From NCBI RefSeq assembly GCF_003207795.1, contig NZ_NIRT01000027.1, forward strand, positions 1-37,252: a stretch of 37,252 nt of DNA, written 5' to 3'. The stretch's first letter is position 1. Each line of letters begins with the position of its first letter. The position numbers and the translations under genes are program-made. Positions 1 to 37,252 of the stretch are shown piece by piece. The notes beneath the pieces are model-generated. The model saw nothing but the letters and a program-made list of their open reading frames with translations, was not told the origin of the DNA and did no database searches. Source of the DNA: Komagataeibacter nataicola. GTDB taxonomy: Bacteria; Pseudomonadota; Alphaproteobacteria; Acetobacterales; Acetobacteraceae.

Positions 1-2
1 GC

Positions 3-752
3 GTGCTCAATGCCACGGCGGCGCAGAACCCTGTGGCCCTGGGCCAGTTGCAGGCAATGGGCTTCATTGCCAATGCACTGATTGGCGTTACGTCAATCAC
101 ATCCAGCGGCACATTTACGCCAGATGCCCGCACGAAATGGCTACGCATCCGGGGCGTAGGGGGTGGCGGCGGTAGCGGCGGATGTCCGTATACGGGGTCA
201 ACGCAGGAATCCACGGCATCAGGCGGCTATTCCGGGGGCTATATTGAACTGGTTGTCTCGGTGGAGGACCTTCTTGCCGGAGCTGACTCTATTGCAATAT
301 CCATCGGAGCCGGAGGATTGGCGGGAACAGGAAACGCTTCCGGCGCAACACCTGGTGGGGATGGTGGCGATACGACAATTGGCGGCGCTGTAACCATTCC
401 CGGTGGCCCTGGTGGGCATAATGGGTCATGGGGTACCGGATCGCAGGTGTTCTCTCAGGCGCTATCAACTACATTGCCGACCTCTACGGTCGGCACCATT
501 ATAGCAGGCATACCCCCAACAATCTCGAAAAACGGCCAGATCGTGCTTGGCATTGGCACCAATCAGCAGAAGGGCGGCGACGGCGGAGATACCCCTTTCG
601 GGCAGGGCGGCATCGGCGGCGTATCCCGAGGCGGCGCGATTGGTAACGGCTACGGTTCGGGCGGGGGGGGCGCCAGCCAGGGCGCCAACTATGAAGGAGC
701 AAGTGGTGCGGCTGGCCTGCCTGCCAAACTCATTATTGAGGAATATGCATAA
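3..752 (+). CDS. Glycine-rich phage tail fibre/adhesin, 5' truncated by window edge
   Basis: The frame is open to the left edge, so the N-terminus is probably missing; the GTG at position 3 is only the first possible start seen. After about 35 residues the protein has a segment of the type GTFTPDARTKWLRIRGV followed by GGGGGSGG, then many Gly-rich runs and an end of the form GLPAKLIIEEYA. This order (a short beta segment reading 'xVRGVGGGGG', Gly-rich loops, a last beta strand) is typical of the glycine-rich domain at the tips of phage tail fibres and adhesins, which bind the host surface. Its stop overlaps the next gene's ATG by one base (TAATG), which suggests translational coupling. Specificity cannot be read from the sequence. 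Confidence 0.75.
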   Translation: MLNATAAQNPVALGQLQAMGFIANALIGVTSITSSGTFTPDARTKWLRIRGVGGGGGSGGCPYTGSTQESTASGGYSGGYIELVVSVEDLLAGADSIAISIGAGGLAGTGNASGATPGGDGGDTTIGGAVTIPGGPGGHNGSWGTGSQVFSQALSTTLPTSTVGTIIAGIPPTISKNGQIVLGIGTNQQKGGDGGDTPFGQGGIGGVSRGGAIGNGYGSGGGGASQGANYEGASGAAGLPAKLIIEEYA

Positions 753-1165
753 TGGCGCGCTATCTGATCTGCCTGAGCGCCGCATCGGGCGACAAACCGG
801 CAAATTATGTGGTCAATACGATAGAATGGGACGGTAAGGCAGCATTCACGCTACCCGCCAGCACAGTGTTGATTGAGGACACGGACAGCATCTACCAGCC
901 CGGCGATACCTACGGTGTGACGCCTGCGCGTTCGGTGCCGGTCAATCCTGCCGCCACGGTCCCTCTCGCCACGCAGGCGCAGAACGCCCTGACCGCCGCC
1001 GCATCTGCCACATGGCAGGCCTATGGCATGTATGGGCAGACCACACCGACGGATGTCGTGACCTACCTGAACGCGCTGAAAGCCATTGCGGCCGGCACGG
1101 ACACCACCAGCACGGCGCTGCCCGTGGCCCCGGCGGACCTGAGTGGCGCGACCACCACGACCTGA
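752..1165 (+). CDS. Small phage tail-associated protein (hypothetical)
   Basis: This 137-aa protein starts inside the stop codon of the tail-fibre gene. It has no signal peptide or membrane segment. The N-terminal half looks beta-rich and the C-terminal part contains TPTDVVTYLNALKAIAAGTD followed by a Thr/Ala/Pro-rich tail. Short proteins with such a 'V-x-YL-x-ALK-x-IA-x-GTD' segment occur beside phage tail fibres, so a tail-tip accessory or fibre-assembly role is a reasonable guess from position. No enzyme motif is visible. A terminator-like hairpin lies 29 nt after its stop. Confidence 0.6.
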   Translation: MARYLICLSAASGDKPANYVVNTIEWDGKAAFTLPASTVLIEDTDSIYQPGDTYGVTPARSVPVNPAATVPLATQAQNALTAAASATWQAYGMYGQTTPTDVVTYLNALKAIAAGTDTTSTALPVAPADLSGATTTT

Positions 1166-1193
1166 TCCGCCCACACAACCCGCGCCTGCCACG

Positions 1194-1216
1194 CCGCCCA
1201 CCCGGGCGGTTTTTTT
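1194..1216 (+). terminator. Rho-independent terminator-like hairpin in prophage
   Basis: A stem CCGCCC/GGGCGG (1194-1199 and 1204-1209) with loop ACCC is followed by seven T residues (1210-1216). It ends only 12 nt before the ATG of the next gene at 1229. It could stop tail-gene transcription or attenuate entry into the following genes. Confidence 0.7.
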
Positions 1217-1228
1217 ATGAGAAAATGA

Positions 1229-1657
1229 ATGAGTGAAACAATACCCCCGACGCAGGGCGGTCCGGTGGCAACCATACGCTGCGCCACGGTCGAGGATCTC
1301 GCCCGCGTGCGTGAGCGGCTGGCGAAGGTTGAAGGTGGCCACGACAACCTGCGCGATGGCCTGAACACGCTCTCGCAGCAGTTTGCCGATCTCAGGCGCG
1401 ACCTCACGCAGTCAGTCACGGACAACGCCGCCCAGACCCGGCGCGAGATCATGGAGCGGGTTGACGACATGACCGACACGGCCACAGAGCGCAACAACGA
1501 GATATCGGGCAGGCTGGCGCGCATCGAGGGCGGCCTCAGGCTCACGTCATGGGTGACCATGACCTTCATCGTGCTGGCCACCGGCCTGCTGGGCTGGGGG
1601 CAGATTGGCGATGCCGCCTTCGCTTTCTGCAAGCGCGCGCTGGGGTACGGACCATGA
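1229..1657 (+). CDS. Phage protein with coiled coil and C-terminal membrane anchor
   Basis: This is a 142-aa protein. Residues about 20-100 are charged and heptad-like (LARVRERLAKVEGG, then repeated R/E/D/L positions), as expected of a coiled coil. Residues about 107-125 (WVTMTFIVLATGLLGWGQI) form one hydrophobic membrane segment close to the C-terminus. It directly precedes the putative endolysin, whose ATG overlaps its stop (ATGA at 1654-1657). Position and topology suit a lysis-module or tail-to-membrane accessory protein. It has no recognised enzyme motif, and its function is not known. Confidence 0.65.
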   Translation: MSETIPPTQGGPVATIRCATVEDLARVRERLAKVEGGHDNLRDGLNTLSQQFADLRRDLTQSVTDNAAQTRREIMERVDDMTDTATERNNEISGRLARIEGGLRLTSWVTMTFIVLATGLLGWGQIGDAAFAFCKRALGYGP

Positions 1658-2154
1658 TGGGCCTGCCCCCGGCTCCGCTGACGGACCTCAAGACCCGCGT
1701 CATTGCCCCAACCCTTGCCTTCATTGGTCTGGGTGGGTCTGCTGCGGTCAACCTGATCGCAGGCATTGCGCTGGTCGAGACGGGCTGCCGCGCACTGGTG
1801 CAGTCCGGCGGCGGTCCGGCCCTGGGCCTGTGGCAGATGGAGCCGTTCACGCATGACGACATCTGGGCAACCTTTCTGCCCGCGCAACGCCTGTCTGCCA
1901 TCCGCGCCCGGCTGTTTGCCCTGCAGGCCGCGTGGCCCATGGGTTCTGATCGCGCCACTCAGTTGATCGGCAACCTGCCCTATGCCTGCGCCATGGCGCG
2001 GCTGAAATGCTACCGCGCGCCCGAGCCGATACCCGCAGCCAATGATGCCGCCGGGCAATGCCGGTTCTGGAAAACCAACTACAACACCACGCTCGGGGCG
2101 GGGGACGTTGATCCGCAGCACGTTGCCCTGTTCGAGCAGGCCATTGAGGTATGA
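1654..2154 (+). CDS. Lysozyme-like phage protein, putative endolysin
   Basis: The chosen start is the ATG that overlaps the previous stop by 4 nt (a second ATG follows at 1657). An upstream in-frame ATG at 1549 would lie deep inside the previous gene. The 166-aa product has IALVETGCRALVQSGGGPALGLWQMEP near residues 33-60: a Glu in an E-T/S-G context followed by G-L-W-Q is the pattern of lysozyme-like and transglycosylase folds, where the Glu is the catalytic acid. A peptidoglycan-cleaving role fits the holin-like gene immediately downstream. No signal peptide is evident, so release would depend on the holin. The family assignment is from motif only. Confidence 0.6.
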   Translation: MMGLPPAPLTDLKTRVIAPTLAFIGLGGSAAVNLIAGIALVETGCRALVQSGGGPALGLWQMEPFTHDDIWATFLPAQRLSAIRARLFALQAAWPMGSDRATQLIGNLPYACAMARLKCYRAPEPIPAANDAAGQCRFWKTNYNTTLGAGDVDPQHVALFEQAIEV

Positions 2155-2155
2155 C

Positions 2156-2518
2156 ATGAACACCACCGCAAAACTCGGCGGCCTCGGCGCCGTCATTGCA
2201 CTCCTGCTGGCCGAAGTTCCGGAACAATACACGCTCTATGCCGCGATCTTCGTTTTCGCCTGTAGTGCTGCCGCAGCCATCATCCCGCCGCCGCATGCGG
2301 GCAGCCGGTGGGCCTTGGCCTATCAGCTTATGACCACCATCGGGCTGAACATCGGCTGGGCAGAAAACCACTTCAAGCCCGGCCAGTCAGGCGTGCGCGT
2401 GCCGCTGGCTGACAAGCCCGCCGCCAAGCAGGCCGTGGCCACAGCCGGCATTCCGGTTTTGAACAGGAAAGGCAGGCCCGAAATACTGAAAAAGCAGGAG
2501 GTGCAGCTCCGGCGCTAG
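2156..2518 (+). CDS. Putative phage holin
   Basis: This 120-aa protein starts one base after the endolysin stop. Two hydrophobic stretches, around residues 6-20 (LGGLGAVIALLLAEV) and 25-45 (YTLYAAIFVFACSAAAAII), are separated by a short turn, and a hydrophilic, Lys/Arg-rich tail follows. Small size, two closely spaced membrane segments, a basic C-terminus and adjacency to a lysozyme-like gene together suggest a class II-type holin. The in-frame ATG at 2042 is inside the endolysin gene and was not used. Confidence 0.6.
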   Translation: MNTTAKLGGLGAVIALLLAEVPEQYTLYAAIFVFACSAAAAIIPPPHAGSRWALAYQLMTTIGLNIGWAENHFKPGQSGVRVPLADKPAAKQAVATAGIPVLNRKGRPEILKKQEVQLRR

Positions 2519-2592
2519 GTGGATGGCCGATGTGAGCCGAAGCTGCAAACCCTATTCTGCCCTTTATTGCGGCAAAAATAAGTCGCGTATGT

Positions 2593-2616
2593 CCGCCGCC
2601 GCAGAGCGGTTTTTTT
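2593..2616 (+). terminator. Terminator-like hairpin before lipoprotein gene
   Basis: A CCGC...GCGG stem (best arms 2599-2602 and 2606-2609, with alternative CCGC arms upstream) is followed by seven T residues (2610-2616). It ends 14 nt before the start at 2631 and resembles the element at 1194-1216 in layout, though its stem is shorter. Confidence 0.5.
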
Positions 2617-2630
2617 ACAGGAACACAAAC

Positions 2631-3212
2631 ATGAACCTTATGCTCTCCCGCCGGTGCGTGCTGCGCATGGGGGCCGGAACGCTGATGGCCGACATGCTCG
2701 CTGGCTGCACGCTCACCCGCGCGGGCAAGGTCACCACCATTACCCTGAACGTGGCTGAAGTCACGGATTACGGGAATGCCATTTTGTCATTCGCCAGTAC
2801 CGCCATCAGTCTTTCATTTGTCACAGCGGCCATGGGTCCGGCAAACGTGGCGCTGGCCAGTACGGTGATCGCCGCACTCAAGGAAGCGCTCGATGCGTTC
2901 AAGACTGCCGCCGGGTCAAGCACATCCGTAAGTTATGACAGCACCAGCATCCACACGGCGTTTGACAGTATTTTATCCGATATCGAGCAGATCAATACCC
3001 TTGTTATTGCGGTTATTACGGGCATGGCGTCCGACCTGTCGGGCACTGTGGTCTCGGAGGCGAAAACGGCAGCGAATGCCGCGTCAACGCTGATCTCGCT
3101 CCTCAAGGCCATGGTGGACATGACGACACGGCGCATGGCGGTCGGTACGACCCTGCCTGCACAGGAAGCAATCGGGCGGATTACAGTTTTCGTGGCAACG
3201 CATGGTGCATGA
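2631..3212 (+). CDS. Prophage-encoded putative lipoprotein
   Basis: The ATG at 2631 is chosen because it has an AGGA 8 nt upstream (2619-2622) and because the longer in-frame start at 2523 would place a terminator hairpin inside the coding region. The 193-aa protein begins SRRCVLRMGAGTLMADMLAGC: basic residues, a hydrophobic stretch and an L-A-G-C lipobox, consistent with a lipoprotein signal with Cys at about residue 25. The mature part is rich in Ala, Thr and Ser and appears helical, with no catalytic motif. Its place after the endolysin and holin would suit an outer-membrane disruption (spanin-like) or superinfection role, but no spanin motif is seen. Confidence 0.65.
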   Translation: MNLMLSRRCVLRMGAGTLMADMLAGCTLTRAGKVTTITLNVAEVTDYGNAILSFASTAISLSFVTAAMGPANVALASTVIAALKEALDAFKTAAGSSTSVSYDSTSIHTAFDSILSDIEQINTLVIAVITGMASDLSGTVVSEAKTAANAASTLISLLKAMVDMTTRRMAVGTTLPAQEAIGRITVFVATHGA

Positions 3213-3227
3213 ACGGGGGGAAGCAAC

Positions 3228-3380
3228 ATGGAACATGCCGCAACGATACTTCCTTTCCTTTATGGCATTATGGTGGGGAATGCCGTCAGCCTGACGGCTG
3301 GAGGACTTTTTGTGTTACGCCACTGGCGGCGGCAGCGAATGATCCGTGAATGTCTTGGCCCACCAACAGATCATCAATAA
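3228..3380 (+). CDS. Small 50-aa membrane protein at prophage end
   Basis: A short ORF begins with ATG at 3228, 15 nt after the lipoprotein stop and behind a GGGGGGAAG ribosome-binding site (3215-3223). The product has one hydrophobic segment (ILPFLYGIMVGNAVSLTAGG, roughly residues 7-26), then HWRRQRMIRE and a short polar tail. A single membrane span followed by a basic stretch puts the C-terminus in the cytoplasm by the positive-inside rule. It may belong to the lysis cassette (small inner-membrane spanin or antiholin type), but no family is recognised. Confidence 0.55.
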   Translation: MEHAATILPFLYGIMVGNAVSLTAGGLFVLRHWRRQRMIRECLGPPTDHQ

Positions 3381-3449
3381 AAACTAATAATCGTTTTCGG
3401 ATATGACTTTTTTCAAGAAAGCGATGTCACCTGCAGCGGTTATTCTTTA

Positions 3450-4346
3450 TCACTTCCTGGGTTTCAGGCGTGCAGGCAGCCTGATTTCACTTGCCAGCAC
3501 GCCCGCTACGATACAGCACGCACCCACAACCGAGGTGACTGGCAGCGGGTCACCAGCCATGCGCCCGACAACGCCGCCCCATACGGGCTCACCAGCGTAG
3601 ATAATGGTGGCCCGTGTAGGCGAGATGGCTTTCTGCGCCCAGTTCATGACCAGTTGCACAAGCATGCTGCCCATGCCAAGACCCATGCTTCCGGCAACCC
3701 AGATCCATGAAAATGCTGGCAGGTGCTCACCCGCAACCGGCATGGCCAGCAGGGCCAGAAGCCCGGCCACCAGCAGTTGCACCACGGTGATGCGCCTGCT
3801 GTCACCCAGTGTTGCACAACGGCTGATCAGCACAATCTCGGCGGCCACCGATACGGCACACAGCATGGTGGCCCATTCACCCCGGCCAAATCTACCCTGT
3901 GTCGCGCCCGTGCCTGCCAGCAGCACCAGCCCGCAAAACGCCAGCCCGATCCCCACCCAGTTCATGAGACGTGGCGGCCTGTGCAGCACGATCCATTGCA
4001 AAAGAGGCACGATCGGCACGTAAAGCGCGGTCAGGAATGCCGAACGGCTGCTGCTGATGGTTTGCAGCCCGTAACTCTGCAAGGTGTAACCGGCCCATAT
4101 CGTGATGCCGACCGCCATGCCCGCCCCGGCCTCGGCCAGGCTGGTCCGCCGCAGGGCACGGTGAAAAATCGCGCTGCCTGCCAGCCCCGCCGTCATGAAG
4201 CGCAACCCCACGAAAAACAGCGGCCCGCAATGCCGTAGTGCGACATGCACGATCAGGAACGTGCCACCCCAGAACAGTGTTACGGCCATCAGGGCCAGTT
4301 CCTGCCGGGACGGGAGGTTTATGCTCGCCATGCGCGCGCCATCCAC
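3450..4346 (-). CDS. EamA/DMT-family transporter
   Basis: This 298-aa inner-membrane protein has about ten hydrophobic segments and two tandem EamA-like halves. The first half carries ALMAVTLFWGGTFLIVHVAL near the N-terminus, and the second has ISPTRATIIYAGEPVWGGVVG near residue 245, matching the 'a-x-x-a-x-x-x-x-x-EPv' signature of drug/metabolite transporters. These proteins export small metabolites or amino acids, and the substrate is not readable here. The gene is convergent with the prophage and divergent from the MgtC gene, so it probably marks the first chromosomal gene after the prophage. The C-terminus is basic. Confidence 0.85.
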   Translation of the reverse strand: MDGARMASINLPSRQELALMAVTLFWGGTFLIVHVALRHCGPLFFVGLRFMTAGLAGSAIFHRALRRTSLAEAGAGMAVGITIWAGYTLQSYGLQTISSSRSAFLTALYVPIVPLLQWIVLHRPPRLMNWVGIGLAFCGLVLLAGTGATQGRFGRGEWATMLCAVSVAAEIVLISRCATLGDSRRITVVQLLVAGLLALLAMPVAGEHLPAFSWIWVAGSMGLGMGSMLVQLVMNWAQKAISPTRATIIYAGEPVWGGVVGRMAGDPLPVTSVVGACCIVAGVLASEIRLPARLKPRK

Positions 4347-4484
4347 TGTTTTATTTCAATCTGCACCCTTTCCTCCTCGCAGGCGGGGATAAAGCGGGGC
4401 TACCCTGCGGGCTGGTACGCAACCCGACCTTCTCCCATGCTGTTTAACCGGCAGGCGCATGGTTTGGTGCGGAGGAGGGTGGTC

Positions 4485-5285
4485 TTGTCACTTTTTGCCA
4501 ATATGTCATCGGGGGAAGACTGGCTCCAGCTTGGTGAACTTGTGCTTGCTTTCGTGCTGTCGGCGCTGGTGGGGATGGAGCGGGAGTTCAGGCAGAAAAG
4601 CGCGGGGCTGCGCACTTACACGCTGGTCGGGGTGGCTTCCGCGCTGTTCATGCTGGTGTCAAAATACGGGTTCAACAACATCCTTGATGCGGGGCGTGTC
4701 GTGCTGGACCCCTCACGGATTGCGGCACAGGTGGTATCGGGCATCGGGTTCATTGGCGGTGGCGTCATCTTCATGCGGCGTGACATCGTGCGGGGGCTGA
4801 CCACCGCTGCGTCCGTCTGGCTGACTGCGGCACTGGGCATGGCCTGTGGGGCGGGGCTCATTACGCTGGCAGTGGCGACGACCATCGGCCATTTCATCAT
4901 CATGCTCGGCTTTCCGCGCATCAGCCACCTTATTCCACGCGATCATGCCGCCCGTTCGGTGGGGCTGTTCCTGTCTTACCCCGACGGGCGCGGATTGCTG
5001 CGCATGATCCTCATCCGCTGCACCAGACTGCGTTTTACCATTACCCGCGTCAAGCTCGAGCCGCCTGATCGATCCCTGCAAGACCCCGAGGCCCTGCAGG
5101 ACCTGCGCGACCGGCAGCACGATGCGGAACTTCCTCCACCTGACGAAAGACCCGGCCATGGCACGGTCACGCTATTCATCAAGGTGCGCGGCAGGCGGCC
5201 CGTCTCGCACCTTGTCGCTGCGTTATCGGATATTGATGGCATTATCAGCGTAGAAACCGATGAAGGCGATCATGACCCCGAATAG
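4485..5285 (+). CDS. mgtC: MgtC/SapB family membrane protein
   Basis: The N-terminal half has four to five membrane segments and family landmarks: LSALVGMEREFRQKSAGLRT, then ALFMLVSKYGF, then VSGIGFIGGGVIF. The C-terminal part is soluble and ACT-like. MgtC proteins affect Mg2+ homeostasis, and in some bacteria F-type ATP synthase and phosphate uptake. Start choice: a strong GGAGGAGGG (4471-4479) sits 5 nt before an in-frame TTG at 4485. The in-frame ATGs at 4437 and 4503 lack any ribosome-binding site, so TTG is preferred, giving 266 aa. It is divergent from the EamA gene, sharing a 138-nt intergenic region. Confidence 0.85.
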   Translation: MSLFANMSSGEDWLQLGELVLAFVLSALVGMEREFRQKSAGLRTYTLVGVASALFMLVSKYGFNNILDAGRVVLDPSRIAAQVVSGIGFIGGGVIFMRRDIVRGLTTAASVWLTAALGMACGAGLITLAVATTIGHFIIMLGFPRISHLIPRDHAARSVGLFLSYPDGRGLLRMILIRCTRLRFTITRVKLEPPDRSLQDPEALQDLRDRQHDAELPPPDERPGHGTVTLFIKVRGRRPVSHLVAALSDIDGIISVETDEGDHDPE

Positions 5286-5304
5286 GCAGCCTGCTCCACG
5301 CTGC

Positions 5305-5649
5305 TCAGAGCGGTAGCTGCACGCGCCCCTGTGCATCGCGGGTTACGGCAGTGGTGGCCACAACCGCGCCAATAGGCAGGGCGGCATACAGATGCGGAAA
5401 AAGCTGCCCTCCGCGTGATGGCTCCCAGCGCACTGCCGCCGGGTCGAGCAGGCCCAGATCGACCGCAAGCAGCACAAGGCCGCTCTGGCCTGCAAAATGC
5501 TTTTCAAGCGTGCCGTGCACCTGCGGCCCGGTGGAGAAATGGATGAAGCCATCCGCCACATCAGCCGGCGAACCCTTGAACAGGCCCGCGCGGACAAACG
5601 CCTCGTGCTCGGAGGCGGTCAGGATTTTATATACGATATGCTCTGTCAT
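5305..5649 (-). CDS. DUF952 family protein
   Basis: This compact 114-aa protein has family features: an N-terminal VYKILTASEHEAF, then DGFIHFST near residues 33-40, a central LVLLAVDL and a late WEPSRGGQLFPHLYAALP. DUF952 proteins are small, soluble and of unproven function. The gene is convergent with mgtC (19-nt gap) and is followed on the same strand by none of its own partners. No regulation is visible. Confidence 0.85.
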   Translation of the reverse strand: MTEHIVYKILTASEHEAFVRAGLFKGSPADVADGFIHFSTGPQVHGTLEKHFAGQSGLVLLAVDLGLLDPAAVRWEPSRGGQLFPHLYAALPIGAVVATTAVTRDAQGRVQLPL

Positions 5650-5711
5650 GGTGTTCTGGTCCGGTCAGGAAAGGGCGCAGCATAGGCCAGTGCGCCGCCA
5701 GAGGAAACATG

Positions 5712-6836
5712 TCAGCCGCCGTAGCGCCTGCCCATGCGCAACACGGCCAGCGCTACGCCGGCCAGCCCCGCGCTCCACGCCAGCACCGCACAGGGGCCCA
5801 CGCTGGACAGAACCACCCCGCCACACAGCGCGCCCGCGCCGATGCCGCTATTGAACCCCGTGACACAGAATGAACAGGCGGCTTCGCGCTGATGGGGGGC
5901 CAGTTCAATGGCATAGCTTTGCGGGCCAAGATTGATCAGCGCAGCAATGATGCCCCATACCGCCATATCTACCCATGCCAGCCATGGCGACCAGCCTGAG
6001 GCAACCAGCAGCACATGACTCAACATCAGGGCGATCATGGCGATGCCAATCGTGCGCCCCGCCGACCAGGGCAGGTGGCCGCCCAGCCAGTTACCCCCGA
6101 TCCCCACCGCGCCATAGATCAGCAGCAGCAGCGGCACCAGCCGTTCTGGCGTGTGCGGTATGGCTGACAGAAGCGGAATGATATAGGTATAGGCCGTAAA
6201 ATGGGCGCTCACCACCAGTGCTGTCAGCACGGCGATGTAACGCAGCACCGGCTGGCGCAGGAGGGCTGGAATATCAAGATGCCTGCGCTGCGAGGGCAGG
6301 GGCGGCAGCAATGCCAGAACGCCGCCCATGATGGCCAGCGCCGCAATGCCGCACACCACGAACGCAGCGCGCCAGCCCAGCCACTGCCCGATGGCCGCAG
6401 CCATGGGAATGCCCCCCGCAAACCCCACTGCAACCCCCGTGAAGGCCCATGCCGTGGCGCGCGCCACTGGCATATGGGGGGCAAGGCGGACGGCAACCCC
6501 GGCTATGGTCGACCAGAAAATGCCATGCCCGAGCGCCAGCGCAACCCGCATTGCCGCCATGAGCGCGTAGTGACTGACAAAGGCGCAGGCAACATCCATC
6601 ACCCCCGCCAGCCCCAGCAGCATGGCCATGAGCGTGCGCCGGTCCAGCCCCGAGGTGAACAGCGTGAGCGGGATTGCGGTCAGCGCCACCAGCCAGGCAT
6701 AGCCCGTGACCAGCAGCCCGATGCGACCGGGTGATACATGAAGGCCGGCCGCCATGTCCGTCAGCAGCCCTATGGGCAGCACCTCGGTCACCAGCCAGAC
6801 AAACGCCCCCATCGAGAGCATGACGATACGCATCAT
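5712..6836 (-). CDS. MFS exporter, sugar/drug efflux (SotB/AraJ-like)
   Basis: A 12-span major facilitator of about 374 aa. The N-terminus contains MLSMGAFVWLVTEVLPIGLL, the signature start of the arabinose/sugar-efflux and chloramphenicol-resistance type permeases, and a GHGIFWSTIAGVAVRLAP segment around residue 100. The start is placed at the ATG giving MMRIVML (6836), with a GGGGG about 11 nt upstream. An in-frame codon at 6872 would add 12 unlikely residues. The protein probably exports sugars or small toxic compounds. It is divergent from the small gene at 7037. Confidence 0.85.
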   Translation of the reverse strand: MMRIVMLSMGAFVWLVTEVLPIGLLTDMAAGLHVSPGRIGLLVTGYAWLVALTAIPLTLFTSGLDRRTLMAMLLGLAGVMDVACAFVSHYALMAAMRVALALGHGIFWSTIAGVAVRLAPHMPVARATAWAFTGVAVGFAGGIPMAAAIGQWLGWRAAFVVCGIAALAIMGGVLALLPPLPSQRRHLDIPALLRQPVLRYIAVLTALVVSAHFTAYTYIIPLLSAIPHTPERLVPLLLLIYGAVGIGGNWLGGHLPWSAGRTIGIAMIALMLSHVLLVASGWSPWLAWVDMAVWGIIAALINLGPQSYAIELAPHQREAACSFCVTGFNSGIGAGALCGGVVLSSVGPCAVLAWSAGLAGVALAVLRMGRRYGG

Positions 6837-7036
6837 AAACTCATTTACCCCCGGCAAGCCGCCTGCTTGCAAGCACAGCGGAACCGGGCCGCTTTAACGC
6901 TATATCGGGAGGGCGAAAAGAGGGCGGATACGCACAATTACCGGCATGATGCAAAATCGGTCTGGTCATTGCGGCGCCAAGGGGGCACCGTGGGTCAATT
7001 ACCCATCACCGCGCATGGATAGACGGAAAGGTTCGC

Positions 7037-7444
7037 ATGATGATGCCCCTCCCTGACAATGATACGGGACCAGCCGTATTGCATTTTCCGCGCCGGAACA
7101 TCCTGCCCGCGGGAGAAGCATCGGATTACCTGGGTATCCGCCCCCGCCACCTGCGCGCCATGCGCCTGCTGCGCTGCGGGCCAAAAACCATCACCATCAA
7201 CCGCGAGACGCTTTATACTGAAGAAGACCTGCGCAGTTTCCGCCAGGGACTGCTAAATATGGTGGGCGTTACGGAAAATGGAGGGTTTTACCGGGAACTC
7301 AAGCCCGCCGAACGGACCACCACCACTGCTGGCGACCCGCTGATCGTACTCCTGTCGCGTCATATCATCCGCCGCAAGGCCACACTGGTGGGGTTGTGGG
7401 GCATGATGGCGGTGGGAATTGGCATCGACCTGATCCTGTTCTGA
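7037..7444 (+). CDS. Small protein with HTH-like segment and C-terminal membrane anchor
   Basis: This 135-aa protein belongs to no family I recognise. Residues about 24-72 (LPAGEASDYLGIRPRHLRAM, then a basic turn and LYTEEDLRSF) have the shape of an excisionase/MerR-type winged helix: a start like 'xxxEAAxxLgi', a second helix, and a tail like 'Y..eDL..f'. Residues about 115-135 (LVGLWGMMAVGIGIDLILF) form a hydrophobic anchor ending at the C-terminus. A membrane-attached DNA-binding-like protein is unusual. It could be a tail-anchored regulator, but DNA binding is unproven. Three consecutive in-frame ATG or near-start codons leave the exact N-terminus open. Confidence 0.65.
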   Translation: MMMPLPDNDTGPAVLHFPRRNILPAGEASDYLGIRPRHLRAMRLLRCGPKTITINRETLYTEEDLRSFRQGLLNMVGVTENGGFYRELKPAERTTTTAGDPLIVLLSRHIIRRKATLVGLWGMMAVGIGIDLILF

Positions 7445-7502
7445 ACAGACCCGGGCGCCCGGCGCGGAGAGAGACGCGCAGGGAGCGCAGCCTATCGGGA
7501 AC

Positions 7503-7538
7503 AAAAAAAGGGAGGCTCCTGCTGGAGCCCCCCTTTTT
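7503..7538. terminator. Bidirectional rho-independent terminator
   Basis: The stem GGG-A-GGCTCC / GGAGCC-C-CCC (7510-7519 and 7524-7533, one mismatch, loop TGCT) is flanked by seven A residues on the left and five T residues on the right. It lies between the convergent genes ending at 7444 and 7563, so it can serve both strands. Confidence 0.85.
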
Positions 7539-7562
7539 GACACATGGCGTCAGCCGCGCAGA

Positions 7563-7844
7563 TTACTGCTGGCCGTGGTCGCCGTGCTCGTGGTCGCCGT
7601 GCTCGTGATCGCCGTGCTCATGGTCGTGATCGCCATGCTCACCACCGTGCTCACGGTCGCCATGCTCGTCACCGTGCTCACGGTCACCATGCTCGCCGTT
7701 CTGGTCGTGGCCTTCATGGCCGCCGCGATGGCCGCCGTGGTGGCCACGGTGTTCGCCGTGGTGCTGCTCGTTGTTGTCATCCGCATGAGCGGCAACGGGC
7801 AGGGCCAGGCCGAGGGCCGCAGCAAAAAGCAGTGCTTTTTTCAT
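7563..7844 (-). CDS. Exported His-rich, metal-binding-type repeat peptide
   Basis: This 93-aa protein has a clear signal peptide: MKKALLFAAALGLALPVAAHA, with predicted cleavage after AHA. The mature chain is almost wholly His, Gly, Asp and Glu. It begins with HHGEHRGHHGGHRGGH, continues with EHGD/REHG units and ends with tandem DHEHG repeats. Such chains bind transition metals (Zn, Ni, Cu) and may act as periplasmic metal buffers; this is a family-level expectation, not shown here. There is no other domain. The opposite strand is also open, but it gives a meaningless Val/Leu-rich translation. Strand choice rests on the signal peptide and on the adjacent terminator. Confidence 0.8.
   Translation of the reverse strand: MKKALLFAAALGLALPVAAHADDNNEQHHGEHRGHHGGHRGGHEGHDQNGEHGDREHGDEHGDREHGGEHGDHDHEHGDHEHGDHEHGDHGQQ
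7576..7620. repeat. Tandem 15-nt repeats encoding DHEHG units
   Basis: Two identical 15-nt units (7576-7590 and 7591-7605) and a third with two differences (7606-7620) lie in the 3' part of the His-rich gene. Further degenerate units follow to about 7690. The unit length of five codons keeps the frame whatever the copy number, so array length can vary without loss of function. Confidence 0.8.
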
Positions 7845-8010
7845 GTAATCTATTCCTTCCTAACGAACTGATTTTTGCAAATCAGATATTGCCTTATAAA
7901 ATAACGGCCCGATGATATAAAGGGCATACCGCTATTTCATTTGTAACCGAATGCATCACTTATATCTATAAAGGTCAATACCTGAATTTTTTGTGATGCT
8001 GCCATGCATT

Positions 8011-8172
8011 TTAGGCATCATCATACAGGAAATCTTCATCGGATGCCGTGTGTACAGCATCTTGCGGGCGGGCGTAGCCACGCCTGCTGCGCCAGGCGCG
8101 CAACAGGGCTTCACGCCATTCTTCATGCGGCTCTTTGCGGGGTTTGGGGGTGGAATCGGACTGTATGTTCAT
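8011..8172 (-). CDS. Hypothetical small protein (53 aa)
   Basis: Starting at ATG 8172, this ORF encodes a hydrophilic, charged protein: MNIQSDSTPKPRKEPHEEW, then REALLRAWRSRRGYARP and an acidic C-terminus (DEDFLYDD). A weak AAAGG lies about 12 nt upstream. A longer in-frame start at 8298 would add a non-conserved-looking, Cys-containing segment. No family is recognised. The Arg-rich middle and acidic tail are typical of many short alphaproteobacterial hypotheticals. Support is moderate: coherent composition, and no competing gene on either strand. Confidence 0.45.
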   Translation of the reverse strand: MNIQSDSTPKPRKEPHEEWREALLRAWRSRRGYARPQDAVHTASDEDFLYDDA

Positions 8173-8495
8173 GATCCGGAAACCTTTGAAAAAGCCCGCC
8201 AAAGCGCAGGCAGGGATGCTTAACAAATATGGAACATCACAAGTATGACGATTGTATGAATCCTGTTTTGCAGGGCCCCGGCTTTTTTCCTTACGCATGC
8301 GGTTCTGATTGCCATTTTGTGGTATTGTTAGGAATCTATTCTTCTAGTGCAGCAGGTGCACATCTGTCCTGCCGCTACATGCCGTGAGCGATATGCGCAT
8401 TCATCTGGCCCTCGCGTGCCATCCATGGTCTTCTACCAAGCAGGAAACGCCAGGGGCATGAATGTGTCCCGCCCGCAAAGAAAGGAAAACCGACC

Positions 8496-9284
8496 ATGCA
8501 GATTGATCTGACAGGCCGCACGGCCATTGTAACGGGATCGACCGGCGGGATCGGCCTGGCCATTGCGAAGGGACTGGTTACAAGCGGCGCGCATGTCGTC
8601 ATCAATGGACGCCGCCCGGCAGCGGTCGCGCAGGCGGTCGAGGCCCTTTCCGCTCTGGGCAGGGGTGGCGTGGCTGGCTTTACGGGCGATCTGGGCACGG
8701 CGGAAGGGTGTGCTGCGCTGGTGGCAAGCCACCCGCATTGCGACATCCTGATCAACAATCTGGGCATTTTTGAGCAAAAAGACTTTTTTGAAACCCCGGA
8801 TGCCGACTGGACCCGTTTTTTCGAGGTCAATGTCATGTCTGGCGTACGGCTTTCACGCGCCTATCTGCCAGGAATGCAGGCGCGTGACTGGGGGCGTGTG
8901 GTGTTCATTTCATCGGAATCGGCGTTCAACATTCCGGTCGAGATGATTCATTACGGTTTCAGCAAGACCGCGCAGGTCACCATCGCACGCGGCCTGGCGG
9001 AGCGGATGGCGGGCACCAATGTAACCGTCAATTCCGTGCTGCCCGGGCCGACCCTGTCGGAAGGGCTGGCGGAAATGCTCCGCCCCGAGCAGCAAAAAAC
9101 CGGCAGGACGATGGAGGAAGTGGCGGCGGACTTCGTGATGCAACACCGCCCATCCTCCATCATCCGCCGTGCCGCCAGTGTGGATGAGGTGGCGAATATG
9201 GTGGTTTACCTCTCTTCGCCGCAGGCATCGGCCACGACGGGGGCAGCCGTGCGCGTTGACGGTGGCGTGCTGAGCACGATCTGA
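8496..9284 (+). CDS. SDR family NAD(P)-dependent oxidoreductase
   Basis: This 262-aa classical short-chain dehydrogenase/reductase has the N-terminal Rossmann motif TGSTGGIGLAIA (residues about 13-24), NNLG near residue 87, catalytic Ser140 in VVFISSESA and Y153-x-x-x-K157 in HYGFSK. The C-terminal end GAAVRVDGGVLSTI is typical of 3-oxoacyl-ACP reductase-like SDRs. It reduces or oxidises a carbonyl/alcohol with NAD(P)H; the substrate is unknown. A good AAAGGAAAA ribosome-binding site precedes the ATG. The sulfurtransferase follows on the same strand after 127 nt, probably as a separate unit. Confidence 0.9.
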   Translation: MQIDLTGRTAIVTGSTGGIGLAIAKGLVTSGAHVVINGRRPAAVAQAVEALSALGRGGVAGFTGDLGTAEGCAALVASHPHCDILINNLGIFEQKDFFETPDADWTRFFEVNVMSGVRLSRAYLPGMQARDWGRVVFISSESAFNIPVEMIHYGFSKTAQVTIARGLAERMAGTNVTVNSVLPGPTLSEGLAEMLRPEQQKTGRTMEEVAADFVMQHRPSSIIRRAASVDEVANMVVYLSSPQASATTGAAVRVDGGVLSTI

Positions 9285-9411
9285 CCCGGCGGGCCTGCGC
9301 GCATGCGTCCCGCGCCGGTCATGGCCGGGGCATGCCGCAGCCCCTCCATGCCCATGCGGATTACTGGTAGGAGAGCAGGATCTGTCCACCTCCTTGCCGC
9401 AGGGAATTTTC

Positions 9412-10281
9412 ATGTCCACCACCGTTCTTTATTCACCAGACGACGTGCGTGCCGCAGGCAGCAATGCTCTCCTGATTGACGTGCGCGACCCCAAGGATTT
9501 CGCGGCAGGTCACATTCCCGGCGCTGTCAACATGCCAGACATCTTTACCTACCTGGCTGAAACCACGCAGGACGGGCTGCACAAGCTGCAGCAGACCTTC
9601 GCCACCCTTTTCGCCGATTACGGGCTGGACGGCACCACGACCGCCATCGTGTATGAAGATGCCCTGCACACCCGCTATGGCGCGTCGTGCCGGGGCTACT
9701 GGATCCTGCGTTATCTGGGTTACCCCAAGGTGGGCATTCTTGATGGCGGACTGAGCGCGTGGCGCGGGGCAGGGGGCACGCTGACCACCGATGTCGCCAG
9801 CCCTGCCAGCACGGACTTCCCCCTGCGGCCCGATGCCAGCCTCATGGCAACGCAGGACGAAGTGCGGGCGGCGCTGGGTTCTTCCACCATCAAGCTGCTC
9901 GACAACCGCGACCGGGTGGAATGGCTGGCCGAAAGTTCATCGCCCTACGGGGTTGATTTCGCGCCGCGCAAGGGCCGCATTCCCGGTGCCGTGTGGATCG
10001 AATGGTATGACTTCATGAAGGTGACCGACAATCACGCCGCCTTCCGCACGCCCGATGAAATCCGGGCGCTGGCCGCCACGCGTAACCTGCACCCTGATGA
10101 TGACATCATCATTTACTGTTTCAAGGGCGCGCGTGCCGCCAACACCTATGTGGCGCTGGCCTCGGCCGGGTTCAGCAGACTGCGTATCTACATGGGTTCG
10201 TGGAACGAATGGTCGCGTAATCCGGCATTACCTGTTGAAGGCGGGCTGCCAAAGGCTGCCGCACCCTATAACGGCGCCTGA
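9412..10281 (+). CDS. Two-domain sulfurtransferase (rhodanese)
   Basis: This 289-aa protein has two rhodanese domains. The inactive N-terminal one contains LLIDVRDPKDFAAGHIPGA, and the C-terminal one carries the active-site loop IIYCFKGARAANT with Cys at about residue 236. It is likely a thiosulfate or 3-mercaptopyruvate sulfurtransferase moving sulfane sulfur to cyanide or thiols. The start at ATG 9412 has AGGGA (9401-9405) 6 nt upstream; the in-frame TTG at 9394 lies before that site. The loop CFKGAR differs from the mercaptopyruvate type (CG[S/T]G), so the thiosulfate type is more likely. A hairpin follows at 10399. Confidence 0.88.
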   Translation: MSTTVLYSPDDVRAAGSNALLIDVRDPKDFAAGHIPGAVNMPDIFTYLAETTQDGLHKLQQTFATLFADYGLDGTTTAIVYEDALHTRYGASCRGYWILRYLGYPKVGILDGGLSAWRGAGGTLTTDVASPASTDFPLRPDASLMATQDEVRAALGSSTIKLLDNRDRVEWLAESSSPYGVDFAPRKGRIPGAVWIEWYDFMKVTDNHAAFRTPDEIRALAATRNLHPDDDIIIYCFKGARAANTYVALASAGFSRLRIYMGSWNEWSRNPALPVEGGLPKAAAPYNGA

Positions 10282-10398
10282 CGGAAGGAATGAGAAGACC
10301 TGTATGCCTGTCCAGGCGCGAAAGTCCCCTGTCGGAGCACGCCAGGAGATGGGCTGTAAATAGCTTGTTTATAAAGAATTCAGAAAATTTTCCAGGTA

Positions 10399-10420
10399 TC
10401 GCCTTTTTCCCAAAAGGCGA
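10399..10420. terminator. Hairpin between convergent genes
   Basis: A perfect 9-bp stem TCGCCTTTT/AAAAGGCGA (10399-10407 and 10412-10420) with loop TCCC lies between the sulfurtransferase (+) and the LysR gene (-). The flanking GGTA/CACC extends it imperfectly. The T- and A-rich arms allow weak termination on either strand. Confidence 0.6.
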
Positions 10421-10443
10421 CACCTTCTGAAGCTTTTATAATT

Positions 10444-11382
10444 TCAGGGTATTATCGGGGCGGCCCTACAATCCCTCTGCCGGGCGTGGCGGGCCATGAT
10501 GTCCCGGGTCATGGCCTCGACCTGCCGCGTCAGGCGTGAAAGCTGCCGGGTGCGGTCATGCACCAGGGCGAGCGTGAGATGAGGCACCTGCACGCCCGCA
10601 AGCGGCACGAAGGCCAGTTCCCCACGCAGGACTTCAGCCATGACATCGAGTGAACTGAGAAAGCAGATCCCGATCCCCGCCGCCACCAGCGACAGCATCA
10701 TCTGCACATTGTTCGCCCGCGCGGCCACCGGCGGGCTGATGCGCGCGCCACGTAGCAGCCCGTCAAACACGGAGGCAATGGCAAGCGGCTGCTCGGGCAT
10801 GATGACGGGATGGTCCATGCACTGCGCCAGCCTGACCGAGCTTTTCCGCGCCAGCGGGTGCGCAGGCGGGCACACGAAGCCAAGGGGAAAGGTCATGCGA
10901 TGCAACACCACGATGTCGCGCATGTCATCGGGGTCGAGCACAAGGGCCAGGTCTCCTTCACCCGACAGGAGTGCCTGGCAGATCCGTTTATTGTCACGGA
11001 TATTCACGTTCAGCACCACGCCCGGATGGCTGGCCTTCATGTCTGCTACGAGCTGCGGCACGAAAGCACGTGACAGGGCCTCAGGCGCAAGCAGGTCAAC
11101 CTGCCCGCGACGGATGCCTTTCAGGTCATCGATCTGGCGGGTCAGGTCATCGAGATCCTTAACCCAGCGCCGGGCGCAGGCATAAAACAGTTCGCCAGCC
11201 GCTGTCAGGCGCATGCCGGTGGGCAGGCGCTCGAACAGGGGGGTCTGCAATTCCTTTTCCCCCAGCAGGATATGCCGGTTGATGGCCGAACCAGCGATGT
11301 GCAGTTCCTCTGCCGCGCGACGGATGGATTTATGGCGCGCAACCGCCAGAAAATAGACCATAAAGCGTGAAAAGGGATGCAT
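10444..11382 (-). CDS. LysR-family transcriptional regulator
   Basis: This 312-aa protein has an N-terminal winged HTH at residues about 6-65 (FMVYFLAVARHKSIRRAAEE, then HILLGEKELQTPLFERLPTG) followed by a two-lobe effector-binding domain. It is divergent from the Rieske oxygenase operon across a 121-nt region with inverted repeats, the usual LysR layout. By analogy it would control the oxygenase genes in response to their aromatic or related substrate. The HTH sequence is slightly unusual (AINRHILLGEKEL instead of SVS..I..LE..L), as in LysR subgroups linked to aromatic metabolism. Confidence 0.85.
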   Translation of the reverse strand: MHPFSRFMVYFLAVARHKSIRRAAEELHIAGSAINRHILLGEKELQTPLFERLPTGMRLTAAGELFYACARRWVKDLDDLTRQIDDLKGIRRGQVDLLAPEALSRAFVPQLVADMKASHPGVVLNVNIRDNKRICQALLSGEGDLALVLDPDDMRDIVVLHRMTFPLGFVCPPAHPLARKSSVRLAQCMDHPVIMPEQPLAIASVFDGLLRGARISPPVAARANNVQMMLSLVAAGIGICFLSSLDVMAEVLRGELAFVPLAGVQVPHLTLALVHDRTRQLSRLTRQVEAMTRDIMARHARQRDCRAAPIIP

Positions 11383-11385
11383 GCG

Positions 11386-11431
11386 TTCTCATTTTGAGAA
11401 TGATAAAGGCTCAATTATGATATATCTGAGC
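11386..11431. promoter_or_regulatory. Operator-like dyads between LysR gene and oxygenase operon
   Basis: Two inverted repeats share CTCA/TGAG cores. TTCTCA-TTT-TGAGAA (11386-11400) lies four bases before the LysR start codon. GCTCA-N13-TGAGC (11409-11431) lies in the middle of the interval. The first fits the T-N11-A shape of LysR sites and would overlap the regulator's own ribosome-binding site, as in autorepression. Binding is inferred from position. Confidence 0.5.
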
Positions 11432-11503
11432 GCACGCTGTATGTGAAATGATCTTCCTGAAAGCCGCCAGAGCCTTTCCGGCCTGTTCAGGAGATCCTCT
11501 ACC

Positions 11504-12544
11504 ATGACCCTCGCTGCCCCAGCCCATTCCTTGCCCCGCAACATGACATTTGATGCCGATGACTGGCTGATCCTGGCCCGTTGCTGGCACCCCGTGGCTC
11601 TGGTGCGCGACCTGGGCACGCAACCGCTGGGCGTGACCCTGCTTGATGTCCCACTGGTGCTCTACCGCGCGGGCGATGCAATCGTGGTGGCTGATGACCT
11701 GTGCCCGCATCGCGGCGTGCCGCTGAGCATGGGCAAGGGAGATGGCCAGAGCGTGGCCTGTGCCTATCATGGCTTCCGCTTTGGCCAGCAGGGGCGGTGC
11801 GTCAGGGTGCCAGCTCACCCTGAAAACGCCATTCCCGGCAAGCTGAACCTGCGCACCTACCCGGCGGTGGAGCGCTACGGCCTGATCTGGACCTGCCTGC
11901 GCCCCGATGAGGCACCGCCGGTCATTCCGCCCATGCCGCACTGGAATGACCCGGCCTATCAGCAGATCAACTGCCCCTTTATCGACATTGCCGGTTTTGC
12001 GGGGCGGCAGGTGGAGGGGTTCATTGACGTGGCCCATTTTGCCTTCGTGCATACCGACACCTTCGCCGACCCCGAAAACCCCGTGGTGCCTCCCTATAAA
12101 ACGCACCTCACGCCTGATGGGTTCGAGGCCGAATATCGCAGCAGCGTGGGTAACTACCCCATTGGCAAGGCCGACCGGGGGCGCCCCGGCTTTGAATGGC
12201 TGCGTCACTTCCGGGTGCATGTGCCTTTTACCGCCACGCTGGAAATCCATTTTCCCGATAACGGACGGCTGGTCATCATGAACGCGGCCTCACCGGTATC
12301 AGCGCGACAGACGCGCATGTTCGCGCCGATGTGCCGCAACTTCGACAAGGAGCTGCCGCTGCAGGATGTCTATGACTTCAATCTGCGCGTATTCGAGGAA
12401 GACCGCGCACTTGTCGAGGCCCAGAAGCCCGAGAACCTGCCGCTCGACCCCACGCTTGAGGCCCATGTCATGGCCGACCGCAGTTCGATCGCCTATCGCC
12501 GTGCCCTGCGCACGATGGGCCTGAGCCAGTTTTTCACGGCATAA
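11504..12544 (+). CDS. Rieske oxygenase alpha subunit, VanA-like
   Basis: This 346-aa oxygenase has a Rieske [2Fe-2S] domain with C67-x-H69 (CPHRG) and C86-x2-H89 (CAYHG). The mononuclear iron site is D175, H178 and H183 in EGFIDVAHFAFVH. This is the layout of vanillate O-demethylase and related aromatic oxygenases, which hydroxylate or O-demethylate a substrate using electrons from a partner reductase. The reductase gene starts 4 nt after its stop. The substrate is not identified. Control by the divergent LysR gene is likely. Confidence 0.88.
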   Translation: MTLAAPAHSLPRNMTFDADDWLILARCWHPVALVRDLGTQPLGVTLLDVPLVLYRAGDAIVVADDLCPHRGVPLSMGKGDGQSVACAYHGFRFGQQGRCVRVPAHPENAIPGKLNLRTYPAVERYGLIWTCLRPDEAPPVIPPMPHWNDPAYQQINCPFIDIAGFAGRQVEGFIDVAHFAFVHTDTFADPENPVVPPYKTHLTPDGFEAEYRSSVGNYPIGKADRGRPGFEWLRHFRVHVPFTATLEIHFPDNGRLVIMNAASPVSARQTRMFAPMCRNFDKELPLQDVYDFNLRVFEEDRALVEAQKPENLPLDPTLEAHVMADRSSIAYRRALRTMGLSQFFTA

Positions 12545-12548
12545 CGTC

Positions 12549-13493
12549 ATGTCAGCTCTTTTTCCTGTTGTCGTGCGCGACGTCATGCCGGAGGGCGTTG
12601 ACTGCATCCGCCTGCGCCTCGCGGCAGCGCCGGGGCAGGGGACGCTGCCCCGCTTCGCGCCCGGCGCGCATGTTGATGTCCTGACCCCCTCGGGGCTGGT
12701 GCGCCAGTATTCGCTGTGTGGCGATGTTGATGATCCCGGTGTTTACGAACTGTGCATCAAGCGCGAAGCCGCCTCACGCGGGGGATCGGACTCCCTGTGC
12801 CGCATGGTGGATAAGGGGATGGAACTGCACATCTCGCCGCCCCGCAATGCCTTCGCGCTGCCGGTCGCGCAACACTATGTGCTGATTGCAGGCGGGATCG
12901 GGATTACGCCGCTCCTGTCCATGATGGCGCGGCTACAGCGCCAGGGCGCGGACTGGACACTGTATTATTACACACGCACGCCCGATCAGGCACCGTTCAG
13001 GGGCCGACTGCTTGTCGCCCCCTATGTGAATCGCGTGCACATGGCCAGAAGCCTCAAACAGGGCTATCCTGCCGCATTGGCCCATCCTGAAGCAGATACG
13101 GCCATCATGCTGTGTGGGCCAAATGGTTTCATGCAGGCTGTCTCGTCCCACGCCATCGCGGCGGGCTGGGAACCTGAGCAGATCCATACGGAATATTTCT
13201 GCCCGACGGAAGCGGCGCCTGATGATGAAGAACAGGCATTTGAAGTCATACTGGCCCGCTCCGGACGCAGCCTCACCGTGCCGCCCGGCCAGAGCATTGC
13301 CGACGCCCTGATGGCGGCAGGCATCGAGGTCAATCTCTCATGTGAACAGGGCATGTGCGGGGCCTGTGTCGTGCCACTTCTGGCCGGAGAAGGTGCGCAC
13401 CGTGACATGGTAATGACCGAGGAGGAGCAGGCCTGCAGCATTGCCCTGTGCTGCTCACGCGCCCGCACGCCCTCCCTCACACTGGACCTGTAA
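12549..13493 (+). CDS. Rieske oxygenase reductase, VanB-like (PDR family)
   Basis: This 314-aa reductase has three modules in the phthalate dioxygenase reductase order. A flavin-binding barrel carries RQYSLCGD near residue 55, an NAD(P)H-binding domain carries IAGGIGITPLLSMM near 115, and a C-terminal plant-type [2Fe-2S] ferredoxin has C265, C270, C273 and C301 or C302. It passes electrons from NAD(P)H through FMN and the cluster to the Rieske oxygenase encoded 4 nt upstream, so the pair forms one two-component enzyme in one operon. After its stop the sequence becomes strongly AT-rich. Confidence 0.9.
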   Translation: MSALFPVVVRDVMPEGVDCIRLRLAAAPGQGTLPRFAPGAHVDVLTPSGLVRQYSLCGDVDDPGVYELCIKREAASRGGSDSLCRMVDKGMELHISPPRNAFALPVAQHYVLIAGGIGITPLLSMMARLQRQGADWTLYYYTRTPDQAPFRGRLLVAPYVNRVHMARSLKQGYPAALAHPEADTAIMLCGPNGFMQAVSSHAIAAGWEPEQIHTEYFCPTEAAPDDEEQAFEVILARSGRSLTVPPGQSIADALMAAGIEVNLSCEQGMCGACVVPLLAGEGAHRDMVMTEEEQACSIALCCSRARTPSLTLDL

Positions 13494-13965
13494 CATCCAT
13501 GCTGACGATCTGTCCGGTCTATTTATATTATATAAATTAAAATAAATTTACTAAAAACGATGGTGTATTCAAAATACTTTATGAACAAATATTTGTTTGA
13601 AAATACCTAATTTGCAGTAAATTATTAAAATATGCTTACACAAAGACAAATATTTAACACAGCATAAATTATAAACTATTTTGTATAATTATTATATTTT
13701 GATAATTTCTTTATTATGGACGGAAATTATTATATTCTGTAGCGTTTATGACAAAAGAAAAATCATCATGTCCTGTATTAAAACCCGACGCGCCCCTGTA
13801 AAGGGACAGGATACGAACGGTGCACAGGAAAAACAAAAAACTGGTTTGAATTTCAGACTTATATAACTTCTGACCACATGGGCAGGTCGGTGCGTTACAC
13901 CAATGCCATTGACACAATACATACCATCATGACAAAGCCGTTGCACGGATCCAATGGAGTGAAAT
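13494..13965. other. AT-rich intergenic region (472 nt), no supported gene
   Basis: From about 13515 to 13760 the sequence is very rich in A and T, unlike the GC-rich surroundings. It contains a 14-bp palindrome AACAAATATTTGTT (13584-13597), framed by TTCAAA and TTTGAA (13568 and 13596) and by two AAAATAC direct repeats. ACAAATATTT recurs at about 13646. Short ORFs here have poor codon use and no ribosome-binding site. It probably holds the promoter and operators of the downstream TetR gene. Confidence 0.6.
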
Positions 13966-14553
13966 ATGCCGCGCGACGAAGGTGCCGCACCGACCCGGCA
14001 ACACATTATTGAAAGCTTTGTTGCCCTTATTGAAGAGTGCGATGATGTCACGATCTCGACGGTCCGTATTGCAGAACGCGCCAATCTTTCTGTAAGAACC
14101 ATCTATAAGTATTTTCCCTGCCGTGATGCCCTGTTGCAGGCTACGGGTGAATGGCTGAATACGCAGGTATTTGGCTTTGCGCTGGGTACAGGCAAGAATG
14201 ATCTGGTGCAGGGTTTCCGCATTGCGGCGGAGCGGTTTGACGAGCATCCCAATCTTTCTCGCATCCTTGCCCTGACACGGGTCGGGCGTTCGATGCGGAT
14301 CAAGTTCCGCAATGAGCTTGCCATCCGCCGGCGTAGAACGCTATGGCGCGACACGCCCGAGGTACCAGCCGCCGACCGGCGCCGGGCAGAAGCCGTGATC
14401 GCCTGCCTGGACAATATCCAGTCGTGGCTGACACTCAAGGAAGAGTTTGATATGAACGGCAGCGAGGCAGGGACCGCCATAAGTTGGGCAATCGAAGTGA
14501 TCCTGCGTGAAACCCGTGCCGCAGCATCTTCAGATCAGCCTCCCCAACCATGA
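13966..14553 (+). CDS. TetR/AcrR-family transcriptional regulator
   Basis: This 195-aa regulator has a TetR-type HTH at residues about 10-55 (TRQHIIESFVALIEE, then TVRIAERANLSVRTIYKYFP). The C-terminal two thirds is helical and would bind a ligand. It is convergent with the second TetR gene at 14682. Its target is not evident: there is no divergent partner, and the AT-rich region upstream may be its own operator. The DNA-binding helix SVRTIYKYFPCRDALL matches the family well. Confidence 0.85.
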   Translation: MPRDEGAAPTRQHIIESFVALIEECDDVTISTVRIAERANLSVRTIYKYFPCRDALLQATGEWLNTQVFGFALGTGKNDLVQGFRIAAERFDEHPNLSRILALTRVGRSMRIKFRNELAIRRRRTLWRDTPEVPAADRRRAEAVIACLDNIQSWLTLKEEFDMNGSEAGTAISWAIEVILRETRAAASSDQPPQP

Positions 14554-14681
14554 ACATCAAAGCCCGGCGTGGCGATGGGCACTGCGGGCAACAGGGATCA
14601 TGGCATATAAAACGGTTATCCGGGCCAAGCAGCATCAACAAGGCGAATGATCCGGAGCGCGGCTTCCATCATACCATCAGT

Positions 14682-15425
14682 CTAGCCTGTTCCGTCCGGG
14701 TTTGCATCTAGCGCGCGGGCCAGATCGCCCCTTATGAAGGCATCGAGAATGCCGTTCAGAAAAGTAGCCATGGCTTCACGCGGGTTATCACTATCTGAAA
14801 AAGGTCCGTTGGATGCGTTCGTGACGAATAGATTCGATAAACCGCAAAGCATGGCGTACATACCGTAACCGACCTCCACCTTTCGGCCCAGGGTTTTCAT
14901 GTCATTGGGGCCGAAATCGTCGGTTAACGCAAAAACCCGCTTGCCATAGATCAATTCCATCAGATCCTCGAACGCAGCGCCTGCCATGATGCGGTAGCGT
15001 GGATAGGCATAGGCATCCGGTATGTAACCGGACATGAGCCGGTAGATCTGGGGGTTGGTGCAAGCAAAGTCCACGCAGTAGAATACAATGCGCTTGAGCG
15101 CATCGGTGCGATTGGCGCAAGTGCGATTGATATGGGCGATCTGCTTGCGAAAAGCCTGAAAATGCTCCACGGCAATTTCAAGCAGCAGGTCGTTCAGGCT
15201 CCCGTAGTGATTATAGAAATTGGCAGGAGCGACTTTGATTTCCCGGGCAAGGCGACGTACCGACAGATCTTCGAGCCGTTCAGATTCGAGTATTCTGATA
15301 GTCGCGATTCTCAGATCTTCAGAGACGTTTCCTTTATGATAGGCTCTCGGAATGGGACGGCATCCTTCTGAAATGAGCCGGAACGAAATACGTTCCCAGC
15401 GTATGTTACTGATAATTATAATCAA
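14682..15425 (-). CDS. TetR-family regulator, divergent from the cellulose operon
   Basis: This protein of about 247 aa has a TetR HTH (RIATIRILESERLEDLSVRR, then REIKVAPANFYNHYGSLNDL) and a TetR_C-type effector domain containing FDLMELIYGKR-like and YGMYAMLCGLSNLF segments. The 5' end is uncertain. The first in-frame start is TTG at 15425, in AT-rich DNA without a ribosome-binding site, and no ATG or GTG precedes the HTH. The gene is divergent from bcsAB2 across 657 nt that carry TGAAC/GTTCA dyads, so local control of cellulose genes is possible. That is an inference from position. Confidence 0.78.
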   Translation of the reverse strand: MIIIISNIRWERISFRLISEGCRPIPRAYHKGNVSEDLRIATIRILESERLEDLSVRRLAREIKVAPANFYNHYGSLNDLLLEIAVEHFQAFRKQIAHINRTCANRTDALKRIVFYCVDFACTNPQIYRLMSGYIPDAYAYPRYRIMAGAAFEDLMELIYGKRVFALTDDFGPNDMKTLGRKVEVGYGMYAMLCGLSNLFVTNASNGPFSDSDNPREAMATFLNGILDAFIRGDLARALDANPDGTG

Positions 15426-15692
15426 ATATTATGTCATGATTGCGGAACATAAAAAAATTTATAAGAATTGTATAAAATATGAAAAAATTCCTATTTACGT
15501 ATTCAGATTGCGCCCTGGAAGCCATTTGTCATAAATCCAAAGAGTCCCCATGCCCAACCAGAACTGAAACTTCAGATCTCCTGCCTGGGCAGGATGGCCA
15601 GAACACCCGGGATGTAACGCATCAGGTTATTGCCGACTTTGGCCAATCGGCATTTTGTAAGAATTCCTTCCTACGATATTGACGTTTGATCG

Positions 15693-15709
15693 TATGAACT
15701 CTGTTCATA
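15693..15709. promoter_or_regulatory. Perfect dyad TATGAAC-TCT-GTTCATA
   Basis: A 7-bp inverted repeat with a 3-nt spacer, operator-like in size, lies between the divergent TetR gene and bcsAB2. Its TGAAC/GTTCA core recurs at 15986. Confidence 0.5.
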
Positions 15710-15985
15710 TCAAAAAGGAAATGCGCTGCCAGAAGCGGCCTGCCTGAGACCCCTTGGAAATTTCATAAAAATTAACATTTTCAGACGGCATGACGGCAAA
15801 AAAACACATCATTCATGCCCTGTTATGCTGCAGATCTTTCTTCTTGACAGAACGTTAATCGGAAATTAACACCGTTAATATGTTCAATAAACATCAATTT
15901 TAAGATAGGGATGAACGCATACCGATCAACCACCTGTATTCTTTAATATTTTATTGAATCAGGCGGTAAAATTTTAAGGTTTAAG

Positions 15986-15998
15986 TGAACAATGTTCA
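15986..15998. promoter_or_regulatory. Perfect dyad TGAACA-A-TGTTCA
   Basis: A 6-bp inverted repeat with a 1-nt spacer lies 85 nt before the bcsAB2 start. It shares the TGAAC/GTTCA core with the dyad at 15693, which suggests one dimeric regulator binds both. Confidence 0.5.
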
Positions 15999-16082
15999 TA
16001 TTTAGCACCCTTGTTCCTGCTCGTAATGACGGCTGCGGGAGCAGGGGGCATTCACCATGTTAAGGCAGCGATATAGCTGGAA

Positions 16083-19000
16083 ATGTTCAGGGCAAGACGC
16101 ATAGCGGACAAAGTCACGGACCTGATGAAAAAGACACCGCTCAGCCGGATGCCCCCATGGGTGCCGGTTGCTGTTGGTGCAATCATCATGGGATTTGCGG
16201 GGTCCATAACGCTCAGCCTGTATTCACAGGGTCTGCTATGCGTTGGCACGGTCACGCTCCTGCTGGTGCTAAACCGCAGGCCGGGGCGGGGCATCACCAT
16301 ATTCCTGATGATGCTGTCGCTGCTTGTATCGCTGCGCTACATCGTGTGGCGTCTGACCACCACGCTGGAGTTCCACGGGTGGATACAGGGCGGTCTGTCC
16401 GTGCTGCTCCTGCTGGCCGAGACCTATGCCCTGGTCACGCTGTGCCTGAGTTACTTCCAGATGTCATGGCCGCTGGAGCGCAGGGAGCACGCCCTGCCAG
16501 ATGATCCGGCCGACTGGCCGAGCGTGGATGTCTATGTGCCATCCTATAATGAAGAACTGTCCCTCGTGCGCTCGACAGTTCTTGGCGCGCTGGAACTTGA
16601 CTGGCCGGCTGATAAGCTGAACGTCTATATTCTTGATGATGGCCGACGGGTTGCCTTCCGTGATTTTGCGGTAGAATCTGGTGCAGGTTATATTATCCGC
16701 GCGGAAAATAATCACGCAAAGGCAGGCAATCTCAACCACGCCCTGAAAGTAACAGATGGAAAATTCGCCATCATTTTTGACTGCGATCACGTTCCCACCC
16801 GTGGTTTTCTCAAAAGAACCATCGGCTGGATGATTGCCGACCCCAACCTCGCTCTTTTGCAGACCCCGCATCATTTCTACGCGCCCGACCCGTTCCAGCG
16901 CAACCTCGCCGCAGGCATGCGTGTGCCGCCGGAAGGCAACATGTTCTATGGCCTGGTGCAGGATGGAAATGATTTCTGGGATGCAACGTTTTTCTGTGGC
17001 TCGTGCGCCGTCATCCGCCGCTCCGCCGTTATGGGGATTGGCGGGTTCGCGACCGAGACGGTAACGGAGGATGCGCATACCGCGCTCAAGATGCAGCGCA
17101 AGGGCTGGGGCACCGGCTACCTGCGCGAACCGCTGGCCGGCGGGCTGGCGACCGAGCGCCTGATCCTGCACATCGGCCAGCGCGTGCGCTGGGCGCGCGG
17201 CATGCTCCAGATCATGCGGCTCGACAATCCCATGCTTGGCCCCGGCCTGCGGTGGGAGCAGCGGCTTTGCTACCTGTCGGCCATGTCGCACTTCCTGTTT
17301 GCCATTCCACGCGTGACCTTTCTGGTCTCGCCGCTGGCCTATCTTTTTCTTGGTGAAAACATCATCGCGGCATCGCCGCTGGCCATCAGCGCCTATGCGC
17401 TACCTCATATCTTCCATTCCATCATGACGCTTTCACGCGTTGAAGGCCGGTGGCGCTATTCCTTCTGGAGCGAGATTTACGAAACCTCGCTCGCGCTGTT
17501 CCTGGTGCGGATCACCATCGTAACCCTGCTCCAGCCCCACAAGGGCAAGTTCAACGTAACCGACAAGGGCGGCCTGCTGGAGCGCAGCTATTTCGATTTC
17601 AGCGCGGTCTATCCCAACATCATCCTGGCGCTGATCCTGTTCGCAGCCCTTGCGCGCGGCATATTTGGCATCATCTGGCAATATCACGACCGCCTGGCGC
17701 TCCAGTCCTTCGTGCTCAATACCCTGTGGGTGGTCATTAGCCTCATTATTGTGCTGGCCGCCATCGCCGTGGGGCGTGAAACGCGCCAGACCCGCAGCGC
17801 ACCGCGCATTACCGTGCGCCTGCCCGTAACCGTTACCGATGGGCAGGGCAGGGCGTTCCATGCCCATACGCATGACCTGTCGCTAGGCGGCCTGTCGGTT
17901 GACATGGACTGGCCGCACGATGTCGAAGCGCCCCGGACCGTCATGGTCAGCTATGACAACGAGCGCGACGGCATTCATACGCACGTGCCCGCCCGGGTCA
18001 TGGCCATGCAGCCGGGCAACCTGCGCCTGCAATGGGCGCGCCGGGACCTGAGCGATGAACGCCAGGTGGTCGATATGGTGTTCGGGCGCAACGATGCATG
18101 GGCCAACTGGGCCGATTTCCCCGCCGACCGCCCCCTGCGCAGCATCGCCATGGTGTTCAGAAGTATTGGCGACCTCTTTAAATGGCGCAAGCCTGAAAAA
18201 CCCCGCCCCACTGCGCAGGCAGAGGCAATCACCATGCCCATGGTGGAAGAAAAACTGGAGAAACAGAGCCTCGTGCTGAAACCTGCCCAACGCGGCGCCC
18301 GCAGTGGGGCTGCCCTATCCGCCACCTTCCTCACAGCCTTCACGGCACTGCTCCCGGCAGCTATGGCGCAGGGGCTGCCGCCCGCGTCCGCCACGGTAGA
18401 CCAGAGTGGAATCAGCGCCCAGACTCCGTTTGGTGACAGCAATACAGGCAACGTGCCTGATGTGACGCCGCCAATCGACCCGCTGGCTGCAGCCCGGATC
18501 AGTGATACGGAGGTCACGCGCACCCTGTCGTTCCGTGACCTCGGGGCTACGACCGGCCCGCTGACATTACGCGGCTACTCTCCGCTACAGGGGCTTGATG
18601 TGGTCGTGCCCGCCAACCGGGTGGTAACGCACGCGCAGCTCACCCTGTCTGGCGCGCTCTCGCCGTCGCTGCTGCCTGAGGCGAGCGCTGTCACGGTTAC
18701 GCTGAACGAGCAGTATATCGGCACGATCAAGGTCAACCCTGACCACCCCGCGTTCGGCCCCATCACATTCGATGTCGATCCGCTATATTTTACCGGCGAC
18801 AACAAGCTCAATTTCCGTTTTGCCGGTGAATACAGGCGTGATTGCAATGATCTCTTCAACGAGATCCTGTGGGCGCGTATTTCCGACAGTTCACGCATCA
18901 CCCTGACCACGGTGCGGATCGCGCCCGAGCGCAAGCTCTCGCGTCTGCCTGCGCCCTTCTTCGATCCCAACCTGCGTGCGGCGTTGCGGGTTCCGGTCGT

Positions 19001-20648
19001 CATGCCATCCCCCGATAGCCGCGATGACCTGAAGGCGGCAGGCGTGATTGCTTCATGGTTTGGCAAGATCGCCGATTTCCGCGCGCTGTCCTTTCCCGTT
19101 TCCACAACCGTGCCCGCATCGGGCAACGCGGTTGAAGTGGGCCGGAACATTCCCCTTGATGCCAATGGCACGCTGCCCACCGGCCCGACCCTGGCCGAGA
19201 TCGTCAACCCCAATGACCCGTGGGGCACCATCCTGATCGTGACCGGGCGCACGCCGCAGGAAGTCGAGGCAGCCGCGCGCAACCTCGCGTTCTCGCATGA
19301 TACGCTTGGCGGCGTGGCCTCGAAAGTGGTGGAGGACGTGAGCCTTGCCCCCCGCCAGCCTTATGACGCACCCGCCTTCGTGCCAACGGACCGGCCCGTG
19401 CGCTTCGGTGAGCTTGTAGGGGCGGCCGACCTGCAGGGCGGGGGCTACACGCCCGCGGGCATGACCCTGCCATTCCACCTGCCGCCCGACCTGTATACAT
19501 GGCGGGGGCGGCCTTACCTCATGAACATGTGGGTGCGCGCGCCGGGCGGCCCGGTGGTGGACCTCGAGACATCACGCGTCGATGTCAGCCTCAACAACAA
19601 CTACCTGCAGAGCTATTCGCTCTCGCCGCCGGGCGTGTGGCAGAAATGGTCGGAAAGGCTGGTCAACCAGCATGCGGGCGCCACGGGTCACATGACGGCG
19701 CTGCCGCCGTGGCTACTGTTTGGCCAGAACCAGCTCCAGTTCAATTTTGATGCCCGGCCGATTGACCGGGGCGCATGCCGCCGCACGCCGGGTGATATCC
19801 GCATGAGCGTGGATTCAGATTCCACCCTCGACTTCCGCCGGGGCTACCATTACGCCGAACTGCCCAACCTGTCCTATTTCGCCGAGGCCGCCTTTCCGTT
19901 CTCCCGCATGGCCGATCTGTCCGAGACAACGATCATCCTGCCGCAAGGCCCGGATGCGGGTACGGCAGGCTCTTTCCTCGACCTCATGGGCTTTTTCGGG
20001 GCGACAACGTGGTACCCGGCGGCAGGCGTGCATGTCATGACGGCGGACCAGGTGAAGAATACCCCTCCACAGGGCGATATCATCCTGCTCTCCACCGCCG
20101 ACAGGCTGAATGGGCAATCAGACCTGCTGTCACGCTCGCCTTACGTGATCAGGGACGGGCACGTGCGGGTTGGCCAGAGCATGGGGCTGCAGGGCATCTG
20201 GTACCTGTTTCAGGACCACGACCACGCCGGCCTCCTCAACGGTGTGACCGCTCACCTCAATGCGCCGATTGCCGAGGCCGGGGTCATGATCGGCGCGCAG
20301 TCGCCCTATGACAGCCACCGCTCGGTCATCGCCTTTGTGGGAGATACGCCGCAGCGCATCCATGATCTGGTGCTCAGCCTGCGCAATACCAGGGATCTGT
20401 CTTCCATCCAGGGGGACCTGGTGCTCAAGAACGCCGAACAGTTTACCAGTTACCGCACCGCGCCGACCTATAAAGTGGGCTCATTACCCCTGTGGCTGCA
20501 ACTGGACCGGTATCTGAGTTATCATCCTTTCATTCTTTATCTGACCGGTCTATCAGGAGCGGGGTTGACCGCCTTCGGGGCGTGGAGCTGGCTGCGCGCC
20601 AAATCACGCAGGCGCGTGCTGGATGATAACAGGACCGGTGAGGCGTGA
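16083..20648 (+). CDS. bcsAB2: Fused cellulose synthase BcsAB (type II operon)
   Basis: This 1521-aa fusion joins the catalytic BcsA and periplasmic BcsB parts. BcsA has membrane helices, then glycosyltransferase family 2 motifs: DD185-186, D233-x-D235, T328-E-D and Q366-x-x-R-W370. A PilZ domain follows with R571-x3-R575 and D598-L-S-L-G-G, the c-di-GMP site that switches the enzyme on. A hydrophobic linker at about residues 740-765 (ending LLPAAMAQ) leads into the BcsB part, which ends in a membrane helix and a basic tail. It polymerises UDP-glucose and pushes the glucan across the inner membrane. Ribosome-binding support for the ATG at 16083 is weak, and the ATG at 16125 is an alternative. 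The fused form is known from Komagataeibacter. Confidence 0.95.
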   Translation: MFRARRIADKVTDLMKKTPLSRMPPWVPVAVGAIIMGFAGSITLSLYSQGLLCVGTVTLLLVLNRRPGRGITIFLMMLSLLVSLRYIVWRLTTTLEFHGWIQGGLSVLLLLAETYALVTLCLSYFQMSWPLERREHALPDDPADWPSVDVYVPSYNEELSLVRSTVLGALELDWPADKLNVYILDDGRRVAFRDFAVESGAGYIIRAENNHAKAGNLNHALKVTDGKFAIIFDCDHVPTRGFLKRTIGWMIADPNLALLQTPHHFYAPDPFQRNLAAGMRVPPEGNMFYGLVQDGNDFWDATFFCGSCAVIRRSAVMGIGGFATETVTEDAHTALKMQRKGWGTGYLREPLAGGLATERLILHIGQRVRWARGMLQIMRLDNPMLGPGLRWEQRLCYLSAMSHFLFAIPRVTFLVSPLAYLFLGENIIAASPLAISAYALPHIFHSIMTLSRVEGRWRYSFWSEIYETSLALFLVRITIVTLLQPHKGKFNVTDKGGLLERSYFDFSAVYPNIILALILFAALARGIFGIIWQYHDRLALQSFVLNTLWVVISLIIVLAAIAVGRETRQTRSAPRITVRLPVTVTDGQGRAFHAHTHDLSLGGLSVDMDWPHDVEAPRTVMVSYDNERDGIHTHVPARVMAMQPGNLRLQWARRDLSDERQVVDMVFGRNDAWANWADFPADRPLRSIAMVFRSIGDLFKWRKPEKPRPTAQAEAITMPMVEEKLEKQSLVLKPAQRGARSGAALSATFLTAFTALLPAAMAQGLPPASATVDQSGISAQTPFGDSNTGNVPDVTPPIDPLAAARISDTEVTRTLSFRDLGATTGPLTLRGYSPLQGLDVVVPANRVVTHAQLTLSGALSPSLLPEASAVTVTLNEQYIGTIKVNPDHPAFGPITFDVDPLYFTGDNKLNFRFAGEYRRDCNDLFNEILWARISDSSRITLTTVRIAPERKLSRLPAPFFDPNLRAALRVPVVMPSPDSRDDLKAAGVIASWFGKIADFRALSFPVSTTVPASGNAVEVGRNIPLDANGTLPTGPTLAEIVNPNDPWGTILIVTGRTPQEVEAAARNLAFSHDTLGGVASKVVEDVSLAPRQPYDAPAFVPTDRPVRFGELVGAADLQGGGYTPAGMTLPFHLPPDLYTWRGRPYLMNMWVRAPGGPVVDLETSRVDVSLNNNYLQSYSLSPPGVWQKWSERLVNQHAGATGHMTALPPWLLFGQNQLQFNFDARPIDRGACRRTPGDIRMSVDSDSTLDFRRGYHYAELPNLSYFAEAAFPFSRMADLSETTIILPQGPDAGTAGSFLDLMGFFGATTWYPAAGVHVMTADQVKNTPPQGDIILLSTADRLNGQSDLLSRSPYVIRDGHVRVGQSMGLQGIWYLFQDHDHAGLLNGVTAHLNAPIAEAGVMIGAQSPYDSHRSVIAFVGDTPQRIHDLVLSLRNTRDLSSIQGDLVLKNAEQFTSYRTAPTYKVGSLPLWLQLDRYLSYHPFILYLTGLSGAGLTAFGAWSWLRAKSRRRVLDDNRTGEA

Positions 20649-20766
20649 GGCACAACAACGCCCCCGCCATGCAGGCCAAATCACGACAGGGTGTGGCCAG
20701 TCTGGACGGGCATGCCTGTAGCGCCACCCTGGCCCATAAATAAATTCTTATACGGAGAAGTAATTC

Positions 20767-21438
20767 ATGAGTGCTCTTCTTGCCGGACTCACGCTGCTGA
20801 TTATCGGTGACAGTCACGTCACGTTCAAGGACTCCCTGCTGTCCGTGCTGCCGGATGAATTCAGTCGTCAGGGTGCAAAAGTGGTCACCTACGGGGTCTG
20901 CTCCTCCACCGCGGCCGACTGGGTCGTGCCCAACCCCAACAATGGTTGCGGCGCCGCCGAGCGCATTGGTGATGCCCCGATTGGCGCGCCCAACATGAAG
21001 CCCGCATCGCCCCCGCCCATCAGCGACCTCGTGGCCAAGTGGCATCCCAACGTGGTAATGGTGATTCTTGGCGATACTATGGCAGCCTATGGCCAGGCCG
21101 CTGTCTCGAAGGACTGGGTGGACGAGCAGGTCAAGACCCTGACCTATGCCATTGGCAAGACCGCGTGCATCTGGGTGGGGCCGACCTGGGGCCAGTTCAG
21201 CCCGCGCTATGGCAAGACCGACCAGCGCGCAACCGAAATGGCCAGCTTCCTCAAGGGTGAAGTGGCGCCGTGCAGCTATGTCGATGGCACCGCGCTGCTC
21301 AAACAGGGCAGCGTGAACACCATCGATGGCATTCATGCAACGCCTGAAAGCTACAAGGTATGGGGCAATGCGATCGTGCAGGCGACGCTGCCTGAACTGG
21401 AAAAGCTGAAAGACGCCCCGCCTGCTACCGACCAGTAA
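20767..21438 (+). CDS. bcsX: BcsX, SGNH-fold protein of cellulose operon
   Basis: This 223-aa protein has Ser16 in LIIGDSH (residues 12-17) and D187-x-x-H190 (DGIH). Block II glycine is in TYGVCSST. Block III reads VILGDTMAAY, without the usual Gly-x-Asn-Asp, so the oxyanion Asn is not evident. GDSH plus DxxH is the form seen in SGNH halves of OafA/OatA-type acyltransferases. The Ser lies so near the N-terminus that the hydrophobic start is probably the first beta strand and not a cleavable signal. A GGAGAAG site precedes the ATG. It precedes bcsY, and the two may together acylate cellulose. The gene name follows the known Komagataeibacter type II operon. Confidence 0.88.
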   Translation: MSALLAGLTLLIIGDSHVTFKDSLLSVLPDEFSRQGAKVVTYGVCSSTAADWVVPNPNNGCGAAERIGDAPIGAPNMKPASPPPISDLVAKWHPNVVMVILGDTMAAYGQAAVSKDWVDEQVKTLTYAIGKTACIWVGPTWGQFSPRYGKTDQRATEMASFLKGEVAPCSYVDGTALLKQGSVNTIDGIHATPESYKVWGNAIVQATLPELEKLKDAPPATDQ

Positions 21439-21476
21439 GGTTGCCCCTGACGGGCACAAGACGTGGAAATCTGTTG

Positions 21477-22637
21477 ATGCTGCACCAAAATGAACCTGCC
21501 CCCACCACAAGCAGGTGGCGTGAAATACTTGAGAAAGATTTTTTTCCCCTTAACCGTCGGCGCGATATTGATGGGCTGCGTGGCCTGGCCATTGCCCTTG
21601 TGGTCCTGTTCCATGCGGGCTGGCTGCAGGGGGGCTTTATCGGCGTCGATATTTTTGTGGTGATCTCGGGCTATTTCATGGGGCGCTCGGCGCTCATGCA
21701 GCATCCGTTCCAGCCCCTGCGCTTTGTCTGCCGCAGGCTCTACCGCCTGCTGCCCGCGCTGGTCTGCATGATCGGCCTGGTCTCGGCGGGCATGCTGTGG
21801 TGGGTCCTGCAGAGTGACCGGGCCGATATTGCCATCAACGGGGCGTATGCCCTGGTGTACCTGTCCAACATATGGGCCTCGGGGCATGTCGGGTATTTTC
21901 AGGGGCAGAGCATTGCCTACCCGTTCCTGCATACATGGTCGCTCTCGCTGGAAATGCAGTTCTACACCATCATTTTCCTGATGGCGCTGCTGCTGCCGCT
22001 GACAAAACACCGCAAGCTGGTGCTCTCGGGCATCTTTACCGTGTCACTGGCCTATTGCGCGTGGAGCTACGTCGAGGGCGATACGCAGGCTTATTACAAT
22101 ATATTCGATCGCCTGTGGCAGTTTTCACTTGGCACCATGATCTGGATATGTCCCCGGCCACGCCTTTCGCCGGTTGTTGCCAACATCATCTACGCCGCAG
22201 CACTGACGGTGATCGTGGGGGCGGGGCTGTTCTATACCCTTCAGTTTGCCTGCCCGTCCTACATGACCATTTTCCCCTGCCTCGCGGTGGCCACCATCAT
22301 CATGCTGCCCGAAACGCACGTGGGCAGACTGTGCCTTGTGCCCATTTCACCGCTCGGGGTCATTTCTTACTCGGTCTATCTGTGGCACTGGCCCGGTATC
22401 GTGGTGGCGAATTATCTGTTCTTCTTCCAGGTGCACGGGTTGATGATGGCTGCCGTGCTGGGCATCGTGCTTGTCATCAGCGTGTTGAGCTACGTGTTTG
22501 TGGAGCGCACCGGGCTTGATTATGAGGACAGGGTTGCCGTTTGCGCCCGCAACCGTGGCGCGGCCCTTCTTATCGGTACCTGCATGATTCTGGCTGCGAT
22601 CCTGTTCTATATCTCTTACGTGTCCCGTGTTCATTAG
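21477..22637 (+). CDS. bcsY: BcsY, acyltransferase-3 family membrane protein
   Basis: This 386-aa protein has about ten membrane segments. The N-terminal part carries the acyltransferase-3 landmarks: DIDGLRGLA, then LFHAG with the presumed catalytic His, GGFIGVDIFVVISGYF and a basic RRLYRLLPAL segment. Such proteins move acyl groups from cytoplasmic acyl-CoA to extracytoplasmic sugars. In this operon the likely acceptor is cellulose, as proposed for Komagataeibacter BcsY. The ATG at 21477 follows GTGGAA and is preferred over an in-frame TTG at 21441, which starts 2 nt after the bcsX stop. The C-terminus ends with one more helix and a short tail. Confidence 0.88.
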   Translation: MLHQNEPAPTTSRWREILEKDFFPLNRRRDIDGLRGLAIALVVLFHAGWLQGGFIGVDIFVVISGYFMGRSALMQHPFQPLRFVCRRLYRLLPALVCMIGLVSAGMLWWVLQSDRADIAINGAYALVYLSNIWASGHVGYFQGQSIAYPFLHTWSLSLEMQFYTIIFLMALLLPLTKHRKLVLSGIFTVSLAYCAWSYVEGDTQAYYNIFDRLWQFSLGTMIWICPRPRLSPVVANIIYAAALTVIVGAGLFYTLQFACPSYMTIFPCLAVATIIMLPETHVGRLCLVPISPLGVISYSVYLWHWPGIVVANYLFFFQVHGLMMAAVLGIVLVISVLSYVFVERTGLDYEDRVAVCARNRGAALLIGTCMILAAILFYISYVSRVH

Positions 22638-22660
22638 ACACGACATAAAAGGACGATACC

Positions 22661-22723
22661 ATGCCGCCACCGCGCTGCCTTCGGGGCGTGGGTGGCGGCG
22701 TACGCCTGCGGCCTGGGTCATGA
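22661..22723 (+). CDS. Possible 20-aa leader ORF coupled to bcsC2
   Basis: An ATG with the best ribosome-binding site of this junction (AAAGGA at 22647-22652, spacing 8) opens a 20-codon frame that differs from bcsC2. Its TGA (22721-22723) overlaps the bcsC2 ATG at 22720 as ATGA. The peptide is Gly/Arg/Pro-rich and has no signal-like features. A translational-coupling role is likelier than a function of the peptide itself. Confidence 0.35.
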   Translation: MPPPRCLRGVGGGVRLRPGS

Positions 22724-25700
22724 CGCCCCAGCCCATGCGGTCGGCAAATGGCACGCTGAAGCTCATCTGCGGCATGATGGCGGGCGTCATCCTGTCGGGT
22801 GAGGTGGCGCATGCGCAGACTGACCCCGCTCAGGTCACGCAAAACGGCCTGACAGCAACTGACGGCACAGCCATCACGGTCACGCCCACGCAGGAGCAGG
22901 ATGCCGAACGCGCGGCCATGAACGCGCACCTGGCACATGCAGCCGCCGTGCTCGAACTCCTGCTCAACCAGGGCTATTACTGGCTGGGGCAGCATAACCT
23001 CAATAAAGCGCATGAAACGATAGAACGCGCGATTTCGCTTGATCCCGACAACCCTGAAGCACTTTACCTTCAGGGCCGCCTGCAGATGGCGCAGGGCAAC
23101 CCGGCGCAGGCCTCGGCCACACTGGCCCGGCTGGTCCACAATGGCACGGCGCCGGGGCTGGTTACCGACCTCAAGGCGCAGATACAGGCCGGCCCCGTGG
23201 ACCCAAAGGCCCTAGCCGAGGCGCGCGCTCTGGCGGCGGCAGGCAAGATGATGCCCGCCATGTTCAAGTACAAGGCCCTGTTCAAGCACGGCGACCCGCC
23301 ACCCGATCTGGCGCTGGAATATTACCGCGTGCTGGGGGCCACCATCCTTGGCCGCCAGGAGGCCCAGACCAAACTGACCGCCTGGGTGCAGCGCAACCCG
23401 CGCGATCTTGATGCCCGGCTGTTGCTCGACCGGATCCTGACCTACCGCGTTACGTCGCGCCCCGAAGGGATGGACGGCCTGCGCGCGCTCGCCCGCTCCA
23501 GTGCGCCAGCTTCCATCAGGGCAGGGGCCGTTGCCGCATGGCGCGAGGCGCTGCTGTGGGAGCCGATTACTGGCCCCACCATTCCGCTCTATAACGAATG
23601 GCTTGGCCTGCACCCCGATGATGCGGAAGTAACCGAACTGCTGCACAAGGCGCAGGAAACGCAGAACGCCATCGACGCCGCAACCGCCCACCAGGAGGGC
23701 TATGCCCTGCTGGCCCGGCACAACCTGGAAGGGGCGTCCGAACGCTTTCAGCACGCCCTCGCACTCAATGCCCATGATGCGGATGCGCTTGGCGGACTGG
23801 GGCTGGTGGCGCAGGCCCGGCAGCAGCCTGCCCAGGCCACGCAGTATTTTTTGCAGGCCATGCAGGCTGACCCGGATTCAGCGCCCCACTGGCGGGCTGC
23901 CATCAAGGCGCTGCAATCTGGCGGGGGCGGGGGCATGGACCCGCTGGTGGTGCGCATCCTCCAGGCCATCAATACTGGCCATTACGAAGCCGCCCGCACG
24001 GATCTTGCCCTGCTCGGCCGCCGTTCGGGCAATGGGCTGACCTACCTGTCGCTGGACGGCATGCTTGAGCGCAGGCAGGGGCATAACGCGGAAGCCGAGC
24101 GCATCTACCGCCAGATTCTAAGCCGGGCGCCGGACAATGCCGATGCGCTGTTCAATCTGGGCGCCATCCTGATCCAGACCGGGCGCGGGGCGGAAGCACA
24201 GGAGATCATCGCCCGCCTCAGGCCGCTGCGCCCGGCGCTGGCCGTGCACCTGCAGGCCGCCGATCTTTCCGCCCGCGCCGAGCAGACGCGCGATGCTGAT
24301 GAACGGGTGGCCCTGCTGCGTCAGGCCGTAACCCTCGACCCCACGGACCCGTGGATCCGTCTCAAGCTCGCCCATGCGCTTGACGATGCCGGCGGCCATT
24401 TTCAGGCCCAAAGCCTGATGGACGACCTGACAAACGCAGCATCCGTCACGCCAGATGACCTGCAGGCCGGGATCATCTACGCCATGGGGCAGCATGACCT
24501 GACCACGGCCGAGCGCCTGATGGCGCGCCTGCCTGCAACCGGGCGGAGCGCTGGCATGGCCAGTATTGCCGGCCAGATCGAGCTTGCCCGCCGCATCCAG
24601 GCGCTCAACCGCGCGCCGCGCGCGGACAATGCCGCGCTCGTGGCCCTTGCCGACCAGCCCGACCCCACGGGCGACCGGGGCATGCAGATTGCTGGCGCCC
24701 TGCTTGACCGCCATGCCACGCGCGAGGCCCAGCAGGTGCTCGTACAGGAAGAGCGCCTGACCCAGCCGCCCAAGGCTGCGCAGATGCTGGCCTATGCCGG
24801 GATGTACCTGCGCCTGCATGCCATGTTCGACACCACGCGCTGCCTTGGCACCTTTGATGAGATGGCACGCGCCTACCCCGGCTACGCCACGGCGGAACAG
24901 ATACGGATAAGAAACGATATCGCCATCGGCATTGCCATCATGACCGCCGATAACTTTGACCGTTATGGCCAGACCACGCAGGCCTATCAGGTCATGGCCC
25001 CCGTGCTGCGCGCCCACCCTGAATCAGCCGAGGCCCATCTGGCCATGGGCCGGATATACCAGACACGCAACATGCCCCGGCGCGCACTGGAAGAAGACCA
25101 GATTGCCCTGCGCCTCAAGCCGCGCAATATCTACGCTCTCGCCGCCGCCGCGCGTGACGCGGGCGGTACAGGCAGGGTGGATCTGGCGCGGAGCTATGCC
25201 GGCCGCCTTGTGCATGAAGACCCCGATGGCCCGATGACATGGGAAGTGCGCTCCGATGTCGATCGCGTGGCGGGCAACACGCGTGTCCAGCTTGCCGATG
25301 TGGAGCACGCGCGTAGCGCCCAGCGCACGCTGGATGGTGAAGGCGCGTATGAAGGCCATGAAAGTTTCCTGCCGGATTATCGCTGGCCGTTCATTGACAG
25401 CAATTATATCGATCTGCAGGGTGCGACACTGCCTGCAAGCTATCATTACATCCCCGAGGATGATGGCGCCGAGGCGATGGACCGGCAGATTGTCTACCTG
25501 CGTGATTCCATCTCGCCACAGCTCGACGCCAACAGCTTCGTGCGTAGCCGCACGGGTGTTGCGGGGCTGGGGCAGCTGACGGAATTCGCCATTCCCATAA
25601 CCGGCACGCTGCCGTTTGAATCATGGGAGCACCGGCTGTCCTTTTCGGTCACACCCACGCTGCTGTTTACCGGCGACCCGCTGAAAAATGCCTATTCAGC

Positions 25701-26589
25701 CCAGCAGTTCGGCACCTATTCCGTCAATGGGGCCCGGCCGGGGGCTTACCATCATTACTATACGCAGGGCGTGGGGCTGAGCCTGAACTATGTCAACCAC
25801 TGGTTCTCGGCCGATGTGGGGTCTTCACCGCTGGGCTTTCCCATCACCAACGTGGTGGGCGGGGTGGAATTCGCGCCGCGCCTGACCCGTAACCTCGGCC
25901 TGCGCATAAGCGGGGGCCGGCGCATGGTGACGGATAGCGAACTGTCCTACGCGGGCGAGCACGATCCCGGCACGAACCGGGTCTGGGGTGGTGTTACGCG
26001 CATGTTCGGCCATGGCGCGCTGGAATGGTCCGCGCCGGGGTGGAATGTTTATGGCGGTGGCGGGTTCGCCTATCTGGATGGCACGCATGTACAGGGCAAT
26101 ACCGAGGTCGAGGCCGGGGCAGGCGGCACCGCCACGGTATGGCAGACCCACGACCGGCAGTGGTTGCGTGTCGGGCTGGACCTCATGTATTTTGGTTACA
26201 GACGTAACAGTTACTTCTTTACATGGGGGCAGGGCGGCTACTTCTCACCACAGCAGTATTACGGCGCAATGGTGCCGGTTGAGTGGTCGGGGCATCAACA
26301 GCGATGGACGTGGTTCTTGCGCGGGGAGGCGGGGTTCCAGCATTATCACAGCAATGGAGCGCCCTATTACCCGACGAATGCCAGCCTGCGGCAGCTCGCG
26401 GCCCAGACCCCGTACGACTATTATGGAAGCGAGGACGCCAGCGGCCTTGCGGGCAACGTACGCGGGCGGCTGGTGTACCAGTTTACCCATCGGTTGCGCG
26501 TTGGCATGGAAGCTGGCTACAGCAGGGCAGGCAACTGGTCAGAAACCAGTGGCATGTGGATGGTACATTACACATTTGACGATCAATAA
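22720..26589 (+). CDS. bcsC2: Cellulose export outer-membrane protein BcsC (type II)
   Basis: The start at ATG 22720 gives a normal export signal (basic start, LICGMMAGVILSG, cleavage after AHA). The in-frame GTG at 22627 would lie inside bcsY. Of 1289 aa, roughly residues 60-870 are TPR repeats (for example AISLDPDNPEALYLQGRLQM) that form the periplasmic scaffold. The last about 400 residues are the outer-membrane barrel, ending in aromatic beta strands (MWMVHYTFDD). BcsC guides the glucan from BcsB to the surface. The GC-rich coding is uniform throughout. The ATG lacks a good ribosome-binding site of its own and may depend on coupling to the 20-codon leader ORF. Confidence 0.93.
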   Translation: MTPQPMRSANGTLKLICGMMAGVILSGEVAHAQTDPAQVTQNGLTATDGTAITVTPTQEQDAERAAMNAHLAHAAAVLELLLNQGYYWLGQHNLNKAHETIERAISLDPDNPEALYLQGRLQMAQGNPAQASATLARLVHNGTAPGLVTDLKAQIQAGPVDPKALAEARALAAAGKMMPAMFKYKALFKHGDPPPDLALEYYRVLGATILGRQEAQTKLTAWVQRNPRDLDARLLLDRILTYRVTSRPEGMDGLRALARSSAPASIRAGAVAAWREALLWEPITGPTIPLYNEWLGLHPDDAEVTELLHKAQETQNAIDAATAHQEGYALLARHNLEGASERFQHALALNAHDADALGGLGLVAQARQQPAQATQYFLQAMQADPDSAPHWRAAIKALQSGGGGGMDPLVVRILQAINTGHYEAARTDLALLGRRSGNGLTYLSLDGMLERRQGHNAEAERIYRQILSRAPDNADALFNLGAILIQTGRGAEAQEIIARLRPLRPALAVHLQAADLSARAEQTRDADERVALLRQAVTLDPTDPWIRLKLAHALDDAGGHFQAQSLMDDLTNAASVTPDDLQAGIIYAMGQHDLTTAERLMARLPATGRSAGMASIAGQIELARRIQALNRAPRADNAALVALADQPDPTGDRGMQIAGALLDRHATREAQQVLVQEERLTQPPKAAQMLAYAGMYLRLHAMFDTTRCLGTFDEMARAYPGYATAEQIRIRNDIAIGIAIMTADNFDRYGQTTQAYQVMAPVLRAHPESAEAHLAMGRIYQTRNMPRRALEEDQIALRLKPRNIYALAAAARDAGGTGRVDLARSYAGRLVHEDPDGPMTWEVRSDVDRVAGNTRVQLADVEHARSAQRTLDGEGAYEGHESFLPDYRWPFIDSNYIDLQGATLPASYHYIPEDDGAEAMDRQIVYLRDSISPQLDANSFVRSRTGVAGLGQLTEFAIPITGTLPFESWEHRLSFSVTPTLLFTGDPLKNAYSAQQFGTYSVNGARPGAYHHYYTQGVGLSLNYVNHWFSADVGSSPLGFPITNVVGGVEFAPRLTRNLGLRISGGRRMVTDSELSYAGEHDPGTNRVWGGVTRMFGHGALEWSAPGWNVYGGGGFAYLDGTHVQGNTEVEAGAGGTATVWQTHDRQWLRVGLDLMYFGYRRNSYFFTWGQGGYFSPQQYYGAMVPVEWSGHQQRWTWFLRGEAGFQHYHSNGAPYYPTNASLRQLAAQTPYDYYGSEDASGLAGNVRGRLVYQFTHRLRVGMEAGYSRAGNWSETSGMWMVHYTFDDQ

Positions 26590-26646
26590 TACAATCGGTC
26601 CGGGGCAGGTTCATGCCCTGCGCCCCCTATCCAGGAACAGTATTGC

Positions 26647-28326
26647 ATGGAAACGCGCGGAAGAGTTCTAGCCTGCATCACGGCCATGGCCGTTGGCAGC
26701 CTGCCCGCCCTTGGCATGGCGGCACAATGCCCACCAGATGACCATAAGGGGGGAGAAACCTGCATTCCCGCCAATAGCGCCGTAGATCAGGGGCTGAACC
26801 GCCCGCCCGGCACGGATGACGACGTGAGCAGGGGTTACGCGCCAGGCGACCTGTGGCAGGCAGGCGGGCGTGTATGGCGTGCCACCTCGGTCACGCCAGG
26901 GGGCGCGCAGTGGGCCGCCGTGTCCACATCGAACGCTCCCGCCGATACCTTTGGCGCGCATGCCGTTTTTGCCGGTGGGCCTACACGGATGGTCAGCTCC
27001 TATTCCGGCCCTGCCGTGGATATCGAGACGACGGCCGGCGGCCAGACGGTAGCCACCACGCTCATCATACGGCCCGATGGCACGCTCGATACCGAGACCC
27101 TCCATCGCGTTCTGGCCGCGCGTGACGCAGGCACCTTCGCCACCGTTACCCGCGTGTATGACCAGACCGGCCATGGCAACCACCTCGTGGCAACGCCGGG
27201 GCACCATGTCGTGCATATCGGCGCGGTGCAGGTTTCGGGGCAGGAGACGCTGTCATGGGGCGAGAATAACGGGCCGGGCGGATTTGTCCTGCCACAGACG
27301 CTCAGGGTGCCCGCCAACAGCTTCTTTTTTGGCACCACGGGCACGTATGCCTCATCCAATTCCGGCTATTCGGCTTTTCCCGTGCCGCTCATGCTGGGGC
27401 AGAAGGGGCAGGAATTCAAGGTGTTCATGGGCAGCTACACGCTCGATGGCTTTGTGCATGTAGCCGACATGCGCAGCCCGGACCAGCGCACGGACCTCAT
27501 CATCAGCAACGATCCTGCCGCCTTTGGCATTAGCGCAACACCCAATGGCTACCGGCTTGAAAACGGCAATAACCACGCCATGCTTGGCGGCGCACTGCCC
27601 GCGAGTTCGTTTTCCGGTGGGTATATCGGCTATAATGCCGATGGCGGGTCGTGGTTTGAGCAGGGGCGCAATACCGGGCAGTGGACCGGTATCGTCATAG
27701 CCGACCAGGACGCCACGGCCGAGCAGGAGCAGGACTTTGAGGCCGCCGCCGCCGTGGCGGGCGACCACATGCCGCAACTGCGCGATACTGTCGTTGCCAT
27801 TGGCGATAGCCGGACGGAAGGCTACGGCCTGAGCGATGGCACGAACTGGCCCTATGTCATGCAGCGTTACGCACGCTACAAAAGCTACAATTTTGCCGTA
27901 TCAGGTGCCACGACCAAGCAGATGCTGGACATGGTGCCTGCGGCGGAAGCGCTGGCAGGCCATCCCGGCCGCAAGGTGGCGGTTGTGTTTGGCGGCTTCA
28001 ATGACCACCTGCACCATATCGGCACCGGCGAGACGGTCCATAACCTCGGGCATATCACCAGCCGCCTGAAAAAGGCTGGCTATCACGTTGCTTTCATCGA
28101 TGAGGCCAATACGCAGGGCGCGCCGCGCAAGGCACTGACCAACGCGGTCGAGGATGGAAAGATCACTGCCGATACCGAACTCGATCTTTTCTCATCCGGC
28201 GAGCCCCTTGCCGATGTGCTTGACCAGACAAAATGGCTGGCCGATACGACCCACCCCAACCAGGCCGGGCATGACATCATCGCCCGCAACGTGTGGGAGA
28301 ATATTGCCGATTTCTTTAAAAAATAA
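26647..28326 (+). CDS. Exported SGNH hydrolase with N-terminal sugar-binding-like domain
   Basis: This 559-aa protein lies 57 nt after bcsC2 and before the operon terminator. An export signal (LACITAMAVGSLPALGMAA) is followed by a beta-rich region with VYDQTGHGNHLV, the pattern of GH54 arabinofuranosidase-like and LamG-like domains. The C-terminal 180 residues form a complete SGNH esterase set: Ser388 in IGDSRTEG, Gly and Asn452 in GGFND, and D533-x-x-H536 in DTTHPN. It probably acts in the periplasm or outside as a deacylase or acyltransferase on a polysaccharide, perhaps the cellulose made by this operon. Substrate and GH activity are not shown. No standard bcs gene name fits. Confidence 0.8.
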   Translation: METRGRVLACITAMAVGSLPALGMAAQCPPDDHKGGETCIPANSAVDQGLNRPPGTDDDVSRGYAPGDLWQAGGRVWRATSVTPGGAQWAAVSTSNAPADTFGAHAVFAGGPTRMVSSYSGPAVDIETTAGGQTVATTLIIRPDGTLDTETLHRVLAARDAGTFATVTRVYDQTGHGNHLVATPGHHVVHIGAVQVSGQETLSWGENNGPGGFVLPQTLRVPANSFFFGTTGTYASSNSGYSAFPVPLMLGQKGQEFKVFMGSYTLDGFVHVADMRSPDQRTDLIISNDPAAFGISATPNGYRLENGNNHAMLGGALPASSFSGGYIGYNADGGSWFEQGRNTGQWTGIVIADQDATAEQEQDFEAAAAVAGDHMPQLRDTVVAIGDSRTEGYGLSDGTNWPYVMQRYARYKSYNFAVSGATTKQMLDMVPAAEALAGHPGRKVAVVFGGFNDHLHHIGTGETVHNLGHITSRLKKAGYHVAFIDEANTQGAPRKALTNAVEDGKITADTELDLFSSGEPLADVLDQTKWLADTTHPNQAGHDIIARNVWENIADFFKK

Positions 28327-28360
28327 GGGCGCGACCCGCCTGCAGGAAGCCGTTTTCCGG

Positions 28361-28394
28361 TGCCGCCTTTCATGCTGAAAGGCGGCATTTTTTA
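28361..28394 (+). terminator. Strong terminator closing the cellulose operon
   Basis: A perfect 11-bp stem TGCCGCCTTTC/GAAAGGCGGCA (28361-28371 and 28377-28387) with loop ATGCT is followed by six T residues. It lies 34 nt after the SGNH gene, so the five bcs-linked genes can form one transcript. The next 200 nt hold no supported gene. Confidence 0.9.
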
Positions 28395-28595
28395 TAAAGG
28401 GCGGGGCCATCAGGATGGCATGCCATAATTTCATAAATGTTCCATAAAACGACGCGCCATATGGTGATATGCCCACCGACACCACAAGGGCTGCCACGCT
28501 CCACACGCGTGCGCCGCTGCCTTGATTGATCGCAGCCTGATCGTATTGTACTGGCACTGGTCGCTTATCCGCCCGCTTTTCAGGACAGGAATTTG

Positions 28596-29903
28596 GTGCA
28601 ATCTTTGGAAATGATGAACCGGTTTGGCTGGGGCATACGGGGCACGCAAACATTATCGGACAGGCCGCATGACTGGCTGGCCCGCCAGTTGCACGAGCCC
28701 GACGCGGCCCGCTTTACCGGCGTGGGCACCACGGCCGATGGGCTGATCGCGCTGCATACGCAGCGTATGAACAGGGTGCAGGGCGATCCGCTTGTCAAAC
28801 CGATCTTTCAGGCCGAGGTTGCAACCCAGCTCGACAACCTGCTTCTGACCCGCCAGCCTTTTCGCGAGCGGCTGGCCTGGTTCTGGTTCAACCACTTTAC
28901 CGTCAGCCTGCGGCAGGGCGGCACGCGCGCGATCATTGGCGCCTACATGCGCGAAGCCATACGGCCGCATGTCACCGGCCGGTTCGTGGACATGCTGGTT
29001 GCCGTCATGCGCCATCCGGCCATGCTGATGTATCTTGATAACGCCTCATCCATCGGGCCGGACAGCCCGGCCGGGCGCAGGGGGCACCGGGGCCTCAACG
29101 AAAACCTGGCGCGGGAATGCCTCGAACTTCATACCCTCTCGCCACAGGGCGGCTACACGCAGGCCGATGTCACGGCCTTTGCCGCCATCCTGACCGGGTG
29201 GGGCGTGGACCTCAAGGCGGACCAGCCCGGTTTTGTCTTTCGGGAAAAAGCGCATGAGCCCGGTACCAAGACCCTGATGGGCCACCGCTTTGGGGAAGGA
29301 GAGGAAGGCGGCCTGCAGGCGCTGCATTTTCTGGGCACGCACCCCGCCACCTACCACCATATCGCCACCCGGATGGTTGCCCATTTCATAACCGACACGC
29401 CCGACGCGCGCGATGTCACGCAGGTCAGCCGCGTGTTGCAGGAAACAGGAGGCAACCTTGCCGCTGCCGCCCTGGTGCTGCCCACGCTGGTCAATACCAC
29501 CCCGGAGGGCGGCAAATTCCGCTCGCCCATGGATTATGCCACGGCGGTGATGCGCGCGCTGTCGATGGGGGGCACACCAAGCCAGCCGGATGATCCACAC
29601 TCGCCCGCGCATACGCTGCTTGCAGCCTTTGCCGCGCTGGGCCAGCCGTTATGGACCGCACCACTGCCCAATGGCTGGAGCGACCGCGCCGCTGACTGGG
29701 CAGCGCCAGCCGACATGCTGGCCCGCAGCGACTGGGCCTGGCAGATGGCCGGGCAGGTGCGCGATGGCGACCCGCTGGATATTGCCCATGCCGTGCTCGG
29801 CCCCGCACTCCGGGCACAGACGGTAACGGCCATGCAGCATGCAGGCTCAAGGCAGGATGCGCTGACGCTCCTGTTCTCCTCCCCCGAATTCCAGAGGCGT
29901 TAA
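28596..29903 (+). CDS. DUF1800 family protein
   Basis: This protein of about 435 aa has the DUF1800 landmarks: an N-terminal NRFGWGIRG, then RERLAWFWFNHFTVS, GLNENLARECLELHTLS followed by GGYTQADVTAFA, and a late LFSSPEFQRR. The start is uncertain: GTG at 28596 follows AGGA by 5 nt and is preferred, while ATG 28611 is the alternative. No export signal is evident in this form. DUF1800 genes are widely paired with DUF1501 genes, and here the partner starts 4 nt after the stop. The biochemical role is not established, and any link to cellulose is positional only. Confidence 0.85.
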   Translation: MQSLEMMNRFGWGIRGTQTLSDRPHDWLARQLHEPDAARFTGVGTTADGLIALHTQRMNRVQGDPLVKPIFQAEVATQLDNLLLTRQPFRERLAWFWFNHFTVSLRQGGTRAIIGAYMREAIRPHVTGRFVDMLVAVMRHPAMLMYLDNASSIGPDSPAGRRGHRGLNENLARECLELHTLSPQGGYTQADVTAFAAILTGWGVDLKADQPGFVFREKAHEPGTKTLMGHRFGEGEEGGLQALHFLGTHPATYHHIATRMVAHFITDTPDARDVTQVSRVLQETGGNLAAAALVLPTLVNTTPEGGKFRSPMDYATAVMRALSMGGTPSQPDDPHSPAHTLLAAFAALGQPLWTAPLPNGWSDRAADWAAPADMLARSDWAWQMAGQVRDGDPLDIAHAVLGPALRAQTVTAMQHAGSRQDALTLLFSSPEFQRR

Positions 29904-29906
29904 ATC

Positions 29907-31118
29907 ATGTTGATCCGTCGTCGCGCGGCCCTGCTGGGTCTTGCCACAAGCTGGGCGCTGGGGCGTGCCTCGCTGGCCATGGCAGCCCCGTCCGGCCATG
30001 AAGATGACCCACGCCTTGTGGTCATTGTCATGCGTGGGGCGCTTGATGGCATGTCCGCCGTCACCCCTTATGGCGACCCGAGCCTTGCCACCCATCGCCG
30101 CGCGCTCATCCTGCCAGAGCCGGGAGCGGCCAAGGGGCTGCTTGATTTAGGCGGTTTTTACGGGCTGCACCCCGCGCTGCAGAACATGCATGCGCTTTAT
30201 GCCGCGGGGCAATTGCTGCCGGTGCATGCCGTGGCGGGCAATTATCGCAGCCGCTCGCATTTCGAGGCGCAGGACTACCTTGAAAGTGGCGCGGATGCCC
30301 GCATGGATAGCGGCTGGCTCAACCGGGCCGTATCGCTCATGCCCCAGCGCGATGCGGGGCCGGATGGCTATGGCCTGGCCATGGGGCTGACCGTGCCGCT
30401 GCTGTTGCGTGGCCCGGCCCAGGTGGGCAGTTACGCGCCCGCCGCCAGCCATCACCCCGACCCCGATCTGTACCGCCAGATCGCAGCCCTCAACGCGGAT
30501 GATCCGGTCACAGGCCCCGCCCTGCGCAATGCCCTGCAGGCGCGTGGCTTCTCCGATACCGTGATGGAAGACGGCAGGCCCGCCTCCGCCGCCCCGCGCA
30601 AGGGCAGCAGGCCCGATGCGTTCCTCACCCTTTCAACCGCAGCAGGCCGCATGCTGGCCAACCGGCGCGGCCCGCGCGTCGCCGCCCTCGAAATTGGGGG
30701 GTGGGATACCCATGCAAGGCAGGTCGACCGCCTTGGCCGCCCCCTGACCCAGCTCGACCGGGGGCTGGCGGCCCTGCGTGATGGCCTTGGCCCGGCATGG
30801 TCGCGCACGGTGGTGCTGGCCATGACCGAATTCGGCCGCACGGTACGCATCAACGGCACGGGCGGCACGGATCATGGCACGGGCACGGTTGCCTTCATTG
30901 CAGGTGGCGCCGTGGCAGGGGGGCGGGTAGCAGGCACATGGCCGGGCCTGCGCCCTGAGCAGCTATTTGAAAACCGCGACCTTGCCCCCACCACCGACCT
31001 GCGCTGCGTTGCGGCGGGGCTGCTATGCGATCACCTGCGGCTGAAGCCTGCGGGCATGGCCACGGTCTTTCCCGGTACGGCAGTTACGCCGATGCATGGA
31101 CTGATCCGTCAGGCGTGA
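29907..31118 (+). CDS. DUF1501 family protein, Tat-type signal
   Basis: This 403-aa protein starts 4 nt after the DUF1800 stop. The N-terminus LIRRRAALLGLATSWALGRA followed by SLAMAA is a twin-arginine-type export signal. The body has LVVIVMRGALDGMSAVTPYGD, then AGNYRSRSHFEAQDYLESG, a late GGWDTHARQ and MTEFGRTVRINGTGGTDHGTG, which are features of DUF1501 (alkaline phosphatase/sulfatase-like fold, metal-binding His and Asp). It probably acts in the periplasm with its partner. Substrate unknown. Confidence 0.87.
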   Translation: MLIRRRAALLGLATSWALGRASLAMAAPSGHEDDPRLVVIVMRGALDGMSAVTPYGDPSLATHRRALILPEPGAAKGLLDLGGFYGLHPALQNMHALYAAGQLLPVHAVAGNYRSRSHFEAQDYLESGADARMDSGWLNRAVSLMPQRDAGPDGYGLAMGLTVPLLLRGPAQVGSYAPAASHHPDPDLYRQIAALNADDPVTGPALRNALQARGFSDTVMEDGRPASAAPRKGSRPDAFLTLSTAAGRMLANRRGPRVAALEIGGWDTHARQVDRLGRPLTQLDRGLAALRDGLGPAWSRTVVLAMTEFGRTVRINGTGGTDHGTGTVAFIAGGAVAGGRVAGTWPGLRPEQLFENRDLAPTTDLRCVAAGLLCDHLRLKPAGMATVFPGTAVTPMHGLIRQA

Positions 31119-31135
31119 GGACAAGGGGCATTTTT

Positions 31136-31158
31136 GAAGCTTTTTGAAAGAAAGCTTC
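31136..31158. repeat. GAAGCTTT hairpin, Acetobacteraceae-type intergenic repeat
   Basis: The inverted repeat GAAGCTTT-N7-AAAGCTTC, followed by CACCAAAAACTTC, is just after the DUF1501 stop. It lies between convergent genes and can act as a terminator. I recall similar AAGCTT hairpins between genes of related genomes, but have not checked copy number. Confidence 0.5.
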
Positions 31159-31184
31159 ACCAAAAACTTCCTGATGTTTATCGC

Positions 31185-31435
31185 TTACATTCCATGTCGC
31201 GCCCAGATGGCCTCGATCTGACTGCAATCCCCCATCGCGGCATGGGCTTTGTACACTGTATCATAAAAAGCCTGCGGAATCTGGCCGTCGAGCGCATGCA
31301 GCACGGCGTTCACTCGTTCACTGACCGGGCTTTGCTGAACCATGCCATGACCCGTGCTTCATGGCCGCAGGGCTGCTCGTGCGCATCCTGCGCGTCGAAG
31401 TAGGCGTTATCCAGAAAGTCGATAGCGGACCGCAT
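31185..31435 (-). pseudogene. Small gene (80-aa ancestor) frameshifted by 8-bp tandem duplication
   Basis: The ATG at 31435 has AGGGA 5 nt upstream and opens a protein-like frame (RSAIDFLDNAYFDAQD, then HEARVMAWFSKARS) that stops early. The following segment continues in another frame (AVLHALDGQIPQAFYDTVYK, then IEAIWARHGM) to the stop at 31185. The break coincides with two perfect copies of CGTTCACT (31307-31314 and 31315-31322). Deleting one copy joins both halves in frame as an 80-aa protein. The family is not recognised. A recent slippage duplication or a sequencing error are both possible. Confidence 0.65.
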
Positions 31436-31477
31436 GCCATCCCTGCCGGGGCATGGATCGGCTTTGCCCGTGGCAAG

Positions 31478-31639
31478 TCAGGCCCGCACGTCGGCATCAA
31501 GATACGGTTCGGCATTGCTGGCATGGCAGGCGCATGCCGTCACCGCGCGGGAGATGGCGGCCCGTTGCACCGGGGCAAGCCTGCGCCCGCGCTCAACAAG
31601 ATCCGGCCTGATGAGATTGAGCCGTATGTCGCAATTCAT
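31478..31639 (-). CDS. Hypothetical 53-aa protein
   Basis: The ATG at 31639 has AGGG about 7 nt upstream and encodes a 53-aa basic-to-acidic small protein: NCDIRLNLIRPDLVERGRR at the start, VTACACHASNAEP in the second half and an acidic end. The CACH pattern is not a haem site, since it lacks the CxxCH spacing. It lies in the same frame as, and 42 nt upstream of, the broken small gene at 31185-31435, separated by one TGA. It could be a separate small gene or the 5' part of one larger decayed gene. Confidence 0.4.
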   Translation of the reverse strand: MNCDIRLNLIRPDLVERGRRLAPVQRAAISRAVTACACHASNAEPYLDADVRA

Positions 31640-31715
31640 CTGGCTGCCCTGCATGTTTTATGGGGCCGCACGCACGACCCTAACCGGTTTCAGGCGTGCA
31701 GCACAGGCAGGGCAG

Positions 31716-34211
31716 TCAGGCTCGGTAAGCCGCCCCCATGGCCGGGTCCGTGCGGCCAGGCTGCCCGGTCTCGATGCGCCCTGCGAACTGATACCGCAGT
31801 TCCGGCTCATCATTGCTCGACAGGGTAAGATCATACCACAGCATGCCCTGCGTCAGGTCAAACGCCACATCAGCGCTGCCGCCCGGCGCCACATGCACCG
31901 CGCGCGTGGTGCCGGAGGGGGCCAGGGTGCAGGTCAGGTTCACGCTTTTCGGGCCATGATTGCTGATGGTCACGACAAGATCCTTCCCTGGCCCGCGCAG
32001 GTAGGTACATGCCGCCTGTAGCCGCAGGCCGCCCTTTTTGCCGCTATAGCGCCGGTAAAAGCCGTTGGGGGCATGCACGTCCACATCATAGACCCCGTTA
32101 TGGAACGTGGACTGGGCAAAAGCCGCATCGAGCGCATCGCCCGCCGCTACGGCATAGGTGCCAGCCTGCATGCCGCCGCCAGCCGCCACGCCGTGGCGAT
32201 AGATATTGAACGGCACGCCTGCTGCGCGGGCGCCAAAGCGGGTCGTGCCCGCGCGCAGGTGCACGGCCACCTGCCTGCCATCAGCCGACACTCCGCCATC
32301 ACAATACGGCTCATAGGGCAGGGGAGAGGCGGCCCGCGTGCCGGATTCCTGCATCACGCTTTCGCGCATCCTGGCCGGGTCGTTGCGCAGGGTGGCGATC
32401 GTGGCTTCATCAAGCGCCTGGTAGCCGCCCGGCATGGGCCGATCGCGCGCGCTCTCGATGGTGTGCAGATACGCATTGCGCTCAAGGAAAGGCAGGTGCG
32501 GCACGCTGCCATCATAGGGGCGGAAGCACGATGTGAGGTCACCGCTGATGGCCCGCCGCCAGGGCGAGATATTGGTCTCGGTCACGTCCTTGCCGAATTT
32601 TCCCCGCACGAAGGCCTCAAGGAAACGCAGCGTGGAGGTATGCTCGAATAGCTGCGAATTCACCCATCCCCCCCGGCTCCATGGCGAGGCGATAACCATC
32701 GGCACGCGAAAGCCCAGCCCGATCGGCCCGCTGCGCGCGAGGCGTCTGGGCACGCCACGATCAATCTCATCCTGCGCGCTCGTATATTCCAGCCCCTTCT
32801 GCCCGATGCTGCGCGATGACGTGCCGGTTTCCGGCCGGGCGGGGTCAGGGGCGGCATAGGAGCAGCAATGATCGAAATACCCGTCATTTTCATCATAGGT
32901 CATGATGAAGATCGTTTTTTTCCAGACCTCGGGGTTTTCGGTCAGGATGTCCATGATCTCTGAGACATACCACGCGCCGTACCATGGCGAGGTCGGATGA
33001 TCGGAGAAGTGCTCGGGCGCTGCCAGCCACGATACGGTGGGCAGCCTGCCAGTTTTGACATCCTGACGGAACTGATGGAGCACATCACCCTTGGGCGCCT
33101 GCATGTGGATGGCTTTCCTGCCATCATGGAATTTCAGTTTTTCCAGCTTGCGGTAGTTTTTATCGCCCGTGTTGGTCACAAAGGCCTTTTCAAACAGGGC
33201 GCGCTCCGCCGGTGTCAGTTTCTCGGGCGTCTCGCCCGATGCTGCGCGACGGCGCGTGAGCACGGCAAGCAGATTTCGCGCCTCGGCCAGCTGTTCGCCG
33301 TGCGTGCCCGACACCAGCATCTCATGCGTGTTCAGCCGGTCGATATGCAACTGGCATTCACTGATCCGCTCTTCAAGCCATGCGCCAAAGCCGGGATTGG
33401 CCGTGACATGGTACCTGTCGAAACACTCCAGCACATTGCACCCGAAATTGGACAGCCACGCCCGCTCTGGCGCGCTCATGCCGCCTGACTGCGAGAGTTC
33501 GTTCTGGTAGAATTTCCATGAAACACCCGCCTGTTCCAGCCGCTCGGGGAAGGTGCGCCACGTCATGCCACCTTCAAGGATCTCGCCATTGCGCATGTAC
33601 ACATTCGAGGCGGGGTCCTGCCGGTCACGCACCGTACCGGTCCAGAACAGCAGGCGGTTGGGGGTGGTGCTGGTCATGGCGCCACAGTAATTCTGGTCAC
33701 ATACGGTAAAGGCATCGGCCAGGGCGTAGTAAAAGGGCAGGTCTTCGCGCGTGTAATGGCCCATGGTCAGCGGATAGCGGGCATAGTCCTTGTGGTGCGA
33801 CTTCTTGGCGTCGATCCAGCGGTCATGGCCGCCACTGTTCCACGCATCGACCTGACTGTCGCGGGAGTGGGGGATGGAGCCCATCCATGTCACGCGCGTA
33901 TCGCGGATATTGAGCCGCCATGGCAGGTAGGTCTCGCCTGACTGGCTACCCTGCACAAAAACCGGATTGCCGTTGGGCAGGCGCATGGCACGCGGGTCGT
34001 TGAACCCGCGCACGCCCTGCAGGGTGCCAAATACATGATCGAAGGACCGGTTCTCCTGCATCAGGATCACGACATGCTCTGCATCCTGCCAGGTGGTGCC
34101 CACATCGGGCGCGATGGCGAAGGCCCGCCCGATGGCCGCGGGCAGGCGGGAAGATGCACCCGCGGCACCCGTCAGGAGGGCATATTTCAGGAAATCTCTA
34201 CGTGTCGTCAT
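31716..34211 (-). CDS. plcN: Tat-exported phosphocholine-specific phospholipase C
   Basis: This 831-aa enzyme has a twin-arginine signal (TTRRDFLKYALLTGAAGASS) and the phosphoesterase motif MQENRSFDH (residues 51-59). A second metal-site motif, TYDENDGYFDHC, is near residue 440, followed by VPMVIASPWSRGGW. The last about 200 residues are two Ig-like C-terminal domains of bacterial phospholipase C (DUF756 type). It hydrolyses phosphatidylcholine or related lipids to diacylglycerol and phosphocholine outside the cytoplasm. The start at ATG 34211 gives the standard signal; a TTG at 34226 would add five residues. It lies 54 nt downstream of the TonB-receptor gene on the same strand. The symbol is by family and not by strain. 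Confidence 0.85.
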   Translation of the reverse strand: MTTRRDFLKYALLTGAAGASSRLPAAIGRAFAIAPDVGTTWQDAEHVVILMQENRSFDHVFGTLQGVRGFNDPRAMRLPNGNPVFVQGSQSGETYLPWRLNIRDTRVTWMGSIPHSRDSQVDAWNSGGHDRWIDAKKSHHKDYARYPLTMGHYTREDLPFYYALADAFTVCDQNYCGAMTSTTPNRLLFWTGTVRDRQDPASNVYMRNGEILEGGMTWRTFPERLEQAGVSWKFYQNELSQSGGMSAPERAWLSNFGCNVLECFDRYHVTANPGFGAWLEERISECQLHIDRLNTHEMLVSGTHGEQLAEARNLLAVLTRRRAASGETPEKLTPAERALFEKAFVTNTGDKNYRKLEKLKFHDGRKAIHMQAPKGDVLHQFRQDVKTGRLPTVSWLAAPEHFSDHPTSPWYGAWYVSEIMDILTENPEVWKKTIFIMTYDENDGYFDHCCSYAAPDPARPETGTSSRSIGQKGLEYTSAQDEIDRGVPRRLARSGPIGLGFRVPMVIASPWSRGGWVNSQLFEHTSTLRFLEAFVRGKFGKDVTETNISPWRRAISGDLTSCFRPYDGSVPHLPFLERNAYLHTIESARDRPMPGGYQALDEATIATLRNDPARMRESVMQESGTRAASPLPYEPYCDGGVSADGRQVAVHLRAGTTRFGARAAGVPFNIYRHGVAAGGGMQAGTYAVAAGDALDAAFAQSTFHNGVYDVDVHAPNGFYRRYSGKKGGLRLQAACTYLRGPGKDLVVTISNHGPKSVNLTCTLAPSGTTRAVHVAPGGSADVAFDLTQGMLWYDLTLSSNDEPELRYQFAGRIETGQPGRTDPAMGAAYRA

Positions 34212-34265
34212 GGTTCGCTCGCGCAAGGATGAAGCTGAAGAAGGGGGCCGGAGGGAATAAACACA

Positions 34266-36632
34266 TCAGAAATTGGCGGAAAGCGTCGCCATCACCACAA
34301 AAGGCGCACCGATGACATAGGTCGGGGCAGAAGACTTGCCGCCCACACCCGCTGCTGCTGTCGCGTTGGTGGTGTAGGAATACATTGAAGAAAGGTAATG
34401 CTCGTTGCCAAGGTTGGTCAGGTTGATCTTGAGGCGGGGCTTGACCCGGCCAACCTGGGGCAGGGTGCGGCCAAAACCAAGATTGGCCGTGACGTAGCTG
34501 GGAATGCTTTGATCGTTCATGAGGGTGGCATACTGTGAGTCGGTATACTGCAAGGTGAAATTGCCGAACCATTTGCCATCAGTATAGGTCAGGCCCAGCG
34601 AACCGGAAAATTTGGGGGCACCGACTTCCTGCTTGCCCTTTGTCTGCAGGTAACCGCCGCCATAGGCAATATTGTTGCCGTTCTGGGTGTACATATACTG
34701 CCCCGAGGCATAGAAACTCACATGGTGCCAGGGGCGGGTCGCGAGTTCGGCCTGCAGCCCCCAGGCCTCAAGCCCGCCTGCGTTGATGACCTGCGAGATT
34801 TCGGTCGTGGTGCCTGGCTGGTAAGTTTCCGATGATATCTGATGGTTCGTTACATTGTAATGAAACCCCGCAACATTGGCCATGAACAGGCCACTGTAGC
34901 GATAACCCAGTTCCTCGGTAATCATGTATTCCGGCTTGTACTGGCTCATGGCCATCTGTAGTGGCTTGCCGGTTGTATAGCTGTATTGGGGCAGCTGTGA
35001 ACTCAACGAGGCAGGCAGATGGTAGCCCGTGGTGCCATTGACATAGATCTGGTGGTCCGGGTTGAAGCGATAGCTGATCAGCACCTGCGGGGCGGGAATG
35101 AACAGGTTACGGATGGAAGGCGCCGTGCTGACCCCCGGCAGGTCCTGCGTGAACTGGCGGCTGACCATCGCCATGCGGATGCCGCCATCAATGGACAGGC
35201 GGTCATGTAAAAACGACAGTTTATCGTCAACGGCAAAGCTGTTGAGCTGCTGCTTGCCGTTTTCATTGTCTTCACCGATGGGAATGCCGCCATTTGCGGT
35301 CAGGTAAGGCTCGGAAGTGCTCCACTGCCCCTTAGTGTTAACGGGATAATAGCGGTCGCGCGCGCCTTCAGTTGCGTATGAATACCAATAAGAGAAAGTG
35401 AGGGTATTGAATTTATGGTGCCATTTGCCAACCAGCGTCAGGCCTGATGATATTGTGTACCAATCCGAGACCTCGGCGGCTGTCAGTTTCTTGCTTGTCG
35501 GGTCATAACCGGGCAGGTTCTTGTAATTGTCAAGGTATTTATATTTTTCGGATCCAACATAACCGCTGGATACGGGAAGGTTGCTTTCACCGTATTCATA
35601 CGGACCATGGAATTCAACCGAGTAGGCCTCGGCATCAAGGCTGAGGCCATGACCAAAACTGAAATGATTTTTCAGCGCGCCATATATCGAACCCGTATTT
35701 TTTCCATCCAGCCCTTCATAATGCGTGTCACCATTATAATACTGGTTGTTCAGCCCATAATTGATACCATAGGTCTGCCAGTTTGCCATGGAGGGATAGA
35801 GCCACTCATTCTGCCTGGCCTGGGTCCAGCCAAATATGGCTTCCGTTTCATTGCCTTTTGACCATGTCTTGACCAGGGCCGCATCAACATGCCATTTGCG
35901 CACCTCGCCTGTGCCCCGCCACATGTCGCTGCGCGCATAAGACCCCGAAACAAAGGCCCGCACGCCAGAATGGCCGATTTCACCCGTGTCATAGCGGATG
36001 AAGTCCTTGTTGGTGCCATAAGACCCGCCCGATGCGGAAGTATAGATGTTCTGCTTTGCGGAGGGACGCCTGATGGATGTTGAAATTTCAGCGCCCGTGG
36101 CATTGTAGGTGGGCGAATTGATATCAACCGCGCCCTGCATCACATTGATCTGCCCCATGTTCTCGCTATCAACAAGCGAGGGGGTATAGGTACTGTAAGT
36201 AAAGGGGTTGGCGCCCGGAATGCCCTCGAACGTAACGCCGATCTCGGACTGGCCCATGCCGCGGATATGGATGGTGGAGAAGGATGTCGTCAACGGACCT
36301 TCACTGGCCGAGACAACACCGGGCAACGTCTAGATAAGGGATTCAATCGTGGAAGTAGGCGACTGCATGTCGATATAGTCATGCGTGAGCGAGCTGACCG
36401 TCTTGGGCGTGGTGTGATAGGCCATCATGCCGCCGCCAGCCTCTTTGTGCCGGGCGTGCACGGCAATTTTTTCTCCTTCCTCCCGTGTCTTGTCGCGATG
36501 GGAGTCTGGTTCGGCATGGTTGGTTTTTTTTGCGCCACCGTGGCGGTTATCGGTTTTTTCTTTGGCAAATGCGCTTGTGTTCTGGACAAAAAAACAGACA
36601 GCACTCAGAAGTAAAACTTTTCTCATTGCCAT
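34266..36632 (-). pseudogene. TonB-dependent receptor interrupted by an in-frame amber codon
   Basis: The frame runs from ATG 36632 (signal MRKVLLLSAVCFFVQNTSAFA, GGAA about 8 nt upstream) to 34266 as 788 codons, but codon 101 is TAG (36330-36332). The sequence reads TSTIESLI-amber-TLPGVVSASEGP, exactly at the plug-domain start, where receptors have an L-x-Q-T-L-P-G-V pattern. The expected codon there is CAG, one transition away. Downstream, IHIRGMGQSEIGVTFEG and the barrel to the terminal Phe are intact and well conserved. Receptors of this class import siderophores or other large ligands. The C-terminal part is not a functional ORF alone. Confidence 0.8.
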
Positions 36633-36941
36633 GGGGCGTTCCAAAGTTAAGCTTATATGAAGGCCCTCTAACAAATTCCTTATTGGGTTAATATACGACA
36701 ATATTCCATTTCATTTTAACTTCACTCAATGTTATTAAAAATTCATATTTTAATATGTACCCATGACAGCAGCAGTACAAATAAAGAGGGAAACCATCGC
36801 CCTGCGCCCCATGTTTCATTTGTCTGAAAGGCGAGCACAAACCCGTAATCGTCTTGTGCCTCAGATACGACCACATCGAATTCCTTGCCCGGAAACGCCG
36901 CATGCACGACAAGCAGCCTGCGTGTAGCCTGAAGGGCATTT

Positions 36942-37121
36942 TCATGCCCCGTTTTTGCCCGAACCCTTTTTCTGCCCGCCACCGGTTTCCTTATTGACCG
37001 TGGCCCAGGCGCGGCGTTTCGCTTCATCCTCACTGACGCCGCGCTGCTCGTAGCTTTCCTCAATATGGGCGGCCTGTCGCTTCTGCTTGCCTGTATAGGC
37101 GGATTTATCACCACGCGGCAT
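36942..37121 (-). CDS. Conserved small basic protein (plasmid-stabilisation-type annotation)
   Basis: This 59-aa gene starts at ATG 37121, with GGGAG about 8 nt upstream. The protein is MPRGDKSAYTGKQKRQ, then HIEESYEQRGVSEDEAKRRA, WATVNKETGGG and a Lys/Gly-rich tail. This sequence type is widespread in proteobacteria and often labelled plasmid stabilisation protein, without a proven role. The strongly charged, Gly/Lys-rich end suggests a nucleic-acid or protein-binding peptide. It stands alone between the TonB-receptor promoter region and an IS start. Confidence 0.8.
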   Translation of the reverse strand: MPRGDKSAYTGKQKRQAAHIEESYEQRGVSEDEAKRRAWATVNKETGGGQKKGSGKNGA

Positions 37122-37218
37122 GATCCATGCTCCCGTTCCTGCATGTTTCGGGGCTTAGGCTCAGGACCCATTGATTTTTGTAGGGAATTTTGATTCAGGC
37201 TCTGCAAGGAGACTGAAG

Positions 37219-37252
37219 ATGAGCGACCTGTTCTGGCTGACGGATGAACAGA
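37219..37252 (+). CDS. IS5/IS1031-like transposase, 5' fragment at window edge
   Basis: The ATG at 37219 is preceded by AAGGAG (37206-37211) and opens MSDLFWLTDEQ before the window ends. This start is characteristic of IS5-family transposases common in Komagataeibacter (IS1031 and relatives). The left IS end should lie within the preceding 60-80 nt (the stretch from about 37150 is a candidate), but the terminal inverted repeat cannot be confirmed without the right end. Confidence 0.8.
   Translation, partial: MSDLFWLTDEQ

Follow-up and report, generated by a model that had tools for sequence, protein, structure and literature searches.

Among the cellulose operons of the vinegar bacteria, the main industrial cellulose producers, bcsII is still poorly understood. 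In the window (the whole 37,252-nucleotide stretch that was analysed), five open reading frames lie on the + strand at 16083–20648, 20767–21438, 21441–22637, 22627–26589, and 26647–28326, in the order and with the 57-nt spacing before the fifth that a sequence-only reading had described. The first is bcsAB2, which encodes fused cellulose synthase catalytic and BcsB subunits (Pfam BcsB, PilZ, and GT2; NCBIfam CelA). The second is bcsX, encoding a small SGNH-like protein and assigned from its position between bcsAB2 and bcsY; BcsX had no Pfam match at E up to 1, and its SGNH label is taken from PMC9318390. The third, bcsY, encodes a membrane acyltransferase of the AT3 family (Pfam Acyl_transf_3, 1.4e-24), and bcsC2, which overlaps the end of bcsY, encodes a TPR protein with an outer-membrane barrel (Pfam BCSC_C, 2.3e-77). 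The fifth is an intact reading frame for a putative exported SGNH hydrolase of 559 residues; it is the only match to itself in its own genome, and the next + strand genes downstream encode DUF1800 and DUF1501 proteins. The listed start of bcsY is TTG, and an ATG further in is possible.

The sequence-only reading had presented this gene as an extension of the operon, but it was already in print as bcsZ of bcsII, the putative operon for acylated cellulose (Szymczak et al. 2022, PMC9318390), where it sits straight after bcsCII in a bcsAB2-X-Y-C2 arrangement. Like BcsZ of Komagataeibacter xylinus E25, as described there, it has the same place after bcsCII, an SGNH catalytic set, a signal peptide, and a jelly-roll middle, with no difference in kind. 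It is not the GH8 cellulase/endoglucanase called BcsZ in other bcs operons, despite the shared name, and Pfam found no GH8 domain in it at E up to 1. For K. sucrofermentans, too, a figure legend in PMC12412545 counts an SGNH/GDSL hydrolase as one of the bcs operon genes, and the operon is still described without this gene in PMC13068021 and PMC9705422. What is new here relative to the account in PMC9318390 is the fold of the N-terminal and middle regions, a kinship to phage proteins, and a wider distribution.

The C-terminal part of the protein carries a predicted SGNH hydrolase domain (residues 378–558; 27778–28320, + strand), in which a GDSL/SGNH Pfam domain at residues 384–544 scored 58.6 bits against a cut-off of 32.9 (E 1.5e-15) and the fold was TesA-like with a TM-score of 0.79 by target length. 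By this score and fold the protein is a member of the SGNH/GDSL superfamily, and ester hydrolysis is the predicted activity. Ser388, Gly420, Asn452, Asp533, and His536 were identical in all 26 aligned sequences, 20 from operons and six from phage-type proteins discussed below. This alignment drew on 19 of 23 named loci and six of nine viral loci, leaving out near-duplicates (L081, L083, L104, L107), one cut copy (L088), one broken copy (L100), and one short match (L111). The catalytic set proposed from the sequence was therefore right in Ser388, Asn452, Asp533, and His536 but wrong in its oxyanion glycine: Gly450 is also identical in 26 of 26 sequences, and yet comparison with the E25 SGNH domain (Ser403, Gly435, Asn467, Asp550, and His553, with Gly435/Asn467 as the corresponding pair; PMC9318390) assigns that role to Gly420.

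At the other end, residues 1–26 (26647–26724, + strand) resemble a signal peptide by eye, and one is predicted for the E25 homologue (PMC9318390). Two cysteines follow, of which Cys28 occurs in 20 of 20 operon sequences and Cys39 in 17 of 20, and both are absent from all six phage-type sequences; although the N-terminal alignment is loose, this is the pattern expected if the operon copy had adapted to export. E25 BcsZ has been divided into a part of unknown nature (41–191) and a lectin-like middle part (192–382) (PMC9318390). Our structure prediction redraws this boundary: the middle and about half of the 'unknown' N-terminal region form one predicted GH54-fold jelly roll (residues 95–376; 26929–27774, + strand), preceded by a small module with conserved D..GY..G.LW and A.W motifs (residues 52–92; 26800–26922, + strand) that is common to phage tail-type proteins. 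The GH54 resemblance had been suspected from a VYDQTGHGNHL pattern, and it held up in Pfam (ArabFuran-catal, E 0.0034, at 17.0 bits below the cut-off of 25), in a profile search of the PDB (E 3.7e-5), and in the structural comparison that the sequence-only reading had proposed, where the model of residues 95–376 matched the full GH54 catalytic-domain fold. In the GH54 alpha-L-arabinofuranosidase B structure 1WD3, for which an E221Q entry also exists, Glu221 is the catalytic glutamate and Asp297 the acid/base. The local profile alignment to 1WD3 ends after ~70 residues, and a strand alignment made by hand places Glu221 near Asp274/Met275 and Asp297 near Asp332, a position that is aspartate in 17 of 20 operon sequences and in one of six phage-type sequences. 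The fifth protein differs from this arabinofuranosidase in falling below the Pfam cut-off and in having its jelly roll fused to an SGNH domain.

As had been claimed, the first strong terminator-like site lies after the fifth gene: a hairpin at 28359–28389 (+ strand) has 14 pairs and a T-rich tail (fold z −2.31), by far the most pairs among 21 terminator-like sites, where 11.4 are expected by chance; the remaining sites on the + strand have at most 6. By eye, a similar hairpin stands 3′ of the gene in five of the six nearest relatives (L002, L003, L005, L006, and L007, but not L004). The gap between bcsC2 and the fifth gene, examined for the promoter or terminator that would have spoken against the sequence-only reading, has no terminator-like site, and the fold z of 26580–26660 is −0.09. 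A weak sigma-70-like match (ATTACA-17-TACAAT, 9/12; 26567–26595, + strand) straddles the junction of bcsC2 and this gap. Promoter-like sites numbered nine in 15500–29500 against an expected 5.1 (sd 2.4). Inspected by eye, the second hexamer of this match is kept in the six nearest relatives, with one base altered in L003 and L007, and is absent in L008 and more distant relatives. A single transcript across the five genes is plausible. Published RNA-seq of K. xylinus E25 with ethanol reports bcsZ down and the majority of bcsII genes up (PMC9318390), but bcsCII of E25 is interrupted by an IS element according to the same source, so that these data are no fair test of a common transcript.

Gene order strongly supports operon membership. 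The gene is present without internal stops in 15 of 18 other genomes of the genus, one copy (G016) being cut by a contig end, and bcsC2 lies directly 5′ in 14 of these 15, that is, in all 14 testable cases, the remaining one being at a contig end; absence beside bcsC2 in most relatives, which the sequence-only reading had named as evidence against itself, was not observed. The three exceptions have remnants (G010) or no match (G002, G013) and retain matches to bcsAB2, bcsX, bcsY, and bcsC2, with bcsAB2 split in two pieces in G002 and G013. A scan of named species, which overlap with those in the genus and family counts, found 23 loci in Komagataeibacter, Novacetimonas, Gluconacetobacter, and Acetobacter syzygii, okinawensis, and orientalis; bcsC2 was just 5′ in 22 of them, and bcsX and bcsY were present too in 21, the two others (L086, L088) being contig ends. 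The gap between bcsC2 and the gene was 6–88 nt in the 21 loci measured, and the order was kept across four genera. Within the measured loci, L096 and L099 have an earlier in-frame start ~10 nt after bcsC2. In L100 (A. okinawensis JCM 25146), the reading frame is broken. One further candidate copy, L025, was discarded when its translation (L031) proved to be an unrelated chance match.

Across the family (397 Acetobacteraceae genomes, 14 of the genus; given their relatedness, the counts do not represent independent events), 20 genomes have an operon-type copy at E 7.2e-192 or better, and all 20 have BcsX at ≥76% identity. BcsX at ≥75% identity occurs in 25 genomes, and five of these have no intact copy of the gene (no match in G002, G013, G182, and G264; remnants in G010); the acylation machine therefore does not always include this gene. 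No operon-type copy was found in 17 further genomes with BcsX at 34–52%; in one of them, G028, itself a member of the search profile, a chromosomal copy lies apart from any bcs genes. In print, too, bcsZ is described as absent in some strains, among them K. hansenii ATCC 53582 (PMC9318390).

We propose, with a probability of about one half, that the fifth gene encodes an exported polysaccharide esterase that trims acyl groups off the bcsII polymer, which fits the acyl editing outside the cell that the sequence-only reading had suggested. BcsAB2 and BcsC2 would synthesize and export the glucan, and BcsY would carry acyl groups through the inner membrane, with BcsX its probable SGNH partner. After export, the GH54-fold jelly roll of the fifth protein may hold the polymer while its SGNH domain removes acyl groups, which would set the final level of acylation and through it polymer packing or cell attachment. 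Gene order, predicted domain folds, and the complete, conserved SGNH residues are computed here, with the signal peptide from PMC9318390; we infer the substrate, that the reaction is hydrolysis and not transfer, and that the jelly roll binds the polymer instead of acting as a glycosidase. In favour of this reading, active esterases or deacetylases are described among SGNH tail fibres, namely those of phage G7C and of two Klebsiella prophages (PMC13123978). Opposite expression of bcsZ and of bcsX/bcsY with ethanol in E25 (PMC9318390) speaks against the esterase reading, and recombinant BcsZ was reported absent from the soluble fraction (PMC9318390).

Reports on acetylation weigh against the presumed substrate. 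FTIR showed no acetyl groups in K. hansenii ATCC 53582 (PMC10106347), and Raman showed no acetylation in K. sucrofermentans (PMC12412545). The Raman result could reflect an active deacylase, which cannot by itself account for the FTIR result, since ATCC 53582 is described as lacking bcsZ (PMC9318390). Both reports would make sense if bcsII output were low or if the polymer were not acylated in the first place. A predicted exported deacylase makes acylation of the bcsII polymer a directly testable question.

SGNH proteins of polysaccharide operons can be transferases, which also speaks against an esterase. WssI moves acetyl onto cello-oligomers (PMC10302187), and it and AlgJ-type SGNH acetyltransferases of cellulose and alginate systems resemble the fifth protein by description, as SGNH members of a polysaccharide-acylation system. 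The fifth protein could accordingly be a terminal acyltransferase that places BcsY-presented acyl groups on the glucan, a split version of AT3-SGNH fusions such as OafB and OatA. BcsY matches AT3 and no SGNH family in Pfam; AT3 proteins that stand alone may work with a partner still to be discovered, and OafB requires its SGNH triad (both PMC9833829). We nonetheless judge this unlikely. G002 and G013, which lack the gene, and G010, which has only remnants of it, all keep matches to bcsX, bcsY, and bcsC2, two further close-BcsX genomes have no match, and BcsX is reported to be more conserved than BcsZ (75–100% versus 57–97%; PMC9318390). Deletion of bcsY altered fibres and stiffness in ATCC 53582 (PMC10106347), a strain described as lacking bcsZ (PMC9318390), so BcsY matters without the fifth gene. 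An editing step fits better than a transferase step because the gene is missing where X, Y, and C2 are kept, and a hydrolase also suits the complete Gly/Asn oxyanion pair and the kinship to phage proteins; complete SGNH residues together with a dispensable distribution thus favour a deacylase.

Two other functions seem less probable. Close to what PMC9318390 proposes, the protein could be mainly an adhesin, its jelly roll binding cellulose and linking cell to fibre with any SGNH activity secondary. The predicted jelly-roll fold and the tie between the operon and polymer-cell attachment in the conclusions of that paper would suit this role, which is made improbable by catalytic residues that are identical in operon and phage-type sequences and that a pure adhesin would not need. 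It is quite improbable that the gene has no functional tie to bcsII, being a separately transcribed surface-polysaccharide esterase that acts perhaps on another exopolysaccharide or masks a phage receptor. The promoter-like match at the gap, the opposite regulation reported in E25 (PMC9318390), and the phage kinship are consistent with such independence; it sits poorly with a gene order kept across four genera at gaps of 6–88 nt in 21 loci, with zero operon-type copies outside close-BcsX genomes among 397, and with a promoter-like match that, by eye, is not kept beyond the nearest relatives.

The nearest relatives of the exported deacylase proposed here, outside the operon, are phage tail-type proteins. 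Among 50,697 phage records, the only match at E 1e-3 was Acetobacter phage phiAX1, whose PhiAX1_610 is 29% identical to residues 51–559 of the fifth protein (P0001; E 1e-43). This phage is listed as one of six induced temperate phages and predicted to be incomplete (PMC8566455); its gene has a GDSL domain and, despite a KilA-N annotation, no KilA-N match at E up to 1. PhiAX1_610 and its prophage relatives share the three-part cassette and the SGNH residues with the fifth protein; unlike it, they have no signal peptide by eye and no C28/C39 pair, and carry an N-terminal region or tail-fibre-like extension in place of the signal peptide. The fifth gene itself has bcs, DUF1800, and DUF1501 genes as neighbours, no virion genes, and a signal-like N-terminus by eye where a virion-attachment part would stand.

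Searching IMG/VR with the phage-type alignment gave nine loci, one a short match, and with the operon alignment none. No bcs genes were matched in these viral loci or in the fetched stretches of 12 distant Acetobacteraceae loci (L028, L069–L079). A PHROGs search of 30 selected proteins from phage-type and distant loci found portal, major head, and minor tail proteins beside the cassette gene in L071. L073 has portal and major head proteins, L070 a minor tail protein, L072 a tail collar, L074 a tail assembly protein, L079 a tail-spike-like protein, and L078 an endolysin. Two loci seem to be duplicates and are not independent: L109 is apparently on one contig with L073, and the L108 protein, which begins with the same sequence, is apparently that of L070. 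L075 has no clear virion neighbour among the genes scanned. L077, although labelled a phage copy in the full tree described below, has ordinary chromosomal genes as its scanned neighbours.

In a tree, the 20 operon copies formed one clade (100/100), sister to nine phage-type sequences (100/99). The grouping was the same without the long branches L077, L110, and L074 (100/99 for the operon clade, 96/92 for the phage-type clade). When the GH54-like part and the SGNH part were each put through a quick tree, the same groups came out, although support for the phage-type group was weak (57) in the GH54-like part; the cassette thus seems to have travelled as a unit. In the open-licence PMC literature we found no paper linking bcsZ to phage tail enzymes, and the kinship appears not to have been noticed earlier. 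Because the operon and phage-type sequences each form one clade, this tree does not tell whether the cassette passed from phage to host or from host to phage. The family also includes chromosomal copies that lie among ordinary genes (L028, L069, and L077), where the scanned genes included none of phage type, an observation that counts against a phage origin.

We tentatively raise the possibility, though it is rather doubtful, that the fifth gene arose by domestication of a phage tail enzyme. A cassette with which Acetobacteraceae phages recognised and deacylated the acylated polysaccharide of their host would, on a single occasion, have lost its virion-attachment part and gained a signal peptide and cysteine pair, and so become the polymer-editing enzyme of the operon in a common ancestor of the operon copies in Komagataeibacter, Novacetimonas, Gluconacetobacter, and Acetobacter. 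If so, phages with the cassette should use the bcsII polymer as a receptor, which the secreted host copy could remove. From the shared cassette, recognition of the bcsII polymer by phages of acetic acid bacteria appears possible, connecting a biotechnological polysaccharide to phage host range.

The fifth gene of the bcsII operon has a tail-type homologue in Acetobacter phage phiAX1, PhiAX1_610 (LC644973 40358-42142; L027:11752-13536 in the fetched phage locus), which is annotated as a KilA-N DNA-binding protein. This annotation looks wrong, because a GDSL/SGNH domain was the only domain found by Pfam and because of the tail-type homology to the fifth gene. Close to the phiAX1 end, a GGDEF-containing protein is annotated (L027:21585-21986). 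As c-di-GMP activates cellulose synthase, a tie between this phage protein and host cellulose is conceivable.

In both genus genomes that lack the fifth gene, the bcsAB2 match is split into two pieces, which lie ~1.2 kb apart in G002 (L029:1-3949) and may reflect a frame change in G013 (L030:13836-18001). Because of these split matches, the two genomes appear as if their bcsII operons were decaying. In some other loci, a BcsAB-type match lies 3' of the fifth gene (L067:11122-13146, L087:14382-16520, and L033:17004-17999), resembling the rearranged order described for K. saccharivorans (PMC9318390). The fifth gene and a partial bcsC2 occupy a 4,053-base contig of genome G006 (C26, locus L034), and the K. 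oboediens LMG 18849 locus (L086) looks like the same contig. A search of the whole G006 genome gave no BcsX match, reflecting either an assembly gap or real loss. In Acetobacter okinawensis, the reading frame of the fifth gene is broken in JCM 25146 (L100:9932-11549) but intact in DsW_060 (L094).

In the window, a DUF1800 and DUF1501 pair (28593-31118) follows on the same strand as the fifth gene, 3' of the terminator-like hairpin, and the minus strand encodes a TonB-dependent receptor barrel and, beside it, a phosphoesterase carrying phospholipase C C-terminal domains (31716-36326).
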